NCBI RefSeq assembly: GCF_002494345.1
Contig: NZ_NXNI01000001.1
Span: 62,001 to 126,000, forward strand
Reading direction: 5' to 3'
Length of the DNA stretch: 64,000 nt
Source of the DNA: Natrinema ejinorense
GTDB lineage: Archaea; Halobacteriota; Halobacteria; Halobacteriales; Natrialbaceae
Position numbers and translations under genes: made by a program
In this document: in pieces, positions 1 to 64,000 of the stretch
Layout: each line of letters begins with the position of its first letter
Numbering within the stretch: the stretch's first letter is position 1
Notes under the pieces: generated by a model
What the model saw: the letters and a program-made list of their open reading frames with translations, nothing else
Told to the model about the DNA's origin: nothing
The model's database searches: none

Positions 1-1278
1 GAGCGCACTCACGGCAAGCGTGACGACTGCCCCCATCGTGTGGGGGCTCGCTACCCCGAGTCCGACGACCGTCACGAGAGTTACCGGCCCCACGAGGAGC
101 ACACCGGCCACGACGTGTCCGACGACGAGCGCTCGGCCGGGGGCCCTGCTCAGAAGCGTCGCCGGGAGGGCGGCCCCTTCGTTCCCGACGACGTTGAGCG
201 CGAACAACGCGCCGGCGATCCAGGGGCCGAAGCAGACGATCCAGATCGGGAGCCCCCGGCCGATCGTTCCCGTCTGGACGGCGTTCATGACGGGACTGAT
301 CAACAGAAAGAGGGGATAGACCGCGAACGTCAGCGTGATCGGGGCTCGCCGCGCTCGCTTCCAATCCGCCGTCGCGACGCCCAGTACGGGCTGTGGGAGA
401 AGTCCCGACAGTCGGTTCCCCGTGGACGAGGATTCGGGCTCGGCTTCGTGCTCGATGTGAACGCCGTCGGCGTACCAGACTCCGGCCGCGAGTCGGGGCA
501 ACGCGGCGGCGCTCGCGAGCAGGAACGCGCCACTCGCGAGCAGTGTTCCGGCGCTGCGACCGATCGATGCCCCCGACACCGAGCCCACGAGCGCGAGGTC
601 GCCGTACCAGCCGATCGGTGTCGGCTCGAGGAGGTGATACAGCGGCTCGAGCACGGACGCGAACGACTGCGTGAAAATGACGCCGAAGTAGGCGATCGCG
701 AGCAGTCCGAACAGGACCGACCGGAGTCGCGTCAGCAGTTTCGATCGCACGCCGGCGTTTCTGATGGTGAGCGAGACGAGGAAGCCAGTCGTGAGCGCCG
801 TCGCCAGCGTCGTGCAAACGGTCAGAAAGAGGAGTGGTGCCGACAGCACCGATCCGGTTCCCGCGGCGAACAGGAGTGACCCGCCGACGGCGATCAGGAT
901 GGCAGGGGCTCCCCAGACGACGCACTCTGCCAGCAGCAGGCCGGCAAGCAGTTCCCGGTGGGAGACGGTCGTCAGATAGCCCTCGAGGCGGTCCGGGCGG
1001 AGCGCCGTCGCGTACGCTCGATAGCCGCCGAAACCGGCGACGAACAGCCACGCGTAGACGAATCCGAGCCGGGTCAGCGACAGCGGCGTTTCGATCTCTC
1101 CGGACGCGACTCCCGAACCGAAGAGGTAGGTCCCGATCATCCCGCCGAGCCCCAACGGGACGAAGAACAGGGCGGAGATCCCGATCGCGATCAACTGGGC
1201 CGTGTTTCCGGACAGGACCCGCCAGCGGCGGCTGAGTTCGAGGCGACCGATCGTAACGACGTGTTCTCGCGTGCCCAT
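1..1278 (-). CDS. ABC transporter permease, partial (3' end outside window)
   Basis: Read on the minus strand from the ATG at 1278, the frame stays open to the window edge, so the C-terminus is missing. The product is very hydrophobic, with several membrane segments separated by short polar loops. It starts MGTREHVVTIGRLELSRRWR, an amphipathic N-terminus common in ABC-2-type permeases. The start lies 2 bp after the stop of the ATPase gene (1281-2039), so the two are one operon. By family knowledge this is the membrane half of a two-gene ABC-2-like exporter. The substrate cannot be told from sequence. Confidence 0.8.
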   Translation of the reverse strand, partial: MGTREHVVTIGRLELSRRWRVLSGNTAQLIAIGISALFFVPLGLGGMIGTYLFGSGVASGEIETPLSLTRLGFVYAWLFVAGFGGYRAYATALRPDRLEGYLTTVSHRELLAGLLLAECVVWGAPAILIAVGGSLLFAAGTGSVLSAPLLFLTVCTTLATALTTGFLVSLTIRNAGVRSKLLTRLRSVLFGLLAIAYFGVIFTQSFASVLEPLYHLLEPTPIGWYGDLALVGSVSGASIGRSAGTLLASGAFLLASAAALPRLAAGVWYADGVHIEHEAEPESSSTGNRLSGLLPQPVLGVATADWKRARRAPITLTFAVYPLFLLISPVMNAVQTGTIGRGLPIWIVCFGPWIAGALFALNVVGNEGAALPATLLSRAPGRALVVGHVVAGVLLVGPVTLVTVVGLGVASPHTMGAVVTLAVSAL

Positions 1279-1280
1279 CG

Positions 1281-2039
1281 TCACTGTACCGCCGCGCCGT
1301 GGTCGGTCGTGACCGCCAGGAAGACGTCCTCGAGCGTCGAGTCCGACTCGCTTTCGACCTGCCGAGTCAGGGCCTCGGGAGCTCCCTCGGCGACGATTCG
1401 GCCGTCCGAGAGCACACCGACGGTATCGGCGAGCTCCTCGACGACGGGGAGGATGTGCGTCGAGAGGAAGACGGTGTGACCCTCGGCGGCCATCTCCGCG
1501 ATGGCGTCCATGACCGTTCGGGCGGCCCGCGGGTCGAGTCCGCTCGTCGGCTCGTCGAGGAAGAGCACGTCGGGTTCGTGCAATAGCGCCTGAACGAGCC
1601 CGATCTTCTGGCGCATCCCCTTGGAGTACTCTTCGATCCGTTTCCCGGCATCGCCGGCCAGATCGAAGCGCTCGAGCCACGCGTCGATCCGCTGCTCCGC
1701 CGCCGAAGCGGGGATATCGCGAAGCCGTGCGAAGTACTCGAGCTGTTCGTACCCGGTCAGTTCGTCGAACACGGGCGGGTCCTCGGGCAGGTAGCCGATC
1801 GCGTCGCGGACCCCGTCGCGGTCGGTCACGGGGGTGCCCACGATCCTCGCGTCGCCCGCGGACGGCCGAGTGAGAGTCGTCAGCATCCGCATCGTGGTCG
1901 TCTTGCCCGCCCCGTTCGGGCCGAGAAAGCCGTAGACGGTCCCCCGCTCGACGGCGAGGTCGACGCTCTCGACGGCGAGCGTGTTGCCGAATCGTTTCCG
2001 TAAATCGGTTGCCTCGATCGCTAACTGGGTGGCGGACAT
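1281..2039 (-). CDS. ABC transporter ATP-binding protein
   Basis: A 252-residue ATPase of an ABC-2-type exporter. Walker A is GPNGAGKTT at residues 40-48. The signature motif is the YSKGM variant at 138-142, typical of the drug/Nod-factor exporter ATPase subfamily. Walker B with the catalytic Glu is VLFLDEP at 158-164 and the switch His is H195. The C-terminal tail of about 35 residues ends in a LEDVFL motif usual for this subfamily. It is first in an operon with the permease that follows directly. Substrate unknown. Confidence 0.92.
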   Translation of the reverse strand: MSATQLAIEATDLRKRFGNTLAVESVDLAVERGTVYGFLGPNGAGKTTTMRMLTTLTRPSAGDARIVGTPVTDRDGVRDAIGYLPEDPPVFDELTGYEQLEYFARLRDIPASAAEQRIDAWLERFDLAGDAGKRIEEYSKGMRQKIGLVQALLHEPDVLFLDEPTSGLDPRAARTVMDAIAEMAAEGHTVFLSTHILPVVEELADTVGVLSDGRIVAEGAPEALTRQVESESDSTLEDVFLAVTTDHGAAVQ

Positions 2040-2117
2040 CGGGTTGTCTCTGTCGTAGTTTTCATGTGGCGAGTTGTTCGTTGAATCGAAACGATCTGCG
2101 TGTCGTCGACGAGACGA

Positions 2118-2357
2118 TCAGCCGGGCTCTGGATCGTCGATCGCGTCGTCGAGCCCGTGGTGTTCCGCGGGGCCGACGATCTCGTCGGTTCGCTCCTCGC
2201 CCCGCAGTTCTCGCGTGCGTGATTCCTCCCGTTGGGGTTCGACGACCGACTCCGCCTCGCCGCCGGTGACCGAGAGAAACACCGACCTGAGCTGTTCGGT
2301 TTTGTCCGTTCCGTTCGTTTCGTCGTTCTCGCCGGCTTCGGTTCGTTCGTCACTCAT
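2118..2357 (-). CDS. Small acidic haloarchaeal hypothetical protein
   Basis: A 79-residue, highly charged and very acidic protein with no membrane segment or cysteine. Residues about 22-50 (QLRSVFLSVTGGE through VVEPQREESRTRE) look like the only ordered part; the ends are low-complexity D/E/G. A TATA-like TTTATATTC lies at about 2397-2406, 40-50 bp upstream on the same strand. I do not recognise a function. The composition is typical of real haloarchaeal proteins and the gene fills a gap between two operons. Confidence 0.6.
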   Translation of the reverse strand: MSDERTEAGENDETNGTDKTEQLRSVFLSVTGGEAESVVEPQREESRTRELRGEERTDEIVGPAEHHGLDDAIDDPEPG

Positions 2358-2537
2358 GGCTGCCGTTCCCTACTGAGGCCGGAAGGCCGGCGTGTGAATA
2401 TAAACCGGCTGCCACTTTCACGACCTGAAAACGCGCGCGGACGACGAACCCCGACGGGCCGATACCTCGAGACCCGCCTCACGGAGTGCGTGGGCGGCTA
2501 GCCGTCCGAGGCCGACGAGCAGCAACGAGAGGCACGT

Positions 2538-3905
2538 TCAGTCGACGTCGACGCGCGTTCCGTACCCCGACTCGCCGACGACGTCGCCGTCCTCGGCGAC
2601 GACCGCGCCGCGGACGACGGTCGCGACCGCTCTCCCCGTGAACGATTCGCCCTCGAAGGGCGTCACGCAGTTCTTCGAGTGTAACGCCGTCCGATCCTCG
2701 AGCGTCCACTCCCGATCCGGGTCGACGACGGTAAAGTCGGCGTCGGTCCCGATCTGGAGCGACCCTTTCTGCGGGTACATCCCCCAGACCTGGGCCGGCC
2801 GCGTCGAGTGGCGTCGCACCCACTCCTCGAGCGTGAGCCGGCCCCGATCGACGAAGGTGAGCATGGCCGGAACCTCGGTCTCGAGGCCGACGAAGCCCGA
2901 AATCGCGTCCCAGGTGTTCCCGAACGGATCGTCGACCAGTTTCTCTGCTGGCGTATGCGGTGCGTGATCGGTGGCGATACAGTCGATCGCGCCGTCGTCG
3001 ATGCCCACGTCCCAGAGTCGCTCGCGCTCGTCGGCGTCCCGGATCGGCGGTTGGACGCGGGCGACGTTGCCCTTCTGTCGCATGACGTCCTCGGTGAACC
3101 AGAGGTAGTGAGGTGTCGTCTCGGCGGTGACGTCGATCCCACGAGTTTTCCCGCGGGCGACGGCCTCGGCGGCCGATCCCGACGAGACGTGGAACATGTG
3201 GATCTTCGCACCGGTCTCCTCGGCGAAGGTGAGCATCCGCTCGACGGCCTCCCGCTCGGCGATCACGGGCCGGGAGTGGGAGTGGTCGATGGGTTCGTTT
3301 CTCCCCTCGGACTTGAACCGCTCCGTGTAGTAGTCGATTATCTCGCCGTTTTCCTCGTGGAAGCCCAGCCGCTTGCCGGTCTCGCGGATCCGCTCCATCG
3401 CCTCGAGGATTTCGCCGTCGCCTGGCGGGGGCACGTCGCCGACCGTCGAGCCCAGGAAGATCTTGTAGCCCAGCGCGCCGGCCTCGTCGATTTCCGGGAT
3501 CAGATCGAGGTTCTCAGAGGTGACGACCGCGTAGCTCTGAAAGTCGACGTGGGCCGAGGCCTCGCCGCGCTCGAATTTCAACTCGAGGTGCTCGGGCCGG
3601 TCGATGACCGGGTCCGTATTCGGCATTCCGACGACGGTCGTCACGCCGCCGGCGGCCGCCGCTCGCGTGGCCGACTCCCAGTCTTCCTTGTACTCGAGGC
3701 CGGGCTCGCGGTTGTGGATGTGACAGTCGACGACGCCGGGGACGAGGACGTTCCCCTCGCCGTCGAGGACGCGATCCGCGTCGGGGAGCCGATCGCTCCG
3801 ACCGACGGCGACGATGGTGCCGTCCTCGACGGCGACGCCCGAATCGGGGGAGCGACCCGCGGGCGTAACGACGGTACAGTTGCGCACGACGAGATCGACG
3901 CTCAT
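2538..3905 (-). CDS. pyrC: Dihydroorotase-family cyclic amidohydrolase
   Basis: A 455-residue metal-dependent amidohydrolase. Metal-site features are visible: D60-x-H62-x-H64-x-R66, the carboxylatable lysine K148 in GALGYKIF, H183 (GFHEEN), H239 (MFHVSSG) and the signature ATDHAPHT at 311-318. REPG plus MPNT are dihydroorotase-like, which would make it the third step of de novo pyrimidine synthesis (carbamoyl aspartate to dihydroorotate). The C-terminal HSKNCVTPFEG...GR resembles allantoinase and dihydropyrimidinase, so those remain alternatives. A TATA (CTATATG on the minus strand) near 3935 is about 30 bp from the ATG, so the transcript is probably leaderless. Confidence 0.85.
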   Translation of the reverse strand: MSVDLVVRNCTVVTPAGRSPDSGVAVEDGTIVAVGRSDRLPDADRVLDGEGNVLVPGVVDCHIHNREPGLEYKEDWESATRAAAAGGVTTVVGMPNTDPVIDRPEHLELKFERGEASAHVDFQSYAVVTSENLDLIPEIDEAGALGYKIFLGSTVGDVPPPGDGEILEAMERIRETGKRLGFHEENGEIIDYYTERFKSEGRNEPIDHSHSRPVIAEREAVERMLTFAEETGAKIHMFHVSSGSAAEAVARGKTRGIDVTAETTPHYLWFTEDVMRQKGNVARVQPPIRDADERERLWDVGIDDGAIDCIATDHAPHTPAEKLVDDPFGNTWDAISGFVGLETEVPAMLTFVDRGRLTLEEWVRRHSTRPAQVWGMYPQKGSLQIGTDADFTVVDPDREWTLEDRTALHSKNCVTPFEGESFTGRAVATVVRGAVVAEDGDVVGESGYGTRVDVD

Positions 3906-3971
3906 TGGCGAGAGGTTGCCGAGGGCGGCGCATATAGCTTCCCCAAACGGCTCGTCTCCCGCCGATCGAAT

Positions 3972-5099
3972 CTACCGGAGCGCCTGCCGAACCGCGTCCG
4001 CCAGCGCGTTCACGCGCGCGACGTGTTCGTAGGACCCCTCCCGAACACCGTTCGTCACATAGGAAAAGGCGACGTTCTCCTCGGGGTCGGCCCAGCCGAC
4101 GCTGCTTCCCAGCCCGGCGTGGCCGAAGACGTGCTCGGGAGAGAGGGAGCCATACGGCGCGGTTGCGGTGCCGCCTTTCCAGAACCCGAGCGCGAACCGC
4201 GCTTCCCGGCCGAGCGTTCCGTCCGCGTCCGTCTCCGCTTCGAGGCGCGCCATCTCCTCGACGGTTTCGGGCTCGAGGAGCTGGGTTCCCTCGAGTTCGC
4301 CGCCGTTGGCGAGGCAGGCGTAGAAGCGGGCCATGTCGCCCGCGGTGCCGATCCCGTTGGCGGCGGGGATCACGGCTCGGTGGACCGCTTCCGCGTTGAA
4401 CGGGGCCGCGACTTCGGCGTTGTCCCCGAGTCCCTCGCCGGGATCCCGACAGCGGTCGAACGCGTCGAAGCCGACCAGCGTCGCCACGTCGTCGTCCTCG
4501 TCCTCCCGGAGGCCGATGCCGGTGTCGTCGAGCCCGAGCGGGTCGAAGACGCGCTCGGCTGCGGCCTCCTCGATCGGCGTGCCCGTTACCCGACGAACGA
4601 GTTCGCCGACGAGCCAGCCGAACGTGAGCGCGTGGTAGGCCGGCACCTCGCCCGGCGGGTAGTTCGGCTCCATCTCCTCGAGTTTCTCGACGGCGGCGTC
4701 CCAGTCGCCCCAGAGGTCGGGTCGGTCGTCGATCTCGCCCTGGTTGAGCCCCGCAGTGTGGCTGAGTACCTGTCTGACGGTGATCTCGGCCTTTTCGGAC
4801 CCCTCGTCGGCGAACTCGGGCCAGTGGTCGACCACCCGATCGTCGTACCCGAGTTTTCCCTCCTCGACGAGGGAGTGTACGGTCACCGCGGCGTAGGGTT
4901 TCGTACTCGAGAAGAGAACGTGGCGTGTCTCGCGGGTCTCGTCCGGCCCCTCGGGCCCGCTGACGCCGCCCGCGAGGTCGATGGCGCACTCGCCGTCGAC
5001 GTAGACGGCGAGTTGGGCCCCGTGATGGAGTCCGACCTCGAGGTGTCGATCGAAGAGTTCGGCGATGCGCTCGCGATCCGTGTCGGAAATCCGTGACAT
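3972..5099 (-). CDS. Serine hydrolase of the beta-lactamase / class C fold
   Basis: A 375-residue protein of the beta-lactamase-related (EstB/AmpC-like) serine hydrolase family. The S-x-x-K catalytic motif is SSTK at residues 64-67, inside the usual context VLFSSTKPYAAVTVHSLVEEGKL. A Tyr-centred second motif lies in PAYHALTFGWLVGEL, and the third motif is represented by FGHAGLGSS. The downstream ATG (5099) is chosen because the 18 upstream residues in frame are not protein-like and would run into the divergent moeA promoter. No signal peptide, so probably a cytosolic esterase or peptidase; substrate unknown. Confidence 0.85.
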   Translation of the reverse strand: MSRISDTDRERIAELFDRHLEVGLHHGAQLAVYVDGECAIDLAGGVSGPEGPDETRETRHVLFSSTKPYAAVTVHSLVEEGKLGYDDRVVDHWPEFADEGSEKAEITVRQVLSHTAGLNQGEIDDRPDLWGDWDAAVEKLEEMEPNYPPGEVPAYHALTFGWLVGELVRRVTGTPIEEAAAERVFDPLGLDDTGIGLREDEDDDVATLVGFDAFDRCRDPGEGLGDNAEVAAPFNAEAVHRAVIPAANGIGTAGDMARFYACLANGGELEGTQLLEPETVEEMARLEAETDADGTLGREARFALGFWKGGTATAPYGSLSPEHVFGHAGLGSSVGWADPEENVAFSYVTNGVREGSYEHVARVNALADAVRQALR

Positions 5100-5204
5100 G
5101 AGTCGGTACACTTCGGGCTGGTGCTTAATCGTTGTCGTACGAGAACATATCACAGCGACGCCCGGGCGACCGACGTTTTTACCCTCGGCACTCCAAGGAC
5201 TGCT

Positions 5205-7109
5205 ATGAACCGCAAGGAGTTTCGCGATCTCGCCTCCCCCGACGAGGCCCGCGAGGCGATCGACTCGCTCTCGCTCGAGGGCGGCATCGAGCGCGTCTCC
5301 CTCGAGGAGGCCCGCGGCCGGGTGCTCGTCGCTCGACTCGACGCCGAACTCGACGTACCGGGGTTCGACCGGGCGAATATGGACGGCTACGCCCTTCGGG
5401 CGCGGGACACGTTCGGCGCGGACGAGGCTGACCCCGCCCGCCTCGAGCTAGTCGGCGCGGTCCACGCTGGCGCGGAGCCGGCTGTCGCGCTCGAGTCGGG
5501 CGAGGCGGCGGAGATTTCGACCGGCGCGGTGATGCCCGACGGTGCCGACGCGATGGTGCCGGTCGAGCGAACTGATACGGACGGTGACGAGGTCCTGATC
5601 CGTACCTCGGTCGCCCCCGGCGACAACGTCATGTTCGCGGGTGCGGACGTCGCGGCGGGCGAGCGCGCGCTCGGCCCTGGAACGACGATCACGCCCCGCG
5701 ATATCGGCCTGCTGTCGGCGCTGGGGATCGACGAGGTCCCGGTTCGGGCGAAACCCCGGGTCGGCATCGTCTCGACGGGCGACGAACTCGTACGGCCGGG
5801 CGAGGAGGTACACAGCGACCGCGGGGAGATCTACGACGTCAACAGCTACACCATCGCCGCGGGCGTCGAAGACGCGGGTGGGGAGCCCGTGCTCTACCCC
5901 CACGCCGGCGACGATCAGGACGAAATGGAGCGGATCCTCCGGGAGGCCGCCGAGGAGTGTGACCTCGTGCTCTCCTCGGGATCGACCAGCGCGAGCGCGG
6001 TCGACGTCATCTATCGGGTCATCGAAGAACAGGGACAGTTGCTGCTCCACGGCGTGAGCGTCAAGCCCGGGAAGCCGATGTTGATCGGGCGGTTGGACGA
6101 TTCGGCCTACGTGGGGCTCCCTGGCTATCCCGTCTCCGCGATGATGGTCTTCCGGGCGTTCGTCGCGCCGGCAGTTCGGAGGGCGGCCGGACTGTCCGAA
6201 CCTGCGGCCGCAACCGTCTCGGGACGGCTGGCCCGCCAGGAACGCTACGAGGGGGGCCGCCATCGACTCATGCCCGTCGGCCTCGTCGGGAGCGGGCCGT
6301 CGGAGACGGCCCGAAACGGAGGCGGAGAATCCGCCGAAGAGAGCGGCGACGGCGAGACGCTCGTCTACCCCGTCGACAAGGGCAGCGGCGCGACGACCAG
6401 CCTCGCCCACGCCGACGGCGTCGTCGAAGTCGGCCCCGAAACCGACTACCTCGAGGCAGGCGAGTCCGTCACGGCGACGCTGTTCTCGCCCGACGTCCGA
6501 CCGCCGACGCTGTTCGGGGTCGGCGAGGACGACCCGACGGTCTCGCGCCTGCTCGACGGCCTCGAGAACCCGCGGTACCTCTCGGTCGGGACGCGGCCCG
6601 GGCTGCGTCGACTTCGAGACGGCGTTCCCGACGTGGCTGTGGCTGCGGGGCCACTCGAGCGAGATGTCGAAGTGACTGAACTCGGCCGCTGGGACCGCGA
6701 GTGGGGGCTGGTCGTCCGGGCGGGCAACCCCGACGAGATCGAGGGGCTCGCGGACCTGGTCGATCGGGACCTGCGCTTCGTCAATCGGACGACCGATTCC
6801 GGGTTGCGCTCGAGTCTCGGCGGTGCGGTCGCCGCGTTCGCGGACGAACGGGGAACGACTCGTCACGAAATCGTCGACGCGATCGACGGCTTCGACCTCG
6901 GACTGCGTGCCCACGAGAGCCCCGCTCGGAAGGTCATCGCGGGCGACGCCGACGCGGGCCTCGGCCTGCGCGAGACCGCCGAGCGGCTCGACCTGGGCTT
7001 CGTCCCACTCGGGGAGCAGCCCGTGCGAGTCCTCGCGAATCCCGATCGGACCGAGAAGGAGGGGGTTCGAGAACTCGAGCGAGCACTCGAGGGGGTATCG
7101 CCACAGTAG
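5205..7109 (+). CDS. moeA: Molybdopterin molybdotransferase MoeA fused to a binding-protein-like domain
   Basis: A 634-residue protein. Residues 1 to about 410 are MoeA, which inserts molybdate into adenylated molybdopterin. Supporting motifs are FDRANMDGYALR, GIVSTGDELV, SSGSTSASAVD and VKPGKPMLIG...GLPGYPVS. Residues about 440-634 match the substrate-binding-protein-like domain (PBP/LysR effector fold) that follows MoeA or HTH domains in many archaea and may sense molybdate. A Gly/Glu-rich linker at about 365-385 joins the parts. The ATG at 5205 is chosen because the TATA GTTTTTA (5174-5181) lies about 27 bp before it, indicating a leaderless mRNA. Confidence 0.92.
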   Translation: MNRKEFRDLASPDEAREAIDSLSLEGGIERVSLEEARGRVLVARLDAELDVPGFDRANMDGYALRARDTFGADEADPARLELVGAVHAGAEPAVALESGEAAEISTGAVMPDGADAMVPVERTDTDGDEVLIRTSVAPGDNVMFAGADVAAGERALGPGTTITPRDIGLLSALGIDEVPVRAKPRVGIVSTGDELVRPGEEVHSDRGEIYDVNSYTIAAGVEDAGGEPVLYPHAGDDQDEMERILREAAEECDLVLSSGSTSASAVDVIYRVIEEQGQLLLHGVSVKPGKPMLIGRLDDSAYVGLPGYPVSAMMVFRAFVAPAVRRAAGLSEPAAATVSGRLARQERYEGGRHRLMPVGLVGSGPSETARNGGGESAEESGDGETLVYPVDKGSGATTSLAHADGVVEVGPETDYLEAGESVTATLFSPDVRPPTLFGVGEDDPTVSRLLDGLENPRYLSVGTRPGLRRLRDGVPDVAVAAGPLERDVEVTELGRWDREWGLVVRAGNPDEIEGLADLVDRDLRFVNRTTDSGLRSSLGGAVAAFADERGTTRHEIVDAIDGFDLGLRAHESPARKVIAGDADAGLGLRETAERLDLGFVPLGEQPVRVLANPDRTEKEGVRELERALEGVSPQ

Positions 7110-7263
7110 CGGCGAGTGCCACCGCTCAGTCCACAGACCTTCGCGATTCGATGATTCGCCACGATCGCAGCAGTCCCGTTTTCGTCTCTCTTCTCGGTCG
7201 TTCGGTGCGTCGCATCGATTCTCGAGGGCGTCGTTTTTACTCTCACGCGCCCTACCACCAGCC

Positions 7264-8241
7264 ATGCGAATCGTCACGACGCTCCCCTCGGCCACCGAGA
7301 CCGTCGCCGCGTTGGGCCTCGAGCCGGTCGGCGTCTCCCACGAGTGCGATTATCCGCCGAGCGCAGCGTCCGCGCCCGCAGTCACCCGCTCGAAGATCGA
7401 CGCCTCGGGCTCGAGCGGCGAGATCGACCACCAGGTGCTCGAAACGTCCGACACCGAGGACGGCGTCTACGACGTCGACGTCGAGATCCTCGAGGAACTC
7501 GACCCGGACGTGATCGTCACCCAGGGAATGTGCGACGTCTGTGCGGTCGACGTGGCGATCATCGAGGACGCCGCGGATCGAATCGAAGCGGACCCGGAAA
7601 TCGTGCCGACCGATCCTCATAGCGTCGGCGACGTACTCGATGATCTCGAGCGGATCGGCCACGCGGTCGGTCGCGAGGAGCGCGCTCGAGAGGTTCGACG
7701 CGATCTCGAGTCGCGACTTGAAGCAGTTCGGGACCGCACTGGAGATCGCTCTGCCGAGGACCGGCCACGCGTGGCCATTTTCGACTGGACCGATCCCGTG
7801 ATGATCGCGGGCCACTGGACGGCCGAACTCGTCGACTGGGCCGGCGGCGAGTACGGGCTGGCCGACGCCGGCGAGCGCTCGAGGCCCCGCGAGTGGGACG
7901 ACATCCGCGCGTACGACCCCGAGGTCGTGATCGTCGCGCCCTGTGGTTTCGACCTCGAGCAGACGGCACGGAACCGGACGGACCTCACCGAGCGCGACGG
8001 CTGGGACGAGTTGACGGCCGTGCAAGAAGATCGGGTCTGGGCGATGGACGGCGATCACTACCTCAATCGGCCCGGACCGCGGCTGGTGGACACCCTCGAG
8101 GCGCTGGCACCGATCGTCCGGCCCGAGCGGTTCGACGGCCCCGATCCCGAGGTCGCGGTGCCGTTCGACGACCTCGAGGGGATCGCGTCCACCGAGACCA
8201 GTGACTCGGATGCCCGTACCGAGGTCGACTCGCGACCGTGA
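7264..8241 (+). CDS. BtuF-like helical-backbone metal receptor protein
   Basis: A 325-residue protein of the cobalamin/Fe-siderophore binding-protein superfamily. It begins MRIVTTLPSATETVAALG, typical of the cobalamin-binding BtuF subfamily, and has a central PDVIVTQG and a late PEVVIVAPCGFDLEQT. The ATG is preceded at about 30 bp by a TATA-like GTTTTTACT, so the start is well supported and there is no signal peptide or lipobox. It may therefore act in the cytoplasm rather than as a transporter receptor. Its stop overlaps the start of the JAMM protease gene by 4 bp, so the two are translationally coupled. Confidence 0.85.
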   Translation: MRIVTTLPSATETVAALGLEPVGVSHECDYPPSAASAPAVTRSKIDASGSSGEIDHQVLETSDTEDGVYDVDVEILEELDPDVIVTQGMCDVCAVDVAIIEDAADRIEADPEIVPTDPHSVGDVLDDLERIGHAVGREERAREVRRDLESRLEAVRDRTGDRSAEDRPRVAIFDWTDPVMIAGHWTAELVDWAGGEYGLADAGERSRPREWDDIRAYDPEVVIVAPCGFDLEQTARNRTDLTERDGWDELTAVQEDRVWAMDGDHYLNRPGPRLVDTLEALAPIVRPERFDGPDPEVAVPFDDLEGIASTETSDSDARTEVDSRP

Positions 8242-8672
8242 TCGTCCTGCCGACGGCCGTTCGGGAAGCGATCTTCGAGCGCGCTCGCGACGGCGATCCC
8301 GACGAGATCTGTGGGGTTCTCGGGGGCGAGTACGAACCTGGAAGCCGAAGCCGCGTGGCCTCGCAGCATCCGGCCGAAAACGTCGCCGAAGAATCGCGGA
8401 CGCGCTACGAGATCGATCCCGAGGAACAGCTTCGGATCTTCGACCGCCTCGAGGACCGCGGCGAGGAGATCGTCGGCTTCTATCACTCCCACCCCCGGGG
8501 CCCGCCCCGTCCGAGCGCGACCGACACTGCGCGGGCGACCTGGCCCGATCGCTCGTATCTGATCGTCTCGCTCGAGCCACTCGAGGTGGGGTCGTGGCGG
8601 TGGCGGACGGCCGCCGACGGAGCGGACGCCCCCGGCGATCGGTTCGAAAGGGAGGAACTCGTCGTCGAGTGA
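8238..8672 (+). CDS. JAMM/Mov34 (JAB1) metalloprotease
   Basis: A 144-residue single-domain JAMM metal protease. The complete motif is present: E23, H83-x-H85, then ten residues to D96, with S93 (HSHPRGPPRPSATD). Prokaryotic JAMM proteins remove ubiquitin-like SAMPs or other C-terminal tails; in haloarchaea HvJAMM1 is a desampylase. This protein could be a desampylase or could process a sulfur carrier. It begins with GTG in a GTGA overlap with the BtuF-like gene. A 9-bp-stem hairpin begins at its stop codon. Confidence 0.88.
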   Translation: MIVLPTAVREAIFERARDGDPDEICGVLGGEYEPGSRSRVASQHPAENVAEESRTRYEIDPEEQLRIFDRLEDRGEEIVGFYHSHPRGPPRPSATDTARATWPDRSYLIVSLEPLEVGSWRWRTAADGADAPGDRFEREELVVE

Positions 8673-8706
8673 GAGCCGATGGTCACGGCGAACGAGGGGC
8701 TCTCAC
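8669..8706 (+). terminator. Hairpin at a convergent gene junction
   Basis: GTGAGAGCC (8669-8677) pairs perfectly with GGCTCTCAC (8698-8706), a 9-bp stem with a 20-nt loop. It begins at the stop codon of the JAMM gene and lies before the convergent gene at 8925. It could stop or stabilise the 3' end. No T-run follows, so terminator function is an inference. A second smaller inverted repeat (GTCGTGA...TCACGAC, 8842-8862) lies closer to the opposing gene. Confidence 0.4.
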
Positions 8707-8924
8707 GGAGATTCTTGTCGTCCAAGACCGGACGGTACAGGAAAAGACATGACGGGCCTGCCCCCGCTGGCCCGCCACGTCGACGATTCCCGGGAACCGT
8801 CACTCGAGGGTTGGCGCTAGTCGAATGTCATTCTTTCGCAGGTCGTGAGTGACAGTCACGACGAAGTGACAGTCTCGCCGGAGCGCAATCGTCGTCGTTC
8901 GGATACCGTACGCTGCGGTCGATA

Positions 8925-9365
8925 CTACTCGTCGCCGGCGTCCTCGAGTTCGTCGGCCTTCTGCCTCGCCTCGGCTGCCTGTTGCCGAAACTCCTCGATC
9001 CGTTGGCTGAGCTTCTTGCCGGCGGTGTACGTGAACTCGTCGGGCATCATCCCGTACTCGATGTCGAGGGTGATCATCGTGTCACAGCCCTCGACGATCT
9101 CCGGTGCCCAGCTTCCCTGTGCCAGTTTCGACTCGTCCGTGACGACGGCTTCGCCGTCCTCGACGTCGATGAACGCGCTCACGATGTTCCAGATGTTCGG
9201 GTTGCTCGAGCTGACCTCGTCGAACAGCCCCTCGAGGCGCGACCCTTTGAGCTCCGCTTCGCGGAGTTCTTCGAGGAGGTCCTCGAGGGCGTCGGCGATC
9301 TCCTCGTACTCGGCGGCGTCCTCGCGGAGGGCGGCCGGCGAGTCGTCCGAATCGGTCCCCGTCAT
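8925..9365 (-). CDS. Conserved-looking haloarchaeal hypothetical protein with coiled coils
   Basis: A 146-residue acidic soluble protein. Residues about 12-50 (EYEEIADALEDLLEELREAE) and the C-terminal 30 residues (QRIEEFRQQAAEARQKADELE) are predicted helical coiled coils around a mixed middle (NPNIWNIVSAFIDVEDGEAVVTDES). No cysteines or membrane segments. The start at 9365 is preferred because a GGGGGAG ribosome-binding-like stretch precedes it, and the 40-residue upstream extension is rich in R/H and unlike a haloarchaeal N-terminus. Function not recognised. Confidence 0.7.
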   Translation of the reverse strand: MTGTDSDDSPAALREDAAEYEEIADALEDLLEELREAELKGSRLEGLFDEVSSSNPNIWNIVSAFIDVEDGEAVVTDESKLAQGSWAPEIVEGCDTMITLDIEYGMMPDEFTYTAGKKLSQRIEEFRQQAAEARQKADELEDAGDE

Positions 9366-9680
9366 CGGGTCTCCCCCGTCTCGTCGGTGTCGGTGATCAT
9401 AGCGGAGGGTAGCCGCTTCGGCACCGTAAACGTACGCTTCCGTTCCGGAATCGGTTCGCGGAGTCGTCTCTTCCGAGAACGCCACCGAGCGCTCTGCTAT
9501 CGTTCAGACGGCAACGACGCGACGCTGTGCTCTCGTGGCGGCATTGAGGCCACGCCCTCCCCAGCCGATTCACTCGCTCCCGTCGGTCGCTCGCTCATCC
9601 CTCGCGCGATGTCATCGACCGTCCTCGTTCGCACTCGGCCGGCCGACAGCACGCGCCACCGCCCGCTGAGGACGGAATAG
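9366..9680. other. 315-bp non-coding gap
   Basis: It lies between the start of the coiled-coil gene and the 3' end of the sulfatase gene, both on the minus strand. No frame has haloarchaeal composition, and I see no clear TATA box, repeat or hairpin above 6 bp. Confidence 0.5.
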
Positions 9681-11165
9681 CTACGAGGCGTTCTCGAGGA
9701 CGCCCCTCACCCAGACCCGGTTTGGGTCGTCCGTCTCGTGCATCCATTCGATCAACCGCTCGCGCATTTCTCTTCGGGTGTCCGCGTATTCGGGGTGGTC
9801 GATCAGGTTTTGCAGTTCGTCGGGATCGGCCGCGAGGTCGTACAGTTCGTCGATGTCGGGACCGTTGTAGACGTATTTGTACCGCGCCGTGCGGACCATC
9901 CGCTGGCTGTAGAGCCCGAACTCGTCGCCGTGGTACTGAGCGAACGTCGAGTCCCGCCAGTCGAGGTCCGCGGGCGGCTCGCCGCCGTTCTCGAGTATGG
10001 GAACCAGACTCCGCGAATCGAAGCTGTCGGGCGCGGGAACGTCGGCGATCTCGAGGATGGTCGCCGCGAGGTCGTGGAGGTGGACCGGCGTGTCACAGGT
10101 CGCCCCGCCGTCGACAACGCCCGGCCAGCGCACCTGTAGCGGAATGCGGTAGGTATCGTCGTACATCAGCGGCCCCTTGTTGAACTGGCGGTGGCCCCCG
10201 ATGAAGTCGCCGTGGTCCGACGTGTGGATCACGACCGTCTCGTCGGCCAATCCTGCCTCCGCGAGCGTCTCGAGGATTCGCTCGATCTGGTGGTCGATCA
10301 TCGTGATAAAGCCCCGGTACTTCGCGAGCGCTTCGGCCCACAGCTCCCAGTCGAAGTCACTGACGCCGCGATAGGCGAGGTAGTTCTCGTGGACCCGCGG
10401 TTTCCCGTCGTAAGTCTCCGCGTAGCTCGCGGGCGGCTCGATTTCGCTGGGATCGTACATCGAGGCGTATGGTTCCGGGACGACGTAGGGGTGGTGAGGG
10501 CCGTAGAAATCCGTCCGGTGGAAGAAGGGGCCATCCCGGTCGCCGTCGGCGTGGGTCTCGATCGCGTCGATCGTCCGCTCGGCGAGGAAATGGGCACGGG
10601 TATCCGCGACGTCGACGGCCGTCTTCGCGGCGACGAACGTCCCCTCGTCGCTCTCCCTGGGATCGTCGCCGGTGTAGAGTTCCTCCTCGAGAGCGGCCTC
10701 ACCGACGGGAGTGCCCCGCTCCGTGCGGTACTCGCGGAACGCCTCGTCGATGTCGTCGTGGTGTTTGTCGCTCCCGCCGAGATACGAGAACCCGAAGTCG
10801 GCGGGTGTCCGATCGCGACCGGCGTGCCATTTGCCCGTGTAGGTCAGGTCGTAGCCCGCCGCGACGAGTTCCTCCGAGAACGTCGGCAGACCGTCGGGTA
10901 CGTTCGCCCGGATCGCGTCGGGCTCGTGGCAGTTGTTCAGCATCCCGTGGCCGTGGGGGAACTGCCCGGTCAGCAGCGACGCACGAGCGCTCGAGCAGAT
11001 GCTGATCGGCGTGAACGCCCGCTCGAAGCGGATCCCCTCGCTCGAGAGTCGATCCATCGTCGGGGTCTCGACGGGCGGCCCGTCGGGTGTGCTGGAGTCG
11101 TATCGTTCCTGATCGGTGAGCACGAACAGGACGTTCGGGCGGGTGTCGGCGTCAGCGTCGGCCAT
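9681..11165 (-). CDS. Sulfatase-family hydrolase
   Basis: A 494-residue alkaline-phosphatase-superfamily sulfatase. The N-terminal metal site is NVLFVLTDQE (D18). The modification motif is C57-S-S-A-R61 followed by ASLLTGQFPHGHGM, and the second metal site is TSDHGDF. Here Ser replaces the usual Pro/Ala at the third position of C-x-(P/A)-x-R. The C-terminal part (YKYVYNGPDIDELYDLAADPDE) is typical of arylsulfatase/choline-sulfatase-like enzymes. No signal peptide, so probably cytosolic. A TATA-like CATTAACTA lies about 26 bp before the ATG. Substrate unknown; phosphodiesterase or phosphonate hydrolase activity is possible. Confidence 0.88.
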   Translation of the reverse strand: MADADADTRPNVLFVLTDQERYDSSTPDGPPVETPTMDRLSSEGIRFERAFTPISICSSARASLLTGQFPHGHGMLNNCHEPDAIRANVPDGLPTFSEELVAAGYDLTYTGKWHAGRDRTPADFGFSYLGGSDKHHDDIDEAFREYRTERGTPVGEAALEEELYTGDDPRESDEGTFVAAKTAVDVADTRAHFLAERTIDAIETHADGDRDGPFFHRTDFYGPHHPYVVPEPYASMYDPSEIEPPASYAETYDGKPRVHENYLAYRGVSDFDWELWAEALAKYRGFITMIDHQIERILETLAEAGLADETVVIHTSDHGDFIGGHRQFNKGPLMYDDTYRIPLQVRWPGVVDGGATCDTPVHLHDLAATILEIADVPAPDSFDSRSLVPILENGGEPPADLDWRDSTFAQYHGDEFGLYSQRMVRTARYKYVYNGPDIDELYDLAADPDELQNLIDHPEYADTRREMRERLIEWMHETDDPNRVWVRGVLENAS

Positions 11166-11291
11166 CGGACGTGGTACATCACCGCCGTAGTTAATGATGG
11201 GACCTGCACTCGGCCCGACGTACGAGTAGGCGAATAAGCCATCACTGTATGAACCCCATCGTTCATTAGAAGGCCGTTCGACGGGCTATTC

Positions 11292-11501
11292 GTGTTGAGC
11301 GCGTACTGTGGAGAGTGTGAGTGGCAGTACCGGGCCGAAGGGGACGCAACTGGCGACTGCAGCCGTGCGATGATCGACCACTTCGTCGAGACCGGTCACT
11401 CGCCGATCGAGCGACGCGATGCGGCCGCGGAACTCGTCATCGACGACCGGTTCGACCCGGTCGACGCGGCCGAGAGTGGTCGCGACCTCTCGAAAAAGTA
11501 A
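11292..11501 (+). CDS. Small zinc-finger-like protein
   Basis: A 69-residue protein starting at GTG (11292) or the next codon TTG (11295). The N-terminal part has C-x-x-C (YCGECEWQY), a third Cys in GDCSRA, and two His (DHFVETGH), a likely C2-C-H or C2-H2 metal site. The rest is acidic. Composition is haloarchaeal and the frame is short but clean. It lies between the sulfatase and the convergent DoxX gene. Probably a small regulatory or nucleic-acid-binding protein, but the function is not known to me. Confidence 0.65.
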   Translation: MLSAYCGECEWQYRAEGDATGDCSRAMIDHFVETGHSPIERRDAAAELVIDDRFDPVDAAESGRDLSKK

Positions 11502-11515
11502 GGGTCCAAACGGCC

Positions 11516-12049
11516 TCAGCCAAGGAGGTAGCGCAGCCACGGCCGCCGTTGCACGAACTCCAGTTGCTCGAGGGTGGCGTCGACGCCGAGGATGCGGCCC
11601 GCGGCGAAGACGCCGATGATCGCGAACATGAGGAGTCCGAGCAGGTCCCCGTTGACGTAGCCGTGTGCCCAGTCGGCGTTGCCCAGGTAGAACAACGTCA
11701 TGAGCACGCCGCCGAAGAAGGCGGCCAGTCGCACGAGCGCCCCGAGGATGAGCCCCAGTCCGATGAGGAACTCACCGAGGGGAATCATGACGTTGGTGAA
11801 CTCGAGCAGCCAGGGCGTCCCGGCCACGAGTTCGAAGAGGCCGGCGATGGGCGAGGAGGCGTTCTGCAGGTAGCCCCCCGCGTTGAACGGCTCCCCCGCG
11901 ACGAACGCGAACTTGGACCATCCCGAGTGGAGGAACCAGTAGCCGACGAGCAGCCGCACCGCCACCAGCAGGTAGCCGGCGACCGAATCGGCGTACTCGA
12001 ACTCTTCCCGCCTGCCGAGCCACTGAACGGTGGCTTCCGTTGTAGACAT
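11516..12049 (-). CDS. DoxX-family membrane protein
   Basis: A 177-residue protein with four predicted membrane helices (about residues 22-42, 65-80, 86-112 and 128-150). The first carries RLLVGYWFLHSGWSKF, the characteristic DoxX start. DoxX proteins are quinol-oxidase-associated or thiosulfate/sulfur-metabolism membrane subunits, but most haloarchaeal members have no proven role. It is monocistronic and its 3' end lies 14 bp from that of the small zinc protein gene. Function beyond the family is uncertain. Confidence 0.85.
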   Translation of the reverse strand: MSTTEATVQWLGRREEFEYADSVAGYLLVAVRLLVGYWFLHSGWSKFAFVAGEPFNAGGYLQNASSPIAGLFELVAGTPWLLEFTNVMIPLGEFLIGLGLILGALVRLAAFFGGVLMTLFYLGNADWAHGYVNGDLLGLLMFAIIGVFAAGRILGVDATLEQLEFVQRRPWLRYLLG

Positions 12050-12180
12050 TGGTCGTCACCTCACGACTGAGGATTGGCACTCTCGGGCGTTAATACCCCC
12101 TTTCGTTCCTGTCTGCCGGGAACCGGGTCCGATTACGCCACGCGATAGAGGGTGTTTAAACGGACGGGCGAACGCGTTCG

Positions 12181-13479
12181 CTACGCGAGATCGTCGAACG
12201 TCGGCCGCTCGAGATCGCCGGGGAACTCGTCGACCGGAACCTGCGTCTGGTCGCCCGACGCCATGTCCTTGATCGTGACTTCGTCGTTCGCGAGGTCCTG
12301 TTCGCCGACGATGACCACGGTCTCGGCGTTGATCGAGTCGGCGTAATCGAGCTGTGCGCCGAAGGAACGACCCGCGATGTCGGTCTCGACGACGTGACCC
12401 TGCTCGCGCAGCTCCCCGACGATCCGGGCCGCTTCCGACCGCGTGTCGCCGATCTGCAGGACGTAGTAGTCCGTCGTTACTTCTTCCTCGGGCCAGACGC
12501 CCGCTCGCTGCAACAACAGCGACAGGGTCGCGTGGCCCGGCGCGACGCCGACTGCGGGCGTCGGCTGGCCACCGAAACTCTCGATGAGGTCGTCGTAGCG
12601 GCCGCCGCCGAAGATCGATCGCGAGACCTCACCCGCCGAATCGAAACACTCGAAGACCACGCCCGTGTAGTAGTCCAGCCCACGGGCCGTCTCCAGCGAG
12701 ACGGTACAGTACTCGCGAGCGCCGAAGTCCTCGGCGGCGGCGAGCACGTTTTGAAGGTTGTCGACGGCAGCGGTGACGCGCTCGGTGTCGGCGAACGCCT
12801 CTACCTCGTCGAGATCGCCGCCCGCGATGAGGTCGTCGAACTCGGCGGCCTGCTCGGCCGACAGGCCGGCGTCGATCAGTAAATCGTGATACTCGACCTG
12901 CGAGAGCTTGTCGGATTTGTCGACCGCGCGAATCGCCGCCTCGGTGTCGACGTCGGTGTCGTAGCTCTCCAGGACCCCCCCGAGGATGTCCCGGTGGGAG
13001 ACCCGGAACTCGAAGTGCTCGCCGGTGAGGCCGAGGCCGGTCATCGCGTCGGCCGCCCACGCGAGGATCTCGGCGTCGGCTTCGGGTGCCGACGAGCCGA
13101 AGATGTCGACGTTGGTCTGGTAGAATTCCCGATACCGGCCCTGCTGGACCTGCTCGTAGCGCCAGAACGGTCGCGTCGAGACCCACTTGATCGGCTTCGA
13201 GAGCTCCTGTTGTTTCGCGACGACCATCCGGGCGACCGTCGGCGTCAGTTCGGGGGTCAACGTCACGTGGCGACCGCTCTGGTCCTCGAACGAGTAGAGC
13301 TCGTCGACGATGTCGTCGCCGCTCTTGTCGGTCCACATCTCGGCACGTTCCAGCGCTGGCGTCCCGATCTCGCGGAACCCGTACTCGCGGGCGGTGTCCT
13401 CCAGAACGTCGATGGTCGCTCGCCTGGCGGCCATCTCGCCGGGATAAAAGTCACGAAAGCCCTTGATCCGGTCGTACAT
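12181..13479 (-). CDS. hisS: Histidyl-tRNA synthetase
   Basis: A 432-residue class II synthetase that charges tRNA-His. Motif 2 context FWRYEQVQQGRYREFYQTNVDIFG, the HisA motif RGLDYYTGVVFE, the motif 3 region GGGRYDDLI followed by AVGVAPGHATL, and the C-terminal anticodon-binding domain (TDYYVLQIGDTRSEAARIVGELREQ) are all present and in order. Length fits the family. The mRNA is probably leaderless: a GGATAAAAGG TATA box (minus strand, about 13503-13512) lies about 28 bp before the ATG. Confidence 0.97.
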   Translation of the reverse strand: MYDRIKGFRDFYPGEMAARRATIDVLEDTAREYGFREIGTPALERAEMWTDKSGDDIVDELYSFEDQSGRHVTLTPELTPTVARMVVAKQQELSKPIKWVSTRPFWRYEQVQQGRYREFYQTNVDIFGSSAPEADAEILAWAADAMTGLGLTGEHFEFRVSHRDILGGVLESYDTDVDTEAAIRAVDKSDKLSQVEYHDLLIDAGLSAEQAAEFDDLIAGGDLDEVEAFADTERVTAAVDNLQNVLAAAEDFGAREYCTVSLETARGLDYYTGVVFECFDSAGEVSRSIFGGGRYDDLIESFGGQPTPAVGVAPGHATLSLLLQRAGVWPEEEVTTDYYVLQIGDTRSEAARIVGELREQGHVVETDIAGRSFGAQLDYADSINAETVVIVGEQDLANDEVTIKDMASGDQTQVPVDEFPGDLERPTFDDLA

Positions 13480-13559
13480 GGGAACCCGTTCGGCGACGGC
13501 GGCCTTTTATCCTTCCGTTCGGCGGCGGTCGGCGATCGCCTGCCTCGAGCAGCGATCGG

Positions 13560-14150
13560 TCAACGGACGTTCGTGACGTACGTCTGATCGTGGTCGGGAA
13601 AACACTCCTCGATCGCCGCCGGTCCCGCTTCCTCGGCGAGGAGCGTCCGGAGCTCTGCCTCGTAATCCGCTCTGTCGATGTCCTCGCTTGGGCCAACTGT
13701 CACGTCCAGTCGCGCGTCGACGAGCCGGTCGACGGCCGACCGGCCAAAGCCCGATAGCGGCGCGATGTAGTCGACGCCGTGGCGATCCTCGAGGCTCTGG
13801 GCCTGTGCTCGCGACACCGTCGGGACGCGGTCGTCGCGCCGCGTCCCGTCCCCGATGGCGTCGAACTCGCGGTCCGCGAGTCGTTCGAGGGCGTGCTGGT
13901 GGACCAGCTGGATGCCGTTTCGCGGAAAGCCGTCGTCCCGAATCCGCCCGACTGCCTCGCCGGCGACGTCGGGATCGCACTCGAGGCGTTCGAAATCGAA
14001 GCCGGCGGCGCGGGCCGTTTCGCGGGCGTGTTTCCAGTCGTCGCTGATCCCGAAATGGGCCGTCAGCAACGTGACATCGTAGAACTCCTCGAGCAAGAGC
14101 GCGGCGAGCGTCGAGTCTTTGCCGCCGCTGTAGAGCAGTCCGAGCTCCAT
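13560..14150 (-). CDS. PP-loop ATPase (asparagine synthase / alpha-hydrolase-like)
   Basis: A 196-residue N-type ATP pyrophosphatase with the PP-loop YSGGKDST at residues 7-14. Such enzymes adenylate a substrate for amidation or thiolation; the closest pattern I recognise is the small archaeal diphthamide-synthase-like or DUF7411 group. It is the last gene of an operon with rps19e and the PDCD5-like gene. Its ATG overlaps the stop of the preceding gene by one base (TAATG), so translation is coupled. A role in translation or tRNA/protein modification is inferred from that context only. Confidence 0.75.
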   Translation of the reverse strand: MELGLLYSGGKDSTLAALLLEEFYDVTLLTAHFGISDDWKHARETARAAGFDFERLECDPDVAGEAVGRIRDDGFPRNGIQLVHQHALERLADREFDAIGDGTRRDDRVPTVSRAQAQSLEDRHGVDYIAPLSGFGRSAVDRLVDARLDVTVGPSEDIDRADYEAELRTLLAEEAGPAAIEECFPDHDQTYVTNVR

Positions 14151-14500
14151 TACCGGCGCTGGATGTCGAAGCTCTGCGAGTCCGGCTTGAGCTCCTTGAG
14201 GAGCTGTTTCATCTTCTCGTCGTCGATTTTGCCCTGAATGCGGCCGCTGCGGGCGAGGCTGATGACCTGCCGTTCGACCTGCTCGCCGAACTGGGGCTTG
14301 CTCATCTTGACGGTGTTGAGTCGTTTGCGAGCCTCGTCGGTCAGATGCTGTCGCAGGACCGCCTTCTTCTGGGCCTCGGCCTGCTGTTGGGCCGCCTCCT
14401 GCCCGGCCTCGCCCTGCTGGGACTCGGCGCGGTCCTGTAGCTGCTCCATTTTCTTCTGTCGGAGTTCCTCGAGTTTCTCCTCGTCCGGTGAACCACTCAT
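14150..14500 (-). CDS. PDCD5-family DNA-binding protein
   Basis: A 116-residue protein of the archaeal/eukaryotic PDCD5 (TFAR19, DUF122) family. The N-terminal half is a long Q/E/A helix ([19 protein letters not shown]); the C-terminal half holds the conserved three-helix core ([34 protein letters not shown]...[14 protein letters not shown]). The ATG at 14500 is chosen because family members start directly with MSGxPDEEKLE. It follows rps19e, the usual archaeal linkage. Proposed role is nucleic-acid or ribosome-associated binding. Confidence 0.92.
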
Positions 14501-14597
14501 AGTTATACCGTACTTGTCCGGCACGCCGGAAAATGATTACGGACGACGGGAGCGATGGCTCTGGGCGGTGAAACCGACACGAAAACGGACGCTCCGA

Positions 14598-15053
14598 TTA
14601 CGCGTATCGCTCGAGTTCCGGCCGGTCGAGTTCTTCGAGGACGGTGCCGGCGGTGTCGTCGAGCAGGCTCCGGCCCTCGGCAGTGATTCGGCGACCTTCG
14701 CCCTCGGCGGTCTCGACGAGGTCCTCCTCCTCGAGTTGCTGGAGGATGGTCCGGATCAGGTTCTTCGAGCCGTCGGCGCGTTTGTCGGGCGCGACCTGGT
14801 AGCGGTTGGAGCCGCCTTTCGCGCCGCCGTACTCCGTCGAGAGTCGCTCGACGCCGACCGGACCGCGGTCGGCGACCTTGCGCAGGAGACTCGCGGCGCG
14901 GGTGGCCCAGAAGTCCTCCTGTTCGGGCGGGAGTTCCTTGTCGACGCCACTCTTGGCGAACGCTCCCCACTCCGGTTCCTCGAGTCGATCCGCGAGATCG
15001 TCGGCGAGCGCCTCGATGAGGTCGTCCGCCGGAACGTCGTACATCGTAGCCAT
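14598..15053 (-). CDS. rps19e: Ribosomal protein S19e
   Basis: A 151-residue small-subunit ribosomal protein. It has the N-terminal MATMYDVPADDLIEALADDLAD, the conserved EPEWGAFAKSGVDKELPPEQEDFWATRAASLLRKV and the GSNRYQVAPDKRADGSKNLIRTILQQLEE core. The start at 15053 is fixed by homology and by a TATA (CTTAAAT, minus strand, about 15079-15085) about 29 bp upstream, giving a leaderless mRNA. It is the first gene of a three-gene operon with PDCD5 and a PP-loop ATPase. Confidence 0.96.
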   Translation of the reverse strand: MATMYDVPADDLIEALADDLADRLEEPEWGAFAKSGVDKELPPEQEDFWATRAASLLRKVADRGPVGVERLSTEYGGAKGGSNRYQVAPDKRADGSKNLIRTILQQLEEEDLVETAEGEGRRITAEGRSLLDDTAGTVLEELDRPELERYA

Positions 15054-15150
15054 TGGCGTGTGATTCCCGTCGGCGGCATTTAAGACCATCGTATCTGTGC
15101 AGCCGCCTGCGGCCCGGACCGTTTTTCGCCCTCGAGTCGAAACGGGGGGT

Positions 15151-16071
15151 ATGGACGAACGAGCCGCCCTGCGACTCCTGTCGGACGAACTCGAGGGGGC
15201 CGGCGACGACGCGGCCGTCGTCGATGGACTGGTCGTCACGACGGACATGCTCCACGACCGGACCGATTTTCCGGACGGAACGACCCGCTATACGGCCGGC
15301 TGGCGCGCCGTCGGTGCGTCGCTGTCGGACGTCGCGGCGATGGGTGCCGAGGCCACGGCGGCGGTCGCCGCCTACGCCGCTCCGACGTTCGATCGCGACG
15401 AACTGCTCGCGTTCGTTCGCGGTGCGAGCGACGTCTGCGAGCTGGTCGATACCGAGTACGTCGGCGGCGATCTCGACGGCCACGACGAGTTCACCGTGGC
15501 GACGACCGCGATCGGTCGGACCGACGACCCCGTCCCGCGAAGCGGTGCCCGTCCCGGCGACGTCGTCTGCGTTACCGGGACCCTCGGGCGGAGCGCGGCG
15601 GCACTCGAGTACTTCGACCGGGCGGCCCGCAGGACCGGTGACGGCGACGACGGGGGGACCGAGCGGCTGCTCGAGCGCGCGAACGACCTCTTTCAGTTCG
15701 GTCCCCGGATCGCCGCCGGTCGAACGCTTGCCCCCCACGCGACCGCGATGATGGACTCGAGCGACGGACTCACCCGCTCGATCCATCAGCTCGCCGAAGC
15801 CAGCGACTGCGGGGTCGCGATCGATTCCCACCGAATTCCGATCGACGACGCCGTCCGGGAGGTCGCCGACGGCGAGGACGAGGCGTTCGAACTCGCGACG
15901 ACCTTCGGCGAGGACTTCGAACTCGTCGCGGCGCTTCCCGAGGACGCGCTCTCGGCCGTCCGCGAGGGGACTGACGTCTCCCTATCGGTGATCGGATCGG
16001 TCCGAACGGCGACGGATGGCGTAACGATGGACGGCGACGCGCTCGTGGACCGGGGATATACGCACGGATAG
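15151..16071 (+). CDS. thiL: Thiamine-monophosphate kinase
   Basis: A 306-residue kinase of the PurM/ThiL fold that converts thiamine monophosphate to thiamine pyrophosphate. Nucleotide and metal motifs are present: GDDAAVVDG near the N-terminus, TTDMLHDRTDF, VGASLSDVAAMGA, and MMDSSDGL in the C-terminal domain. The ATG at 15151 is chosen because a TATA-like GTTTTTC (about 15120-15126) lies about 27 bp before it. It is divergent from the rps19e operon and its 3' end is 17 bp from the converging protease gene. Confidence 0.93.
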   Translation: MDERAALRLLSDELEGAGDDAAVVDGLVVTTDMLHDRTDFPDGTTRYTAGWRAVGASLSDVAAMGAEATAAVAAYAAPTFDRDELLAFVRGASDVCELVDTEYVGGDLDGHDEFTVATTAIGRTDDPVPRSGARPGDVVCVTGTLGRSAAALEYFDRAARRTGDGDDGGTERLLERANDLFQFGPRIAAGRTLAPHATAMMDSSDGLTRSIHQLAEASDCGVAIDSHRIPIDDAVREVADGEDEAFELATTFGEDFELVAALPEDALSAVREGTDVSLSVIGSVRTATDGVTMDGDALVDRGYTHG

Positions 16072-16088
16072 ACCTCCGCTGACCGATG

Positions 16089-17249
16089 TCAGCCGACGAT
16101 CATCACGGGAATCGGCATGAAACAGAGCAAGCCGAGGCCGAAGGTGACGATCCCGAGAACGAACCGGCCCGGATCCAGCCGTTCGTCCCGGATGGGCGTC
16201 GCCGGTCCCATCGACGCGAACAGCATCGTCAGCAGTCCCCAGAGGATCCAGACGAAGACGGTGTTCAGGCTGTACTCCTGAAAGTAATAGAGGTAGCCAG
16301 CGAGCGCGAGTAGCGCGCCCGGGACGAGCGCGGCGATCGTCTCCTGGTACTCGCCGACCATCGCCCGGAGGATGTGTCCGCCGTCGAGTTGGCCGACCGG
16401 AATCAGGTTGAGGAACGTGACGAACATCCCGACCCACGCGCCGATAACGACCGGATTCACACCCCGCGTCGGATCGTTCCGGTACAGCGGCTGATCGAAG
16501 CCGGCCGCGAGCAACTCGAGCAGCGGCGGATAGCCGAGTTCGATTCGGATCGCGTCGGGGTTCTGGAGTAACGCGGGGTCGACGGTCACGGGTGGCAGGT
16601 GGAGCCCGATCACGGTCACGCTAATCGTCGCGACCAGTCCCGCGAGCGGGCCGGCGACGCCGATATCGAACAGCGCCTTGCGGTCGGGCATCCGGCCTTT
16701 CATTTTGATGACCGCACCCATCGTCCCGATCAGCGTCGGGACCGGAATGAAGTACGGCAACGAGGCGTCGACCTGGTGGTATCGACTCATGACGTAGTGG
16801 CCCATCTCGTGGACGCCGAGGACGCCGAGAATGGCCGCCGTAAACGGCCAGGCGTGGACGATCGCGGTCGGATCGGCGAACGGATCGATCTGATACCAGA
16901 ACGCCCCGGCGAACAGCGTCGAAACGACGGTCGCGATCAGTAGTACGAGATTCGTCCACGGAATCCCGTCGATGCCGACGGTCGCCGGCTCCGCGACGAG
17001 CACGTACTCGCCGTGGCGCGCCTCGAGTTCGGCCTCGTAGCCGTGCTCGTGGAACGCGGGCCAGAGTTCTCGCATCACCCGTTCGGGGTGCATCAGTGGG
17101 TCGCCGTAGTAGACCAGCTGCTCCGCTTCTTGCCGGATCTCGTAGACTGCAAACACCGACTCGATGCGATCGATCGGCGGCCCGTCCTCGGGCGAGCGCC
17201 CACCGTATCCCGCCGTGTCGAATCCGGACCGGTCGACGTCCTCCATCAT
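16089..17249 (-). CDS. Site-2-protease-family (M50) membrane metalloprotease
   Basis: A 386-residue intramembrane protease. A soluble N-terminal region of about 95 residues is followed by six to seven hydrophobic segments. The zinc motif HEMGH is at residues 147-151, and the second metal motif NLIPVGQLDGGH lies about 150 residues later; both are complete. Members cleave membrane-anchored regulators within the bilayer; the target is unknown. The gene starts with two ATGs in tandem and has a TATA (TTTTATACC, minus strand, about 17269-17277) about 24 bp upstream. Confidence 0.93.
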   Translation of the reverse strand: MMEDVDRSGFDTAGYGGRSPEDGPPIDRIESVFAVYEIRQEAEQLVYYGDPLMHPERVMRELWPAFHEHGYEAELEARHGEYVLVAEPATVGIDGIPWTNLVLLIATVVSTLFAGAFWYQIDPFADPTAIVHAWPFTAAILGVLGVHEMGHYVMSRYHQVDASLPYFIPVPTLIGTMGAVIKMKGRMPDRKALFDIGVAGPLAGLVATISVTVIGLHLPPVTVDPALLQNPDAIRIELGYPPLLELLAAGFDQPLYRNDPTRGVNPVVIGAWVGMFVTFLNLIPVGQLDGGHILRAMVGEYQETIAALVPGALLALAGYLYYFQEYSLNTVFVWILWGLLTMLFASMGPATPIRDERLDPGRFVLGIVTFGLGLLCFMPIPVMIVG

Positions 17250-17473
17250 CGGTGGTTCATCATCCCACGGTATAAAACGACTGTCGTCGGCAGCGCCGGC
17301 CGTTTCTCGGGCGGCGCTGCTGCGTTGGCTCCGCTATCTTGGGCTCTATATAAAATCGAACGTCAGCGTGGGAACGCAACGTCCCAGGGGGATCGTCCCG
17401 GATCGCATCGGGCCTGCACCGGCACGGACTGCGGGGGACGGTCAGAGCGGCTCGATCTCGTCGGTGGTAACCG

Positions 17474-17713
17474 TTATGCGGGGGCGACACGCCACGTGGT
17501 CGCGCTCGTGTACGACCATTTCTCGATCTCGAGGTCGCTGACCGAGTCCGAGAGCTTGACCATCAGCGCGCCGATCTCTTTTGGCGTCATTCCCACGTCG
17601 TCCGCGATGAACTTCCCTTTGAAGTACATCTCGCCGTCTTCGGCACGCTCGCGAAGGTAACTTTTCAGGCGGCGTTCCTTGCTTTCCGTGGAGGGTTGGG
17701 CTGTCGTGCTCAT
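17474..17713 (-). CDS. Small conserved haloarchaeal protein (DUF7123-like)
   Basis: A 79-residue soluble protein. After a short polar N-terminus, residues about 15-75 (LKSYLRERAEDGEMYFKGKFIADDVGMTPKEIGALMVKLSDS) have a winged-helix-like pattern. I recognise it as a widespread haloarchaeal family of unknown function (DUF7123). A TATA (CTTTATAAC, minus strand, about 17741-17750) is about 33 bp upstream, and a small palindrome CCCC-TTGGT-GGGG (17723-17735) sits at the expected transcription start, a candidate operator. Confidence 0.8.
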   Translation of the reverse strand: MSTTAQPSTESKERRLKSYLRERAEDGEMYFKGKFIADDVGMTPKEIGALMVKLSDSVSDLEIEKWSYTSATTWRVAPA

Positions 17714-17856
17714 CGACGACTACCCCTTGGTGGGGATATCTGTTATAAAGACGGGATGATTAGCGGCATTTCGATTGTGTTCAGCTATCTGGGGGGTAAT
17801 AGACCTTTTATCCTCGTTTACCTGACTATTAACAACGGCCGCAGATCGTTCGAGAC

Positions 17857-17866
17857 GTTTTAAAAC
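17857..17866. promoter_or_regulatory. Palindromic TATA-like box in an AT-rich gap
   Basis: GTTTTAAAAC is a perfect palindrome resembling a strong TATA box. On the plus strand it lies 34 bp before an ATG (17900) that opens a 40-codon frame ending at 18022, which overlaps the 3' end of moaE. The composition of that frame is not typical, so the transcript, if real, may be a small RNA. On the minus strand, AGGATAAAAGG (about 17808-17818) could be a second promoter for the gene starting at 17713. Confidence 0.35.
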
Positions 17867-17969
17867 CATCTGTAACTCATTATCGCCCCTCTCTCTATCA
17901 TGGTCGATAGAATCTCGTTTTCGACAACTGTTCTTCTTGTTTCAGCCCTCGACCGGGTGGATGTAACAG

Positions 17970-18803
17970 TTATGGTCGATCGTGAACCCAGAACTCGTCT
18001 TCGACCGTCACTTCCTTTTTGAACAGTGGGACCTCGTCTTTCAGCCGATTGATCCCGTCCTCGACCGTCCGGAACGCCTCCGTCCGGTGTCCCGCGAGCA
18101 CGACGACGAAGACGATGTCCTCACCGTCCTCGACGACGCCCGTTCTGTGGTAGAGTTCGACGTCGAGAACCCCGTCTCGAGACTCGAGGTCGGTTTCGAG
18201 GGCCGCCATTCGCTCGTCGGCGACGCCCTCGTACTTCTCGAACTCGAGATACTGGGTGGGCGCGTCGTCCTCGCTGTCTTTCGCGCGGACCCGGCCGGTA
18301 AACGTCGCGATCGCGCCCGCCCGCTCGGCTCGGGGAGACCGTTTCACGCGGGCTACCAGCGACTCGAGGGTTTCGTGGGGTTCGGCCGACTCCAGGGCCG
18401 TCACGAGGGCGTCGAGATCGAGGCCCCCGGGTCCATCGACGGCCCCGAGACACGTCTCCGACTCGCTCTCGTCGGCAGTGGCTCCCACGCTCACCGACGG
18501 GTACTGAAGCGTTGGAACGTTCACGACCACTGCGTACTCGCAGTCGGTTGCGAGGCTGTCGAGTGCGTCGCCGACGGACAACCCCGTCCCCGATGCGGTC
18601 CAGTCGCCGTCGACGCCGAGGTCGTAGGTAACGTCCCCACCGAGCGTCATCGACTCGCGTGCGTGTGTCCCGTCCGCGATCGTCGCGTCGTATCTGACGA
18701 CGCCGACGCGTCCCCGTTCGGCGAGCCGGTCGACGATCCGATCGACGACCGACTCGAGCGCGTCGTCGTCGGCTCCCTCGTCTCGAACACCGAGTACGTG
18801 CAT
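17970..18803 (-). CDS. moaE: Molybdopterin synthase large subunit MoaE with N-terminal extension
   Basis: A 277-residue protein. Residues about 155-277 are MoaE, the catalytic subunit that adds two sulfurs to precursor Z: GAIATFTGRVR, ELYHRTGVVEDGEDIVFVVV, GHRTEAF and the catalytic-loop region LKDEVPLFKKEVTVEDEFW. The first 150 residues are a separate domain (VLGVRDEGADDDALESVVDRIVDRLAERGRV...) that resembles a shortened MobB-like P-loop protein, but no P-loop is visible. The start at 18803 is chosen because the upstream frame is basic and not protein-like. Confidence 0.9.
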   Translation of the reverse strand: MHVLGVRDEGADDDALESVVDRIVDRLAERGRVGVVRYDATIADGTHARESMTLGGDVTYDLGVDGDWTASGTGLSVGDALDSLATDCEYAVVVNVPTLQYPSVSVGATADESESETCLGAVDGPGGLDLDALVTALESAEPHETLESLVARVKRSPRAERAGAIATFTGRVRAKDSEDDAPTQYLEFEKYEGVADERMAALETDLESRDGVLDVELYHRTGVVEDGEDIVFVVVLAGHRTEAFRTVEDGINRLKDEVPLFKKEVTVEDEFWVHDRP

Positions 18804-19017
18804 ATCCGAGGTATGGTTGGGTCGGACTTTGTAGCTGTCGCCGCTGACAGTGATCCGGCTCGACGCGCACGCGAGAGACGGCCAAGCGGGTCGAAATTCG
18901 GTCGGCTTGGGACGGACCTCTGTCAGTCGGTTCCGACACACCCACAGCGGGTCGCCGATACCCAGTGACAGCAGACTGTATGAGAGTGTTTTGTCCGTCC
19001 ATCACGAAGCCTCGTCT

Positions 19018-20121
19018 ATGCCACCTCGAATCGGTTTCACGGGCGACGTCATGCTCGGCCGACTCGTCGACGACCGCCAGCGTCGCCGATCCGTCGAGGC
19101 CGTGTGGGGATCCGTCCTCGAGCGACTGCGCGGACTCGATGGACTCGTCGTCAACCTCGAGTGCGTGCTCTCGACTCGCGGGCGGGAGTGGCAACGTACC
19201 CGTCGTCCGTTCCACTTCCGCGCCGATCCCGACTGGGCGATCCCCGCACTCGAGCGCGCCGGTGTCGATATCTGCGCGCTGGCGAACAATCACGTTCTCG
19301 ACTACGAGGTCGTGGCAATGCGAGACACCCTCGATGCGCTCGATGAGGCCGGAATCGCCCACGCGGGTGCCGGAGCGACGATCGACGAGGCGCTCGAGCC
19401 GGCGGTTCGAACGATCGGCGGCTCGGACAGAGGCGGCGATGGCCCGGACACAGACGGTAACGAATCGAACGCGGGCGACGGCGGACTCGACGTGGCCGTC
19501 GTCTCGCTCACCGACAATACGCCGGAGTACGCAGCCGACGAGGCGTCTCCGGGGACGGCACGGATCGAAATCGACGAGTCGCGACGCGACTCGCGCAGTC
19601 GGACGCGGTCCGACGACGACGTCGACGATCCGGAGACGAGACAGCGTGTGCACGAGACGCTCGAGCGCGCACGCGGGACGAATCCGGATCTGCTGGTCGC
19701 ATCGCTTCACTGGGGTCCGAACATGGTCACCGAGCCGCCCGAGTCGTTTCGGGAGTTCGGCCGCTGGCTGATCGATGAAGGGGTCGACATCGTACATGGC
19801 CACAGCGCTCACGTCTTCCAGGGAATCGAGGTCTACGAGGGCAGTCCGATCGTCTACGACGCGGGCGACTTCGTCGACGACTATCGAGTCGATCCCGAGT
19901 TGCGCAACGATCGAAGCTTCCTGTTCGTCCTCGCGGTGACGCCCGACGGCCGGCCGATCGAACTCCGATTGCATCCGACCGAGATCGACGACTGTGCAGT
20001 CTCCGAGGCGAGCCCGGACGCGGCCGCGTGGTCTCGCGACCGGATGCGCGAGCTATCGACTCCCTTCGGCACCGAGTTCGACCGGCATGGCGACGGCCTC
20101 GTCCTGTCCCTTGAGGAGTGA
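19018..20121 (+). CDS. CapA-family (poly-gamma-glutamate synthesis-type) metallophosphatase
   Basis: A 367-residue protein of the CapA/PgsA-like calcineurin-fold family. Visible motifs are FTGDVMLGRLVD at the N-terminus, VVNLECVLS, LANNHVLDY, VASLHWGPNM and the C-terminal VHGHSAHVFQGIEVYEG with a metal-ligand HGHSAH. An acidic insertion of about 35 residues (about 140-175) interrupts the domain. No signal peptide, so cytosolic in this reading. The role in haloarchaea is unproven. The ATG at 19018 is 28 bp from a TATA-like GTGTTTTGTC. Confidence 0.87.
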   Translation: MPPRIGFTGDVMLGRLVDDRQRRRSVEAVWGSVLERLRGLDGLVVNLECVLSTRGREWQRTRRPFHFRADPDWAIPALERAGVDICALANNHVLDYEVVAMRDTLDALDEAGIAHAGAGATIDEALEPAVRTIGGSDRGGDGPDTDGNESNAGDGGLDVAVVSLTDNTPEYAADEASPGTARIEIDESRRDSRSRTRSDDDVDDPETRQRVHETLERARGTNPDLLVASLHWGPNMVTEPPESFREFGRWLIDEGVDIVHGHSAHVFQGIEVYEGSPIVYDAGDFVDDYRVDPELRNDRSFLFVLAVTPDGRPIELRLHPTEIDDCAVSEASPDAAAWSRDRMRELSTPFGTEFDRHGDGLVLSLEE

Positions 20122-20243
20122 GCCGAAAGGCGGGTCTCGGGACCGACGGCGGGCTAGCCTCGCCGGTGCTCGAGCGGTGTGTCACCACGACGCCCGGACA
20201 GTTGACAACCCTTAAGATAGCAACTCCGCTACACCGCGATAGT

Positions 20244-20969
20244 ATGAAAGTGGTCGTCTCCATCGGCGGGAGCGTCCTCGTCCCCGAGCCCGGCGCGGAT
20301 CGGGTGGCCGAGCACGCAGCCGTTATCGAAGATCTCATCGCGGAGGGGTGTCGGGTCGGAGCCGTCGTCGGCGGCGGCGGCGTCGCTCGCGAGTACATCG
20401 GGGCCGCACGGGATCTCGGAGCCAACGAGATCGAACTCGACCAGCTGGGAATCGACGTGACGCGGCTCAACGCCCGACTGCTCATCGCCGCGCTGAGCGA
20501 GGAGTCCGTGACCGCACCGGCCCTCGATTACGAGGAGGCCAGCGAAGCGCTCCGCCGTGACAACATCTGTATCATGGGCGGGGTGGCACCGGCCCAGACC
20601 ACCGACGCGGTCGGGGCCGCGCTCGCGGAGTACATCGACGCCGACCTGCTGGTCTACGCGACGAGCGTCCCCGGGGTCTACAGCGCCGATCCCAACGAGG
20701 ACACCGACGCGACCAAGTACGATCACCTCTCGGCCGGGGAACTGGTCGACGTCATCGCCGGCCTCGAGATGAACGCGGGGGCGTCCGCACCCGTCGATCT
20801 GCTGGCGGCGAAGATCATCGAGCGCTCGGGGATGCGGACGATCGTGCTCGACGGCACGGATCCCGATCGGATCGCCCGCGCGGTCCGGTTCGGCGATCAC
20901 GAGGGAACGGATGTCGTTCCCGAGGCTGCCGGCAAGGAACCGACCTACTGGGCGAGCGACGAGCAATGA
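20244..20969 (+). CDS. pyrH: UMP kinase (archaeal type)
   Basis: A 241-residue amino-acid-kinase-fold enzyme that phosphorylates UMP to UDP. It shows VVVSIGGSV at the N-terminus, VVGGGGVAREYIGAARDLG, the substrate region DQLGIDVTRLNA, and the nucleotide region YATSVPGVYSADPNED. The TATA box CTTAAG (about 20212-20217) lies about 28 bp before the ATG, so the mRNA is leaderless. The stop overlaps the start of lysS by 4 bp (ATGA), which makes a two-gene operon. Confidence 0.95.
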   Translation: MKVVVSIGGSVLVPEPGADRVAEHAAVIEDLIAEGCRVGAVVGGGGVAREYIGAARDLGANEIELDQLGIDVTRLNARLLIAALSEESVTAPALDYEEASEALRRDNICIMGGVAPAQTTDAVGAALAEYIDADLLVYATSVPGVYSADPNEDTDATKYDHLSAGELVDVIAGLEMNAGASAPVDLLAAKIIERSGMRTIVLDGTDPDRIARAVRFGDHEGTDVVPEAAGKEPTYWASDEQ

Positions 20970-22711
20970 GTGCCGACGGAGACGCCCCGGAGTCGGATGC
21001 GATCAGTCCCTACACCCTCCAGCGCGAGGAAGCGGGCGACGCGCGACACGCCTTCTGGGCCGATACGGTCGCGGACCGTGTCGCGGAGCGAGAGCCGGCG
21101 GAACCGATCGTCATCAAGGGCGGCATCTCGCCCTCGGGCGTTCCCCATCTGGGCAACGTCAACGAAATCATGCGCGGCTACTACGTCGCCGAAGTGCTGC
21201 GCGACCGGGGGTACGAGGTCCGGCAGGTCTTCACCGCCGACGACCGAGACCCGCTCCGAAAGCTCCCGCGAACCCTCTGTGACCTCGAGGGGAACCTCGT
21301 CGATCTCGGCGAGGTCGACGCCGGCGCGCTCGGTCGGAACCTCGGTGCACCCTACACCGACATCCCGGACCCGTTTGGCTGCTGTGACTCCTACGGCGAC
21401 CACTTCTCGACCATCATTCAGGACAGCGCCGACGCCGTCGACGTGCCGATCGATCTCGTTTCGAACACGGACCTGTACGAGTCCGGCGAGTTCGAGTCGG
21501 TGACGCGATTCGTCCTCGAGCACCGGGAGCGGGCACGCGAGGTCCTCTCGAAGTATCAGGACACGGTCGACGCCGAGGGCGACTACGTCCCCTTCAACCC
21601 GATCTGCGAGGCGTGTGGCAAGATCACCGAGACCGTGACGAGCGTCGATCTCGAGGGGAGCGAGGCGCGAAGTGCCTCGGACGATCGAGCGGGGAGCGAA
21701 GCGACCCGCGAGACGGAGCCGACCGTCGACTACCGCTGTACCGACATGGACGCCGGCGACCGGACCATCGACGGCTGCGGTCACGAGGGCACCGCGACGC
21801 TGCGCGAGGGCAAACTCCCCTGGCGCTTCGAGTGGCCCGCCCAGTGGCAACTGCTGGGCGTCGACTTCGAACCCTTCGGCAAGGACCACGCCGAAGGCTC
21901 CTGGCCCAGCGGGCAGGACGTCGCCCGCAACGTCCTCGAGATCGAGCCGCCGGTGCCGATGGTCTACGAGTGGTTCACCCTCGAGGGCGAGCCCTTCTCG
22001 TCCTCGGAAGGCAACGTCATCCTCGTCTCGGACGTCCTCGAACTGCTCGAGCCCGAGGTGCTTCGTTACTTCTTCGCCAAGGACCCGGCGAAGGCCCGTG
22101 ACTTCAGCATCGAACGACTGGACCAGCTGGTCGACGAGTTCGACCGGCTCGAGGCGGTCTACTTCGGCGAGGTCGAGGCCAGCGAGGACGAGCGGGCCTT
22201 CGCCGAGCGCGTCTACCCGTTCGTGGTCGACGAACCGCGCGACGAGCGGATTCGGCTTCCCTACACCTTCGCCGCGGTGCTCGGGATGACCGACGATCCC
22301 GATCTGCGCGAGGAGATCGCCCGTCGCGAGGGGCACATTCCCGACGACGCGCCCGAGTGGGCCGTCGAGGGCGCCCTCGAGCGGGTCGAGCAGGCCCGCA
22401 ACTGGGCGCGCCGGACGGGCAACGAGTTCGACTACGAACTCAAACGGACCGAGATCCCCGACCACGAGTTCGACGCGGACACCGAGGCCGCGCTCGCGGA
22501 GCTGGCCGACTTCATCGAGGCGGGCCACGACCCCGAGGAGATCCAGGGCGAGATCTACGAAACTGCGAGACGCCACGACGTCGATGTCGGCGACTTCTTC
22601 GCGGCCGGCTATCGGTTGTTCTTCGACGAGGACCAGGGGCCGAAGCTCGGCCCCTTCCTCGCGAAGGTCGACCGGGAGTTCGTCGTCGGGCGACTTCGCC
22701 GGGAGCGGTGA
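20966..22711 (+). CDS. lysS: Lysyl-tRNA synthetase, class I
   Basis: A 581-residue class I LysRS of the archaeal type. The HIGH-like signature is SPSGVPHLGN near residue 52 and the KMSKS equivalent is SSSEGNVI. A zinc-binding region has CEACGK and later CTDMDAGDRTIDGCG. An acidic insertion (about residues 231-255, SEARSASDDRAGSEATRETE) sits inside this zinc region, a usual haloarchaeal loop enlargement. The start overlaps the end of pyrH. Confidence 0.96.
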   Translation: MSADGDAPESDAISPYTLQREEAGDARHAFWADTVADRVAEREPAEPIVIKGGISPSGVPHLGNVNEIMRGYYVAEVLRDRGYEVRQVFTADDRDPLRKLPRTLCDLEGNLVDLGEVDAGALGRNLGAPYTDIPDPFGCCDSYGDHFSTIIQDSADAVDVPIDLVSNTDLYESGEFESVTRFVLEHRERAREVLSKYQDTVDAEGDYVPFNPICEACGKITETVTSVDLEGSEARSASDDRAGSEATRETEPTVDYRCTDMDAGDRTIDGCGHEGTATLREGKLPWRFEWPAQWQLLGVDFEPFGKDHAEGSWPSGQDVARNVLEIEPPVPMVYEWFTLEGEPFSSSEGNVILVSDVLELLEPEVLRYFFAKDPAKARDFSIERLDQLVDEFDRLEAVYFGEVEASEDERAFAERVYPFVVDEPRDERIRLPYTFAAVLGMTDDPDLREEIARREGHIPDDAPEWAVEGALERVEQARNWARRTGNEFDYELKRTEIPDHEFDADTEAALAELADFIEAGHDPEEIQGEIYETARRHDVDVGDFFAAGYRLFFDEDQGPKLGPFLAKVDREFVVGRLRRER

Positions 22712-22836
22712 GCAGGCGTCGGCCGCCCGTCGGTCTCCTGGCGGCGTCCGAGTCGGACGGGGCGGGATCGAGGCGGATCGAACGGTCGGCCGAATAGACA
22801 AAAGCCATTTGAGAACGCCACCCCGAGATACTATCG

Positions 22837-24681
22837 ATGGATTACGGCTCTCCCGCTGTCGTCTCGGTGCCCGAACTATTCGGCTCGGAACTCGTCACGT
22901 GGGTTCTGGTCGGCCTCCTTCTCTATTGGGCCGCAGTCGTCGGGCTCCGAAACGCCGGCAAACTCCCCGAGTACGTCGGTACCCAGGGTCCGGTCCTCAC
23001 GCTCCACACCAAACGCGGCCGGGTCCTGCTCGATCGGCTCGCGCGGCCAAAGCGGTTCTGGCGGGCGTGGTCGAACCTCGGCGTCGGCATCGCGCTGGTC
23101 GTGATGGTGAGCATGTTCGTGTTCCTGATTCGTGCGGCCATGGTCTCGCTGTCCTCGCCCCAGCTCGTGTCCTCTCCCGTTCGCCAGCCGCGCAACGTTC
23201 TCGTCATCCCCGGCGTCAACGACTTCCTCCCCCTCTCGGCGACGCCCGGAATCGTCTTCGGCCTGCTCGTCGGGCTCGTCGTCCACGAAGGCGGCCACGG
23301 ACTGCTCTGTCGCGTCGAAGACATCGATATCGATTCGATGGGGATCGCCATGCTCGCCGTCCTTCCCGTCGGCGCGTTCGTCGAACCCGATCACGAGAGC
23401 AGCAAGGCCGCCTCCCGTGGCGGCCAGACGCGGATGTTCGCCGCCGGCGTGACGAACAACTTCGCGATCACGATCCTCGCGTTCGCGTTGCTCTTCGGAC
23501 CGGTCGCCGGCTCGATCGCAGTCGCACCCGGTGCCGCCGTCGGCGGTGTCGCACCCGACTCTCCCGCTGCCGACGCCGGCATCGAACCGAACGATCGTAT
23601 TACCGCGGTCGACGGGACCGCAGTCGAGGACAACGACGAACTCGCCAACCGGCTCGAGGCGGTCGAAGGCGAGCAGGTAACCGTCGAACTCAACGGCGAG
23701 CGGACGGTTCCCGTCGATCGATCGGTGCTCGTGACCGCGGCGATGACAGACGGGCCGACGGGCCTGTCCGTCGGCGACGAGATCCGGGCCGTCGACGGGC
23801 GGACGATCGCGACGGAACGTGGCTTCTTCGATGCCGTCGGCGACAGCGAGCGCGCAACGTTGACGATCGCACCCGCAGACGGCGGGGACGACATCGAGCG
23901 CGAGGTGCCGATCGGCGCTGCGGTCTCGATCGCCGAGGACGGGCCCCTCGAGGGCGAAACCGGGCCGACCGACGAGACCTTCGTCATCACTCGCTTCGAC
24001 GGCGAACGGATCCACAGCTACGAGGCGCTCGGATCGCTCCTCGAGAACAGCGAGCCCGACCAGCAGGTCACCGTGGCGGGCTATTTCGGCGACGAGCGCC
24101 GGAGCTACGAGGTGACGCTCGATGCACATCCCCAGGCCGATACCGGGTACCTCGGCATCCGGCCGCATCCGGGGACCGCCGGCATCTCGGTCGACGACAT
24201 CGGCGTCCAACTCTATCCCGCGGAGGAATACCTGGCAGTGCTCGGCGGGGACGGCGAGTCCCGGTTCGGCGGCGTCGCCGACACCTTCCTCGGCAAGATC
24301 GGCGTGGTGTTGCTGCTGCCGGTCATCGGCGTCACCGGCGGCGGCATGCCGTTTAATTTCGCGGGCTTCACCGGCGGGATTCAGAACTTCTATACGACCC
24401 AGGGCGCGCTCGGCGCGTTCGGGGACGGTACCGTCTTCCTGCTGGCGAACCTGCTGTTCTGGACCGGCTGGATCAACATCCAGCTTGGCTTTTTCAACTG
24501 CGTTCCGGCGTTCCCGCTCGACGGCGGACACATCCTCCGGACGAGCACCGAGGCGATCGTCTCCCGACTCCCGATCGACGCGACCCGCGGGATGGTTCGT
24601 GTGGTGACGACGGGGATCGGCCTGACGATGCTGCTCAGTTTCGTCCTGATGTTGTTCGGGCCACAACTGCTCGCGACCTGA
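22837..24681 (+). CDS. Site-2-protease-family membrane protease with PDZ-like domains
   Basis: A 614-residue intramembrane metalloprotease. The zinc motif HEGGH is at 150-154 and the second ligand motif FPLDGGHILR at about 565. Between them are two PDZ-like stretches, the first with GGVAPDSPAADAGIEPNDRITAVDG (about 235-260), the second with GLSVGDEIRAVDGRT. The N-terminus and C-terminus carry four to six membrane helices. Family members perform regulated intramembrane proteolysis. AGACAAAAGCC at 22797-22807 is in TATA position. It is distinct from the shorter protease at 16089. Confidence 0.92.
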   Translation: MDYGSPAVVSVPELFGSELVTWVLVGLLLYWAAVVGLRNAGKLPEYVGTQGPVLTLHTKRGRVLLDRLARPKRFWRAWSNLGVGIALVVMVSMFVFLIRAAMVSLSSPQLVSSPVRQPRNVLVIPGVNDFLPLSATPGIVFGLLVGLVVHEGGHGLLCRVEDIDIDSMGIAMLAVLPVGAFVEPDHESSKAASRGGQTRMFAAGVTNNFAITILAFALLFGPVAGSIAVAPGAAVGGVAPDSPAADAGIEPNDRITAVDGTAVEDNDELANRLEAVEGEQVTVELNGERTVPVDRSVLVTAAMTDGPTGLSVGDEIRAVDGRTIATERGFFDAVGDSERATLTIAPADGGDDIEREVPIGAAVSIAEDGPLEGETGPTDETFVITRFDGERIHSYEALGSLLENSEPDQQVTVAGYFGDERRSYEVTLDAHPQADTGYLGIRPHPGTAGISVDDIGVQLYPAEEYLAVLGGDGESRFGGVADTFLGKIGVVLLLPVIGVTGGGMPFNFAGFTGGIQNFYTTQGALGAFGDGTVFLLANLLFWTGWINIQLGFFNCVPAFPLDGGHILRTSTEAIVSRLPIDATRGMVRVVTTGIGLTMLLSFVLMLFGPQLLAT

Positions 24682-24738
24682 TCGCCTCCGGAACCGATCT
24701 CCCCGCGACTCGAGGACTCGAGGCCGTCCCGACGGACG

Positions 24739-25266
24739 CTACTCGTCGTCCGGATCGACCCCGTGGTGCTCGTAGAACGCGTCGGGCGTTGCCTCGAGTC
24801 GCTCGAACTCGGTGTCGAAGTAGTGTTCGTAGTGGCGAACGACCTGTTCGACGACCCATCGGCTGAACGTCTCGTCGAACCGCCACTCGCCCTCGATATC
24901 GGGGATTTCGAACCGATCGTCCGTGGAAAACGCCGCGTAGACGTGGAAGAAGCCCAGAATGACGTCGGCGAAGTCGCGGGCCTTCTCCGACCCGCTCGCA
25001 CGGCGGTCCGCGAGTTCCGCGTGGCCGTCGTCGGTCAGTTCGAAGTATTTCCGATCGGGTTCGTCATCACGCTCGATGCGCTCGGCCCACCCCTTCTCCT
25101 CGAACTTGTAGAGGATCGGGTAGACCGAGCCGTACGAGGGCTCCCAGTGGCCGCCGCTGATCTCGCGAATTTCCTTCAAGATCTCGTAGCCGTACCGCGG
25201 CTTTTCCTCGAGGAGTTCGAGGACGAGATAGGCAATGAGTCCTTTCGGCGGTCCACTTTTCCGCAT
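24739..25266 (-). CDS. PadR-family transcriptional regulator
   Basis: A 175-residue protein. Residues about 5-85 are the PadR winged helix (GLIAYLVLELLEEKPRYGYEILKEIREISGGHWEPSYGSVYPILYKFEEKGW). The C-terminal half is an acidic/aromatic helical domain (VYAAFSTDDRFE...RHYEHYFDTEFERLE), longer than in minimal PadR proteins. A TTTAAT box is only about 12-18 bp before the ATG, too close for a leaderless promoter, and may be an autoregulatory site. Its 3' end converges with the protease at 22837. Targets unknown; the divergent pitA gene is a possible one. Confidence 0.87.
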   Translation of the reverse strand: MRKSGPPKGLIAYLVLELLEEKPRYGYEILKEIREISGGHWEPSYGSVYPILYKFEEKGWAERIERDDEPDRKYFELTDDGHAELADRRASGSEKARDFADVILGFFHVYAAFSTDDRFEIPDIEGEWRFDETFSRWVVEQVVRHYEHYFDTEFERLEATPDAFYEHHGVDPDDE

Positions 25267-25429
25267 GTGTCCGGTGGATTAAACGGACGGCGGTAAAGCG
25301 TTTCGGTCACTCCCAACGGACGAACTGCGGGGCGAGGACGACGAACGCGACCGTCGCCGAACGAGGCGTCGCCGGGGGAAGCGAACCGAAACCCGGCCCT
25401 TCTTAGCATCTCCGTCCTAACCCGCGCTC

Positions 25430-26926
25430 ATGGACCGACGGCAACCGCCACAGACGGAGGAGGGTTGGTACGTCTTGCACGACTTCCGGTCGATCGACTG
25501 GGACGCCTGGCGAGGGGCTCCCGAACGACGCCGCTCGCAGGCGATCGACGAGGGCATCGACTATCTGCAGTCCAGTGTGGCCGTTCGGGACGCGGATGCG
25601 GGCGAGTCCGCCGTCTTCTCCGTACTGGGTCACAAGGCCGACCTCCTCGTGCTCCACCTCCGACCGACGCTTTCCGATATCGACACGCTCGAGCGGCGGT
25701 TCGAACACACCGCCCTCGCGGAGTTCACCGAGCGGGCCGACTCCTATCTCTCGGTGACGGAGGTCTCGGGCTACATGTCCCAGGACTACTTCGACGAGGA
25801 CAGCGAGGTCGAGGACACCGGTCTCGAGCGCTACATCGAGTCGCGGCTCAAACCCGAGATCCCCGACAGCGACTTCCTGAGTTTCTATCCGATGAGCAAG
25901 CGCCGCGGGCCAGACCACAACTGGTACGAACTCCCATTCGACGAGCGGGCCGACTACCTCGCGAACCACGGCGAGATCGGCAAGGACTACGCCGGCCGCG
26001 TCACCCAGATCATCTCCGGCAGCGTCGGCCTCGACGACTTCGAGTGGGGGATCACCCTGTTCGGCGACGACCCCACCGACGTGAAGGAACTGCTCTACGA
26101 GATGCGCTTTGACCCCTCGAGTTCCCGCTTCGCCGAGTTCGGTCGGTTCCTCTCGGCACGGCGATTCCCGCCCGAACACCTCGAGGCCTTCCTCGCCGGC
26201 GAGACGGTTCCACAGGAGGGTGACGACGCTCATCCACACGCCAGTGGCGACGCCGAGGGCCACCACGGCGGTCACCACGACGCGGCCTCGAGTGACCACG
26301 GAGACGACGGCGACCACGCACACGGGAGCGACGACGACGATCTCCGCAGCGAACTCGAGGACATCGGCGTCTACGCGGGCCAGCCCCACGGCGAGGACGT
26401 CCACGCCGTCGTCCTCTACTCCGCTGCCGACGCCGAGGCGCTGTTCGAGGAGGTCGAGGGTCTTCGTGAAAACTTCGATCACTACGACACGCACGTGAAG
26501 ACGGCCGTCTACGAGCCTCGAGGCGAGAGCAGCGAAACGGCGGTCGTCAGCCTCTGGGACACCGAACGCGCGGCGAGTACGGCAGCCGGCTTCCTCGCCG
26601 ATCTCCCGGATATCGTCCGGCAGGCCGGCGACAACGAGAGCGATTCGTGGGGCACGATGGGGATGTTCTACACCGTCGAACCCGACCACAGGGGCGACTT
26701 CGTCGACACCTTCGGCGATGTCGCGGGCGTTCTCACCGACATGGAGGGCCACCGCAAGACCGACCTGCTGGTCAACCGCGAGGACGACAACGACATGTTC
26801 ATCGCCAGCCGCTGGGACGCCCGCGAGGACGCCATGCAGTTCTTCCGGAGCGACGCCTTCTCGGAGACCGTCGAGTTCGGCCGCGACATCCTCACGGACC
26901 GACCGCGACACGTCTTCCTGGCCTGA
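25430..26926 (+). CDS. pitA: PitA: chlorite-dismutase-like (HemQ-type) / ABM fusion haem protein
   Basis: A 498-residue fusion. Residues 1 to about 245 are a Cld/HemQ-like domain with FYPMSKRRG, the axial-His region ANHGEIGKDYAGRVTQIISGSVGLDDFEWG and MRFDPSSSRFAEFG. A His-rich linker (about 262-300, HHGGHHDAASSDH...HAHG) leads to an antibiotic-biosynthesis-monooxygenase-like half (about 310-498). This layout is the haloarchaeal PitA family, for which a role in colony formation and cell size has been reported in Haloferax. Enzymatic activity is not established here. Confidence 0.93.
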   Translation: MDRRQPPQTEEGWYVLHDFRSIDWDAWRGAPERRRSQAIDEGIDYLQSSVAVRDADAGESAVFSVLGHKADLLVLHLRPTLSDIDTLERRFEHTALAEFTERADSYLSVTEVSGYMSQDYFDEDSEVEDTGLERYIESRLKPEIPDSDFLSFYPMSKRRGPDHNWYELPFDERADYLANHGEIGKDYAGRVTQIISGSVGLDDFEWGITLFGDDPTDVKELLYEMRFDPSSSRFAEFGRFLSARRFPPEHLEAFLAGETVPQEGDDAHPHASGDAEGHHGGHHDAASSDHGDDGDHAHGSDDDDLRSELEDIGVYAGQPHGEDVHAVVLYSAADAEALFEEVEGLRENFDHYDTHVKTAVYEPRGESSETAVVSLWDTERAASTAAGFLADLPDIVRQAGDNESDSWGTMGMFYTVEPDHRGDFVDTFGDVAGVLTDMEGHRKTDLLVNREDDNDMFIASRWDAREDAMQFFRSDAFSETVEFGRDILTDRPRHVFLA

Positions 26927-27033
26927 CGACGGGGGCACGCCTCGGCGATCACGCCGGACGGGTTCGTTGTAGGCATGGGCGACTCTCACCGGTAGCGACA
27001 CGGGTTGATGGGTCCAGTTCGTAGGCTGCGTCG

Positions 27034-28359
27034 ATGACCACGACGCAGCAATCGGTGCCGCGACGGATCTGGACGCAGTATCGTTCCGTCCCAATCATCT
27101 ACCGTATCGCGGTCGCGTTCGTTCTCGGGACGGCGGTCGGCGCGATCGCTGGCGAACGCGCCGGCGTTCTCAGCCCGTTTGGCGACCTCTTCTTGCGGTT
27201 GCTCGAGATGTTGATCATCCCGCTGATCGTCTTCACGCTGCTCGGTGGGATGCGAAAGCTAACACCGTCGAAACTCGGGAAAGTCGGGGGGTTGACCGTC
27301 GCGCTTTACGCCGCGACGACGACGATCGCGGCCGTGATCGGCCTCGCGGTCGCGAACCTGTTCGATCCCGGGACGGCAGTCGAGTTCACCGGTGGCGAGG
27401 CCCAGCAGGCCGAGCCGCCGTCGGTCTCCGAAGTCGTTCTCGGTATCGTCCCCGAGAATCCGCTGGCCGCGATGGTCAACGGTGAGATTCTGGCGACGAT
27501 TTTCGTCGTCATCGTCTTCGGGCTGGCGTTGGCGATCGTCCGCGAGTCGACGACCGAAGAGTCGATCGAGGACGCGATCGACGGCTTCTTCTCGTTTATC
27601 GACGCCGGCACGCAGGCGCTGTTCAAGATCGTCTGGGGCGTCATGGAGTACGGCGTCGTCGGCGTCTTCGCGCTGATGGCTGCCGCGATCGGTACCGAGG
27701 GACTGGGCGCGATCGTACAACTGGGCGCACTCGTCGGCGTCATCGCGATCGGAATCGCGGTCCACATGACCGTTACCTATCTGGGCCTGATGACCGTGGG
27801 GATCCTCGGCCAGTCGCCGCTGGCGTTCCTCAACGGCGCGAAAGACGCGATGCTGACGGCCTTCACCATCCGCTCCTCGAGCGGGACGCTGCCGGTGACG
27901 ATCACTGACGCCGAAACGAACCTGCGGATCGACGAATCCGTCTACGGCTTTGGCCTCCCTCTCGGGGCGACGATCAACATGGACGGTGCAGCGATCAGGC
28001 AGGCCGTCACGGTGGTATTTGCCGCTAACATGGTCGGGATTTCGCTGGGACTCGGCGATCAGTTGATCGTCCTCGCGACCGTGATCCTGATCAGTATCGG
28101 CACGGCCGGCGTCCCCGGTGCCGGGCTGATCATGCTCACCGTCATCCTGAACGCCGTCGGATTACCCCTCGAGATCGTCGGGTTCGTCGCCGGTGTCGAC
28201 CCGATCCTCGGACGGATCGCGACGACGAACAACGTGACCGGCGACCTCGCGGTCGCGTCCGTCGTCGGCAAGTGGACCGACGGGATCGACCTCTCCGCGG
28301 GCGTCTGGGGTGATGGCTCACAACCCGGTGGCGAGGAACCCGTTGCGGCCGGTGACTGA
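27034..28359 (+). CDS. Dicarboxylate/amino acid:cation symporter (DAACS)
   Basis: A 441-residue membrane transporter of the GltP/DctA family. It has eight or more hydrophobic helices, the serine-rich re-entrant-loop motif IRSSSGTLPVT and the NMDGAA motif (residues about 310-315, where most members have NMDGT). The C-terminal tail is short and acidic. Such proteins import C4-dicarboxylates, glutamate or aspartate with Na+ or H+. The exact substrate cannot be read. The divergently placed PadR gene is not adjacent. Two strong hairpins follow its stop. Confidence 0.93.
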   Translation: MTTTQQSVPRRIWTQYRSVPIIYRIAVAFVLGTAVGAIAGERAGVLSPFGDLFLRLLEMLIIPLIVFTLLGGMRKLTPSKLGKVGGLTVALYAATTTIAAVIGLAVANLFDPGTAVEFTGGEAQQAEPPSVSEVVLGIVPENPLAAMVNGEILATIFVVIVFGLALAIVRESTTEESIEDAIDGFFSFIDAGTQALFKIVWGVMEYGVVGVFALMAAAIGTEGLGAIVQLGALVGVIAIGIAVHMTVTYLGLMTVGILGQSPLAFLNGAKDAMLTAFTIRSSSGTLPVTITDAETNLRIDESVYGFGLPLGATINMDGAAIRQAVTVVFAANMVGISLGLGDQLIVLATVILISIGTAGVPGAGLIMLTVILNAVGLPLEIVGFVAGVDPILGRIATTNNVTGDLAVASVVGKWTDGIDLSAGVWGDGSQPGGEEPVAAGD

Positions 28360-28383
28360 GACGGTCTCCTGTCCGTCAGCGCC

Positions 28384-28414
28384 GGTGGGACCGGGATCGC
28401 CCTGCGGTCCCACC
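28384..28414 (+). terminator. Perfect 10-bp-stem hairpin after the symporter gene
   Basis: GGTGGGACCG (28384-28393) pairs perfectly with CGGTCCCACC (28405-28414) across an 11-nt loop, 25 bp after the stop of the symporter gene. Together with the next hairpin it occupies the junction between two convergent genes. Terminator or 3'-end stabiliser are both plausible. Confidence 0.45.
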
Positions 28415-28463
28415 GGGACATCGGGACAGCAAACCGTATGCGACGGTCCCCCGTCCCGAGTGA

Positions 28464-28501
28464 CCGGCGACCCCACGGACCCGTCTGTGGGGGGTCGCCG
28501 G
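28464..28501 (-). terminator. Perfect 11-bp-stem hairpin before a convergent gene end
   Basis: CCGGCGACCCC (28464-28474) pairs with GGGGTCGCCGG (28491-28501), and CAC/GTG extends the stem after a 2-nt bulge. It sits 28 bp beyond the stop of the minus-strand gene 28529-28717, so it is the likely 3'-end element for that gene. Confidence 0.45.
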
Positions 28502-28528
28502 CACTGACCGACAGCCACCCGTCCGAGC

Positions 28529-28717
28529 TCAGATCCGGCCCGAGTCCGCCGTCTCGTCGTAGAAGAAGTAGCCGGCGATCCCGGCCAGCCCGAACGCCAG
28601 GGTGACGAACGGCCAGTTGCCGGCGTCCCGATCGGTCGCGAACGCGTGGCCCGTCACGACGATCGCGAACCCGACGTGAGCGACCAGCGTTGCGACGAGA
28701 AACGACTGTACGTCCAT
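28529..28717 (-). CDS. Small two-helix membrane protein
   Basis: A 62-residue protein with two predicted membrane helices (about residues 3-22 and 33-50, separated by TDRDAGNWP) and an acidic C-terminus. The ATG at 28717 is preferred because the 30 upstream residues are basic and not typical. Family not known to me; composition and length match small haloarchaeal membrane proteins. It is divergent from the 59-residue gene at 28840. Confidence 0.7.
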   Translation of the reverse strand: MDVQSFLVATLVAHVGFAIVVTGHAFATDRDAGNWPFVTLAFGLAGIAGYFFYDETADSGRI

Positions 28718-28839
28718 AGTATGGGATTTGCGGCCGGGAAAAAAGCCGTTACGAACGGATACGACTCGCCCTCCCCTGAAGTCGCCGCCGTCGGTGGGAC
28801 GGCACACACCTATATTTCGCTGGATGGTGTCCGTGGGGT

Positions 28840-29019
28840 ATGTTCCGTGTGATCCTGCCCGAGGGGCTGATCGACTGCGATCGGTACGAATACGTCGACA
28901 ACGGCGTCGAACTCTACGACGAGGCCGACGAGTTCATCGCGTTCGTCCCCTACGCGACGCTGCAGGCGATCGTCGATGCGGACCGAGAGGGCGACGATAC
29001 GGAGCGATCGATCATGTAG
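28840..29019 (+). CDS. Short conserved-looking haloarchaeal protein, 59 aa
   Basis: A 59-codon frame, ATG at 28840 to TAG at 29019. The protein starts MFRVILPEGLIDCDRYEYVD, continues with a regular acidic beta-strand pattern (GVELYDEADEFIAFVPYATLQAIVDAD) and ends DDTERSIM. A strong TATA (TATATTT, about 28811-28817) lies about 25 bp before the ATG, indicating a leaderless mRNA. Its last 8 bp overlap the 3' end of the convergent tfb gene. Function unknown, but promoter, codon use and protein character strongly support a real gene. Confidence 0.75.
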   Translation: MFRVILPEGLIDCDRYEYVDNGVELYDEADEFIAFVPYATLQAIVDADREGDDTERSIM

Positions 29020-29971
29020 CCGGCTGCTGATCGATCGCCTCGAGTTGTTCGCGATATCGGTTCCGAACCGTCACGACCGTCGTCTGGGCGGTGTCGGCGA
29101 CGGCCCGTTGGGGGATGGTCTCGTCACAGAGGAGGCCGGCCGCGTAGATGGCTGCGGCTGCGAACCCGGTCGGCGATTTGCCCGAATGGAGCCCCTGTTC
29201 GGTCGTCCGATCGATGATCTCGATCGCTTTGCTCTCGACGTCGGGACCGACGTCGAGCTCCGAGCAAAACCGTGGGACGAACTGTCGCGGGTTCGTCGGC
29301 TCCAGGTTAATATCTAGTTCGTCCGCAATGTATCGATACGTCCGGCCGATCTCGCGTTGATCGACCCGTGAAACCGACGTTACTTCCTCGAGACTTCGCG
29401 GAATGTCTTCTTTCCGACAGGCCGTATAGAGGGCGCTGGTCGCGACGCCTTCGATCGATCGGCCCCGGATGAGATCCTGCTCGAGAGCCTGCCGGTAGAT
29501 GACGCTTGCAGTCTCTTTGACCGGTTTCGGAACGCCGAGGGCGCTGACCATCCGATCGATCTCCGAGAGGGCGTACTTGAGGTTCCGTTCACCCGCGTTT
29601 TTCGTCCGAATCCGTTCCTGCCAGACGCGGAGGCGATGGAGTTGGCCGTGTTTGTCGGCGGACATCGAGTGGCCGTTCGCGTCCTTGTTCCGCCAGTCGA
29701 TGGTCGTCGTCAATCCGCGATCGTGCATCGACTGTGTCAACGGCGCACCGACACGCGAGAGCTCGTCGTGTTCCTGTGCGTTGAACGCCCGCCACTCCGG
29801 CCCGTAATCGATCGGGTCTTCGGTAAGGACGAGGCCACACTGTTTACAGACTTGTTCACCGCGGTCCGGATCGTGGACGATCGTGTCGGTCTCGCAGTCG
29901 GGACACAAACCAGTCTCGACCTCCGCGGACTGTGATTCGCTGCTGCGTCGATCGATGATAGACCGCGTCAT
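29012..29971 (-). CDS. tfb: Transcription initiation factor B (TFB)
   Basis: A 319-residue archaeal TFIIB homologue. The zinc ribbon is C23-x2-C26...C42-x2-C45. The B-reader region (WRAFNAQEHDELSRVGAPLTQSMHDRGLTTTIDW) and two cyclin-fold repeats (about 115-205 and 210-305) follow. It recruits RNA polymerase to TBP-bound promoters. Haloarchaea carry several TFBs, and this copy may serve a subset of promoters. The ATG at 29971 is chosen because the 21 upstream residues read through a palindrome (29998-30041) in the promoter. Confidence 0.96.
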   Translation of the reverse strand: MTRSIIDRRSSESQSAEVETGLCPDCETDTIVHDPDRGEQVCKQCGLVLTEDPIDYGPEWRAFNAQEHDELSRVGAPLTQSMHDRGLTTTIDWRNKDANGHSMSADKHGQLHRLRVWQERIRTKNAGERNLKYALSEIDRMVSALGVPKPVKETASVIYRQALEQDLIRGRSIEGVATSALYTACRKEDIPRSLEEVTSVSRVDQREIGRTYRYIADELDINLEPTNPRQFVPRFCSELDVGPDVESKAIEIIDRTTEQGLHSGKSPTGFAAAAIYAAGLLCDETIPQRAVADTAQTTVVTVRNRYREQLEAIDQQPAT

Positions 29972-29997
29972 TAGTACCGGAGGAAACCGTGCCGGCA

Positions 29998-30041
29998 CTG
30001 TAAGGTGTTCACATGGTTTCGTGGGAAACACCATCTTACAG
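29998..30041. promoter_or_regulatory. Imperfect palindrome in the tfb promoter region
   Basis: The ends CTGTAAG and CTTACAG are perfect inverted repeats, with an inner ATGGTTTC/GAAACACCAT pair (2-nt bulge) around GTGG. It lies 27-70 bp before the tfb start, the region where TATA and BRE would be, and no ordinary TATA box is visible. It is therefore a candidate operator, possibly for autoregulation. Confidence 0.4.
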
Positions 30042-30711
30042 TACTGGTCGCTGTCAGTGGGTCCGCGGTTCCGTCGGTTTCAGCCGTCGGTAGCGAGCCG
30101 TCGCCGATCGTCCATCGATCTTCGACGACGGCCGACCGGAGAAAGAAAGATCAGTGTGCCGGCCGTCGGCCGCCTCGAGCGAACAGCTTCGAGGGCCGTA
30201 TCGAGACCGTGTCCCATCGGTCGTATCGGGGTGAAACGACCGTTGTGTGGTCGTTCCACCCGCGCGTGGCTTGTGTTCTCTTACCACATGAAACGTCGTC
30301 ATCGTTTCGTCGACTAGCTGGTATAAACAAGCTATTCATCGCGTAAATCCGTCGTTCGCCGTTGAACTGTCGCTCGACTTTATATCGGTTGGTCCGAACG
30401 GTCGCACCCAGTGCCGTGTTGCCACCGACTCCCGCTGAATCGTGCCGGCCGGACCTCCCGCCCCGGGTGGTCCTTCCGTACGCCGTCGGTATATCCACGC
30501 AACCGACTGCTACCGAGCGTCCCCGGGACCGACACGGATCACCCGTCACGGCGGCGCTCAGCCGCGGCGATAGTGCCGTCGCGAAGTCGCTCCGTACCTC
30601 CTTTGCAGACGGTGCGAAACGTGGTCGTGTTTAAGAGTATCTCTGTTGGTGTACAACCTGGTGTGTCAATCGTGATTTGGACTCGTCGTCCGAACGTACA
30701 GCGGTCGCCGT

Positions 30712-30743
30712 CGATCCGACGGGCCAGTGACGTGGCCCGTCGG
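30712..30743 (+). other. Perfect 13-bp-stem hairpin upstream of the DUF7344-type gene
   Basis: ATCCGACGGGCCA (30712-30724) pairs with TGGCCCGTCGGAT (30731-30743) across a 6-nt loop (GTGACG), ending 53 bp before the ATG at 30797. As RNA it would be a very stable stem-loop in the leader. It could be an upstream terminator, an RNA-binding-protein site or an operator. Confidence 0.55.
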
Positions 30744-30796
30744 ATGCAGGGGGCACCAGCCTCGAGCGGGGTCTCCCCGACCGGAGGGTCAGAATA

Positions 30797-31393
30797 ATGT
30801 CCTCGATCGATACGTCGCTCCCCGACGAAATCGCCTCGGTCGCCGACGCCGACGAAGACGAACGACTCTCGAAGGACGTCATTTTCGAACTCTTGAAGAA
30901 TCGCCGTCGCCGGGAAGTCCTCGCGTACTTGCTGGAGGCCGACGATACGGTGACGCTTGGCGAGCTCGCCGAACAGATCGCGGCCTGGGAGAACGACCTC
31001 GAGGTCAACGCCCTCAGTTCCGATCAGCGCAAACGGGTCTACGTCGCCCTCTACCAGACCCATCTGCCGAAGATGGACGACGCCGGCATCGTCGAGTACG
31101 ACCAGGACCGTGGGCTGATCTCGCTGTCTGACAACGCCGACCTGTTGATGATGTACCTCGATACGGATACCCATCGACAGGACCGCTGGGACCGGTGGTA
31201 CGCCGGCCTTAGCATCGTCGGGGCGACCGTCCTCGGAGCGGCACTCGTTGGCGTCCCGCTGCTGTCTTCCGTGCCGATGGTCGGCCTCGCGGGCGTCGTC
31301 GTCGCCGCCTTCTGTTGCCTCTCGACTGCTCACCTGGTCCGGAACCGAACCCAGGAACGCAACGTCGACGGAAAACTCTCCCGGATCGAGTGA
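30797..31393 (+). CDS. DUF7344-type winged-helix / membrane protein
   Basis: A 198-residue protein. Residues about 22-115 form the haloarchaeal DUF7344 winged-helix domain (DVIFELLKNRRRREVLAYLLEADDTVTLGELAEQIAAWEN...RKRVYVALYQTHLPKMDDAGIVEYD). Residues about 135-182 contain two membrane helices. It is a membrane-tethered putative regulator. It is paralogous to the protein at 60539-61066, sharing the RKRVYVALYQTHLP core, and the two bracket the glycan island. A 13-bp-stem hairpin lies in its leader. Regulatory targets are inferred from position only. Confidence 0.88.
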   Translation: MSSIDTSLPDEIASVADADEDERLSKDVIFELLKNRRRREVLAYLLEADDTVTLGELAEQIAAWENDLEVNALSSDQRKRVYVALYQTHLPKMDDAGIVEYDQDRGLISLSDNADLLMMYLDTDTHRQDRWDRWYAGLSIVGATVLGAALVGVPLLSSVPMVGLAGVVVAAFCCLSTAHLVRNRTQERNVDGKLSRIE

Positions 31394-31753
31394 CTCGGCG
31401 GTCGGGACGACGGCGGGTGCCCCTGACCGACGGTCGACAATCTGACCGCTGTCCTCGAGCGATTCGAGTCTCACCTCCCCGGCAGCCGCCCCATCGATCC
31501 GCCCGCGTTCGTCGCGCCGACGGCGTCACCGGTTCGATCGCTGAGAAGGCTTTTTGGCATCCGATTACGTACGTTCGGTCGGCTCCCGACGACCGTCATC
31601 CAGTATCGGAGCAGTCGCGTGCCAGCAGCTGTTCCCGGCGCGGGAGCCACCCTCTGACACCTGCCGAGACGAATCGAGTACCCCGAAGTACCTGGCGAGA
31701 ACCGTCGTGATCGCGACCCACTGACCGTGCCGTCTTCGCCGTGACTCGCCTCG
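31394..31753. other. 360-bp non-coding convergent junction
   Basis: It lies between the ends of the DUF7344-type gene and the glycosyltransferase gene. No frame looks coding. Nested inverted repeats lie just after the first stop: GTGACTCG (31390-31397) with CGAGTCTCAC (31465-31474, 2-nt bulge), enclosing GCGGTC (31398-31403) and GACCGC (31444-31449). This is a possible 3'-end structure. Confidence 0.45.
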
Positions 31754-32920
31754 CTACCTCTGGACCGTTTTCGGCCGCACTGCCGACTCGGGCTCCCGTC
31801 CGTCGTCGCTTCGATCGTCGACCACGTCGGCACAGAACGCCTCCAGTCGGGTGGCCTGCGCCCGCCACGAGAACGGGCGGATTGCCTCGCGGGCGTGCAT
31901 CCCGACCTCGGCTCGCCGTTGGGGATCCGAGAGCAGTCTCTCGAGTGCCGTCGCGATCGACTCCGTGTCGCCGACGTCGACGAGAAATCCGCTCGTCCCG
32001 TCGTCGACGTACGTTCTGATGCCCTCGAGATCGGCGGTTACGACCGGTAACCCACAGGCCATCGCCTCGATGTTCGCCATCCCGAACGTCTCTGCGTGGC
32101 TGGGGAGACAGAACACGTCGGCCGCGGCGTAGTAGCGGGGAAGGTCGCGATGATCGACCTCGCCCCAGAACACAACCGACTCCGCCAGCCCCAGCTTCCG
32201 GCACCGCTCGCGAATACGATCCTCCACTCCCGACCCGATCAGGTGGAGTTCGACCGACCGATCGAGGCCGGCGACCGCCTCGAGCAGATCGAATACCCCT
32301 TTCGATTCGACGAGGCGGCCGACGAACAGGACAACGGGCTCGGAACTCGAGAAGGCCGGGTCGATGTCGGGCTGGAAGACGTCGAGGTCGACGCCGGGGA
32401 AGACGATGTCGTCGACCTCGTAGCCGAACTCCGCTTCGACCCTCTTGGCGGTGTCCGCGGAGTTCGCGAGGACGGAATCGGTCTGGGAAAACCGATCCCG
32501 GAGCTTCGCGCCGAGCCCGACCTGATCGAAGCTGTGAAACTCGTACACCGTCGGGACATCGACGACGTTCGAAAGCATGAGATCGTCGAGGTACTGGAAG
32601 GTCAACAGGACGTCGACGTGTTCGTCGATATGTTCGACGAGTCCGTTGTAGTACCCCCACGTGGCCATCGCGACCTTCGCGTGGAACTGCCGGCCGAACG
32701 GCGAGAGCGTATCGAGGACCGATGGGAGTACGTCGTCGAAGCGCGGTGCCGTGACGACCGACACCGCCGACTGTTCTAGTCTAGCCGGCACGTCGCCGTC
32801 TCGGGTGTAGAGAAAAACGTCGTGACCCTCCGCGAGTTCGACGGCGATCCGCCGGGCGAAGATGGCGATTCCCCCCGAGTGGCGGGTTCCGGCGGCATCG
32901 TGATAGATACCTATTCTCAT
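31754..32920 (-). CDS. Glycosyltransferase family 4
   Basis: A 388-residue GT-B glycosyltransferase. The N-terminal donor-independent half starts MRIGIYHDAAGTRHSGGIAIF; the C-terminal half has VVLFVGRLVESKGVFDLLEAV and the E-x7-E motif in HAETFGMANIEAMACGLPVV. It is a cytoplasmic retaining transferase that would add a sugar to a lipid-linked glycan. The start at 32920 is supported by a TATA (ATATAACGATA, minus strand, about 32943-32953) about 28 bp upstream. It lies at the left edge of the glycan island and is divergent from the flippase. Confidence 0.92.
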   Translation of the reverse strand: MRIGIYHDAAGTRHSGGIAIFARRIAVELAEGHDVFLYTRDGDVPARLEQSAVSVVTAPRFDDVLPSVLDTLSPFGRQFHAKVAMATWGYYNGLVEHIDEHVDVLLTFQYLDDLMLSNVVDVPTVYEFHSFDQVGLGAKLRDRFSQTDSVLANSADTAKRVEAEFGYEVDDIVFPGVDLDVFQPDIDPAFSSSEPVVLFVGRLVESKGVFDLLEAVAGLDRSVELHLIGSGVEDRIRERCRKLGLAESVVFWGEVDHRDLPRYYAAADVFCLPSHAETFGMANIEAMACGLPVVTADLEGIRTYVDDGTSGFLVDVGDTESIATALERLLSDPQRRAEVGMHAREAIRPFSWRAQATRLEAFCADVVDDRSDDGREPESAVRPKTVQR

Positions 32921-33358
32921 ACATTCGGCTATGAAATGCCGCGGTATCGTTATATCCGTCCTACCGAACTGTCGGTGCGGGTGAAACGTGTGGCCGACCA
33001 TCGGGGACGCGGGTCTCGAGACCGATCGCCTCGGATTTCGCGTCGCCGTCGGCGTCTTGGCCGCCGCGAGTTACACTCCGTTCCGAAGGGACCGGAAACC
33101 GTCGACGTACGGCGACGATAACAATGGTGATCTCGCGGGACGCTCACGACATGGAGAACGTAGCGCTTCGCTGCAAAGGTCGGAGCGTCTCTCGAGCGAC
33201 GCGACCGCGCCGGAGATGGAGCAGGTGGCGAGGGAGCGGCCACCAAGCCCGCCCCGACGGGGCGTCGGCCGTGACCGTCGCGTCGTCCCCGACGACGCCG
33301 ACACCGACACGCCCCCGTTCGGCGAACAAACCGACGAGCAGCGTGTCCGTTCGAACAG
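32921..33358. other. 438-bp divergent intergenic region
   Basis: It holds the glycosyltransferase promoter on the left and, at 33117-33126, GATAACAATG, a one-mismatch copy of the island promoter element, on the plus strand. If that element drives the flippase, its leader is about 210-230 nt. No coding frame is convincing. Confidence 0.5.
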
Positions 33359-34825
33359 ATGTCCGTCACTGACCGCATCGTCGACGGGTTCAAGGCGATG
33401 TTCGGCGCTCGCATCGTCTACAACGCGGTCAACGGGCTGTTGATGTTGCTGCTCGCACGAGTGTTTCTCACGCCCGACGAGTACGGGCTGTTGTACCTCG
33501 TCATCGCGATCATCGGCATTGGACAACTGTTTGCCGACCTCGGCCTCTCCCGATCGGCCGCCAGATACGTCTCGGAGTACAAGGAGTCCGATCCTGGGTC
33601 GATTCCGTTCATCATCAGGACGACGCTCAAGTACCGCCTTCTCCTGGTGGGCCTCGTCGCCGGTGTGCTTCTCGTGGGACGCGGCCGGATCGCGGCGCTT
33701 CAGGGCGATCCAGCGATCGCACCCCTCCTCGTCGTCGGGGCCGGCTGTCTCGTCTTTCAATCGCTCTACTCGTTCCCCGAATTCCTCTTTCAGGGGTTCA
33801 ACCGTGTCCGTCTGAGCGCGCTCCTCGAGGTCGTTCACAGCGTCACTCGCGCGGTGTTCGTCGTCGTACTGATACTGCTGGGATTCGGAGTGGCGGGAGC
33901 GTTGCTCGGCTACATGATCGGCGCACTCGTCGCCACCACCCTCGGTTTGGGGATCCTGTATCGCGAGTGCTATCGGGTCTACGAGGACCGCGGCGGGTCA
34001 CGGTCGCTCCGGGATCGGATCCTCAAGTACGGGGTGCCCCTGACGGCCTCGAGCGGTGCGAACGTCATCGACAAGCGAATCGATACGGTACTCGTCGGCT
34101 ACTTCCTCAATCCGGCCGCGGTCGGCTACTACGTCATCAGCAAGCAGATCACCAGCTTCGTGCTCGTACCGGCGGCCTCGCTGGGCTTCTCGGTTTCCCC
34201 GACGTACGGCGAACAGAAGGCCACTGAGTCGCTGGACCGAGCGGCCCGGATCTACGAGAACACGTTGCAGTACGTGCTTCTCATGTACGTTCCCGCCGCT
34301 GTTGGCGTTTTCATCGTCGCGGAGCCGACGATCGAACTGATGCTCGGGCCGGAATACGGTGGTGCGGCCCCTGTCTTGCAGGTGCTTGGAGTGTACATGG
34401 TCTTTTCGTCGATCACTTCCGTGACGACGAACGGTCTCGATTACCTCGGCCGCGCCTCCGATAGGGCCGTCGCGAAAGGGGTGACGGCGGTCGCCAACGC
34501 GATACTAAATATCGTGCTAATCCCGCGGTTCGGCGTCACCGGCGCGGCGATCGCGACCGTCGTGACCTACGGGATATACACGTTCGTCAACATGTACATC
34601 ATGTACGTCGAACTCCCGCTCGATCTCGCCCACCTCGGCCGACCGCTCGCGATCACTAGTGCGATCTCGGTCGGCATGGGGGTCGGAGTGATGGTCCTCG
34701 TTCCGTACGTTTCGAGCCTCTTCGCTCTCACGGGCGTGATCGCTGTCGGCGTCCTGATCTGGGCGACGCTTGCGGTGCTCAGCGGACTGATCGACGTTCG
34801 CGAGACCATGGCGCGTCTCTCCTGA
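33359..34825 (+). CDS. Oligosaccharide flippase (Wzx/MATE-type)
   Basis: A 488-residue polytopic protein with about 12-14 membrane helices. The N-terminus RIVDGFKAMFGARIVYNAVNGLLMLLLARVF and LGLSRSAARYVSEY are typical of the polysaccharide transporter family that flips lipid-linked oligosaccharides across the membrane. The N-terminal half ends around FQSLYSFPEFLFQGFNRVRLSA and the C-terminal half has the usual VLQVLGVYMVFSSITSVTTNGLDYLGRA. It is followed by the methyltransferase-like/kinase fusion gene at 34908. Confidence 0.92.
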   Translation: MSVTDRIVDGFKAMFGARIVYNAVNGLLMLLLARVFLTPDEYGLLYLVIAIIGIGQLFADLGLSRSAARYVSEYKESDPGSIPFIIRTTLKYRLLLVGLVAGVLLVGRGRIAALQGDPAIAPLLVVGAGCLVFQSLYSFPEFLFQGFNRVRLSALLEVVHSVTRAVFVVVLILLGFGVAGALLGYMIGALVATTLGLGILYRECYRVYEDRGGSRSLRDRILKYGVPLTASSGANVIDKRIDTVLVGYFLNPAAVGYYVISKQITSFVLVPAASLGFSVSPTYGEQKATESLDRAARIYENTLQYVLLMYVPAAVGVFIVAEPTIELMLGPEYGGAAPVLQVLGVYMVFSSITSVTTNGLDYLGRASDRAVAKGVTAVANAILNIVLIPRFGVTGAAIATVVTYGIYTFVNMYIMYVELPLDLAHLGRPLAITSAISVGMGVGVMVLVPYVSSLFALTGVIAVGVLIWATLAVLSGLIDVRETMARLS

Positions 34826-34907
34826 GGGGCGATCCCGCTCCCGTCGACGGCGAGACGGGGTAGCCGACCAATACCAAAACCACTCGTCGCCGGTGGTCGA
34901 TACACGA

Positions 34908-36701
34908 ATGCAACTCGATGGCGTGCCCGTCGACGAGGCGACGATGGAGTCGTTCGTCGACCGACTCGAGGCGGGCGACGAAACGGGAGCCGTCGACGAC
35001 CTGATCGATTCGGTCGACCGACCGCGACGGGTACTCTCCGCGCTGTTCGGCGTCGGCCACGACGGGTGGTGTCGGTTCCTCGCGGACGACATCGACGGGA
35101 CGTGTCTCGATCTGACGGGAAAGTACGGCCGCAGTACCCCGACGCTCGGTAGCCTCGCGGACGCCGTCTACACGCCCGAATCCTCCGCGGCGGGGAGGCG
35201 GCTGATCGCCGCCCGATCCGGGGTCGATCCGGACTGCGTCGGTCCCCCGATCGAGGGCGAGGCGACGCGGCCGGACTGGCCAAACTCGTTCGATACGATC
35301 GTGGTAAGAGACGACGCGGCGTCGAACGAGGCTCTCCTCGACCGAGTCGATCGCCTCTTCGACCGGCTGACAGCGGGCGGATCGCTCGTCGTCCAACTCG
35401 AGGGATGGCCCCGCACATCGGGACTGCTTGCCGAACTCGGTCTCGAACGCGGGCCCGCTCCGGGATCGGATCGCTCGATTCGGAGCATTGTTCGCTCGCG
35501 CCCGTCACGATTCGTCTCGACCCTCGAGTCGATCGGCTTTGCGGAGGTCGAACTGTACGCCCTGTTACCGTCGGGGTCGTCGTTCAGGTGGATGGTCCCC
35601 GCGAGTGATCCCGAGGCGATCGAGTGGCTCCTCACGGTGCTCAGCACGGAAACGCCGACCGGGCACCTGTCGCGGTTGGTCGCGACCGTTGCGAACGAGG
35701 TCGGCGCGTTGCTGCACGCCTATCCGACGTACATCGCCGTCTGTCGGACCACTCCGGCCGGGACGACCGACGGTCCCGCTCGAGTTTGCCGTCGCGGGGC
35801 GAACCGAACGCTCGTCTTCGAAATCGAAGACGGGGATGTCGTCTCAGTCCGAAAGCTACCGAACCACCCCGCACACGGCGCGTACAACGAGCGTGCGGCC
35901 GCAGTCCTCTCCACGCTCCGGTCCCGATCGACCGACGTGACGGCCACACTCCCATCCGTCTCGCTCGAGCGGACGAGATGCGGTCCCGTCATCGTCGAGG
36001 GGCCGGCGAGTGCGACGCCGCTCCGAGACGCGGTCGAAGGGGCGCGGCCGTCGCCGGAGACGTTCGAGCGGGTGCTCCGGCTCGGTCTCGAGTGGATCCG
36101 TTCGTTTCAGGAGGCGTATACGGGGCCGCGGACGACGCGTTCGGCCGCCGCGGTCCGACGGGACCTCGCCGTCGACCCCCTCGGTCTCGAACCTCCTGCG
36201 GTGACCGACCCGGTGTCGTTCCCGACGGTGCCCGTTCACGGTGACTATCATCCGGGGAACGTGATGCAGGCGGCCGATGGCTCGATCGACCGCATCATTG
36301 ACTGGGAGTACGCCTCGCTGACGGGGGATCCGATCGCCGACCCCGGATTGTACGCGCTCTCGCTCGCGACGTTCTCCTTCGGCGGATTCGAGGCGGGGCT
36401 CCGCCAGGCCTTTCTCGAGGACACGCCGTACTCGTCGATTCTCTACGATCGATTGGCCGCCTACGGCGACTCCATCGGCGTCTCGCCCCGGACGTTCGCG
36501 ATCTACCTCGGCAGTGCGTATGCGAGGCAGGCGACGGTTCACTTCGACGTAAACGGCCCGTGGCGGTTCCACCTCACCCCTCGAGAGAAGGCCGACCGAC
36601 TGGCGGTGCTGTACGACGAACGCCCAGAGATCTGCCGACGATTGGCCGCGGCGAGCGCGGACGCCCGTCGCGAGTCTTCTGGCCCCGCGGTACGTATGTA
36701 A
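34908..36701 (+). CDS. Methyltransferase-like / phosphotransferase (APH-fold) fusion
   Basis: A 597-residue protein in two parts. Residues about 1-290 have a class I methyltransferase layout: LDLTGKYGR in place of the usual LDxGxGxG, then IVVRDDA and GGSLVVQLEGWP; the SAM site is degenerate. Residues about 300-560 are an aminoglycoside-phosphotransferase-like kinase with VHGDYHPGNVM (catalytic Asp) and DWEYAS (metal Asp). The layout recalls bacterial WbdD, which caps O-antigen chains with a methylated phosphate. A GTG at 34893 is an alternative start. Confidence 0.8.
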   Translation: MQLDGVPVDEATMESFVDRLEAGDETGAVDDLIDSVDRPRRVLSALFGVGHDGWCRFLADDIDGTCLDLTGKYGRSTPTLGSLADAVYTPESSAAGRRLIAARSGVDPDCVGPPIEGEATRPDWPNSFDTIVVRDDAASNEALLDRVDRLFDRLTAGGSLVVQLEGWPRTSGLLAELGLERGPAPGSDRSIRSIVRSRPSRFVSTLESIGFAEVELYALLPSGSSFRWMVPASDPEAIEWLLTVLSTETPTGHLSRLVATVANEVGALLHAYPTYIAVCRTTPAGTTDGPARVCRRGANRTLVFEIEDGDVVSVRKLPNHPAHGAYNERAAAVLSTLRSRSTDVTATLPSVSLERTRCGPVIVEGPASATPLRDAVEGARPSPETFERVLRLGLEWIRSFQEAYTGPRTTRSAAAVRRDLAVDPLGLEPPAVTDPVSFPTVPVHGDYHPGNVMQAADGSIDRIIDWEYASLTGDPIADPGLYALSLATFSFGGFEAGLRQAFLEDTPYSSILYDRLAAYGDSIGVSPRTFAIYLGSAYARQATVHFDVNGPWRFHLTPREKADRLAVLYDERPEICRRLAAASADARRESSGPAVRM

Positions 36702-36822
36702 ATTCCGGCCCCGCAGTACGCACACGAATGCCGACCTGTTCCTTCGAGACTGTTTAATCCGCCAAGCGTTCGGTGCAAACTACGGGTAATATGTGACTAC
36801 CAGTGCGATCGGGATGAGTAAT

Positions 36823-36850
36823 ACACTATTTATCCATGAGGAAACAGTGT
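36823..36850. promoter_or_regulatory. Palindrome upstream of the beta-helix gene
   Basis: ACACTATTT...AAACAGTGT forms a 9-bp inverted repeat with one mismatch, with inner CC/GG pairing, about 105-130 bp before the ATG at 36953. TAATTGG (36853-36859) and CCAATTA (36900-36906) form a second spaced inverted repeat. The AT-rich stretch contrasts with the surrounding DNA. Candidate regulator sites. Confidence 0.35.
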
Positions 36851-36876
36851 AGTAATTGGACGTATATGTAGCAACT

Positions 36877-36889
36877 TTAGAAATAGTCT
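36877..36889 (+). promoter_or_regulatory. TTAGAAATAGTCT element shared by two beta-helix genes
   Basis: TTAGAAATAGTCT lies 64-76 bp before the start codon. The same sequence with a TA insertion lies 63-77 bp before the paralogous gene on the minus strand (40679-40693). A TATA (CTTATAAT, about 36919-36926) is about 30 bp before the ATG. The equal spacing suggests an activator-binding site above the core promoter. Confidence 0.5.
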
Positions 36890-36952
36890 CGAAATACTAC
36901 CAATTATTCACTCACAAAGCTTATAATGTGATATTGGAATTACTCGATCGCA

Positions 36953-39028
36953 ATGGCACGCGAATCTTCGAAACTGGATGACGGCGAGTCACCGAACCCG
37001 GCCGTAGACGGTGCCGAACGGTCGAGAACGTCGAGTAATACGAAATTACTCGATCGACGGAGTTACCTCACGCTGACTGGCGCGGGCACCGCAGGGCTGT
37101 TCGCCGCAGCCTCCGGCGTCGTCGGCGCGAGCGAGCACGGCGAATACGATGTTATCGAGGCGAGCGGGCAGACGGTCACACTCGAGGACGAAACGTTCGA
37201 AAACAAACTCATCGACGTGACCACTGGCGACGGGATCACGTTCATGATTGACGGCCCGACGAAGATCCGAAACGTCGGCTTCAAGGGTCTCTATCAGGGC
37301 GGATCGTTCCTCTTCTCGATCACCGCTGACAGCGGTACCGTCGAGTTCGAGAACGTCTACATGGGTGACGGTGCCAACAAGACAGGCACCGACTTCACGC
37401 ACGGTCCTGGCGCCGTCTTCTATCACCGCGACGCCAACTGCGATGTCGTCTTTCGCCACTGCCAGGTACAGGGCTTCCCCAACAACGCGTGGTACTGCTC
37501 GAACACCACCTACGGCGGCACCGCCCGTTGGGAGGAGTGTTTCGGAAAGAACAACGGCGTCACGACGTTTCGCTGTTCCGACCCGGGCGACGAACTCGTC
37601 GGCTGCGTCGCCTACAACGACGACACCGACTACTCGACCGATTACGCCGATTGGGGCGGCTACGGCGAGACAGCCGGCCGTCCGCTCTGGGTCTGGGATC
37701 CGGGCAACCCGACTGTCAAAAACTGTCACTTCGACGCGGGCGACTACCCGCGAGCGATCGCGTCTTATAACGACGCCCCGGTCACGCCCGACGGCGGGGC
37801 GGTCCGAGGCGGCGTCTCGTCCAGCGTTGACACATCGAACATGGGGAACGACCCCACTCTCGAGATCCCCGACGGCGTGCCGACCTCTGCGGAAGAGGCT
37901 GCGAGCGGCGGTTCCTCGGAGTCTCCGTCCAGTAGCGACCCCGAAGAAGGCTCCGACGGGTCGTCGCTGCTGAATACGATCGTCTTCGACGGGAACGGGA
38001 CGGCGGAAACCACCAGCTACGAGTTCGTCGTCAGCGACGCGGTCGAGCCAAGCACCGACGAGAACGCGACGATCGACGAGGCCGCGACCGTCGACGGTAC
38101 CCGCGCCAGCGGCACCGTCGCCGACTACCTCGATGCGTTCCGTTTCGACGGGCAGATCGAGCGACTGTCGGTGGACGGTAACGCGACCGTCCGCGTCAAC
38201 GGCGTCGAGATCGATCCCGCCGATATCGACGACGTCCTGCAGAACGTCGTCCTCATCGATGGCAGCGACGAGGACGCGACCCGATACGAGTTCACCGTCA
38301 CCGGAGACGTCGAACGAAGCTCGTACGATGGGGCGTCGATCGACGACGAGGACGCCATCGAGGACGGGACCGTCTACGGTACCGTCGCCGACTGGAAGGA
38401 TGCCTTCCGCTACAGCGGCGAGATCGTGGAACTGACCGTCGATGGACCGGGAACCGTCTCGGTCAACGGTGAGCGAGTCGATCCCTCGGACTTCGGCGCC
38501 GATCTCCCCCACGTACTCGAGGTTCAGGGGACGGGAACGCCGGTGGCGTTCGAGATCACCGTCGACGGCGAGATCGAACTCGCGGGCGAGGAACCGCCCG
38601 AAGACGAGGCGACGACGATCTCCGGATCGACGGCCCAGAGCACCGTCACCGACGACAGCCTCCGGTTTAACTTCTCGGGCGTCCTGACCGATGTCTCGCT
38701 GACCGGCGGGACGCCGAAGATCACGGTCGACGGCGAGGAGATCGACCTCGAGGAGTACGGCGATCCGGAACTGCTCCCTCACGCGATCGTCTTCGACGGC
38801 ACCGAGACGGCCGAGCCGAGTACGTACTCGTTCCGCGTGGACGGCACTGTCATGAAAGCACAGTATCGCGACGCGTCGATCGACGATGGGGACGTCGTCG
38901 AGGACACGACGGTTCGGGGCGGCGTCGGCGACTGGCTCGACGCCTACTGGTTCGACGGCGACATCGTGGACGGCCAGATTCTCGGCGATGCGACGGTCGA
39001 CATCCAGTACAACGCGCGCGAGCAGTAG
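36953..39028 (+). CDS. Tat-exported beta-helix protein with C-terminal repeats
   Basis: A 691-residue acidic protein. A Tat signal is present (R35-R36 in DRRSYLTLTGAG, hydrophobic stretch 41-58, export after about residue 60). Residues about 63-310 look like a right-handed beta-helix (pectate-lyase-like; IRNVGFKG, VEFENVYMGDG, NCHFDAGD) and end IPDGVPTSAEEAASGG. Residues 339-691 hold four tandem repeats of about 90 residues starting near 339, 428, 518 and 608 (IVFDG, VVLIDG, VLEVQG, AIVFDG). Probably a glycan-binding or glycan-cleaving surface protein; activity unproven. Confidence 0.85.
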   Translation: MARESSKLDDGESPNPAVDGAERSRTSSNTKLLDRRSYLTLTGAGTAGLFAAASGVVGASEHGEYDVIEASGQTVTLEDETFENKLIDVTTGDGITFMIDGPTKIRNVGFKGLYQGGSFLFSITADSGTVEFENVYMGDGANKTGTDFTHGPGAVFYHRDANCDVVFRHCQVQGFPNNAWYCSNTTYGGTARWEECFGKNNGVTTFRCSDPGDELVGCVAYNDDTDYSTDYADWGGYGETAGRPLWVWDPGNPTVKNCHFDAGDYPRAIASYNDAPVTPDGGAVRGGVSSSVDTSNMGNDPTLEIPDGVPTSAEEAASGGSSESPSSSDPEEGSDGSSLLNTIVFDGNGTAETTSYEFVVSDAVEPSTDENATIDEAATVDGTRASGTVADYLDAFRFDGQIERLSVDGNATVRVNGVEIDPADIDDVLQNVVLIDGSDEDATRYEFTVTGDVERSSYDGASIDDEDAIEDGTVYGTVADWKDAFRYSGEIVELTVDGPGTVSVNGERVDPSDFGADLPHVLEVQGTGTPVAFEITVDGEIELAGEEPPEDEATTISGSTAQSTVTDDSLRFNFSGVLTDVSLTGGTPKITVDGEEIDLEEYGDPELLPHAIVFDGTETAEPSTYSFRVDGTVMKAQYRDASIDDGDVVEDTTVRGGVGDWLDAYWFDGDIVDGQILGDATVDIQYNAREQ

Positions 39029-39665
39029 TTCAGCCCCGTGACGAGTCCGTCTCGCAGCCGAGTCGCGTAATTCGACCTCTTTCTCGCGATTCCCGTCGCT
39101 CGAGAACCTGATCAGTCACGATTCCCGATCCAGTGTGACGGTCCAGTAGGTCACCGCGGGAGTAATTGGCTTCGTCTCGTCGGCCGGAACTGCTGAACTG
39201 TCGCCCACTCTTTCTCGCCCCGGGTCGTTCGCAGGCGTGTGGAAGCCTCGCGTACCGACTCCGGGTGCGACTGCGGAAAGCGACGGCTCGTGTCGTCGCG
39301 CTGGTTTGCCGACCCCTGCGTTCGATGGCCGAACCGGATTCCTCGCTGGACAGCGATAGTACCGGTCCGTCTCCGCGAGGCGGTTCCCGTCTTTCGGATC
39401 GTCGTCGATCGCTGTCGTTTCGCGTTCGGGCTCCAGCGGAGTGGCCGTTCGGTTGGCCAACGATATCGAACCTCTGGGTACAACGGGTCCTCGTCGGTCA
39501 AAAGGGATCGTTCGAAAACCGATCGACGACAGCGAACGCGTCCGGCGAAGGCCACGGGACGGCAGTCCCGTGGTGGAGGTGATTCGCGTCAGCGGGGATT
39601 ATAGCGCCGTGTCTTCGTGTGGTGGAGGGGGCGTCAGCGGAACCGGTAGATCGGCGGCGGGCGCG
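39029..39665. other. 637-bp non-coding convergent region
   Basis: It lies between the ends of two convergent beta-helix genes. The open frames here are basic and serine/arginine-rich, unlike haloarchaeal proteins. The notable element is a perfect hairpin, CCACGGGAC-GGCA-GTCCCGTGG (39552-39573). Hairpins of this type also occur at IS200/IS605-type ends, but I see no transposase remnant. Confidence 0.5.
39552..39573. terminator. Perfect 9-bp-stem, 4-nt-loop hairpin
   Basis: CCACGGGAC pairs with GTCCCGTGG across the tetraloop GGCA. It lies 93 bp beyond the stop of the minus-strand beta-helix gene and 524 bp beyond the other. It may be a 3'-end structure or a relic of a transposon end. Confidence 0.4.
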
Positions 39666-40616
39666 TCAGTTCCCTGCGCCAGATGCCGCTTCTTCGGGGC
39701 TCGTCGGGACGCCGTCGGGAATGTAGGCGTCGGGGTCGGTACCGACGTCGTCGCCGAGCTGGACGCTCGAGCCGGCCGCTTCGGAGATCCCGGCCTGGTC
39801 GTCGTAATCGGATTCCGTGACGACGACCTCCGTCGGGTTCCCGTTCGCACCGGCGACGATGGCGTTGTTCTGGCCGTTCATCTCGATCTGGCAGCCCTCG
39901 ACCTCGACCGTGCCGGGTGCCCACGCCCAGATGCCGCGGCCGACGTAGCCCTCGCTACTGTCGACGTAGACACTCGAGTTCGTGACCTTGCTCCCTTTGG
40001 TCCCCAGTCGGAAGTGGGAGACGTAGCAGTTCGCGGCGAAGCTGCTATCGATGTGGATCGTGCCGCCGCCCTTGTTGCCGGGGGCGGAGCCGTAGATCGC
40101 GTTGTCCGCGAAGTTCTGAATGTTGACGTTTTTGAAGTCGATGTGGCCGTTGTGATCCGGGGCGACCCAGAAGGCCGTCTGGCCGTGGCCGTTCGGATTG
40201 CCGTTGCCGGTGCTCGAGCCGTCACCGAGGTAAACGTTCTCGACGGTGCAGGTGCCGCCGCTCGTGTCGGAGATGCCGAAGGTGGCGGTCCCGGTGCCGG
40301 AGGTGTTCTCGCCCTTGAAACCGACGTTTCGAATCGTCCAGTCGCTGCTGTGGGCGGTGATGACGATGTCCTGGCCGGTCGTCATGTCGATGAGCTTGTT
40401 CTCCCAGGTCTCACCGGCGTCGATCGTAATCGTCTGTCCCTGGGCTTCGATCACCTCGTAGTCGTCCTCGGCCGCAGCGGTGCCGACCCCACCGATTGCG
40501 GTCGCCGCGGTCGCGACCGCGGCGAGCGAACGAACGTAGTTACGGCGGGTTAACTCACTGTTACGGCCTGTAGTCGGAGCGGATTCCGTCTCGGACGTAC
40601 GGGGGTTCTGCGCCAT
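39666..40616 (-). CDS. Tat-exported beta-helix protein
   Basis: A 316-residue acidic protein. The Tat signal is R24-R25 in ELTRRNYVRSLAAVATAATAIGG, with cleavage around residue 50. The mature part is a beta-helix with a run of Asn/Gly-rich turns (IRNVGFKGENTSG, VENVYLGDGSS, HIDFKNVNIQNFADNAIYG). It ends IPDGVPTSPEEAASGAGN and lacks the repeats of its longer paralogue at 36953. Shared sequence such as RNVGFKG, ENVY-GDG and IPDGVPTS-EEAASG shows common ancestry. Function unproven. Confidence 0.85.
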   Translation of the reverse strand: MAQNPRTSETESAPTTGRNSELTRRNYVRSLAAVATAATAIGGVGTAAAEDDYEVIEAQGQTITIDAGETWENKLIDMTTGQDIVITAHSSDWTIRNVGFKGENTSGTGTATFGISDTSGGTCTVENVYLGDGSSTGNGNPNGHGQTAFWVAPDHNGHIDFKNVNIQNFADNAIYGSAPGNKGGGTIHIDSSFAANCYVSHFRLGTKGSKVTNSSVYVDSSEGYVGRGIWAWAPGTVEVEGCQIEMNGQNNAIVAGANGNPTEVVVTESDYDDQAGISEAAGSSVQLGDDVGTDPDAYIPDGVPTSPEEAASGAGN

Positions 40617-41021
40617 ACATGTCCGTAACTCTGCCTTACACTCATAAACTTTTTCTTGCCATCATGTTTTGATTTTACAGACTATATTTCTAACACTGCA
40701 AAACACATCATAATATGGTAAAATAAACTCACGAATATACGACTGTTTTGATGACAACGTTCCTGCCTGTCGGCGTTCGTTTCCGGAGGAAACGACGGCA
40801 TATCCAGTAGCGAGCCGGTTTCGTGGCGATTTCACCGCCAGTGGATCGGCCAGTCGTCTCCGCAGATGGAACCGTTTCGAGCGCCCAGCTTCGTCTTTCT
40901 CAGGCCGTAATCGTCTTTTACCGCGGGTGTGATGACTGTCTATCCCCGTTTCGAAGCAGGTAGCGGGAGCCGATGACGACTCCGAACGTCACCGGAGGCG
41001 GCCCAGCAGGCGGATCGATCG
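40617..41021. other. 405-bp AT-rich promoter region and gap
   Basis: Bases 40617-40760 are markedly AT-rich and hold the promoter of the beta-helix gene: a GTTTATGA TATA box (minus strand, about 40644-40651) 28 bp before the ATG and the TTAGAAATATAGTCT element further up. Bases 40760-41021 show no coding frame or notable repeat. Confidence 0.55.
40679..40693 (-). promoter_or_regulatory. TTAGAAATATAGTCT element shared by two beta-helix genes
   Basis: Minus-strand copy of the element seen at 36877-36889, with a TA insertion. It lies 63-77 bp before the ATG at 40616, nearly the same distance as its partner, which supports common regulation. Confidence 0.5.
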
Positions 41022-42815
41022 CTACGCCTCGCTGCTGATGGCGTACATCTCGAACTCCTCGTTCGAGACGACCTTGTTCACGCCCGGTCGGGTATCGAGC
41101 CCCTCGAGTGCGGCCTTGCGGTAGTTGAGTTCGTTGTAGACCGCGATCTCTCTGGTCGTGTCCCACTCCGTGTGGACGAAGTAGTACTCGTCGGTGGGGT
41201 AGGCTCCGCTGTAGTTGCCAGCCGAGAACGTACTGGCGTTGACCGAACCGGTGGCCGCCGACGCGCCCCCGATGGTGTCGTCGCCGCCGGCGATCCCGTT
41301 GATCCCGTGATCGTATCGGTAGGGATCGTATCCCATCCCTGCGTAGGGAACCCCATCGGCACCGCGATCGAGCCCGGTTTCGTAGCCGCTCATCATCTCG
41401 GGGGTCACGTGCTGGCCCGGGTTGTAGATCAGCGGCGACGCGAACACGGTCACCAACCCGAGCACGAGACAGGCGCCCAGCAGTAGCGCCATAACCGCGT
41501 TCGCACCCGGGCGCGTGATCACGGTTGAGAGCCCACCCGCGAACTGAGCCAGCGCGATGCCTGCGAGGATCGTGATGAGGACGTAGATGAAGCCGAGCTG
41601 TCGGAACGCCATCGTCGGGGTTCCGACGAAGTAGACGGCGAACATGCCCCCGAGCGGTAAGAGCGCGAGCGCGGTGTAGTTGACGAACGACTGCGTTTCC
41701 CAGTCGAGGCTCGTCCGGCCCAGCCAGACGACCAGGATGAACAGACCCACGATGAGGCCGACGATCGCCGCATCCAGGAACATCTTCACGAACAGTTCGC
41801 CGAGGCTCCCGCCGATCTCGGTCAGCGACCCGCCGCGCTGGCCGACTTCGGACCCTGCGCCGACGTCCTGTGCGAGCAGTCCGTACACGAGCCCCGACGC
41901 CGCGCTCCTGAACCGCTCGTTGCCCAGCGCCCAGAGGCCGAACATCCCGCCGAGGACGAGCGTCTGTGCGTACACCGTCGGATGCTCGAGCATCGGATGG
42001 TCGTCGAATCGTCGACGGGCGAGATACTGGACGCCGCCGATCGCACCGACGAGGATGACGACGTTGAACATCTGCTGGGGGTGGACCAACAGGAGCAAGA
42101 GCGCGGTCAGAAAGACGAGCACGCTGAACGGCGACAGTCCGAACGGGAGCCGTTCGATCGTCGCCCGACGCCGGAGGAAGGCGACGATCGCGAAGAGCAC
42201 GGCGGGAACGAGAAACAGGGCGTTCGAGTTGGTGTGGACGCCCATGTGCGTCGCGATATTGTTGATCGGTAACACCATCCAGGAGACGATCGCGGCGAAC
42301 CCGACGGCGGCCCCGTCGCCCGCCATATCGCGGACGACGAGCGGGACGAAGAGCAGGAACGGCACGAACAGAACGACCATGCCGATCAGGAGGGCCCGTT
42401 CGATCGACACGCCGCCGGTGAAGTGTAAGACCGTTGCGATGGCGTGTAATCCCGGATAGAACAGTTCGTGTGGGAGGGTCCCGCCAGCGGTGATGTCCCG
42501 CGTCCAGCCCAGGTGTGTCAGCGCGTCCCCCATCCCGGCGAAGCGATAGTTCCGGATCACCGGGAGACTCACGAGCGCCGTGACCGTCGTCGCGCCGAGT
42601 GCGATCCCGAGCCCTTGCTGGCGACCGCGACAGGAGAGGGTCGTCCCGACCGCGATCGCGAGCGCGAGTGCAAAGCCAGCCCAGACGAGCGCCGGTGTCC
42701 CCGCATAGACCGACGCCTCGTATGCGGTCGCCGGGTTCGCTCTCGCGACTGCGATTCCGATCGCGACCGCGAGGAATCCGACCGCGACCGTCACGTTGAG
42801 CGTCGACCGTCTCAT
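41022..42815 (-). CDS. Large multi-pass membrane protein, GT-C-like
   Basis: A 597-residue protein with about 12-14 membrane helices followed by a soluble C-terminal domain of about 130 residues (from HVTPEMMSGYETG). The loop after the second or third helix has NYRFAGMGDALTHLGWTRDI, an acidic first-loop motif like that of GT-C lipid-phosphate-sugar transferases. The C-terminal part has TEWDTTREIAVYNELNYRK. It is a candidate membrane glycosyltransferase or polymerase. The GT-C assignment is inference; the exact family is not recognised. Confidence 0.65.
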   Translation of the reverse strand: MRRSTLNVTVAVGFLAVAIGIAVARANPATAYEASVYAGTPALVWAGFALALAIAVGTTLSCRGRQQGLGIALGATTVTALVSLPVIRNYRFAGMGDALTHLGWTRDITAGGTLPHELFYPGLHAIATVLHFTGGVSIERALLIGMVVLFVPFLLFVPLVVRDMAGDGAAVGFAAIVSWMVLPINNIATHMGVHTNSNALFLVPAVLFAIVAFLRRRATIERLPFGLSPFSVLVFLTALLLLLVHPQQMFNVVILVGAIGGVQYLARRRFDDHPMLEHPTVYAQTLVLGGMFGLWALGNERFRSAASGLVYGLLAQDVGAGSEVGQRGGSLTEIGGSLGELFVKMFLDAAIVGLIVGLFILVVWLGRTSLDWETQSFVNYTALALLPLGGMFAVYFVGTPTMAFRQLGFIYVLITILAGIALAQFAGGLSTVITRPGANAVMALLLGACLVLGLVTVFASPLIYNPGQHVTPEMMSGYETGLDRGADGVPYAGMGYDPYRYDHGINGIAGGDDTIGGASAATGSVNASTFSAGNYSGAYPTDEYYFVHTEWDTTREIAVYNELNYRKAALEGLDTRPGVNKVVSNEEFEMYAISSEA

Positions 42816-42930
42816 GCGTTCTCACCGCACTCGTTCGGGCCGGGCCCCGCCGGGCCGGGCGTCTCCGAGCCACGTGTTTCCGGACCAGTCTCGATACGCA
42901 TCTGTTGCCCGCTCTCTCGGGGCTGTCGGG

Positions 42931-42940
42931 GTTTGTTATA
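42931..42940 (-). promoter_or_regulatory. Island promoter element TATAACAAAC
   Basis: Minus-strand copy with one mismatch to ATAACAAAG, 116 bp before the start of the membrane protein gene at 42815. The long distance implies a leader of about 90 nt if this is the core promoter. Confidence 0.4.
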
Positions 42941-43099
42941 CGGCTCCTACCCACGAAACCAGCTGCCGGCGTCGGTTACACCGTCCCTATGGGGTCCGGA
43001 CAGTCGGCTATGGATCGATTTCTCCGTTCCCGATCGATCAACGGTTCCGATGGTTTTTGTAGCCGGTCGTGATCCCCTCGAGGAACGATCCCCCAACCT

Positions 43100-44407
43100 A
43101 TGTCATCGCTCATCATCGATCGGCTCTCGGCCACTGACGGGACCCTCGAGTGTTCGGTTCGCTGCTCGGGTGACCTCGAGCGGTTCGTCACCGACGAGCC
43201 GTTCCGAACGAGCTACGACGTGTCGATCGCGGACGTTCCCGCTGGCGTGCTCGCGATCCCGGTTCTCGCGCAGGTGTGTCCGGTCGCGTGGGCCAACGGG
43301 GCCGACGTCTACGTCGACGAGGTCGACGCGACGTTCGCACGCGCCCTCGCGGACGTCCGGGAGTCACTGTCCGAGATGTACGACTTCATCGACGGCGGCA
43401 CGCTTTACGCGCGCCGAACGATCGAGCCCGATCCCGGGACGAGCGGCGAGCACGGACTGCTCTTTACCGGTGGCGTCGACTCGACGTGTTCGTACGTCCG
43501 TCACCGCGCGGAGTCGCCGACGCTGATCAGCGTCCGGGGGTGGACGATCACCCCTGATGCGTCGGACGACGACAAGTGGGACGCCCTCCGAACGCGCGTC
43601 TCGAGGTTTGCCGACGACCACGACTGCGAGACCGCGTTCGTCGAGTCGAACATGCTCTCCTTTCTCGACCATCCCATGTTGCTGGCTCACTACAAACGCT
43701 ACGTCGACGGCGGCTGGTACAGCTCCGTCGGCCACGGACTCGGACTCCTCGGCCTCTGTGCGCCGATGGCCTACGCGCGCGGGATGGACGACCTCTCCGT
43801 CGCCGCGACCCACTGGGACGGGATCGACCTCGAGTGGGGGTCCCGTCCCGACATCGACGAGCACGTCCGATGGACCGGGACGCAGTGTCACCACGACGCC
43901 TACGACCTCACCCGACAGGAACGACTCGACGTCATCGCCGAGTACGTCCGCAACGAGGACCCGACCCTCCAGCTCCAGACCTGTAACGACCGGATGGACG
44001 GGAACTGCGGCGAGTGCGAGAAATGTTACCGCACGGCCGTCGGCCTCCGCCTCTCGGGACTCGAGCCGTCCGATCACGGGTATCCGTTCGCCGACTCGGA
44101 CTACGCCCGACTCCGGCGCTCCCTCGAGGGCGGTGACTGGGTTCTCGGGCAGGACGAACGACACATGTGGGCGGACATCCGCGATCGCGTCCGGGAAACG
44201 GAGCCCGTGACGCCGGCCGAGCGAGCGTTCTTCGAGTGGCTCGAGGGGGTCGATCTCGACGAGTTGATCTCCGTCTCCGACCCGCCACTCTCGCATCGGC
44301 TCCTTCGGGCCGGTGCGAGAAACGCCCCCAACGCCCTCTACAACGCCGCGTATCCGGCCTGGATCGCGGCGAAAACCGGCGTTCGGCGCGTCCGATCCGA
44401 TCGGTAA
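43100..44407 (+). CDS. PP-loop (QueC/adenine nucleotide alpha hydrolase-like) protein with cysteine cluster
   Basis: A 435-residue soluble protein. The PP-loop FTGGVDST is at residues 122-129 and implies ATP-dependent adenylation of a substrate. A cysteine cluster (CNDRMDGNCGECEKCYRT, about 293-311) resembles the zinc site of 7-cyano-7-deazaguanine synthase (QueC). It differs in length and in the N-terminal 110 residues (VSIADVPAGVLAIPVLAQVCPVAWANGADVYVDEVD). It lies in a glycan locus, so an amidation or thiolation of a sugar or nucleotide is possible. The function is not recognised. Confidence 0.75.
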   Translation: MSSLIIDRLSATDGTLECSVRCSGDLERFVTDEPFRTSYDVSIADVPAGVLAIPVLAQVCPVAWANGADVYVDEVDATFARALADVRESLSEMYDFIDGGTLYARRTIEPDPGTSGEHGLLFTGGVDSTCSYVRHRAESPTLISVRGWTITPDASDDDKWDALRTRVSRFADDHDCETAFVESNMLSFLDHPMLLAHYKRYVDGGWYSSVGHGLGLLGLCAPMAYARGMDDLSVAATHWDGIDLEWGSRPDIDEHVRWTGTQCHHDAYDLTRQERLDVIAEYVRNEDPTLQLQTCNDRMDGNCGECEKCYRTAVGLRLSGLEPSDHGYPFADSDYARLRRSLEGGDWVLGQDERHMWADIRDRVRETEPVTPAERAFFEWLEGVDLDELISVSDPPLSHRLLRAGARNAPNALYNAAYPAWIAAKTGVRRVRSDR

Positions 44408-44494
44408 CGTGTCGGTGGCCCGTCCGGCGATTCGGCGACGATAGTACCCCCATGCTTTTCTTCATGCTGTGTGAATTAGTGCCATATTAGTACG

Positions 44495-45889
44495 ATGGAT
44501 GTCGAAATCGGCGATCTGGCTCCGGTCTTGCTCGAGCACGCCCAGGACAAGATTGCCGTCCTCGACGAGGCGTACACGTACGTCTACGTCAACCAGGCCG
44601 TCCGGCCCCTTCTCGAGTACGAACCGGACCAGCTCGTCGGCACGAATGCCTCGGAGTACGTCCATCCCGACGACAGGGAGGCAGTCATCGAACAGTTCGA
44701 GCGGGTCCGTGCGACGGGAGAGCTGTCGGCGACGGTCCGGTACCGTCACGCGACTGACAGCGGCGAGTGGGTCTGGCTCGAGAGCCGGTTTACGAGCCTG
44801 CCGGACGACATCCTCGATGGTTACGTGGTCAGCTCGCGTGATATCACGGAGCAGGTGGCTGCGGAGGAGGACCGCCGCGACGCCGAAAGCCGTCTTCGGA
44901 CGATCGCCGGAACGGTCGGGGACGTCCTGTGGATGTTCGACGACGAGTGGGCCGAACTCCTGTTCGTCAACCCGGCCTACGAGGACGTCTTCGGCCAGTC
45001 CATCGATGCCCTCGAGGCGAACCCGCACAGCTTCCTCGAGCCCATTCACCCCGACGACGTGCCCTGCGTCGAGGACGCGATGCGGCGGGCTTCGGCCGGC
45101 GAATCGGTCAATGTCGAATACCGAATCAATCCGGAGACGGATTACAGCCGCTGGGTCTGGGTGCAGGCCGAACCGATCGTCGAAGACGGTGACGTCGATC
45201 GAATCGTCGGGTTCTCCCGAGATATCACCGATCGCCGACGGCGGGAGCGCCAGCTGGCAGTCATGGATAACCTCCTGCGACACAACCTCCGAAACGATCT
45301 GTCCGTGATCCTCGGCAACGCCGAGTGGATCGCCAGCGAGGGAGACGCCCCATCCCGCGAGCGCGCGGAGATAATCCGTCAACAGGGGCAAACCCTACTC
45401 GAGAGCGCCGACAAGCAACGCGAAATCATCGATCTGCTCACGGAGCGGTCGGTACCGGAATCGATCGACCTGGTTCCGGTCGTCACCGATGCGATCGGGA
45501 CGATACAGGATCGGTACCCCGATGCAGCGATCGAGACGACGCTTCCGGACTCGGCGGTCGCGCGCGTGCTACACGAGGTACAACTCGCCGTGACGGAACT
45601 GCTCGAGAACGCCGTCCAACACGAATCGGCGGGCACACCGGAGCTGTCGGTTACCGTCCAGTGTCGCCCGGACGCCGTCGACGTCGCGATTCAGGATAGC
45701 TGTCCACCGATTCCCGAAGTCGAGTTTCGCGTGCTGACCGGCGACTGGCGAATGAACGACGTCTACCATACGTCCGGGCTCGGGTTGTGGCTCGTCTATT
45801 GGGTCGTCGATCTCTCTGACGGCCACATCTCCTTCGAACGAACGCCGGACGGGAACACGATCACCGTGACGCTGCCACGCGGTCAGTGA
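44495..45889 (+). CDS. PAS-domain sensor histidine kinase
   Basis: A 464-residue soluble kinase. Two PAS domains (about 5-130 and 131-250; the YVHPDDREAV and PIHPDDVPCVED segments mark the two PAS-fold cores) are followed by the H-box LLRHNLRND (His about 261). The ATPase domain has the N-box TELLENAVQHE and G-box GLGLWLVYW. No membrane segment, so it senses an intracellular signal. No response regulator is adjacent. It belongs to the haloarchaeal PAS-HK type and its partner is unknown. Confidence 0.92.
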   Translation: MDVEIGDLAPVLLEHAQDKIAVLDEAYTYVYVNQAVRPLLEYEPDQLVGTNASEYVHPDDREAVIEQFERVRATGELSATVRYRHATDSGEWVWLESRFTSLPDDILDGYVVSSRDITEQVAAEEDRRDAESRLRTIAGTVGDVLWMFDDEWAELLFVNPAYEDVFGQSIDALEANPHSFLEPIHPDDVPCVEDAMRRASAGESVNVEYRINPETDYSRWVWVQAEPIVEDGDVDRIVGFSRDITDRRRRERQLAVMDNLLRHNLRNDLSVILGNAEWIASEGDAPSRERAEIIRQQGQTLLESADKQREIIDLLTERSVPESIDLVPVVTDAIGTIQDRYPDAAIETTLPDSAVARVLHEVQLAVTELLENAVQHESAGTPELSVTVQCRPDAVDVAIQDSCPPIPEVEFRVLTGDWRMNDVYHTSGLGLWLVYWVVDLSDGHISFERTPDGNTITVTLPRGQ

Positions 45890-45964
45890 GACGATATCGG
45901 GTGTCCTATACCGACTATAGCTGGTCCCCGTCACCGCAAACCCGCTTCGATGCCGATCCGCCGA

Positions 45965-47557
45965 TCACTCCATGTAGCCAAGGCCCTTCAGCCGATCTTC
46001 CACGTCGTCGAAGTCCTCGTCGACGGCGTCGTCGCTTTCGATCCTGGAGACCGACGTCCGCTCGACTTTGGTCTTCGCCGGCGTCCCGTCCTCGTCGAAG
46101 GCGTCGAACAGCACCCGCCCGTCGGCGTTTTCGGGCACCGGTTCGCCGATGCCGTGGAGCAGGGTCGGCGCGATATCGACCACTCGAGCCCCGCGCAACG
46201 TCGCGCCGGCGGCGATCGAGGGGCCACGACACAGGACGATTCCCTCGCTGCGGTGGCTCGCGTCGTAGGTCCCGGTGTCGCCGAGTACGGTTTCCGACAT
46301 CCCGCTTCGGGACTCGTAGACCTCCCGGCCGCCGACGACCAGATCCGGCGAGTCCTCGTCCGTCGGGAACAGGTCGTCCCCGTCGTGGACGTCGAGCAGC
46401 GGCTCGCCGTCGTCGTCGGTCGCCGATTCGAAGGTCGCTTTGATATCGGCTTTGACCTCCGGACGCTCGCTCGGCGAGACGACGCCGCTCTCGAAGCGCT
46501 CGGTGTCGTTGATATAGCAGTTGCCCGTGTCGTGAACGAACGCGACGGTACGGTCGTAGTCGACGTCGTAGAGGGCGTGATCGCCGGGAATCTGCTCGGC
46601 GACCGAGTCGACCAGCCGCCGGGGCAGCGACTGGACGAGCGTCTCCTCGGTGATCCCGACGCGATTGAGCGCGCCGGTGATCGCCTCTCGAGAGATGCCC
46701 AGACTCGCGAGCGCACCGCGTGTGCCCTCGTCCTCGCGCCGGAAGAGATACCCTTCGTTCTCGAGGATGCGGTTGACGTAGACCAGTTGCTCGATGGGGC
46801 CGAAGCCGTGGTCGGAGACGACGTAGAGGTCGGCGTCGTGGTCGTCCGTGTACTCGATCGCGTCGCCGACGATCTCGTCGAGTTTCCTGTAGTGGGCGAG
46901 CAACCGGTCCATATCCCAGACGAGGTGCTGGAACCGATCGGGTGCGGTGTAGACGAAAAAGAACAGTTGCCAGTCGTCGCCGGCCCGGTCCATCTGGAGG
47001 TCCATTAGTTCCCGGCGGTTCGCGAGCATGTCGTCGACGGCAGCTTCGAACTCCGCCGGCCGGTCGGCGTACTCGGGGTAGTCGAGGCTGATCTCGTAGT
47101 TCGGAATCCGGGAGTCGATCTCGTCCCCCAGGTCGGGCGGATGCGTCCACTTCCGGTCCTTCGAGGGGGTCATCATGCCCGTGACCATGGTGCCGTCGAT
47201 CTCGCGGGCCGGGTACGTCATCGGGACGTTCCCGACGTGGGCCGGCCCGAGCTGATCCCAGAGGGCCGGCTGTGCGAGATCCCGACTCGTGTACATCTCG
47301 TGACTGTATTCCGACGAGAGGTTTTGAAAGCCGTAGATTCCGTGTTTGTCCGGCCAGACGCCGGTCGCGATCGACGGCCACGCCAGCGGCGTCGTCGGCG
47401 GCCGAGTACTGTCGAGCCGTCCGGACGCGCCCTCCTCGCGGAGCCGAGCGACGTTCGGGAGGTACCCCTCGTCGCTCCATCGTTCGATGAGTCGCCACGG
47501 TACGCCGTCGAGCCCGAGCACGAACGCTCGCTCGGAGGGGGTGGTCGATCCGCTCAT
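45965..47557 (-). CDS. Alkaline-phosphatase-superfamily (phosphodiesterase-like) enzyme
   Basis: A 530-residue protein of the type I phosphodiesterase/nucleotide-pyrophosphatase fold. The first metal site is FVLGLDGVPW (Asp about 16), the nucleophile Thr lies in PPTTPLAWPSIATG, the second site is YVVSDHGFGP and the third set of ligands near ASHRSEGIVL. No signal peptide. In glycan islands such enzymes may remove or transfer phosphate or lipid-phosphate groups; the activity here is unknown. Its promoter carries the island element (47613-47622). Confidence 0.87.
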   Translation of the reverse strand: MSGSTTPSERAFVLGLDGVPWRLIERWSDEGYLPNVARLREEGASGRLDSTRPPTTPLAWPSIATGVWPDKHGIYGFQNLSSEYSHEMYTSRDLAQPALWDQLGPAHVGNVPMTYPAREIDGTMVTGMMTPSKDRKWTHPPDLGDEIDSRIPNYEISLDYPEYADRPAEFEAAVDDMLANRRELMDLQMDRAGDDWQLFFFVYTAPDRFQHLVWDMDRLLAHYRKLDEIVGDAIEYTDDHDADLYVVSDHGFGPIEQLVYVNRILENEGYLFRREDEGTRGALASLGISREAITGALNRVGITEETLVQSLPRRLVDSVAEQIPGDHALYDVDYDRTVAFVHDTGNCYINDTERFESGVVSPSERPEVKADIKATFESATDDDGEPLLDVHDGDDLFPTDEDSPDLVVGGREVYESRSGMSETVLGDTGTYDASHRSEGIVLCRGPSIAAGATLRGARVVDIAPTLLHGIGEPVPENADGRVLFDAFDEDGTPAKTKVERTSVSRIESDDAVDEDFDDVEDRLKGLGYME

Positions 47558-47612
47558 GATTTGGAAGGTGGCATCTGTGACGCCTACTGTCCTGTGAGTC
47601 GCCCGATGCGCG

Positions 47613-47622
47613 TTTTGTTATA
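47613..47622 (-). promoter_or_regulatory. Island promoter element TATAACAAAA
   Basis: Minus-strand copy, 56 bp before the start of the phosphodiesterase gene at 47557. The partner copy at 47763 faces the other way to serve the deacetylase. Confidence 0.5.
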
Positions 47623-47762
47623 GAGCGGTTTCAGGCACCGCCCGGCTCGAGGCAACTCCGTTCGGTCGGATTAACACGTCACGGTTCCGCCATCGGTTCG
47701 CCGTCGCGGCAGCGTCGGTGAGCGGCCACAGCGGTGTTCGCTCGCGGTTTCGACAAGACATC

Positions 47763-47772
47763 CATAACAAAG
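47763..47772 (+). promoter_or_regulatory. Island promoter element CATAACAAAG
   Basis: Plus-strand copy 53 bp before the chosen deacetylase start (GTG 47826) and 24 bp before an ATG (47797) that opens a 14-codon frame ending in TAA at 47841. Confidence 0.5.
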
Positions 47773-47825
47773 CCACCCGAACGCGACCGTCCGGATATGA
47801 GACGCGTTCAATCGTGGTGGGATCC

Positions 47826-48758
47826 GTGGGTAGCGTCGTAATCTCCCTCGATGCCGAACTCGGCTGGGGCTTTCACGACCTCGTCGAACCGCCGTCGGAC
47901 CGTGTCGAAGCCGGCCGCCGTGGCTGGTCGGTCATGCTCGAGTTGCTCTCGGAGTTCGATGTCCCGGCGACGTGGGGCGTCGTCGGCCACCTCATGCTCG
48001 ACTCCTGTGACGGTATGCACGCCCATCATCCGGTGCCGGACGGCTGGTTCGAGCGCGAGCGAACCGCGTGGGCCGACCGCGACGATCTGCGATTCGGTCC
48101 CGACCTCGTCTCGGCCATCATCGAGTCCGACGTCGACCACGAGTTCGCCAGTCACTCCTTTTCGCACGTCCTGTTCGGCCGCCCGGAGACGAACCGCGAA
48201 CTCGCCGACGCGGAACTCGAGCGCTGTCGCGAACTCGCGGCCGACTGGAACCAGCCCCTCGACTCGTTCATCTATCCGCGCAACGACGTCGGCCACCGTG
48301 ACGTACTGGCCGAACACGGGATCACGGCCTACCGGGGGCGATCACCGACTCGAGACGGCGTTCGCGGGGTCTTCGATTCGACGATCCGGGATCGATCGAT
48401 GCTGGTCGAACCGGCCACCGACGAACACGGACTGGTCAACGTCCCGGCATCGATGTTCCTCTTCGGGTTCGAGGGCCCGGCACGAACCGTCGCGGAATCG
48501 ATCTGGGAGGACCCCATGGTCGCGCTGGCCCGCCGCGGGATCGACGAGGCCACCCGTTCCGATGGGCTCTTCCACATGTGGCTCCACCCGAACAACCTGA
48601 CTCACGACCGGGACGATCGCCGGATGCGGGCGATCCTCTCCTATCTCGACCGCCAGCGGTCCGCGACCGAGCTGACGGTCGAGACGATGGCCGACGTCGC
48701 CCAGCAGGTCGTGGGACCCGCGGGTGACACCGAGCGGGCGACGGCGAGCTGGAACTGA
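47826..48758 (+). CDS. Polysaccharide deacetylase-family protein
   Basis: A 310-residue NodB-type protein starting GTG 47826 (MGSVVISLDAELGWGFHD). The DAE of ISLDAEL corresponds to the metal-binding Asp, and HSFSHVLF gives the H-S-x-x-H metal pair; LDSFIYPRND is a third motif. Family members remove N- or O-acetyl groups from sugars. Upstream GTG codons at 47814 and 47817 are alternatives, but the chosen start gives the compact N-terminus usual in the family. No signal peptide, so it acts on intracellular or lipid-linked glycans. Confidence 0.85.
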   Translation: MGSVVISLDAELGWGFHDLVEPPSDRVEAGRRGWSVMLELLSEFDVPATWGVVGHLMLDSCDGMHAHHPVPDGWFERERTAWADRDDLRFGPDLVSAIIESDVDHEFASHSFSHVLFGRPETNRELADAELERCRELAADWNQPLDSFIYPRNDVGHRDVLAEHGITAYRGRSPTRDGVRGVFDSTIRDRSMLVEPATDEHGLVNVPASMFLFGFEGPARTVAESIWEDPMVALARRGIDEATRSDGLFHMWLHPNNLTHDRDDRRMRAILSYLDRQRSATELTVETMADVAQQVVGPAGDTERATASWN

Positions 48759-48833
48759 CCGCTCGAGCCGCCCCTGCCGATCGGTAGCGATCGAATGGTG
48801 GTGCTACTCGGCGGCACGAATCGGTATGACGAC

Positions 48834-48843
48834 GATAACAAAG
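48834..48843 (+). promoter_or_regulatory. Island promoter element GATAACAAAG
   Basis: Exact consensus copy. It lies 27 bp before the ATG at 48870, fitting TATA position for a leaderless transcript, and decides the start of the oxidoreductase gene. Confidence 0.6.
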
Positions 48844-48869
48844 CCCGCAGCCGGCCCGCTCTCGAGCAA

Positions 48870-49991
48870 ATGGTACGTCCCCTTTTGGATCGATTGACCG
48901 ATTCGAACGCACTGTCGCTTGGCATCCTCGGCGTCGGGAACATCGGGATCGTCCACCTGAAATCGGCGGTCGCGATGCCCGATGTGGAGGTCGTCGCCGC
49001 TGCCGACGCCGTTCCCGAAAATCGCGCTCGAGCCGAACGCGCCGGCGCGTCGCGAACGTACGACGACTACGGGACGCTCCTCGAGTCCGAGGAGCTGGAC
49101 GCGGCGGTCGTCGCACTGCCCCCGTTCCTCCACGCCGACGCCGTCGAGCAGGCCGCGCAAGCGGGGGTCGACGTCTTCGTCGAGAAACCCCTCGCCCGGT
49201 CGACCGAGGAAGCCGACGCGCTACTCGCGACCGCCAGCGAGGCGGACATCGCCGTCGGCGTCGATCACACCCTGCGCTACCAGCCGGACATGGTCGGCGT
49301 CAAGGAGGCCTACGATCGGGGCAGCGTCGGTCACGTCCCCTACGCCTCGATCACACGGCTCAACGACGGCCCGCTCGGCCGTCCGCCCGCCGACGATCGG
49401 CCGCCGGCCTGGCCGCTGGATCCCGACGCCGCCGGCGGCGGCTCCCTGCTCGAGCTCGGCGTTCACTGCTTCGACGTCCTCGAGTGGCTGTTCGGCGAAC
49501 TCGAGGTCCGCGACGCGTCGCTGGGGCAGAGCCTCGAGATCGACGTCGAGGACGCCGCGACCGTTCTCATGGAGGCACCGGAGGCGGGCACGACGATCAC
49601 GCTCCACTGTGGCTCCTACCAGTGGGAACAGTTGCCCGAAGTCAACACCCGGCTGCGCCTCGAAGGCGTCACCGGAACGATCAGTAATCGGGACCACCTG
49701 CCCGAGAACTTCTATGCGGGCGCAGCCGGGTCCGCCCTGTCGAACGTCGCGAGCCGATTCACGGGCGACGAACCGGACGTCTTCGGGCCGACGTTCTACC
49801 TGCGGGCCCACTACGACGCGCTGGCGGATTTCTGTGAGGCGATCCGTGCGGGTGAGCGGCCGCCGGTCGACGGGGCCGATGGCCGACGAACGCTGGCACT
49901 CGCCGAACGGGCCGCCGAGCTGGCTGCCGCGGAGCCGGCGGCGACGGACCGCGACCCCGACGAACCCGAGACGCCGGAGGTGAGCCTATGA
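48870..49991 (+). CDS. Gfo/Idh/MocA-family oxidoreductase
   Basis: A 373-residue NAD(P)-dependent sugar dehydrogenase. The Rossmann motif is LGILGVGNIGIVHL at the N-terminus, the catalytic lysine motif is VEKPLARS, and the C-terminal alpha/beta domain has GGGSLLELGVHCFDVLEWLFG. The ATG at 48870 is chosen because the island promoter element at 48834-48843 is 27 bp before it. The stop overlaps the next gene by 4 bp. It probably oxidises a nucleotide-sugar in the glycan pathway; substrate unknown. Confidence 0.9.
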   Translation: MVRPLLDRLTDSNALSLGILGVGNIGIVHLKSAVAMPDVEVVAAADAVPENRARAERAGASRTYDDYGTLLESEELDAAVVALPPFLHADAVEQAAQAGVDVFVEKPLARSTEEADALLATASEADIAVGVDHTLRYQPDMVGVKEAYDRGSVGHVPYASITRLNDGPLGRPPADDRPPAWPLDPDAAGGGSLLELGVHCFDVLEWLFGELEVRDASLGQSLEIDVEDAATVLMEAPEAGTTITLHCGSYQWEQLPEVNTRLRLEGVTGTISNRDHLPENFYAGAAGSALSNVASRFTGDEPDVFGPTFYLRAHYDALADFCEAIRAGERPPVDGADGRRTLALAERAAELAAAEPAATDRDPDEPETPEVSL

Positions 49992-50917
49992 GCACGGCGC
50001 GGGTCCGTACAGCCGCCGTCGACGCTGCCGAGCGCCGTGGCGGCTGGCGACCCGATACTGACCGCCGAATGGCACTGTTCGAGTCACCCGTTCGCGACGT
50101 GCTCGAGCCGGCCATCGACGCGCTCGCGGCTGCCGACCGGATCACGCTCGTCCCGGATGCACACTACCCGTTCCACCCCTCGTCGGGGATGGTCACCGAC
50201 CCCGCCGTGATCGGAGCCATCGTCGCTTGGCTCGAGGGGCGGACGGACGCCGATATCGCCGTCGCCGGCGCGAGCGACGAGCGCATCTCCTTTGACCGAA
50301 CCGTCCAGTATCTCGGCTACGAGAGCCTGCTCGAGGGGTTCGACGCGGACGCCGTCGATCTGGCGGACGAGCCCCGAACCGGCGACCTGTCCGCGCTCGG
50401 GGACGCCCCGGTCGCGCTCTCGGTCCCGAATCGACTCGCCGAGGGGGCCGTGATCGTCGTCCCGTCGCTGCGGGCGACCGCGGCCGGACCGGTCGCGGGC
50501 GCGATGCGAACGCTCGCCGACCTCGTCGACTGCGACGCGGCGTCCGATCGGGCCGCCGTCGCGGCGACGCGGACCGTCGATCCCGCAGTCGCCGTCCTCG
50601 ACGCGACGACCGCCTACGCTGGCGATCCCGTCGCGGGGGACACGCTGTTCGCCGGCTCGGCTCCGGCCGTCGATGCCGTCGCGACATCCCTGCTGGGCCG
50701 CTCCCTCGAGAGCGACGGCGCGCTCGAGACGGTCCGCGGGGACCGCGGACCGATCTCCGTCGAGGGCGACGCCGACTTCGATCGGCTGCGAGAGCGGATG
50801 CCCGACGGCGAGTTGCCGCCGGCGGACGATACGCATCCCGCCGTCTCGACTGCGTACCGCGTCTACGCGGCAGTGGCCGGCGACGCCGTGCCGCCCCAAC
50901 TCGAGGGCGGTCGATGA
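49988..50917 (+). CDS. DUF362-family protein
   Basis: A 309-residue soluble protein of the DUF362 type, with VVPDAHYPFHPSSGM-like start of the core (ITLVPDAHYPFHPSSGMVTDPAVIGAIVAWLEG) and VAGASDERISFDRTVQYLGY. No iron-sulfur cysteines are present, unlike ferredoxin-fused relatives. It is sandwiched between an oxidoreductase and an epimerase, with 4-bp overlaps on both sides, so it works in that pathway. Biochemical role unknown. Confidence 0.8.
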   Translation: MSTARVRTAAVDAAERRGGWRPDTDRRMALFESPVRDVLEPAIDALAAADRITLVPDAHYPFHPSSGMVTDPAVIGAIVAWLEGRTDADIAVAGASDERISFDRTVQYLGYESLLEGFDADAVDLADEPRTGDLSALGDAPVALSVPNRLAEGAVIVVPSLRATAAGPVAGAMRTLADLVDCDAASDRAAVAATRTVDPAVAVLDATTAYAGDPVAGDTLFAGSAPAVDAVATSLLGRSLESDGALETVRGDRGPISVEGDADFDRLRERMPDGELPPADDTHPAVSTAYRVYAAVAGDAVPPQLEGGR

Positions 50918-51894
50918 CCGGACCGACCGATCCGCCGACCGCGGCGGTCACCGGCGCGACCGGGTTTCTCGGCTCGCGGCTCTGTCGGCGACTGCTCGCC
51001 GACGGCTGGACGGTCCGCGGACTCTGCCGGCCGACGTCGGATCGTGGCGACCTCGAGGGCGTCGAGTGGCACGTCGGTGACGTTCTCGACGGCGAGACGC
51101 TGCGGTCGCTGGTCGACGGAGCCGACGCCGTCTTCCACCTCGCGGGGATCGGCCTCTGGAGAGCCGGCCCCGAGACGATCTGGGAAGTGAACCGCGACGG
51201 CACCGAGCGGGTACTCGAGGCCTGTCGCGACGGCGACGTGGGCCGGGTAGTGTTCACCAGCACGGCCGGGACGCGTCGACCCCCGAGTGACGACGACTTC
51301 GCGGACGAGACGGACGTGGCCGATCCGATCGGGGCCTATCAGGCCTCGAAGGCCGAGGCGGAGGACCTGGTCGATCGGTACGCCGACACCGACGGAGACG
51401 CCGTCACCGTCCATCCCACGTCGATCTTCGGTCCCGGCGACGGGGCGTTCACCGCACAACTGCTCTCGATGGGCGTCGAACGGACGATGCCCGCACACCT
51501 CCCCGGCGGACTGAGCATCGTCGGCGTCTCGGACGTCGTCGACGGCCTGCTGGCGGCATACGACCGCGGTACCGCCGGCGAGCACTACATCCTCGGCGGC
51601 GAGAACCTCACCTACGACCGGGCGGTCTCCCGGATCGCCGAGACCGTCGGCGGCTCGCCGGCGCGGATCCGAGTTCCCGCGACGGCCATCCACGCCGCCG
51701 GCCCCGTCGCGGCGGTCGTCGACGCCGTCGCCGACCGCCGCGTGTTCCCCTTCGATCGGGAGATGGCCGACCTCGCGACCCAGCGACTGTTCTACAGTTC
51801 GCGGAAAGCCAGCGAGGAACTGGGGTACGAGTATCGGCCCTTCGAGGCCCACGTGCCCGAGGCGATGGAGTGGTATCGGGCGGAAGTGCGGTAG
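50914..51894 (+). CDS. NAD-dependent sugar epimerase/dehydratase
   Basis: A 326-residue extended SDR enzyme. The cofactor motif is TGATGFLG near the N-terminus, and the catalytic Y-x3-K is in GAYQASKAEAE. The catalytic Ser/Thr context is FTSTAGTRRP. Such proteins epimerise, dehydrate or reduce nucleotide-sugars. It ends a three-gene operon with the oxidoreductase and DUF362 gene. The substrate is not predictable, and a flavonoid-reductase-like (dihydroflavonol-reductase) subtype is also possible. Confidence 0.88.
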   Translation: MTGPTDPPTAAVTGATGFLGSRLCRRLLADGWTVRGLCRPTSDRGDLEGVEWHVGDVLDGETLRSLVDGADAVFHLAGIGLWRAGPETIWEVNRDGTERVLEACRDGDVGRVVFTSTAGTRRPPSDDDFADETDVADPIGAYQASKAEAEDLVDRYADTDGDAVTVHPTSIFGPGDGAFTAQLLSMGVERTMPAHLPGGLSIVGVSDVVDGLLAAYDRGTAGEHYILGGENLTYDRAVSRIAETVGGSPARIRVPATAIHAAGPVAAVVDAVADRRVFPFDREMADLATQRLFYSSRKASEELGYEYRPFEAHVPEAMEWYRAEVR

Positions 51895-51930
51895 CCTGGA
51901 CCGCTACGGTGGGTTTTCGTTCGTATTCAG

Positions 51931-51981
51931 CTTCGAGGGGTCCCGGTCTCGAGCGCGTTCCACCAGCTGTCTCCCTCGAAG
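51931..51981. terminator. Inverted repeat at a convergent junction
   Basis: CTTCGAGGG (51931-51939) pairs perfectly with CCCTCGAAG (51973-51981). The loop is 33 nt. It lies between the epimerase stop and the convergent glycosyltransferase stop, so it may be a shared 3'-end structure. Confidence 0.35.
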
Positions 51982-52016
51982 GCGACGTCGAGTGTAATCT
52001 GTGCTTCGACGGGAAC

Positions 52017-53000
52017 TCACTCGAGCCGACCGCCCCGCTGGGCTCGCCGCTTCTCGCTGCCGGTTTCGACTGTTTTCCCAGCGACTCGCTCGTATACCCC
52101 GAGCATCCGGTCGGCCGTCCGGTCGATGCTGACTTCGCGGGCGGCCTCGCGGCCGTTGGAGCGCTCCCCACGCTCGAGGACGTCGATCAACCCCCGAACG
52201 AGTTCCTCGTCGCTGGTGGCGACGCGTGAGGGTTCGACGCCGGCCAGTCGCTCCCGGACGTCGCCGACGTCGACGGCGACGACGGGACAGTTGCAGGCCA
52301 GGGCTTCTTTCACCGAGTTGGGCGAACCCTCGCTGTGGGAGGTCAACAGGAGCGCGTCGGCGGCGTTCATGTAGTCGGGCACGGCATCGTGGTCGACGCC
52401 GTAGACGGTCCGGAGCCGGACCGACCGCTCGAGGAGGTTGTCGACGACGGTCACGATACGCTCGGCGCGTGGGTAATTTTTCACCCCGCGTGCGGGCGAG
52501 TACGGGAAGAGTACGTCGTAGGCGTCCTCCCCGTCGTCCCACCCGACCCGTTCCCTGGCCCGCGCCTGTGGCTCCGGCCGGAACGTCTCGAGGTCGACGC
52601 CGTCGGGGATCACCGTACAGCCGTCGCCGATCACCTCGCGCATCTCCTCGGACATGACGACGACCGCGTCACAGAACGGCGCGGAGAGCCGGCTGATTGG
52701 GCCGACGGGGCCGTGTACGTCCGACCCCCACAGCGAGAGGACGACCGGCGTTCGGAGCTGTGCGAGCGCCATCGGCGCGGTCAACCCGTAGTGGGCGTGG
52801 AGCAGGTCGTAGCCGTTCCTCGCTTCCCGGAGGAGTCGTGGAACGGTTCGGACGTAATCCGTCGGGCTCCGGTCGGTATCGGCGTCGACCGCCCCTGCGA
52901 TCGACACCGTCGAAACGGAGACCCCTCGCTCCTCGAGTGCGTCAACCTGCTGGGTCAGGAACGGGGCGTCTTCGTTCGTCGTCACCGTGAGAACGTCCAT
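52017..53000 (-). CDS. Glycosyltransferase family 4
   Basis: A 327-residue GT-B transferase. It shows HAHYGLTAPMALAQL, LSLWGSDVHG, VIPDGVDLETF and the C-terminal E-x7-E equivalent HSEGSPNSVKEALACNCPVVAVDVGD. The C-terminal 20 residues are basic. The ATG at 53000 is fixed by the island promoter element at 53033-53042, 33 bp upstream. It is divergent from the DUF354 gene, which carries its own copy of the element. Confidence 0.9.
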   Translation of the reverse strand: MDVLTVTTNEDAPFLTQQVDALEERGVSVSTVSIAGAVDADTDRSPTDYVRTVPRLLREARNGYDLLHAHYGLTAPMALAQLRTPVVLSLWGSDVHGPVGPISRLSAPFCDAVVVMSEEMREVIGDGCTVIPDGVDLETFRPEPQARARERVGWDDGEDAYDVLFPYSPARGVKNYPRAERIVTVVDNLLERSVRLRTVYGVDHDAVPDYMNAADALLLTSHSEGSPNSVKEALACNCPVVAVDVGDVRERLAGVEPSRVATSDEELVRGLIDVLERGERSNGREAAREVSIDRTADRMLGVYERVAGKTVETGSEKRRAQRGGRLE

Positions 53001-53032
53001 CTCGAGTCGTGCGCAGGGACGAACCGGAGCCG

Positions 53033-53042
53033 TTTTGTTAGC
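53033..53042 (-). promoter_or_regulatory. Island promoter element CTAACAAAA
   Basis: Minus-strand copy (GCTAACAAAA) with core TAACAAA, 33 bp before the glycosyltransferase start at 53000. It is in TATA position for a leaderless mRNA. Confidence 0.55.
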
Positions 53043-53129
53043 CACCTCGCTCCGGAATTGTTCTTCACGTACAGCTAGATGTGTCTCTCGTAGCCGGTAC
53101 TTTCGGACCGTGGACCCCCGTAGCGATAC

Positions 53130-53139
53130 GATTACAAAG
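53130..53139 (+). promoter_or_regulatory. Island promoter element GATTACAAAG
   Basis: One mismatch to the consensus. It is 26 bp before the ATG at 53165, TATA position for the DUF354 gene. Confidence 0.5.
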
Positions 53140-53164
53140 GGTCGAGGGGGTGTAGGTGTGGCCG

Positions 53165-54268
53165 ATGCGGATCCTCGTCCTGGCCAATACGCCCGCACAC
53201 GTCCACCTGTACCGACACGCCGTCGACCGCCTCGGGCGGGCGGGACACGACGTGCTCGTGCTTACTCGGGAGTACGCCTGTACGACCGATCTCCTCGACT
53301 ATTTCGACGTTCCCTACCGGGTGTACGGCGACCACGAAACGGAGGGCTACTCGACGCTCGCGTTCGGCCGCGAACTGGGTGGCCAGTTCCTCTCGATCGG
53401 GCTCCAGGCGATCCGGTTCGGCCCCGACGTCGTCTTCGGTCGCGGTCCCTACGCGGCCGTCGCCGGCACGCTCACGCGAACGCCGGTCGTGCTCGTACTC
53501 GACGACGAGCCCGGCGATTTCAACCACACCGTCTCGCGTCCCTTCGCCGACTGTATCATTTCCCCCGACGTGACCCGCCGCGATCTCGGCGCCGCCCACT
53601 ATACGTTCGACGGCTTCAAGGAGTGTGCCTATCTCCACCCCGATGTCTTCGAGGGGATCGACAACATCCGCGAGTACCTCGACGTCGATCCCGACGAACC
53701 GTACGTCATCGTGCGGTTCAACGCCCTCGATGCACTCCACGACACCGCGCTCGAGGGGTTCGGACCCGACCAGCGACGGGACCTGATCGACCGTCTCAGC
53801 GAGGCCGCAACCGTCTTCGTCTCCGACGAAGGCGACGAGATGGACCTGCGAGACCTCCCTGCCCGCCCCTACGACCTCCATCCCGCCATGATCCACGACG
53901 CCATGGCCGAGGCCTCGTTGCTGGTCGCCGACACCGGGACGATGGTCAACGAAGCCGCGTTGCTCGGCACGCCCGCCATCCGCTATCGCGGCACCGACGA
54001 TCACGAGTACGGCGAGTTCCAGGAACTCGAGCGCGTCGGCCTGGCCGAGCAGTTCGACGAGTACGACGCGGTCTGCGATCGAGCCCTCGCCCTCCTCGGC
54101 GACGACGAGGTCGGGGCTCGCTGGCAACGCCGCCGGCAGGAGTACGTCGGCGATCTCGTGAACCTGACCGAGCTACTGGTCGATGTGGCTCGATCCCGCG
54201 GGAACCTCGAACGACTCGAGGGCTCGACGAGGCGGGTACTCCGACCCCGATCACAGTCGATCCAATGA
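53165..54268 (+). CDS. DUF354-family protein (UDP-GlcNAc 2-epimerase / GT-B-like)
   Basis: A 367-residue GT-B-fold protein. N-terminal MRILVLANTPAHVHLYRHAVDRLGRAGHDVLVLTREY and the C-terminal MADTGTMVNEAALLGTPAI-like segment (VADTGTMVNEAALLGTPAIRY) place it in the archaeal DUF354 family, which is related to non-hydrolysing UDP-GlcNAc 2-epimerases. It could be an epimerase or glycosyltransferase in the same pathway as the Wbp-like operon. The ATG at 53165 is chosen because the promoter element is 26 bp before it; a GTG at 53156 is the alternative. Confidence 0.8.
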   Translation: MRILVLANTPAHVHLYRHAVDRLGRAGHDVLVLTREYACTTDLLDYFDVPYRVYGDHETEGYSTLAFGRELGGQFLSIGLQAIRFGPDVVFGRGPYAAVAGTLTRTPVVLVLDDEPGDFNHTVSRPFADCIISPDVTRRDLGAAHYTFDGFKECAYLHPDVFEGIDNIREYLDVDPDEPYVIVRFNALDALHDTALEGFGPDQRRDLIDRLSEAATVFVSDEGDEMDLRDLPARPYDLHPAMIHDAMAEASLLVADTGTMVNEAALLGTPAIRYRGTDDHEYGEFQELERVGLAEQFDEYDAVCDRALALLGDDEVGARWQRRRQEYVGDLVNLTELLVDVARSRGNLERLEGSTRRVLRPRSQSIQ

Positions 54269-54364
54269 ACAGTATCAGCACGGACGACGCTCGAGGGCTG
54301 GTATTCAGTCGTCACGAAACGCTTTTATTCACCCTTAGATAATGGGTAACTAGTCCCCTGTCCT

Positions 54365-54571
54365 ATGAGTCTCTCCACACTGCTCAGTGAACTGTTCTCC
54401 GGCACCGATTCCGGCCCGAATGCGGCCGAGCGTGCGACGGGGAACGGCAACGATGGCTCGTCGGTCACGGTCGTCCACGAGTGTCGAACCTGTGGAACGA
54501 ACGTTTCGGCCGAGACGAGCAACTGTCCGGCCTGTGACAGCGAGGATATCGTCACCCACTCGATCGACTGA
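54365..54571 (+). CDS. Small zinc-ribbon protein
   Basis: A 68-residue acidic protein with a C-terminal zinc ribbon, C-x2-C (ECRTCGTNV) and C-x2-C (NCPACDSED). The N-terminal 35 residues are low-complexity. A TATA (CTTTTATTC, about 54322-54331) lies about 35-40 bp before the ATG. A similar CTTTATTCAC precedes another small zinc protein gene at 63747. Nucleic-acid or protein binding is likely; function unknown. Its 3' end leads into a large hairpin. Confidence 0.75.
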   Translation: MSLSTLLSELFSGTDSGPNAAERATGNGNDGSSVTVVHECRTCGTNVSAETSNCPACDSEDIVTHSID

Positions 54572-54573
54572 GA

Positions 54574-54640
54574 CGGTCTGCTGTACCGATGTACCGCGAA
54601 CTGTCTTGCGGGTACGCCGTCGATGGTGTACAGCAGACCG
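54574..54640. terminator. Large perfect hairpin between convergent genes
   Basis: CGGTCTGCTGTAC (54574-54586) pairs perfectly with GTACAGCAGACCG (54628-54640), a 13-bp stem. The 41-nt loop itself contains GTACCGC and GCGGGTAC, which can form a second, bulged stem. It starts 2 bp after the zinc-ribbon gene stop and ends 60 bp before the opposing glycosyltransferase stop. It may be a shared terminator, or a small RNA. Confidence 0.5.
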
Positions 54641-54700
54641 AAGAGTGGCGACGACCGCCCGCAGGATCGAACCGAGATCGCGGCAGGCCCGACGCTGCGG

Positions 54701-55813
54701 TCACCGTTCGGGCGGATACTGGCCCGCCGCTCGATCGTCGGGATCGCGGTCCGGCTCTCGGTCGGCGTCGCGATTCCGTTCTCGGTCGCCGTCGTGGTCA
54801 GCACACGGTACCGAGAGCTCCTCGTTCGCCTCGGCGTCGAGCCGAATCGCGGTGCCAAGCGAGACGACGCCGAGCAGCGTAGCGACGAACGAGGAGATGC
54901 CAGCGGTGAAGCCGTCCGTTCCGGTCGTCGCTCGGAGGGCAGAGCGGGCCAGCCCCGCGAGTCCGCCGGCCAGGCCCACCGTACCAGCACCGTAGTAGAC
55001 GATCGCGGGATCGAACGATCTGACCGCGTACTGGGTCTTCAGCCGCCAGCAGAAGCTCCGGAGCAACAGCAGGGAGACGAACCGGACGAAGGGCACGTAC
55101 CTGATGCTGCTTTCCTCGTCGCCGTAGACGGCTTCCATGGGAACGTCCGCGACTCGACAGCCCGCCACGTTGAGATGGGTGAGCAAATGATTGAGGAAGC
55201 CATACTGGTCGGTGACCGACTCGAGGTCGAGCTCCTCGATCGCGTCCCGAGAGATGGCGGTGTAGCCGTTCTGTGGGTCGCCGATCGACCAGTAGCCGGA
55301 CGCGAACTTCGAGAGGGCGGTGAGCATCACGTTCCCGACGAACCGGAACGTCGACATCGCGTCGCGATCCGCCGGGTCGCTGAGACGATTGCCCTTGGCG
55401 TATGCCACCTCGCCCGTGACGACCGGATCGATGATCCGATCGAGGATTTCCGGATCCATCTGTCCGTCACCGTTCATGACGGCGACGACGTCCATTCCGT
55501 CCTCGGCGGCCCGTCGGTAGCCGGTCTTGACCGCCGCTCCGTAGCCGCGGTTTTCCTCGTGACGGATCGGGACGACGCGGCGGTCGTCGCCGCCGTCGGC
55601 CACCGGCAACGCGCGCTCGGTCGCGTCGCTCGCTTCCGCTGCGTTGATCCGTTCGGCGACCCGCCGGATCACGTCCCAGCTGTCGTCGGGCGAGCTGTCG
55701 TCGATCGCGTAGATCCGATCGACGAAGTCGGGAACCGTCTCGATGACGCGGCCGACGAACGCCGCCTCGTCGTAGGCCGTGACGACGACGGCGATCCGTT
55801 TGCCCTTATACAT
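54701..55813 (-). CDS. Glycosyltransferase family 2
   Basis: A 370-residue GT-A transferase. It shows VVVTAYDEAAFVGRVIETVP, VMNGDGQMDPEILD (metal-binding D-x-D type) and GYTAISRDAIEELDL. Two membrane helices follow at about 265-285 and 300-320, as in archaeal dolichol-phosphate sugar transferases. The last 40 residues are a charged D/R/E tail. It is the last gene of a five-gene operon and overlaps the upstream dehydrogenase by 8 bp. It probably transfers the sugar made by that operon to a lipid carrier. Confidence 0.88.
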   Translation of the reverse strand: MYKGKRIAVVVTAYDEAAFVGRVIETVPDFVDRIYAIDDSSPDDSWDVIRRVAERINAAEASDATERALPVADGGDDRRVVPIRHEENRGYGAAVKTGYRRAAEDGMDVVAVMNGDGQMDPEILDRIIDPVVTGEVAYAKGNRLSDPADRDAMSTFRFVGNVMLTALSKFASGYWSIGDPQNGYTAISRDAIEELDLESVTDQYGFLNHLLTHLNVAGCRVADVPMEAVYGDEESSIRYVPFVRFVSLLLLRSFCWRLKTQYAVRSFDPAIVYYGAGTVGLAGGLAGLARSALRATTGTDGFTAGISSFVATLLGVVSLGTAIRLDAEANEELSVPCADHDGDRERNRDADREPDRDPDDRAAGQYPPER

Positions 55814-57299
55814 CCGTCCGTCCGTCCGTCGTCGCGTTCGTCGGCGTCGATACGGTTCGACCGGTCTCTCCGCTTCGCTCGTCCCCACGCGGCGGTCGGC
55901 CGTCGCTCGAGCCCGCGAGGTCGTACTCCCGGTGGGCCGTCGCCGAGAGATCGATCGCGTCCCGGCCGTCGACGACCACCATCGGCTCGAGGGCCTCCCA
56001 GTCGATCCGGTCGAACGCCCCGTGTGGGGTGACCATCACGGCGGCGTCGAACGCCTCGGCCGGGAGGTCGTCGATCGTCACCGCTCGAGCACCGTACTCG
56101 GAGGGGTCGACGAGCGGGTCGATGCCCGCGACGTCCGTCCCCCGCTCGAGTAGCCCGTCGATGACTCCCAGGGCTGGCGACGCGCGAGTCTCCTCGACCC
56201 CTGGCCGATACGTCACGCCGAGAACGACGACCGAGGCCGCCGCGAGGTCCGTCCCCGCTTCCTCGAGTTCGCGCTCGAGGCGCTCGACGACGACCGCGGG
56301 CATTCCGTCGTTGACCCGGCGAGCCGTCCGCGTGACGTCCATGGGCTCGTCGGTTCTCTCGAGCAGGAAGTGCGGGTAGTAGGGGATGCAGTGGCCGCCG
56401 ACGCCCGGACCGGGATCGTGCAGCTGGCACATCGGCAGGTCGTTGGCCGTCTCGATCGCTTCGCGAACGGAAATCTCGAGTTCGTCCGCGAGCCGACCCA
56501 GCTCGTTGGCCAGGCCGATGTTGACGTCGCGGTAGATCCCCTCGAACACCTTGACGGCCTCCGCCGTCGTCGCGTCCGAGACGGGGTGGACCTCGTTCGC
56601 CGAGAGTTCGTCGTAGACGATCGCCGCGGCCCGCGTGCTCTCCGAATCGACGCCGCCGACGACTTTCGGGTACTGGCCGCGGATGTCCCGGAGCGCCGTC
56701 CCCGAGGACGTTCGTTCCGGACAGAAGGCGAGTCCGAACGCGTCTGTCGAGAGCCCGCTCTCGCTTGCGAGGTGCGGGCGGAGGACGTCGCGACAGGTTC
56801 CGGGGGGGAGCGTCGACTCGGCGATCACCAGATCGCCGGGGGCCAGGCCGGCCGCGATATCGTCGGCCACCGATTCGACCGTCGTCAAGTTCGGCTCGTT
56901 CTCGTCGTCCAGCAGCGTCGGGACAATGAGCACGTGGATCCGCGCCGTGTGGGCAGCGGCTGTCCCGGCGGTCGTCGCGGCGAGCCGACCGGCCCCGACC
57001 TGTCGGGCGACCAGCTCGTCGAGGCCGGGTTCGCCGACGACGTGGCTCTCGCCGTCGGCGACCGTCTCGACGACGGCGGGATCGACGTCGACCCCGATCA
57101 CGTTCCCCGTCGTCTCGGCGTAGACCGCCGCGAGCGGGAGCCCCATCTTGCCGAGCCCGTAGACCGCGACCGGCAACTCGCCGTTCCGAAGCTGGTCACG
57201 CTGCTCGTCGGGCGACTGGCTCGAGTCGTAGAGCCCGTCGCTGGGCTGGCCCTCCGTCCCCTCGTCCCCGTCGATGCCGTCGATCGGTCGCTCCACCAT
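55806..57299 (-). CDS. UDP-N-acetyl-hexosamine 6-dehydrogenase (WbpA/WecC-like)
   Basis: A 497-residue nucleotide-sugar dehydrogenase. The NAD site is VAVYGLGKMGLPLAAVYAE, the central domain has GLAFCPERTSSG, and the catalytic Cys lies in GPGVGGHCIPYYPHFL. The C-terminal UDP-binding domain has VVVLGVTYRPGVEETRASP. It oxidises C6 of UDP-GlcNAc or UDP-ManNAc to a uronic acid. The operon context (DegT, Gfo/Idh, acetyltransferase) favours the WbpA role in 2,3-diacetamido-uronate synthesis. The ATG overlaps the previous stop by 1 bp. Confidence 0.9.
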   Translation of the reverse strand: MVERPIDGIDGDEGTEGQPSDGLYDSSQSPDEQRDQLRNGELPVAVYGLGKMGLPLAAVYAETTGNVIGVDVDPAVVETVADGESHVVGEPGLDELVARQVGAGRLAATTAGTAAAHTARIHVLIVPTLLDDENEPNLTTVESVADDIAAGLAPGDLVIAESTLPPGTCRDVLRPHLASESGLSTDAFGLAFCPERTSSGTALRDIRGQYPKVVGGVDSESTRAAAIVYDELSANEVHPVSDATTAEAVKVFEGIYRDVNIGLANELGRLADELEISVREAIETANDLPMCQLHDPGPGVGGHCIPYYPHFLLERTDEPMDVTRTARRVNDGMPAVVVERLERELEEAGTDLAAASVVVLGVTYRPGVEETRASPALGVIDGLLERGTDVAGIDPLVDPSEYGARAVTIDDLPAEAFDAAVMVTPHGAFDRIDWEALEPMVVVDGRDAIDLSATAHREYDLAGSSDGRPPRGDERSGETGRTVSTPTNATTDGRTDV

Positions 57300-58321
57300 C
57301 AGACCTCCACCTCCCGTTCGCGTGGCGGGTCGTCGCTGTCTTCGTTCGGCCCCATGGCGAGTCGATCGATCAGCTGTACCGTCTCGAGGGCCCGGATGCC
57401 GTCTTCGGCGGTGACCGTCGGTTCGGACCCGGTCCGGACGGCCTCGACGAACGACTCGAGTTCGTTCCGGAGCGGCTCGCCGGTATCGACACGCGGTCGC
57501 TCGACGACGCTCTCGTGGCGGTAGCGCGGCTGGCCGTCGTCCGAGAGATAGGTCGGATAGGAATCGCGGTGGATCAACACCGACTGCTCGAGGTAGTCGA
57601 CTTCGACGAGACACTCGCGGGCGGTGACGGTGAGCTTTCGTACTTTCTTTTGCGTGACGCGGCTGGCCGTCACCGTCGCGACGGCGTCGCCGTACTCGAT
57701 CGTCGCGGTGGCGTACTGGCCGTTTTCGGTCCCCATCGCGGCGACCGAGCGGGGCCGTTCGCCGAGGAGCGAGCCGACGACATCGACGTCGTGGACCATC
57801 AGGTCGAAGCTGACGTTGTCCGTCGTCGTTCGATCAATCGGCGGGCCCAGCCGCTGGGCTTCGATGGCGATCACGTCCAGGTCGTCGATCAGCGCGTCGA
57901 CCGCCTGGACCGCGGGGTTGAACCGTTCGATGTGACCGACCTGTAGGACCCGCCCCGCCTCGCGGGCCTGCTCGGCCAGTCGCTCGCCCTGGTCGACGGT
58001 TTCGGCGATCGGCTTCTCGACCAGCACGTGGACTCCCGCCTCGAGACACGTCGAGACCACGTCGGCGTGGGCGGCGGTCGGGACGGCGACCGTCACTGCC
58101 TCACACCGCTCGAGGAGCGTCTCGAGGGGGAGCGATTCGGTATCGAACGCGTCGGCGACTCGGTCGGCGATCTCGTCGTCCCGGTCGGTCACGCCGACGA
58201 GGTCGACGGTCGGTAGTTCGTCGTAGACGCGCGCGTGGTTTTCACCCATAGCGCCGACGCCGATGACGCCGGCCCGGATCGGTTCCTCGGTCGTCGCGTC
58301 CGTCCGTCGGTTCGTACTCAT
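57299..58321 (-). CDS. Gfo/Idh/MocA oxidoreductase (WbpB-like)
   Basis: A 340-residue NAD-dependent sugar oxidoreductase. The cofactor motif is AGVIGVGAMGENHARVY, the catalytic Lys is in VLVEKPIAE, and GHIERFNPAVQAV follows. That last segment, and the neighbours, resemble WbpB, which oxidises C3 of UDP-GlcNAcA before transamination. It overlaps the DegT gene by 4 bp. A different 3-dehydrogenase specificity cannot be excluded. Confidence 0.88.
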   Translation of the reverse strand: MSTNRRTDATTEEPIRAGVIGVGAMGENHARVYDELPTVDLVGVTDRDDEIADRVADAFDTESLPLETLLERCEAVTVAVPTAAHADVVSTCLEAGVHVLVEKPIAETVDQGERLAEQAREAGRVLQVGHIERFNPAVQAVDALIDDLDVIAIEAQRLGPPIDRTTTDNVSFDLMVHDVDVVGSLLGERPRSVAAMGTENGQYATATIEYGDAVATVTASRVTQKKVRKLTVTARECLVEVDYLEQSVLIHRDSYPTYLSDDGQPRYRHESVVERPRVDTGEPLRNELESFVEAVRTGSEPTVTAEDGIRALETVQLIDRLAMGPNEDSDDPPREREVEV

Positions 58322-59484
58322 TGGGTGGCAAAGTGATCGCGGACTGTTTCGACGACGGTCCGTCGGTCGCGCTTCGAGAGGCCGGGATGGACGGGCACGG
58401 AGAGGACTTCCTGGGCCGCTCGCTCGGCCCGCGGCAACCGTGCCGCGGCCGTGCTGACCGTCTCGTAGGCCGGCTGGCGGTGGATCGGCGTTTCGTAGTA
58501 GATCCCGGTTCCGACGTCGCGTTCGGAGAGCGTCGCCTTGAGGGCGTCGCGCTCCGCCGTTCGGATCGTATACTGGTGATAGACGTGACGGGTTCCCGCC
58601 GGTTCCGTCGGCGTCTCGAGGGGGAGGTCGGCCAGACGCTCGTCGTAGTAGGCGGCGTTCTCCCGCCGGGCGCGATTGAACTCGGGCAGCCGCTCGAGTT
58701 GGGCGCGCCCGATCGCCGCCGCGATGCTGGTCATCCGATAGTTGTGCCCGAGGGCGGCGTGATCGTAGCCGTCGGTTCCGTCCGCCTGCCGGCCGTGGTC
58801 GACGTAACTCGCGGCCCGGTCGGCGATGTCGTCGCGGTCGGTGACGATCATTCCACCCTCGCCGCTGGTCATGTTCTTCGTCGGATAAAACGAGAAGCAG
58901 GCGGCGTCGCCGAACTGGCCGACTCGCCGGCCGTCGATCTTCGCGCCGTGGGCCTGACAGGCGTCCTCGACGACGAACAGGTCGTGTTCGGCCGCGAGGT
59001 CACACAGCGCCGGCATCGCCGCGGGGAGGCCGTAGAGATGAACGGGGAGGATTCCGACGATGTCGTCTCGCTCGCCGAGTACACGTTCCACCTCGGCGGG
59101 AGCCAGCGTGTACGTCTCGGGATCGATATCGGCGAAGACGGGTTTGCCCCCGGCCAGCCGAATCGCGTTCGCACTCGCGACGAACGAAAACGGCGAGGTG
59201 ATCACCGCGTCGCCCTCCTCGAGCCCGATGGCCTCGAGCGTGGCGTGTAACGCGGCCGTCCCGTTGGCCGTCGCGACCGCCTCGTCGGCGTTGCAGTAGG
59301 CCGCGAATTCCGCCTCGAAGCGCCTGACTTCCGGCCCGTCGGCGAGCCGGCCGTCCGCGAGGAGGGCCTCGACTCGCGTGCGGGCATCGGCGCCGAGTTC
59401 CGGATCGGCGATCGGCACCGGCGTCGGCTCGCCGTCGGGGTCGATGTCCGGACCGCTCTCGGCGTTCGGTTCGGAGTCGCTCAT
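58318..59484 (-). CDS. DegT/DnrJ/EryC1/StrS aminotransferase (WbpE-like)
   Basis: A 388-residue PLP-dependent sugar aminotransferase. It shows AVATANGTAALHATLEAIG, ITSPFSFVASANAI, the pocket Asp in FVVEDACQAHGA and the PLP-lysine region CFSFYPTKNMTSGEGGMIVT. In WbpE the enzyme transfers an amino group to C3 of UDP-3-keto-GlcNAcA; that role is inferred from the operon. It overlaps both neighbours by 4 bp. Confidence 0.92.
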   Translation of the reverse strand: MSDSEPNAESGPDIDPDGEPTPVPIADPELGADARTRVEALLADGRLADGPEVRRFEAEFAAYCNADEAVATANGTAALHATLEAIGLEEGDAVITSPFSFVASANAIRLAGGKPVFADIDPETYTLAPAEVERVLGERDDIVGILPVHLYGLPAAMPALCDLAAEHDLFVVEDACQAHGAKIDGRRVGQFGDAACFSFYPTKNMTSGEGGMIVTDRDDIADRAASYVDHGRQADGTDGYDHAALGHNYRMTSIAAAIGRAQLERLPEFNRARRENAAYYDERLADLPLETPTEPAGTRHVYHQYTIRTAERDALKATLSERDVGTGIYYETPIHRQPAYETVSTAAARLPRAERAAQEVLSVPVHPGLSKRDRRTVVETVRDHFATQ

Positions 59485-60071
59485 GCGAGCTGATTCGCCC
59501 CCTCGAGTGGCTCCGGGAGTTCCTGGACGGTAGCCGGCGTCCCAACGGCGAGGCTGTCGGCCGGGACGTCCGTGGTGACGACGGCTCCGGCCGCCACGAA
59601 CGCGTTCTCGCCCACGGTAACGCCAGGCAACAGGGTCGCGTTCGCCCCGATCGACGCGCCGTCCTCGATCGTCGGCCCCTCGAGCCCGTCGTCGGTTCGG
59701 ACGGGATACTCGTCGTTCGTCAACACGGCACCCGGCCCGACGAAGACGTTACTGCCGATCGTCGTCCGCGTCGGAACGTAGACGTTCGTCTGGAGACTGA
59801 CGTCGTCACCGATCGTCGTCTCGCCGTCGATGACGGTTTTCGTGCCGACGAGGACGTCGTCACCAATCGTCGTCCCCTCACGGACCAGCACGTCGTGTCC
59901 AGTCGCGAACCCGTCGCCGATCGTCACGTCGCCGTAGACGATCGACCCGGCCCTGATCGTCGCACCGTCGCCGATTCGGGTCGGCTCGTCGAACGCGCCG
60001 TAGCCGACCGTCGCGTCCGCGTCGACGGTACAGTCGTCGCCGCGAACGACATCGCGTACCGTTTCGCTCAT
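59481..60071 (-). CDS. Hexapeptide-repeat acetyltransferase (WbpD-like)
   Basis: A 196-residue left-handed beta-helix acyltransferase. Isoleucine/valine hexapeptide repeats run through residues about 30-160 (IGDGATIRAGSIVYGDVTIGDGF, IGDDVSLQTNVYVPTRTTIGSNVFVG, IEDGASIGANATLLPGVTVGENAFV). WbpD-type enzymes acetylate the new 3-amino group. It is the first gene of the five-gene operon. The nearest promoter element is 174 bp upstream (60245-60254), implying a long leader. Confidence 0.9.
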   Translation of the reverse strand: MSETVRDVVRGDDCTVDADATVGYGAFDEPTRIGDGATIRAGSIVYGDVTIGDGFATGHDVLVREGTTIGDDVLVGTKTVIDGETTIGDDVSLQTNVYVPTRTTIGSNVFVGPGAVLTNDEYPVRTDDGLEGPTIEDGASIGANATLLPGVTVGENAFVAAGAVVTTDVPADSLAVGTPATVQELPEPLEGANQLA

Positions 60072-60538
60072 CGGCGACCACCCTCCTCGTCATCGGACCC
60101 GTGTGGGCCCCTCGAGCGGACCCGACGACGGCGTGTCGTGGCGTCGGTCCGGACCGCTAGTCGATGCTGTGGTCGGTCGCATATTCGTATCATAGTGAAT
60201 CGATACCCGCGTGGGCAATCGTGCTCAACCAGCCGGTAACGAGGCTTTGTTATCCCCGGCTTGAGCGTCCCGTAGCCACGAACTACAGCGTCGCCGAGAC
60301 GGGCGACCGCGATCGCCCTGCGTAACCCGCGTCCCGTCGCGATAGGGGCCGCCGAGCCCGATGAGATCCCTGAAACGTCGACGGAGCCGTCAGTCATCGG
60401 CGCTAACTGGTACAATTCCCTTTCGGGTGGGTAGCAGAGTGATAGTAAAGTGTCACAGGCTGGCATCCAGAGGTGTGAGGTATCCGACTACATCCGGGAG
60501 ACCGGAACGGGGTCCAATCCGATACGACGAGGGGACAC
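60072..60538. other. 467-bp divergent intergenic region
   Basis: It lies between the Wbp-like operon and the DUF7344-type gene. It contains the minus-strand island promoter element (60245-60254), a 6-bp inverted repeat GGGCGA/TCGCCC (60301-60318) and a GTGATAGTAAAGTGTCAC stretch about 80-100 bp before the plus-strand gene. No convincing coding frame; the minus-strand frame 60068-60466 is Arg-rich and not protein-like. Confidence 0.5.
60245..60254 (-). promoter_or_regulatory. Island promoter element GATAACAAAG
   Basis: Exact consensus copy on the minus strand, 174 bp before the first gene of the Wbp-like operon. It probably drives that operon through a leader of about 145 nt. Confidence 0.5.
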
Positions 60539-61066
60539 ATGTCTGACACCGAATTCACGCAGGCCGAACTGTTCGACGTATTTAGCAACGCACGCAGGCG
60601 GCGAACAGTCCAGTATCTGAAACGACAGGGTGGCTCCTGCGATCTCGCGCCGCTCGTCGAACAGGTCGCCGCCTGGGAGAACGAGATCGATCCCGACGAC
60701 GTCACTCGGACACAGCGTCGGCGGGTCTACATCTCGCTGTACCAGACCCACCTGCCGATGCTCGAGGATCACGGGATCGTCGACTGGGATCCGGATGGCC
60801 ACGAAATCGACCTCCTTCCCAGCGAGGATCGCTTCGAACCCTACCTCGATCGCCATCTCGACGAGCAGCGGCGATGGCACCGACTCTACGCCGCGGTGAC
60901 GGCCCTCGGCGTCGTCGCGTTCGGGCTCTCGGTGTTCGCGGTCGGTCCATTGACGGCGGCCATCGTCGTCCTGGGTCTCTGTTCAGTCATCCTCCTGCTG
61001 TCGATCGCACAGTACGTCTCCCGCCGGCCAGGGAGTGGCCTCCCGCTTGGCCGTCCGAGTCGATAG
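60539..61066 (+). CDS. DUF7344-type winged-helix / membrane protein
   Basis: A 175-residue paralogue of the protein at 30797. Residues about 8-100 carry the winged-helix domain (ELFDVFSNARRRRTVQYLKRQGG...WENEIDPDDVTRTQRRRVYISLYQTHLPMLEDHGIVDWD), and residues about 112-160 two membrane helices. The shared core RRRVYISLYQTHLP marks common ancestry. It sits at the right end of the glycan island, facing away from the Wbp-like operon. A regulatory role is inferred. Confidence 0.88.
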   Translation: MSDTEFTQAELFDVFSNARRRRTVQYLKRQGGSCDLAPLVEQVAAWENEIDPDDVTRTQRRRVYISLYQTHLPMLEDHGIVDWDPDGHEIDLLPSEDRFEPYLDRHLDEQRRWHRLYAAVTALGVVAFGLSVFAVGPLTAAIVVLGLCSVILLLSIAQYVSRRPGSGLPLGRPSR

Positions 61067-61123
61067 CTCGTCGGGTCCCGTTCTGCTCCGCGCCCGGTTC
61101 AGCCGGGGAGTCGTCCTCGAGAA

Positions 61124-62113
61124 TTACGGTTCCGTCACCGTTATCCAGAAGTGGGTCTCTTCAGTCGCGCTCTCCGTCGTCGGCGTCGCCGGCGGGTCGT
61201 CCTCGTAGAGCAACACGCTGATTCGCACCGTTTCACCCGGCTCCGCCGTCGGCGTTATCGATCGCTCCCCGCTCCCCGTCGCCCCGTCGGAGACGCTCGC
61301 CTCGATCCGTCGCAACTCCGTTCGATCGACGACGCTGCCGTTCTCGAGGACCTGTTCCTGGACCACTACCGTGTACTCCTGGTCGGTCCCCTCGTTGTTT
61401 TCGATCGCGATCGTCAGCGGGATCGATTCCTCCGGTTCGACCTCGCTCGGAAGCGCGCCGGTGACGAGTTCCCCGTCCTCGTCTTCGCTGTAGAGCGCGA
61501 GTTCGGTGAACCCGCCTCCCGACGCGGGCACCAGAAACGCCACGAGGAGCGTACTGACGGCCGCCGCGATCGCCAGGCCGAGCAGGAGCGACGATACCGT
61601 GGCGATCGCGTTTCGGTCCCCGCTGATCGACTTGAGGTTCGCGATCGGTGCGACGGTAAATCGCTCACCGTCGGGCGTCCGGAGCCGTCGGACGACGCCG
61701 AGCTGTGCAACGACGACCGTGAGGAGGCCGAGCGTCGTCGTGATGGTTGTTGCAGTCAGCGCTTGCCCCGCCAGCGGCAAGGCCAAGACGATGAGCGGAA
61801 GAGTCGCGACGGACAGCACGAACGCCAGCCCCAGCCGCTCGATGACATCGATACCGCGGGGACGTCGTTCCGCGGTCGTCGCTGCCGCCTCACCTGCGTC
61901 TCGCTCCGTCGCCGGGAACAGCACCGAGACGAGCGCATAGCCCGGAAAAAACAGGGCCAGCGGGACCGTCACGAACAGGCGCAGGAGGCTCCCACTCGGG
62001 AACGAGGTCGCGATCAGGGTGGCGAGCGCCGTGCTGATCGAGACGGTCGCGAGATCGAACGGGTATCGGCGAACGAACCCGAATCGCGTCCAGCGACTCG
62101 TTCCATGGCTCAT
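61124..62113 (-). CDS. DUF1616-family membrane protein
   Basis: A 329-residue protein. Five hydrophobic segments (about residues 25-45, 48-66, 94-112, 118-138 and 168-192) precede a soluble domain of about 125 residues with a beta-rich pattern (SIPLTIAIENNEGTDQEYTVVVQEQVLENGS). This is the DUF1616 family, common in archaeal glycan loci. The role is unknown. A promoter element lies 91 bp upstream (62204-62213). Confidence 0.82.
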   Translation of the reverse strand: MSHGTSRWTRFGFVRRYPFDLATVSISTALATLIATSFPSGSLLRLFVTVPLALFFPGYALVSVLFPATERDAGEAAATTAERRPRGIDVIERLGLAFVLSVATLPLIVLALPLAGQALTATTITTTLGLLTVVVAQLGVVRRLRTPDGERFTVAPIANLKSISGDRNAIATVSSLLLGLAIAAAVSTLLVAFLVPASGGGFTELALYSEDEDGELVTGALPSEVEPEESIPLTIAIENNEGTDQEYTVVVQEQVLENGSVVDRTELRRIEASVSDGATGSGERSITPTAEPGETVRISVLLYEDDPPATPTTESATEETHFWITVTEP

Positions 62114-62203
62114 CGACGAGACACCGGCGTTCGCTGTTGGGCGTTCGGTCTCCGTACGGACGATACGAGTACCATTCTCGTTTGATCGGTTCCCTCCTCC
62201 GTG

Positions 62204-62213
62204 CTTTGTTATG
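62204..62213 (-). promoter_or_regulatory. Island promoter element CATAACAAAG
   Basis: Minus-strand copy identical to the deacetylase copy at 47763. It lies 91 bp before the DUF1616 gene start at 62113, so the leader would be about 60 nt. Confidence 0.5.
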
Positions 62214-62407
62214 CCCGTGTTACCGTCACGAACCGAGCGTTCTCTCGGCTCACACCGGGACAGCGCGGATGCTATCGGACCGAGGGCTCTCCGTTACACG
62301 CCGATCGACCGACCGTCATCTACTCGAGGACGTACCACGCTCCGTGGACGCGGTCGGCCGCTGCCAACCGACCGGCTCGGCGATGTCATCTCTGGGCGCT
62401 CGAACGT

Positions 62408-62683
62408 CTAGAAGTCGACGTACTGGGACTCCCACTCTCGGCGTTCTTCGATCCGCTCGCGACCGGCATCGGTGATCGCGTAGTAGTTCGTTCGCCTGTC
62501 GAGTTGCCCCTTTTCGACCAGCTCCTTGTTGACGAGCGTATCCAGGTTCGGATACAACCGCCCGTGATTGATCTCCGAACTGTAGTACTTCTCGACTTCG
62601 TCTTTGACGGTCTGTCCCGACGGTCGGTCTGCACCCGTGATCACGTACAACAGATCACGCTGGAAGCCGGTCAGATCGTGCAT
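62408..62683 (-). CDS. Small PadR-family transcriptional regulator
   Basis: A 91-residue minimal PadR protein: DLTGFQRDLLYVITGADRPSGQTVKDEVEKYYSSEINHGRLYPNLDTLVNKELVEKGQLDRRTNYYAITDAGRERI. It is a winged helix without an effector domain. The promoter element (62718-62727) is 35 bp before the ATG. Targets unknown; the island promoter makes co-regulation with glycan genes possible. Confidence 0.9.
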   Translation of the reverse strand: MHDLTGFQRDLLYVITGADRPSGQTVKDEVEKYYSSEINHGRLYPNLDTLVNKELVEKGQLDRRTNYYAITDAGRERIEERREWESQYVDF

Positions 62684-62717
62684 TGTTCAATCACACGGAC
62701 CGTTCTACTGAGTAGAT

Positions 62718-62727
62718 GTTTGTTATC
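62718..62727 (-). promoter_or_regulatory. Island promoter element GATAACAAAC
   Basis: Minus-strand copy with one mismatch at the last base, 35 bp before the PadR gene start. Confidence 0.5.
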
Positions 62728-62915
62728 CGTCTCATACAGGACCGATCCGCTCGGTTTAGATCGTCTTACTCGCGCGAAATAGATCGTTCTCCTGAAAGTC
62801 ACGCGGTTTCGGGACGGTGTCGTCGACTCCGTCACGCCAGCTTACACCCGGTCGAGACCGGGTCGGGTTCCGTCTCGATCGGCTGAGTAACTGGATTTCG
62901 GTCCGTTCGAAGGGA

Positions 62916-63248
62916 TCACTCTTCGGTATCCGAAACCACGACGTCGATCCCGTCCGCATCGATCCGAACGCGGAGAATATCGACGGTCGCTTCGTAGGCA
63001 GTCGTATGCGAACCGTCGTCGTCGAACCGCACACATTCCGCGATGAGATCGCTCTCGAGAAGGTTATTGATTCGTCGATAGACGGTCGCCGACGAGCTAT
63101 CCGTTCGCTCGGTCAGTTCCTTTGCCGTCTTCGGGCCCTCGCTCGTTGCGACGAGGATCGTCCGCGCGCAGTCGTCCCCGAGGACGTCGAGCTGGGCTGC
63201 TGGATTGGTAGTCGATTCCGATCGTGTGTTACTCGCTTGTGTTGACAT
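62916..63248 (-). CDS. Winged-helix (ArsR-like) transcriptional regulator
   Basis: A 110-residue protein. Residues about 22-75 are a winged helix (LDVLGDDCARTILVATSEGPKTAKELTERTDSSSATVYRRINNLLESDLI), followed by a short beta-hairpin and acidic tail. The ATG at 63248 is preferred to an upstream one (63278) because the N-terminus MSTQASNTRSEST is typical. The type is common near glycan and stress genes in haloarchaea. Target not visible. Confidence 0.85.
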   Translation of the reverse strand: MSTQASNTRSESTTNPAAQLDVLGDDCARTILVATSEGPKTAKELTERTDSSSATVYRRINNLLESDLIAECVRFDDDGSHTTAYEATVDILRVRIDADGIDVVVSDTEE

Positions 63249-63746
63249 AGTTATTCGGCTCGAGTGGATGGGCTCCATTCGCTCTCCATGAGAGGGGACG
63301 ATTCGAGCGGGTCAGCAGGTTGGCCACCACCATCGTGGTTTCCACCAGTACGTTCCGGCACGAAAATCGGTAAGCGATAGTGGTATTTTATAACGATGTA
63401 CCTTATCTGCGGCCGGTAGATCGTTCCGAGACGTAAGATCGTATTTCGAACCGGAAACTACGTATTTCGGCCGGTGGACGGTCCGATCAAGTCGCTGTTT
63501 GCGCTGGGAATACGATCCAAGACGACTGAACTCGGGTTGAGTCCAGCCGACAATTCGATTTTCACTTCTGCGGTTCTACCCACTCTGAGGCCCGTTAGCG
63601 GCTGGAAAGGGGTTGTTTCCAGGTTCCCAGACCCTCCCCCCTAGTGAACGGTCGACATCCTTTATTCACGTTTGCTCCCCTCGATACGATGATGCTCGGA
63701 CGGGTATCGCGCCGAAACCGGGATATCCGACCGAGTACCTAGACCC
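63249..63746. other. 498-bp non-coding region
   Basis: No coding frame. It holds the upstream region of the winged-helix gene, AT-rich stretches near 63380-63420, a perfect 7-bp-stem hairpin CTGGAAA-GGGGTTG-TTTCCAG (63602-63622) and a TATA-like CCTTTATTCAC (about 63658-63668) about 80 bp before the next gene. Confidence 0.45.
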
Positions 63747-63938
63747 ATGAACGCCACACAACACGACTGGAATCCCATGGAATCGTCGACAGCCGGCGCT
63801 CGATGTCGAAACTGCGGGACACACGTAACACAGCAGTTCGCTCGTGTCTTCGGTGATAACGGCGATGTCGTCCACGGCTGTCCCTCCTGTACGACCTATC
63901 GGGAGATGCAATCCGGTGGGCACCTCCCCGGTGACTAA
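63747..63938 (+). CDS. Small zinc-ribbon protein (DUF7563-like)
   Basis: A 63-residue protein with two C-x2-C knuckles (CRNCGTHV and CPSCTTY) that form a zinc ribbon: ARCRNCGTHVTQQFARVF...GCPSCTTYREM. It resembles a common haloarchaeal small zinc-ribbon family (DUF7563). The ATG at 63747 has a TATA about 80 bp upstream, giving a leader of about 50 nt. Function unknown; it may bind nucleic acid or a transcription factor. Confidence 0.82.
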   Translation: MNATQHDWNPMESSTAGARCRNCGTHVTQQFARVFGDNGDVVHGCPSCTTYREMQSGGHLPGD

Positions 63939-64000
63939 CTCCCGCCGTCGCACGGTTCGTTTTCCGGTATCCGGCTTGGATCACACGAATACTGACGGCT

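What the first reader, a model, noticed from the sequence alone, without database searches (positions are those of the whole stretch)
34908..36701. Methyltransferase-like / kinase fusion next to the flippase, in the manner of WbdD
The N-terminal part has a degenerate SAM-binding pattern and the C-terminal part an intact APH-like kinase. In bacteria, WbdD combines a methyltransferase and a kinase and caps the growing O-antigen. The position directly after a flippase fits a chain-length or capping role for an archaeal surface glycan. Loss of the SAM motif may mean only the kinase is active.
Basis: partly seen in the sequence, partly recalled or inferred. Interest (0 to 1): 0.55.

Follow-up and report, generated by a model that had tools for sequence, protein, structure and literature searches.

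The report
Archaeal methyltransferase-like kinase beside flippase
A salt-loving archaeon carries a two-part protein, a worn methyltransferase joined to an intact sugar-kinase-like enzyme, encoded right behind a membrane flippase; it most likely puts a phosphate mark on a surface sugar chain before that chain is moved out of the cell.

Summary
Window 34908-36701 (+, 597 aa) encodes an N-terminal class I methyltransferase (MT) fold with a damaged SAM motif (LDLTGKYGR; G72 replaced by K) and a C-terminal APH-type kinase with its full catalytic set, 82 bp behind a MOP flippase gene. Foldseek's best PDB matches are WbdD entries, through the shared MT-kinase order. It belongs to a family seen full-length only in haloarchaea in my searches. 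In the 38 distinct members collected, the kinase residues (K316, HGD444-446, N451, DWE465-467) are kept 38 of 38; a four-residue SAM core is kept in 19 of 38 and changes state at least seven times on the best tree. A flippase gene is adjacent in 23 of 38, in eight loci with a 4-bp overlap or 3-6 bp gap. It is not a WbdD: no coiled-coil ruler, no Wzt_C domain found in the genome, and the window's SAM site is damaged. My best reading, inferred and not shown: a cytoplasmic kinase that phosphorylates the lipid-linked glycan carried by its partner flippase, with methylation an optional, repeatedly lost second step. Closest functional analogues are WbdD, the Klebsiella O7 MT-kinase terminator and the TacF gatekeeper flippase. 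A chain-length role is not supported.

The parts
34908..36701 (+). MT-like/kinase fusion protein (MTK), 597 aa
35025..35762 (+). class I methyltransferase-like domain (about residues 40-285)
   Evidence: fold matches; family profile; Pfam Methyltransf_11 in 18 of 27 members, not the window's
35103..35135 (+). SAM motif I remnant CLDLTGKYGRS (residues 66-76); G72 of the family replaced by K
35766..36623 (+). APH-type kinase domain (about residues 287-572)
   Evidence: Pfam APH; APH(3'')-Id Z 13.7 and LicA Z 13.4
35853..35855 (+). K316, invariant ATP-binding lysine candidate of the N-lobe
   Evidence: 38 of 38
36237..36260 (+). catalytic loop HGDYHPGN (residues 444-451)
   Evidence: H, G, D and N each 38 of 38
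36297..36308 (+). metal-binding IDWE (residues 464-467)
   Evidence: D, W and E each 38 of 38
33359..34825 (+). partner MOP-superfamily flippase (488 aa)
   Evidence: a flippase gene is next to MTK in 23 of 38 members
31754..32920 (-). family 4 glycosyltransferase (GT4) of the same recurrent locus
36953..39028 (+). right-handed beta-helix protein, probably exported (twin-Arg-like N-terminus read by eye)
   Evidence: Pfam Beta_helix in 5 of 12 aligned homologues at E<=1 (best 1.5e-10), not the window's; homologue annotated as beta-helix
39666..40616 (-). second homologue of the beta-helix protein
41022..42815 (-). multi-spanning membrane protein; homologue annotated DUF6541 (61.5% identity)

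Best explanation
MTK is a soluble cytoplasmic enzyme that works with the neighbouring MOP flippase. Its APH-type kinase domain transfers a phosphate from ATP to a sugar of the lipid-linked glycan while this still faces the cytoplasm; the MT-like domain helps hold the substrate. In relatives with an intact SAM site it may also methylate the product, most likely the new phosphate, as in WbdD. In the window protein the methyl step is probably lost, leaving a phosphate mark. The flippase then moves the marked glycan. SHOWN by computation: the predicted fold, the catalytic residues, the family, the recurrent gene pair with the flippase, repeated loss of SAM residues under full kinase conservation. 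INFERRED: substrate, product, order of steps, and any gating by the flippase.
For: Kinase set 38 of 38 against SAM core 19 of 38; at least 7 state changes of the SAM core on the best tree, 5 forced by starred branches. Flippase adjacent in 23 of 38: 20 upstream on the same strand (in L057 and L062 a short antisense ORF is called between), L054 downstream on the same strand, L032 and L035 convergent (with the maps); gaps of -4 or 3-6 bp in eight same-strand loci. From the flippase side: of 29 matches to the L034 flippase, 11 of the 12 at 63% identity or more (the query's own gene among them) have MTK next to them, against 1 of 17 (a fragment) below 60%. In four genomes of the window's genus (L046-L049) the pair stands two to six genes from secY with no GT4, beta-helix or DUF6541-like gene found within 9 kb. 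No transmembrane stretch (maximum 19-residue hydropathy 1.2). Fold: WbdD first; APH(3'')-Id and LicA. Precedents: WbdD (PMC3482155), Klebsiella O7 ORF6-N with an MT and an APH-like kinase (PMC11231755), TacF monitoring phosphocholine (PMC13385700, abstract).
Against: No substrate or product is known. 15 of 38 members have no adjacent flippase in the DNA I held (two of them near contig ends). The same flippase group often occurs without MTK: in the group that holds the window's flippase only 7 of 26 rows have it, one of these a broken copy, so such flippases do not need MTK in general. APH-type kinases also act on small molecules and drugs. The MT half of degraded members is still under purifying selection (dN/dS about 0.2-0.3 within the sister clade, 0.42 window against L046, 0.35-0.54 in three pairs of other degraded lineages), so it may keep an activity I call lost.
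Confidence: 0.5

Rival explanations
1. A true WbdD-like chain terminator: MTK caps the growing end of a polymer with phosphate or methyl-phosphate, and so fixes its length.
For: Same domain order; WbdD entries are the best Foldseek matches; a GT4 gene lies within 9 kb in 16 of 38.
Against: No room for a coiled-coil ruler; no Wzt_C hit in the genome; in the model the two domains are placed differently from WbdD (TM 0.20-0.31, rmsd 17.5-21.4 A over five WbdD entries), although domain placement in a predicted model is uncertain; SAM core incomplete in half of the members.
Confidence: 0.15
2. A small-molecule kinase that makes a precursor, for example sugar-1-phosphate salvage, or a choline/ethanolamine kinase fused to a phospho-base methyltransferase that feeds a phospho-decoration.
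For: LicA choline kinase is the second row (Z 13.4, 3.7 A, 237 aligned; tied with the first); phosphoethanolamine methyltransferases are among the best Foldseek matches.
Against: MT matches of this kind are generic class I folds. No LicD phosphocholine transferase found in the genome. Half of the members lack part of the SAM core. A tight flippase gene pair is not needed for a soluble precursor.
Confidence: 0.17
3. A protein kinase or scaffold that regulates the flippase or a glycosyltransferase by phosphorylation or contact.
For: Recurrent pairing with the flippase gene; the MT-like domain stays under purifying selection when SAM residues are lost.
Against: The kinase resembles small-substrate APH/LicA enzymes in family and fold.
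Confidence: 0.1
4. An aminoglycoside- or macrolide-type drug-modifying enzyme.
For: Pfam APH; weak NCBIfam and PDB similarity to Mph enzymes around HGD-IDWE.
Against: All eight NCBIfam scores lie far below their cut-offs; recurrent glycan-locus setting and flippase pair; fused MT-like half.
Confidence: 0.03

Closest known systems
WbdD of E. coli O9a (PMC3482155; abstract, passages and sections 6 and 7 read)
   Same: N-terminal class I MT, C-terminal kinase of the protein-kinase-like fold, acts in glycan assembly.
   Different: WbdD has a long coiled coil, a eukaryotic-like kinase, works with an ABC exporter and has a working SAM site; the window protein has an APH-type kinase, no room for a coiled coil, a MOP flippase neighbour and a damaged SAM motif.
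ORF6-N methyltransferase-kinase terminator of Klebsiella pneumoniae O7 (PMC11231755; section 11 and passages read)
   Same: MT domain (its best DALI match CgnL, 7pd7, is also a match here) plus a kinase nearest to an APH-type enzyme (AmiN; family recalled); shown to phosphorylate and partly methylate a glycan end.
   Different: Coiled coil, carbohydrate-binding module and fused GT2 modules; ABC-dependent export.
Lcin_0519-type kinase-MTase family (PMC9758233; section 9 and passages read)
   Same: Kinase-MTase fusion, in part next to surface-polysaccharide genes.
   Different: Bacterial, commonly with a coiled coil, near Wzm/Wzt in part of the genomes; untested experimentally to those authors' knowledge.
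LicA choline kinase and TacF gatekeeper flippase of Streptococcus pneumoniae (PMC13385700; abstract read; LicA's role recalled)
   Same: A LicA-type kinase fold, and a MOP flippase that monitors a phospho-decoration of its cargo.
   Different: Separate genes with LicC/LicD (recalled); choline chemistry; no LicD found in this genome.
Haloarchaeal AglR (translocation) and AglP (MT) of N-glycosylation (PMC4335974; passages read)
   Same: Haloarchaeal lipid-linked glycan modified by an MT and then translocated; in Halobacterium a methyl on the lipid-linked glycan is said to be removed, apparently after translocation, by an unknown enzyme.
   Different: Separate proteins; no kinase mentioned in the passages I saw.

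Membership tests
WbdD-type chain terminator | N-terminal class I MT fold joined to a C-terminal kinase in one chain | tested here: met
WbdD-type chain terminator | intact SAM-binding glycine motif | tested here: not met
   window has K at G72 and T at 70; 19 of 38 members keep the four-residue core
WbdD-type chain terminator | long C-terminal coiled-coil ruler after the kinase | tested here: not met
   protein ends at 597, kinase alignments reach 572-573, last helix 572-591; judged by length and model, no coiled-coil predictor was run
WbdD-type chain terminator | export by ABC transporter with a Wzt glycan-binding domain | tested here: not met
   no Wzt_C match in the window's genome; 2 of 14 control genomes ring, one of them an archaeon; ABC exporters without that domain were not sought
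WbdD-type chain terminator | kinase of WbdD's own sequence type | tested here: inconclusive
   Pfam APH; no WbdD chain among the 60 shown of 84 PDB sequences at E<=10; Foldseek ranks WbdD first for the whole chain
WbdD-type chain terminator | phosphorylates and methylates the glycan end | not testable with these tools
   needs enzyme assay
APH phosphotransferase family (Pfam PF01636) | score over the curated cut-off, with Lys, HGDxxxxN and D of the metal site | tested here: met
   43.7 bits against 23.2; residues 38 of 38
Class I SAM-dependent methyltransferase superfamily | Rossmann-like MT fold and sequence kinship | tested here: met
   Z about 12-13 to many MTs; family profile to 1xxl E=7.6e-9; window sequence alone has no Pfam MT hit
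Class I SAM-dependent methyltransferase superfamily | catalytic activity of the window protein | not testable with these tools
   motif I damaged, E91 kept
Klebsiella O7 ORF6-N-type terminator | MT plus APH-like kinase followed by a coiled coil | tested here: not met
   MT and APH-type kinase present; no room for a coiled coil; direct sequence comparison not made
Lic phosphocholine pathway | LicD transferase present in the genome | tested here: not met
   no LicD match; 2 of 14 control genomes ring, both bacteria

The most novel reading that the evidence does not exclude
Haloarchaea hold a licensed-flipping system: MTK writes a phosphate, in some lineages a methyl-phosphate, on a lipid-linked surface glycan, and the co-encoded MOP flippase reads that mark before export. 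It would have arisen independently of WbdD/Wzt, with the kinase as the essential step and the methyl step repeatedly discarded.
Probability: 0.25. Interest if true: 0.75.

Novelty: new variant of a known kind. Interest (0 to 1): 0.52.

Why it matters
The tested MT-kinase fusions that cap glycans which I found in print are bacterial and work with ABC exporters. A haloarchaeal family tied to a MOP flippase, in which the SAM site has been damaged several times while the kinase set is kept in every member seen, gives a clean test of which half of such enzymes matters, and would point to phosphate-marked archaeal surface glycans. Lineages with the flippase but without MTK, or with a broken MTK, are ready-made comparisons.

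Tried and rejected
Chain-length ruler: rejected (no room for a coiled coil after the kinase). ABC-export partner: Wzt_C not found. Phosphocholine route: LicD not found. Defence role: no PADLOC hit at E<=0.001 for five proteins of the locus. Link between flippase adjacency and an intact SAM core: 14 of 19 intact and 9 of 19 degraded members are adjacent; not tested further because rows are related. Faster decay of the MT half: the ratio of -ln(identity), MT over kinase, is 1.29 (median, 36 pairs) in the window's clade and 1.01 (55 pairs) in a clade with intact motifs, but 0.91 (6 pairs) in the most degraded clade; pairs are not independent, and dN/dS shows the domain is still constrained, so I do not call it a decaying domain.

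Structure of the 41022-42815 membrane protein: the model failed (pLDDT 37.5, four sequences) and was not used; its profile found nothing in the PDB at E<=1. A first scan of genome contigs with the window protein alone found nothing; the alignment found 15 loci, of which 9 (L031-L039) are relatives over most of the length and 6 (L040-L045) share only a stretch of the kinase and were set aside. WbdD is not in the 50 rows; by that tool's own note this is no evidence against it. One search translated minus-strand loci on the wrong strand and was redone; only wrote a script.

Paper searches that returned no paper on this family: no paper at all; three papers; in the one passage of PMC6254364 that I saw WbdD is only a reference; one paper, listing seen only. 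Searches were looked at as listings, from which I opened PMC4335974 and PMC13385700. The library lacks most subscription journals.

Full report
OBSERVATION. The window lies in a haloarchaeal genome (G000, 4.48 Mb in 3 contigs). The closest named relative of the protein is from Natrinema mahii (48% identity), whose contig length equals that of a genome of the window's own genus (G061), so the genus is probably Natrinema (inference). The ORF at 34908-36701 reads 597 aa from ATG, or 602 aa from GTG at 34893. It follows a flippase gene (33359-34825; Pfam Polysacc_synt E=3e-29) by 82 bp on the same strand. The C-terminal half is Pfam APH (E=3.6e-11, 43.7 bits against a cut-off of 23.2). The N-terminal half alone matches no MT family.

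WHAT THE TWO HALVES ARE. I aligned the protein with 26 relatives. Of these 27, 25 match Pfam APH and 18 match Methyltransf_11 at E<=0.01, and the family profile finds class I methyltransferases in the PDB (1xxl E=7.6e-9, 1vl5 E=2e-8). The AlphaFold2 model, built only with window and the search for related loci sequences (10 rows), has pLDDT 84 and pTM 0.84; residues 172-196 are of low confidence. Foldseek's first three matches are WbdD entries (E 6e-7 to 1.3e-6), with TM of 0.20-0.31 and rmsd of 18-20 A: the two folds and their order match, while their placement does not. Domain by domain, the kinase is nearest to APH(3'')-Id (Z 13.7, 3.4 A, 229 aligned) and LicA (Z 13.4, 3.7 A, 237 aligned), and the N-terminal half to MTs such as CgnL 7pd7 (Z 13.1, 3.5 A, 162 aligned).

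SAM SITE AGAINST KINASE. From the neighbourhoods fetched I collected 40 matches over 120 bits and dropped two duplicates (L152 equals L052, L103 equals L038), leaving 38 distinct members; a broken copy (L068) fell below the threshold, and L102 is a partial frame. This set is not exhaustive. Kinase residues K316, H444, G445, D446, N451, D465, W466 and E467, and also R300 and W396, are identical in 38 of 38; the plasmid copy found later has the same motifs. A SAM core defined by me as D/E68, G72, G74 and D/E91 is complete in 19 of 38. The window lacks G72 but keeps E91; its sister clade (L031, L046-L049) keeps G72 but has Q at 91. On a tree built without the motif columns the SAM state changes at least 7 times, 5 of them forced by starred branches. 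The kinase is therefore the constant activity and the methyl step the expendable one, as far as residues can tell. The MT-like domain is nevertheless not drifting freely: dN/dS is about 0.2-0.3 in four pairs of the sister clade, 0.42 between the window and L046 (dS 1.2, near saturation) and 0.35-0.54 in three pairs of other degraded lineages; the kinase gives 0.23-0.41 in the same pairs. Eighteen of 38 members carry two CxxC pairs (a zinc-ribbon-like element) before the MT domain; the nine members of the window's clade have none.

CONTEXT. A flippase gene lies next to MTK (under 600 bp from the stop-to-stop frame) in 23 of 38 members: 20 upstream on the same strand (in L057 and L062 a short antisense ORF is called between), L054 downstream on the same strand, and L032 and L035 convergent (one search read with the gene maps). 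Two of the 15 others (L033, L036) lie near a contig end. In L034, L039, L051 and L052 the gap is 3-6 bp, and in L053, L056, L058 and L100 the genes overlap by 4 bp, as in co-translated operons; in the window it is 82 bp and in other loci it is up to several hundred. To avoid choosing flippases because they sit by MTK, I searched 125 family genomes with the L034 flippase: of 29 matches, 11 of the 12 at 63% identity or more, the query's own gene among them, have MTK beside them (the exception, G021, has its MTK about 150 kb away), while of 17 matches below 60% only G095 has an MTK fragment (against coordinates; at most ten candidates a genome were scored). In four genomes of the window's genus (L046-L049) the two genes lie two to six genes from secY without other genes of the set, so the link is to the flippase itself. 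In many other loci they belong to a recurrent set: TFB, DUF7344, GT4, flippase, MTK, beta-helix proteins, a DUF6541-like membrane protein and a PP-loop-like protein (within 9 kb: beta-helix in 19, GT4 in 16, membrane protein in 12 of 38). A named record, a plasmid of Halomontanus rarus, shows DUF6541, a homologue of the window's second beta-helix protein, flippase, 'phosphotransferase' (MTK, 6 bp gap) and a beta-helix protein in this order. Seventeen loci fetched for flippases like the window's (L135-L151) hold no MTK, and 13 of the 17 hold a beta-helix gene. On the flippase tree the group with the window's flippase has MTK in 7 of 26 rows, one of them the broken copy (quick tree, several long branches, rows partly chosen for MTK). 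MTK is thus an optional add-on to a flippase system.

DISTRIBUTION. At E<=1e-40 the family is in 27 of 391 genomes of the class (18 of 86 genera); in a second draw at E<=1e-20 it is in 10 of 392 genomes of the phylum, four of these with partial matches only; every match is in the window's own order. In the window's family 46 of 125 genomes match at E<=0.001, many of them only over about 50 residues of the kinase. The one genome of the same species that is held shows no match.

MECHANISM. The protein has no transmembrane stretch, so it should act in the cytoplasm. The simplest reading of an invariant small-substrate kinase encoded with a flippase is that it marks the flippase's cargo with phosphate. 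Bacterial MT-kinase fusions do this at glycan ends: WbdD phosphorylates the terminal mannose and then methylates the phosphate, and termination is essential for export (PMC3482155); the Klebsiella O7 terminator has an MT and an APH-like kinase and makes phosphate and methyl-phosphate ends, and its kinase mutant shows polymer as expected for unexported material (PMC11231755). The MOP flippase TacF monitors phosphocholine on its cargo (PMC13385700, abstract). In Halobacterium a methyl on the lipid-linked glycan is reported to be removed, apparently after translocation, by an unknown enzyme (PMC4335974, passage). Substrate, product and gating are inference; none is shown here.

MEMBERSHIP. It works, most likely, like an MT-kinase glycan modifier, but it is not a member of the WbdD family: SAM motif, coiled coil and Wzt-type export were tested and not met. 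It is best filed as a separate haloarchaeal family of MT-APH kinases.

VERDICT. Observation confirmed, interpretation partly supported, chain-length role unsupported. New variant of a known kind.

Noticed in passing
window 36953-39028 and 39666-40616: Beta-helix proteins with twin-Arg-like N-termini (by eye) recur beside this flippase in loci with and without MTK, up to three copies per locus; possibly the glycan's protein acceptor or a glycan-processing enzyme.
   Followed up: partly
window 43100-44407: A 435-aa protein with a PP-loop-like GGVDSTCSY stretch and a Cys cluster (motif by eye) has no Pfam or NCBIfam hit, and is 73-86% identical to seven aligned homologues from loci of this set.
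   Followed up: partly
window 41022-42815: DUF6541-like membrane protein with D97, H101 and H245-P246-Q247 invariant in 12 sequences; might be an extracytoplasmic glycosyltransferase, but the predicted model failed.
   Followed up: partly
L068 (G055) about 9627-10491: MTK is broken into two frames beside an intact flippase; G095 shows only an MTK fragment beside its flippase. MTK can be lost while the flippase stays.
   Followed up: partly
L031 6417-9619: Natrinema mahii has two flippase genes in tandem before MTK; only the second belongs to the MTK-linked branch.
   Followed up: no
window 48795-60071: A second sugar cluster: two Gfo/Idh oxidoreductases, an epimerase, GT4 and GT2, UDP-sugar dehydrogenase, DegT aminotransferase and hexapeptide acyltransferase, as for an acetylated amino-uronic acid sugar.
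   Followed up: no
window 29012-31393: A TFB transcription factor and a DUF7344 protein head the same locus in several genomes and may control it.
   Followed up: no
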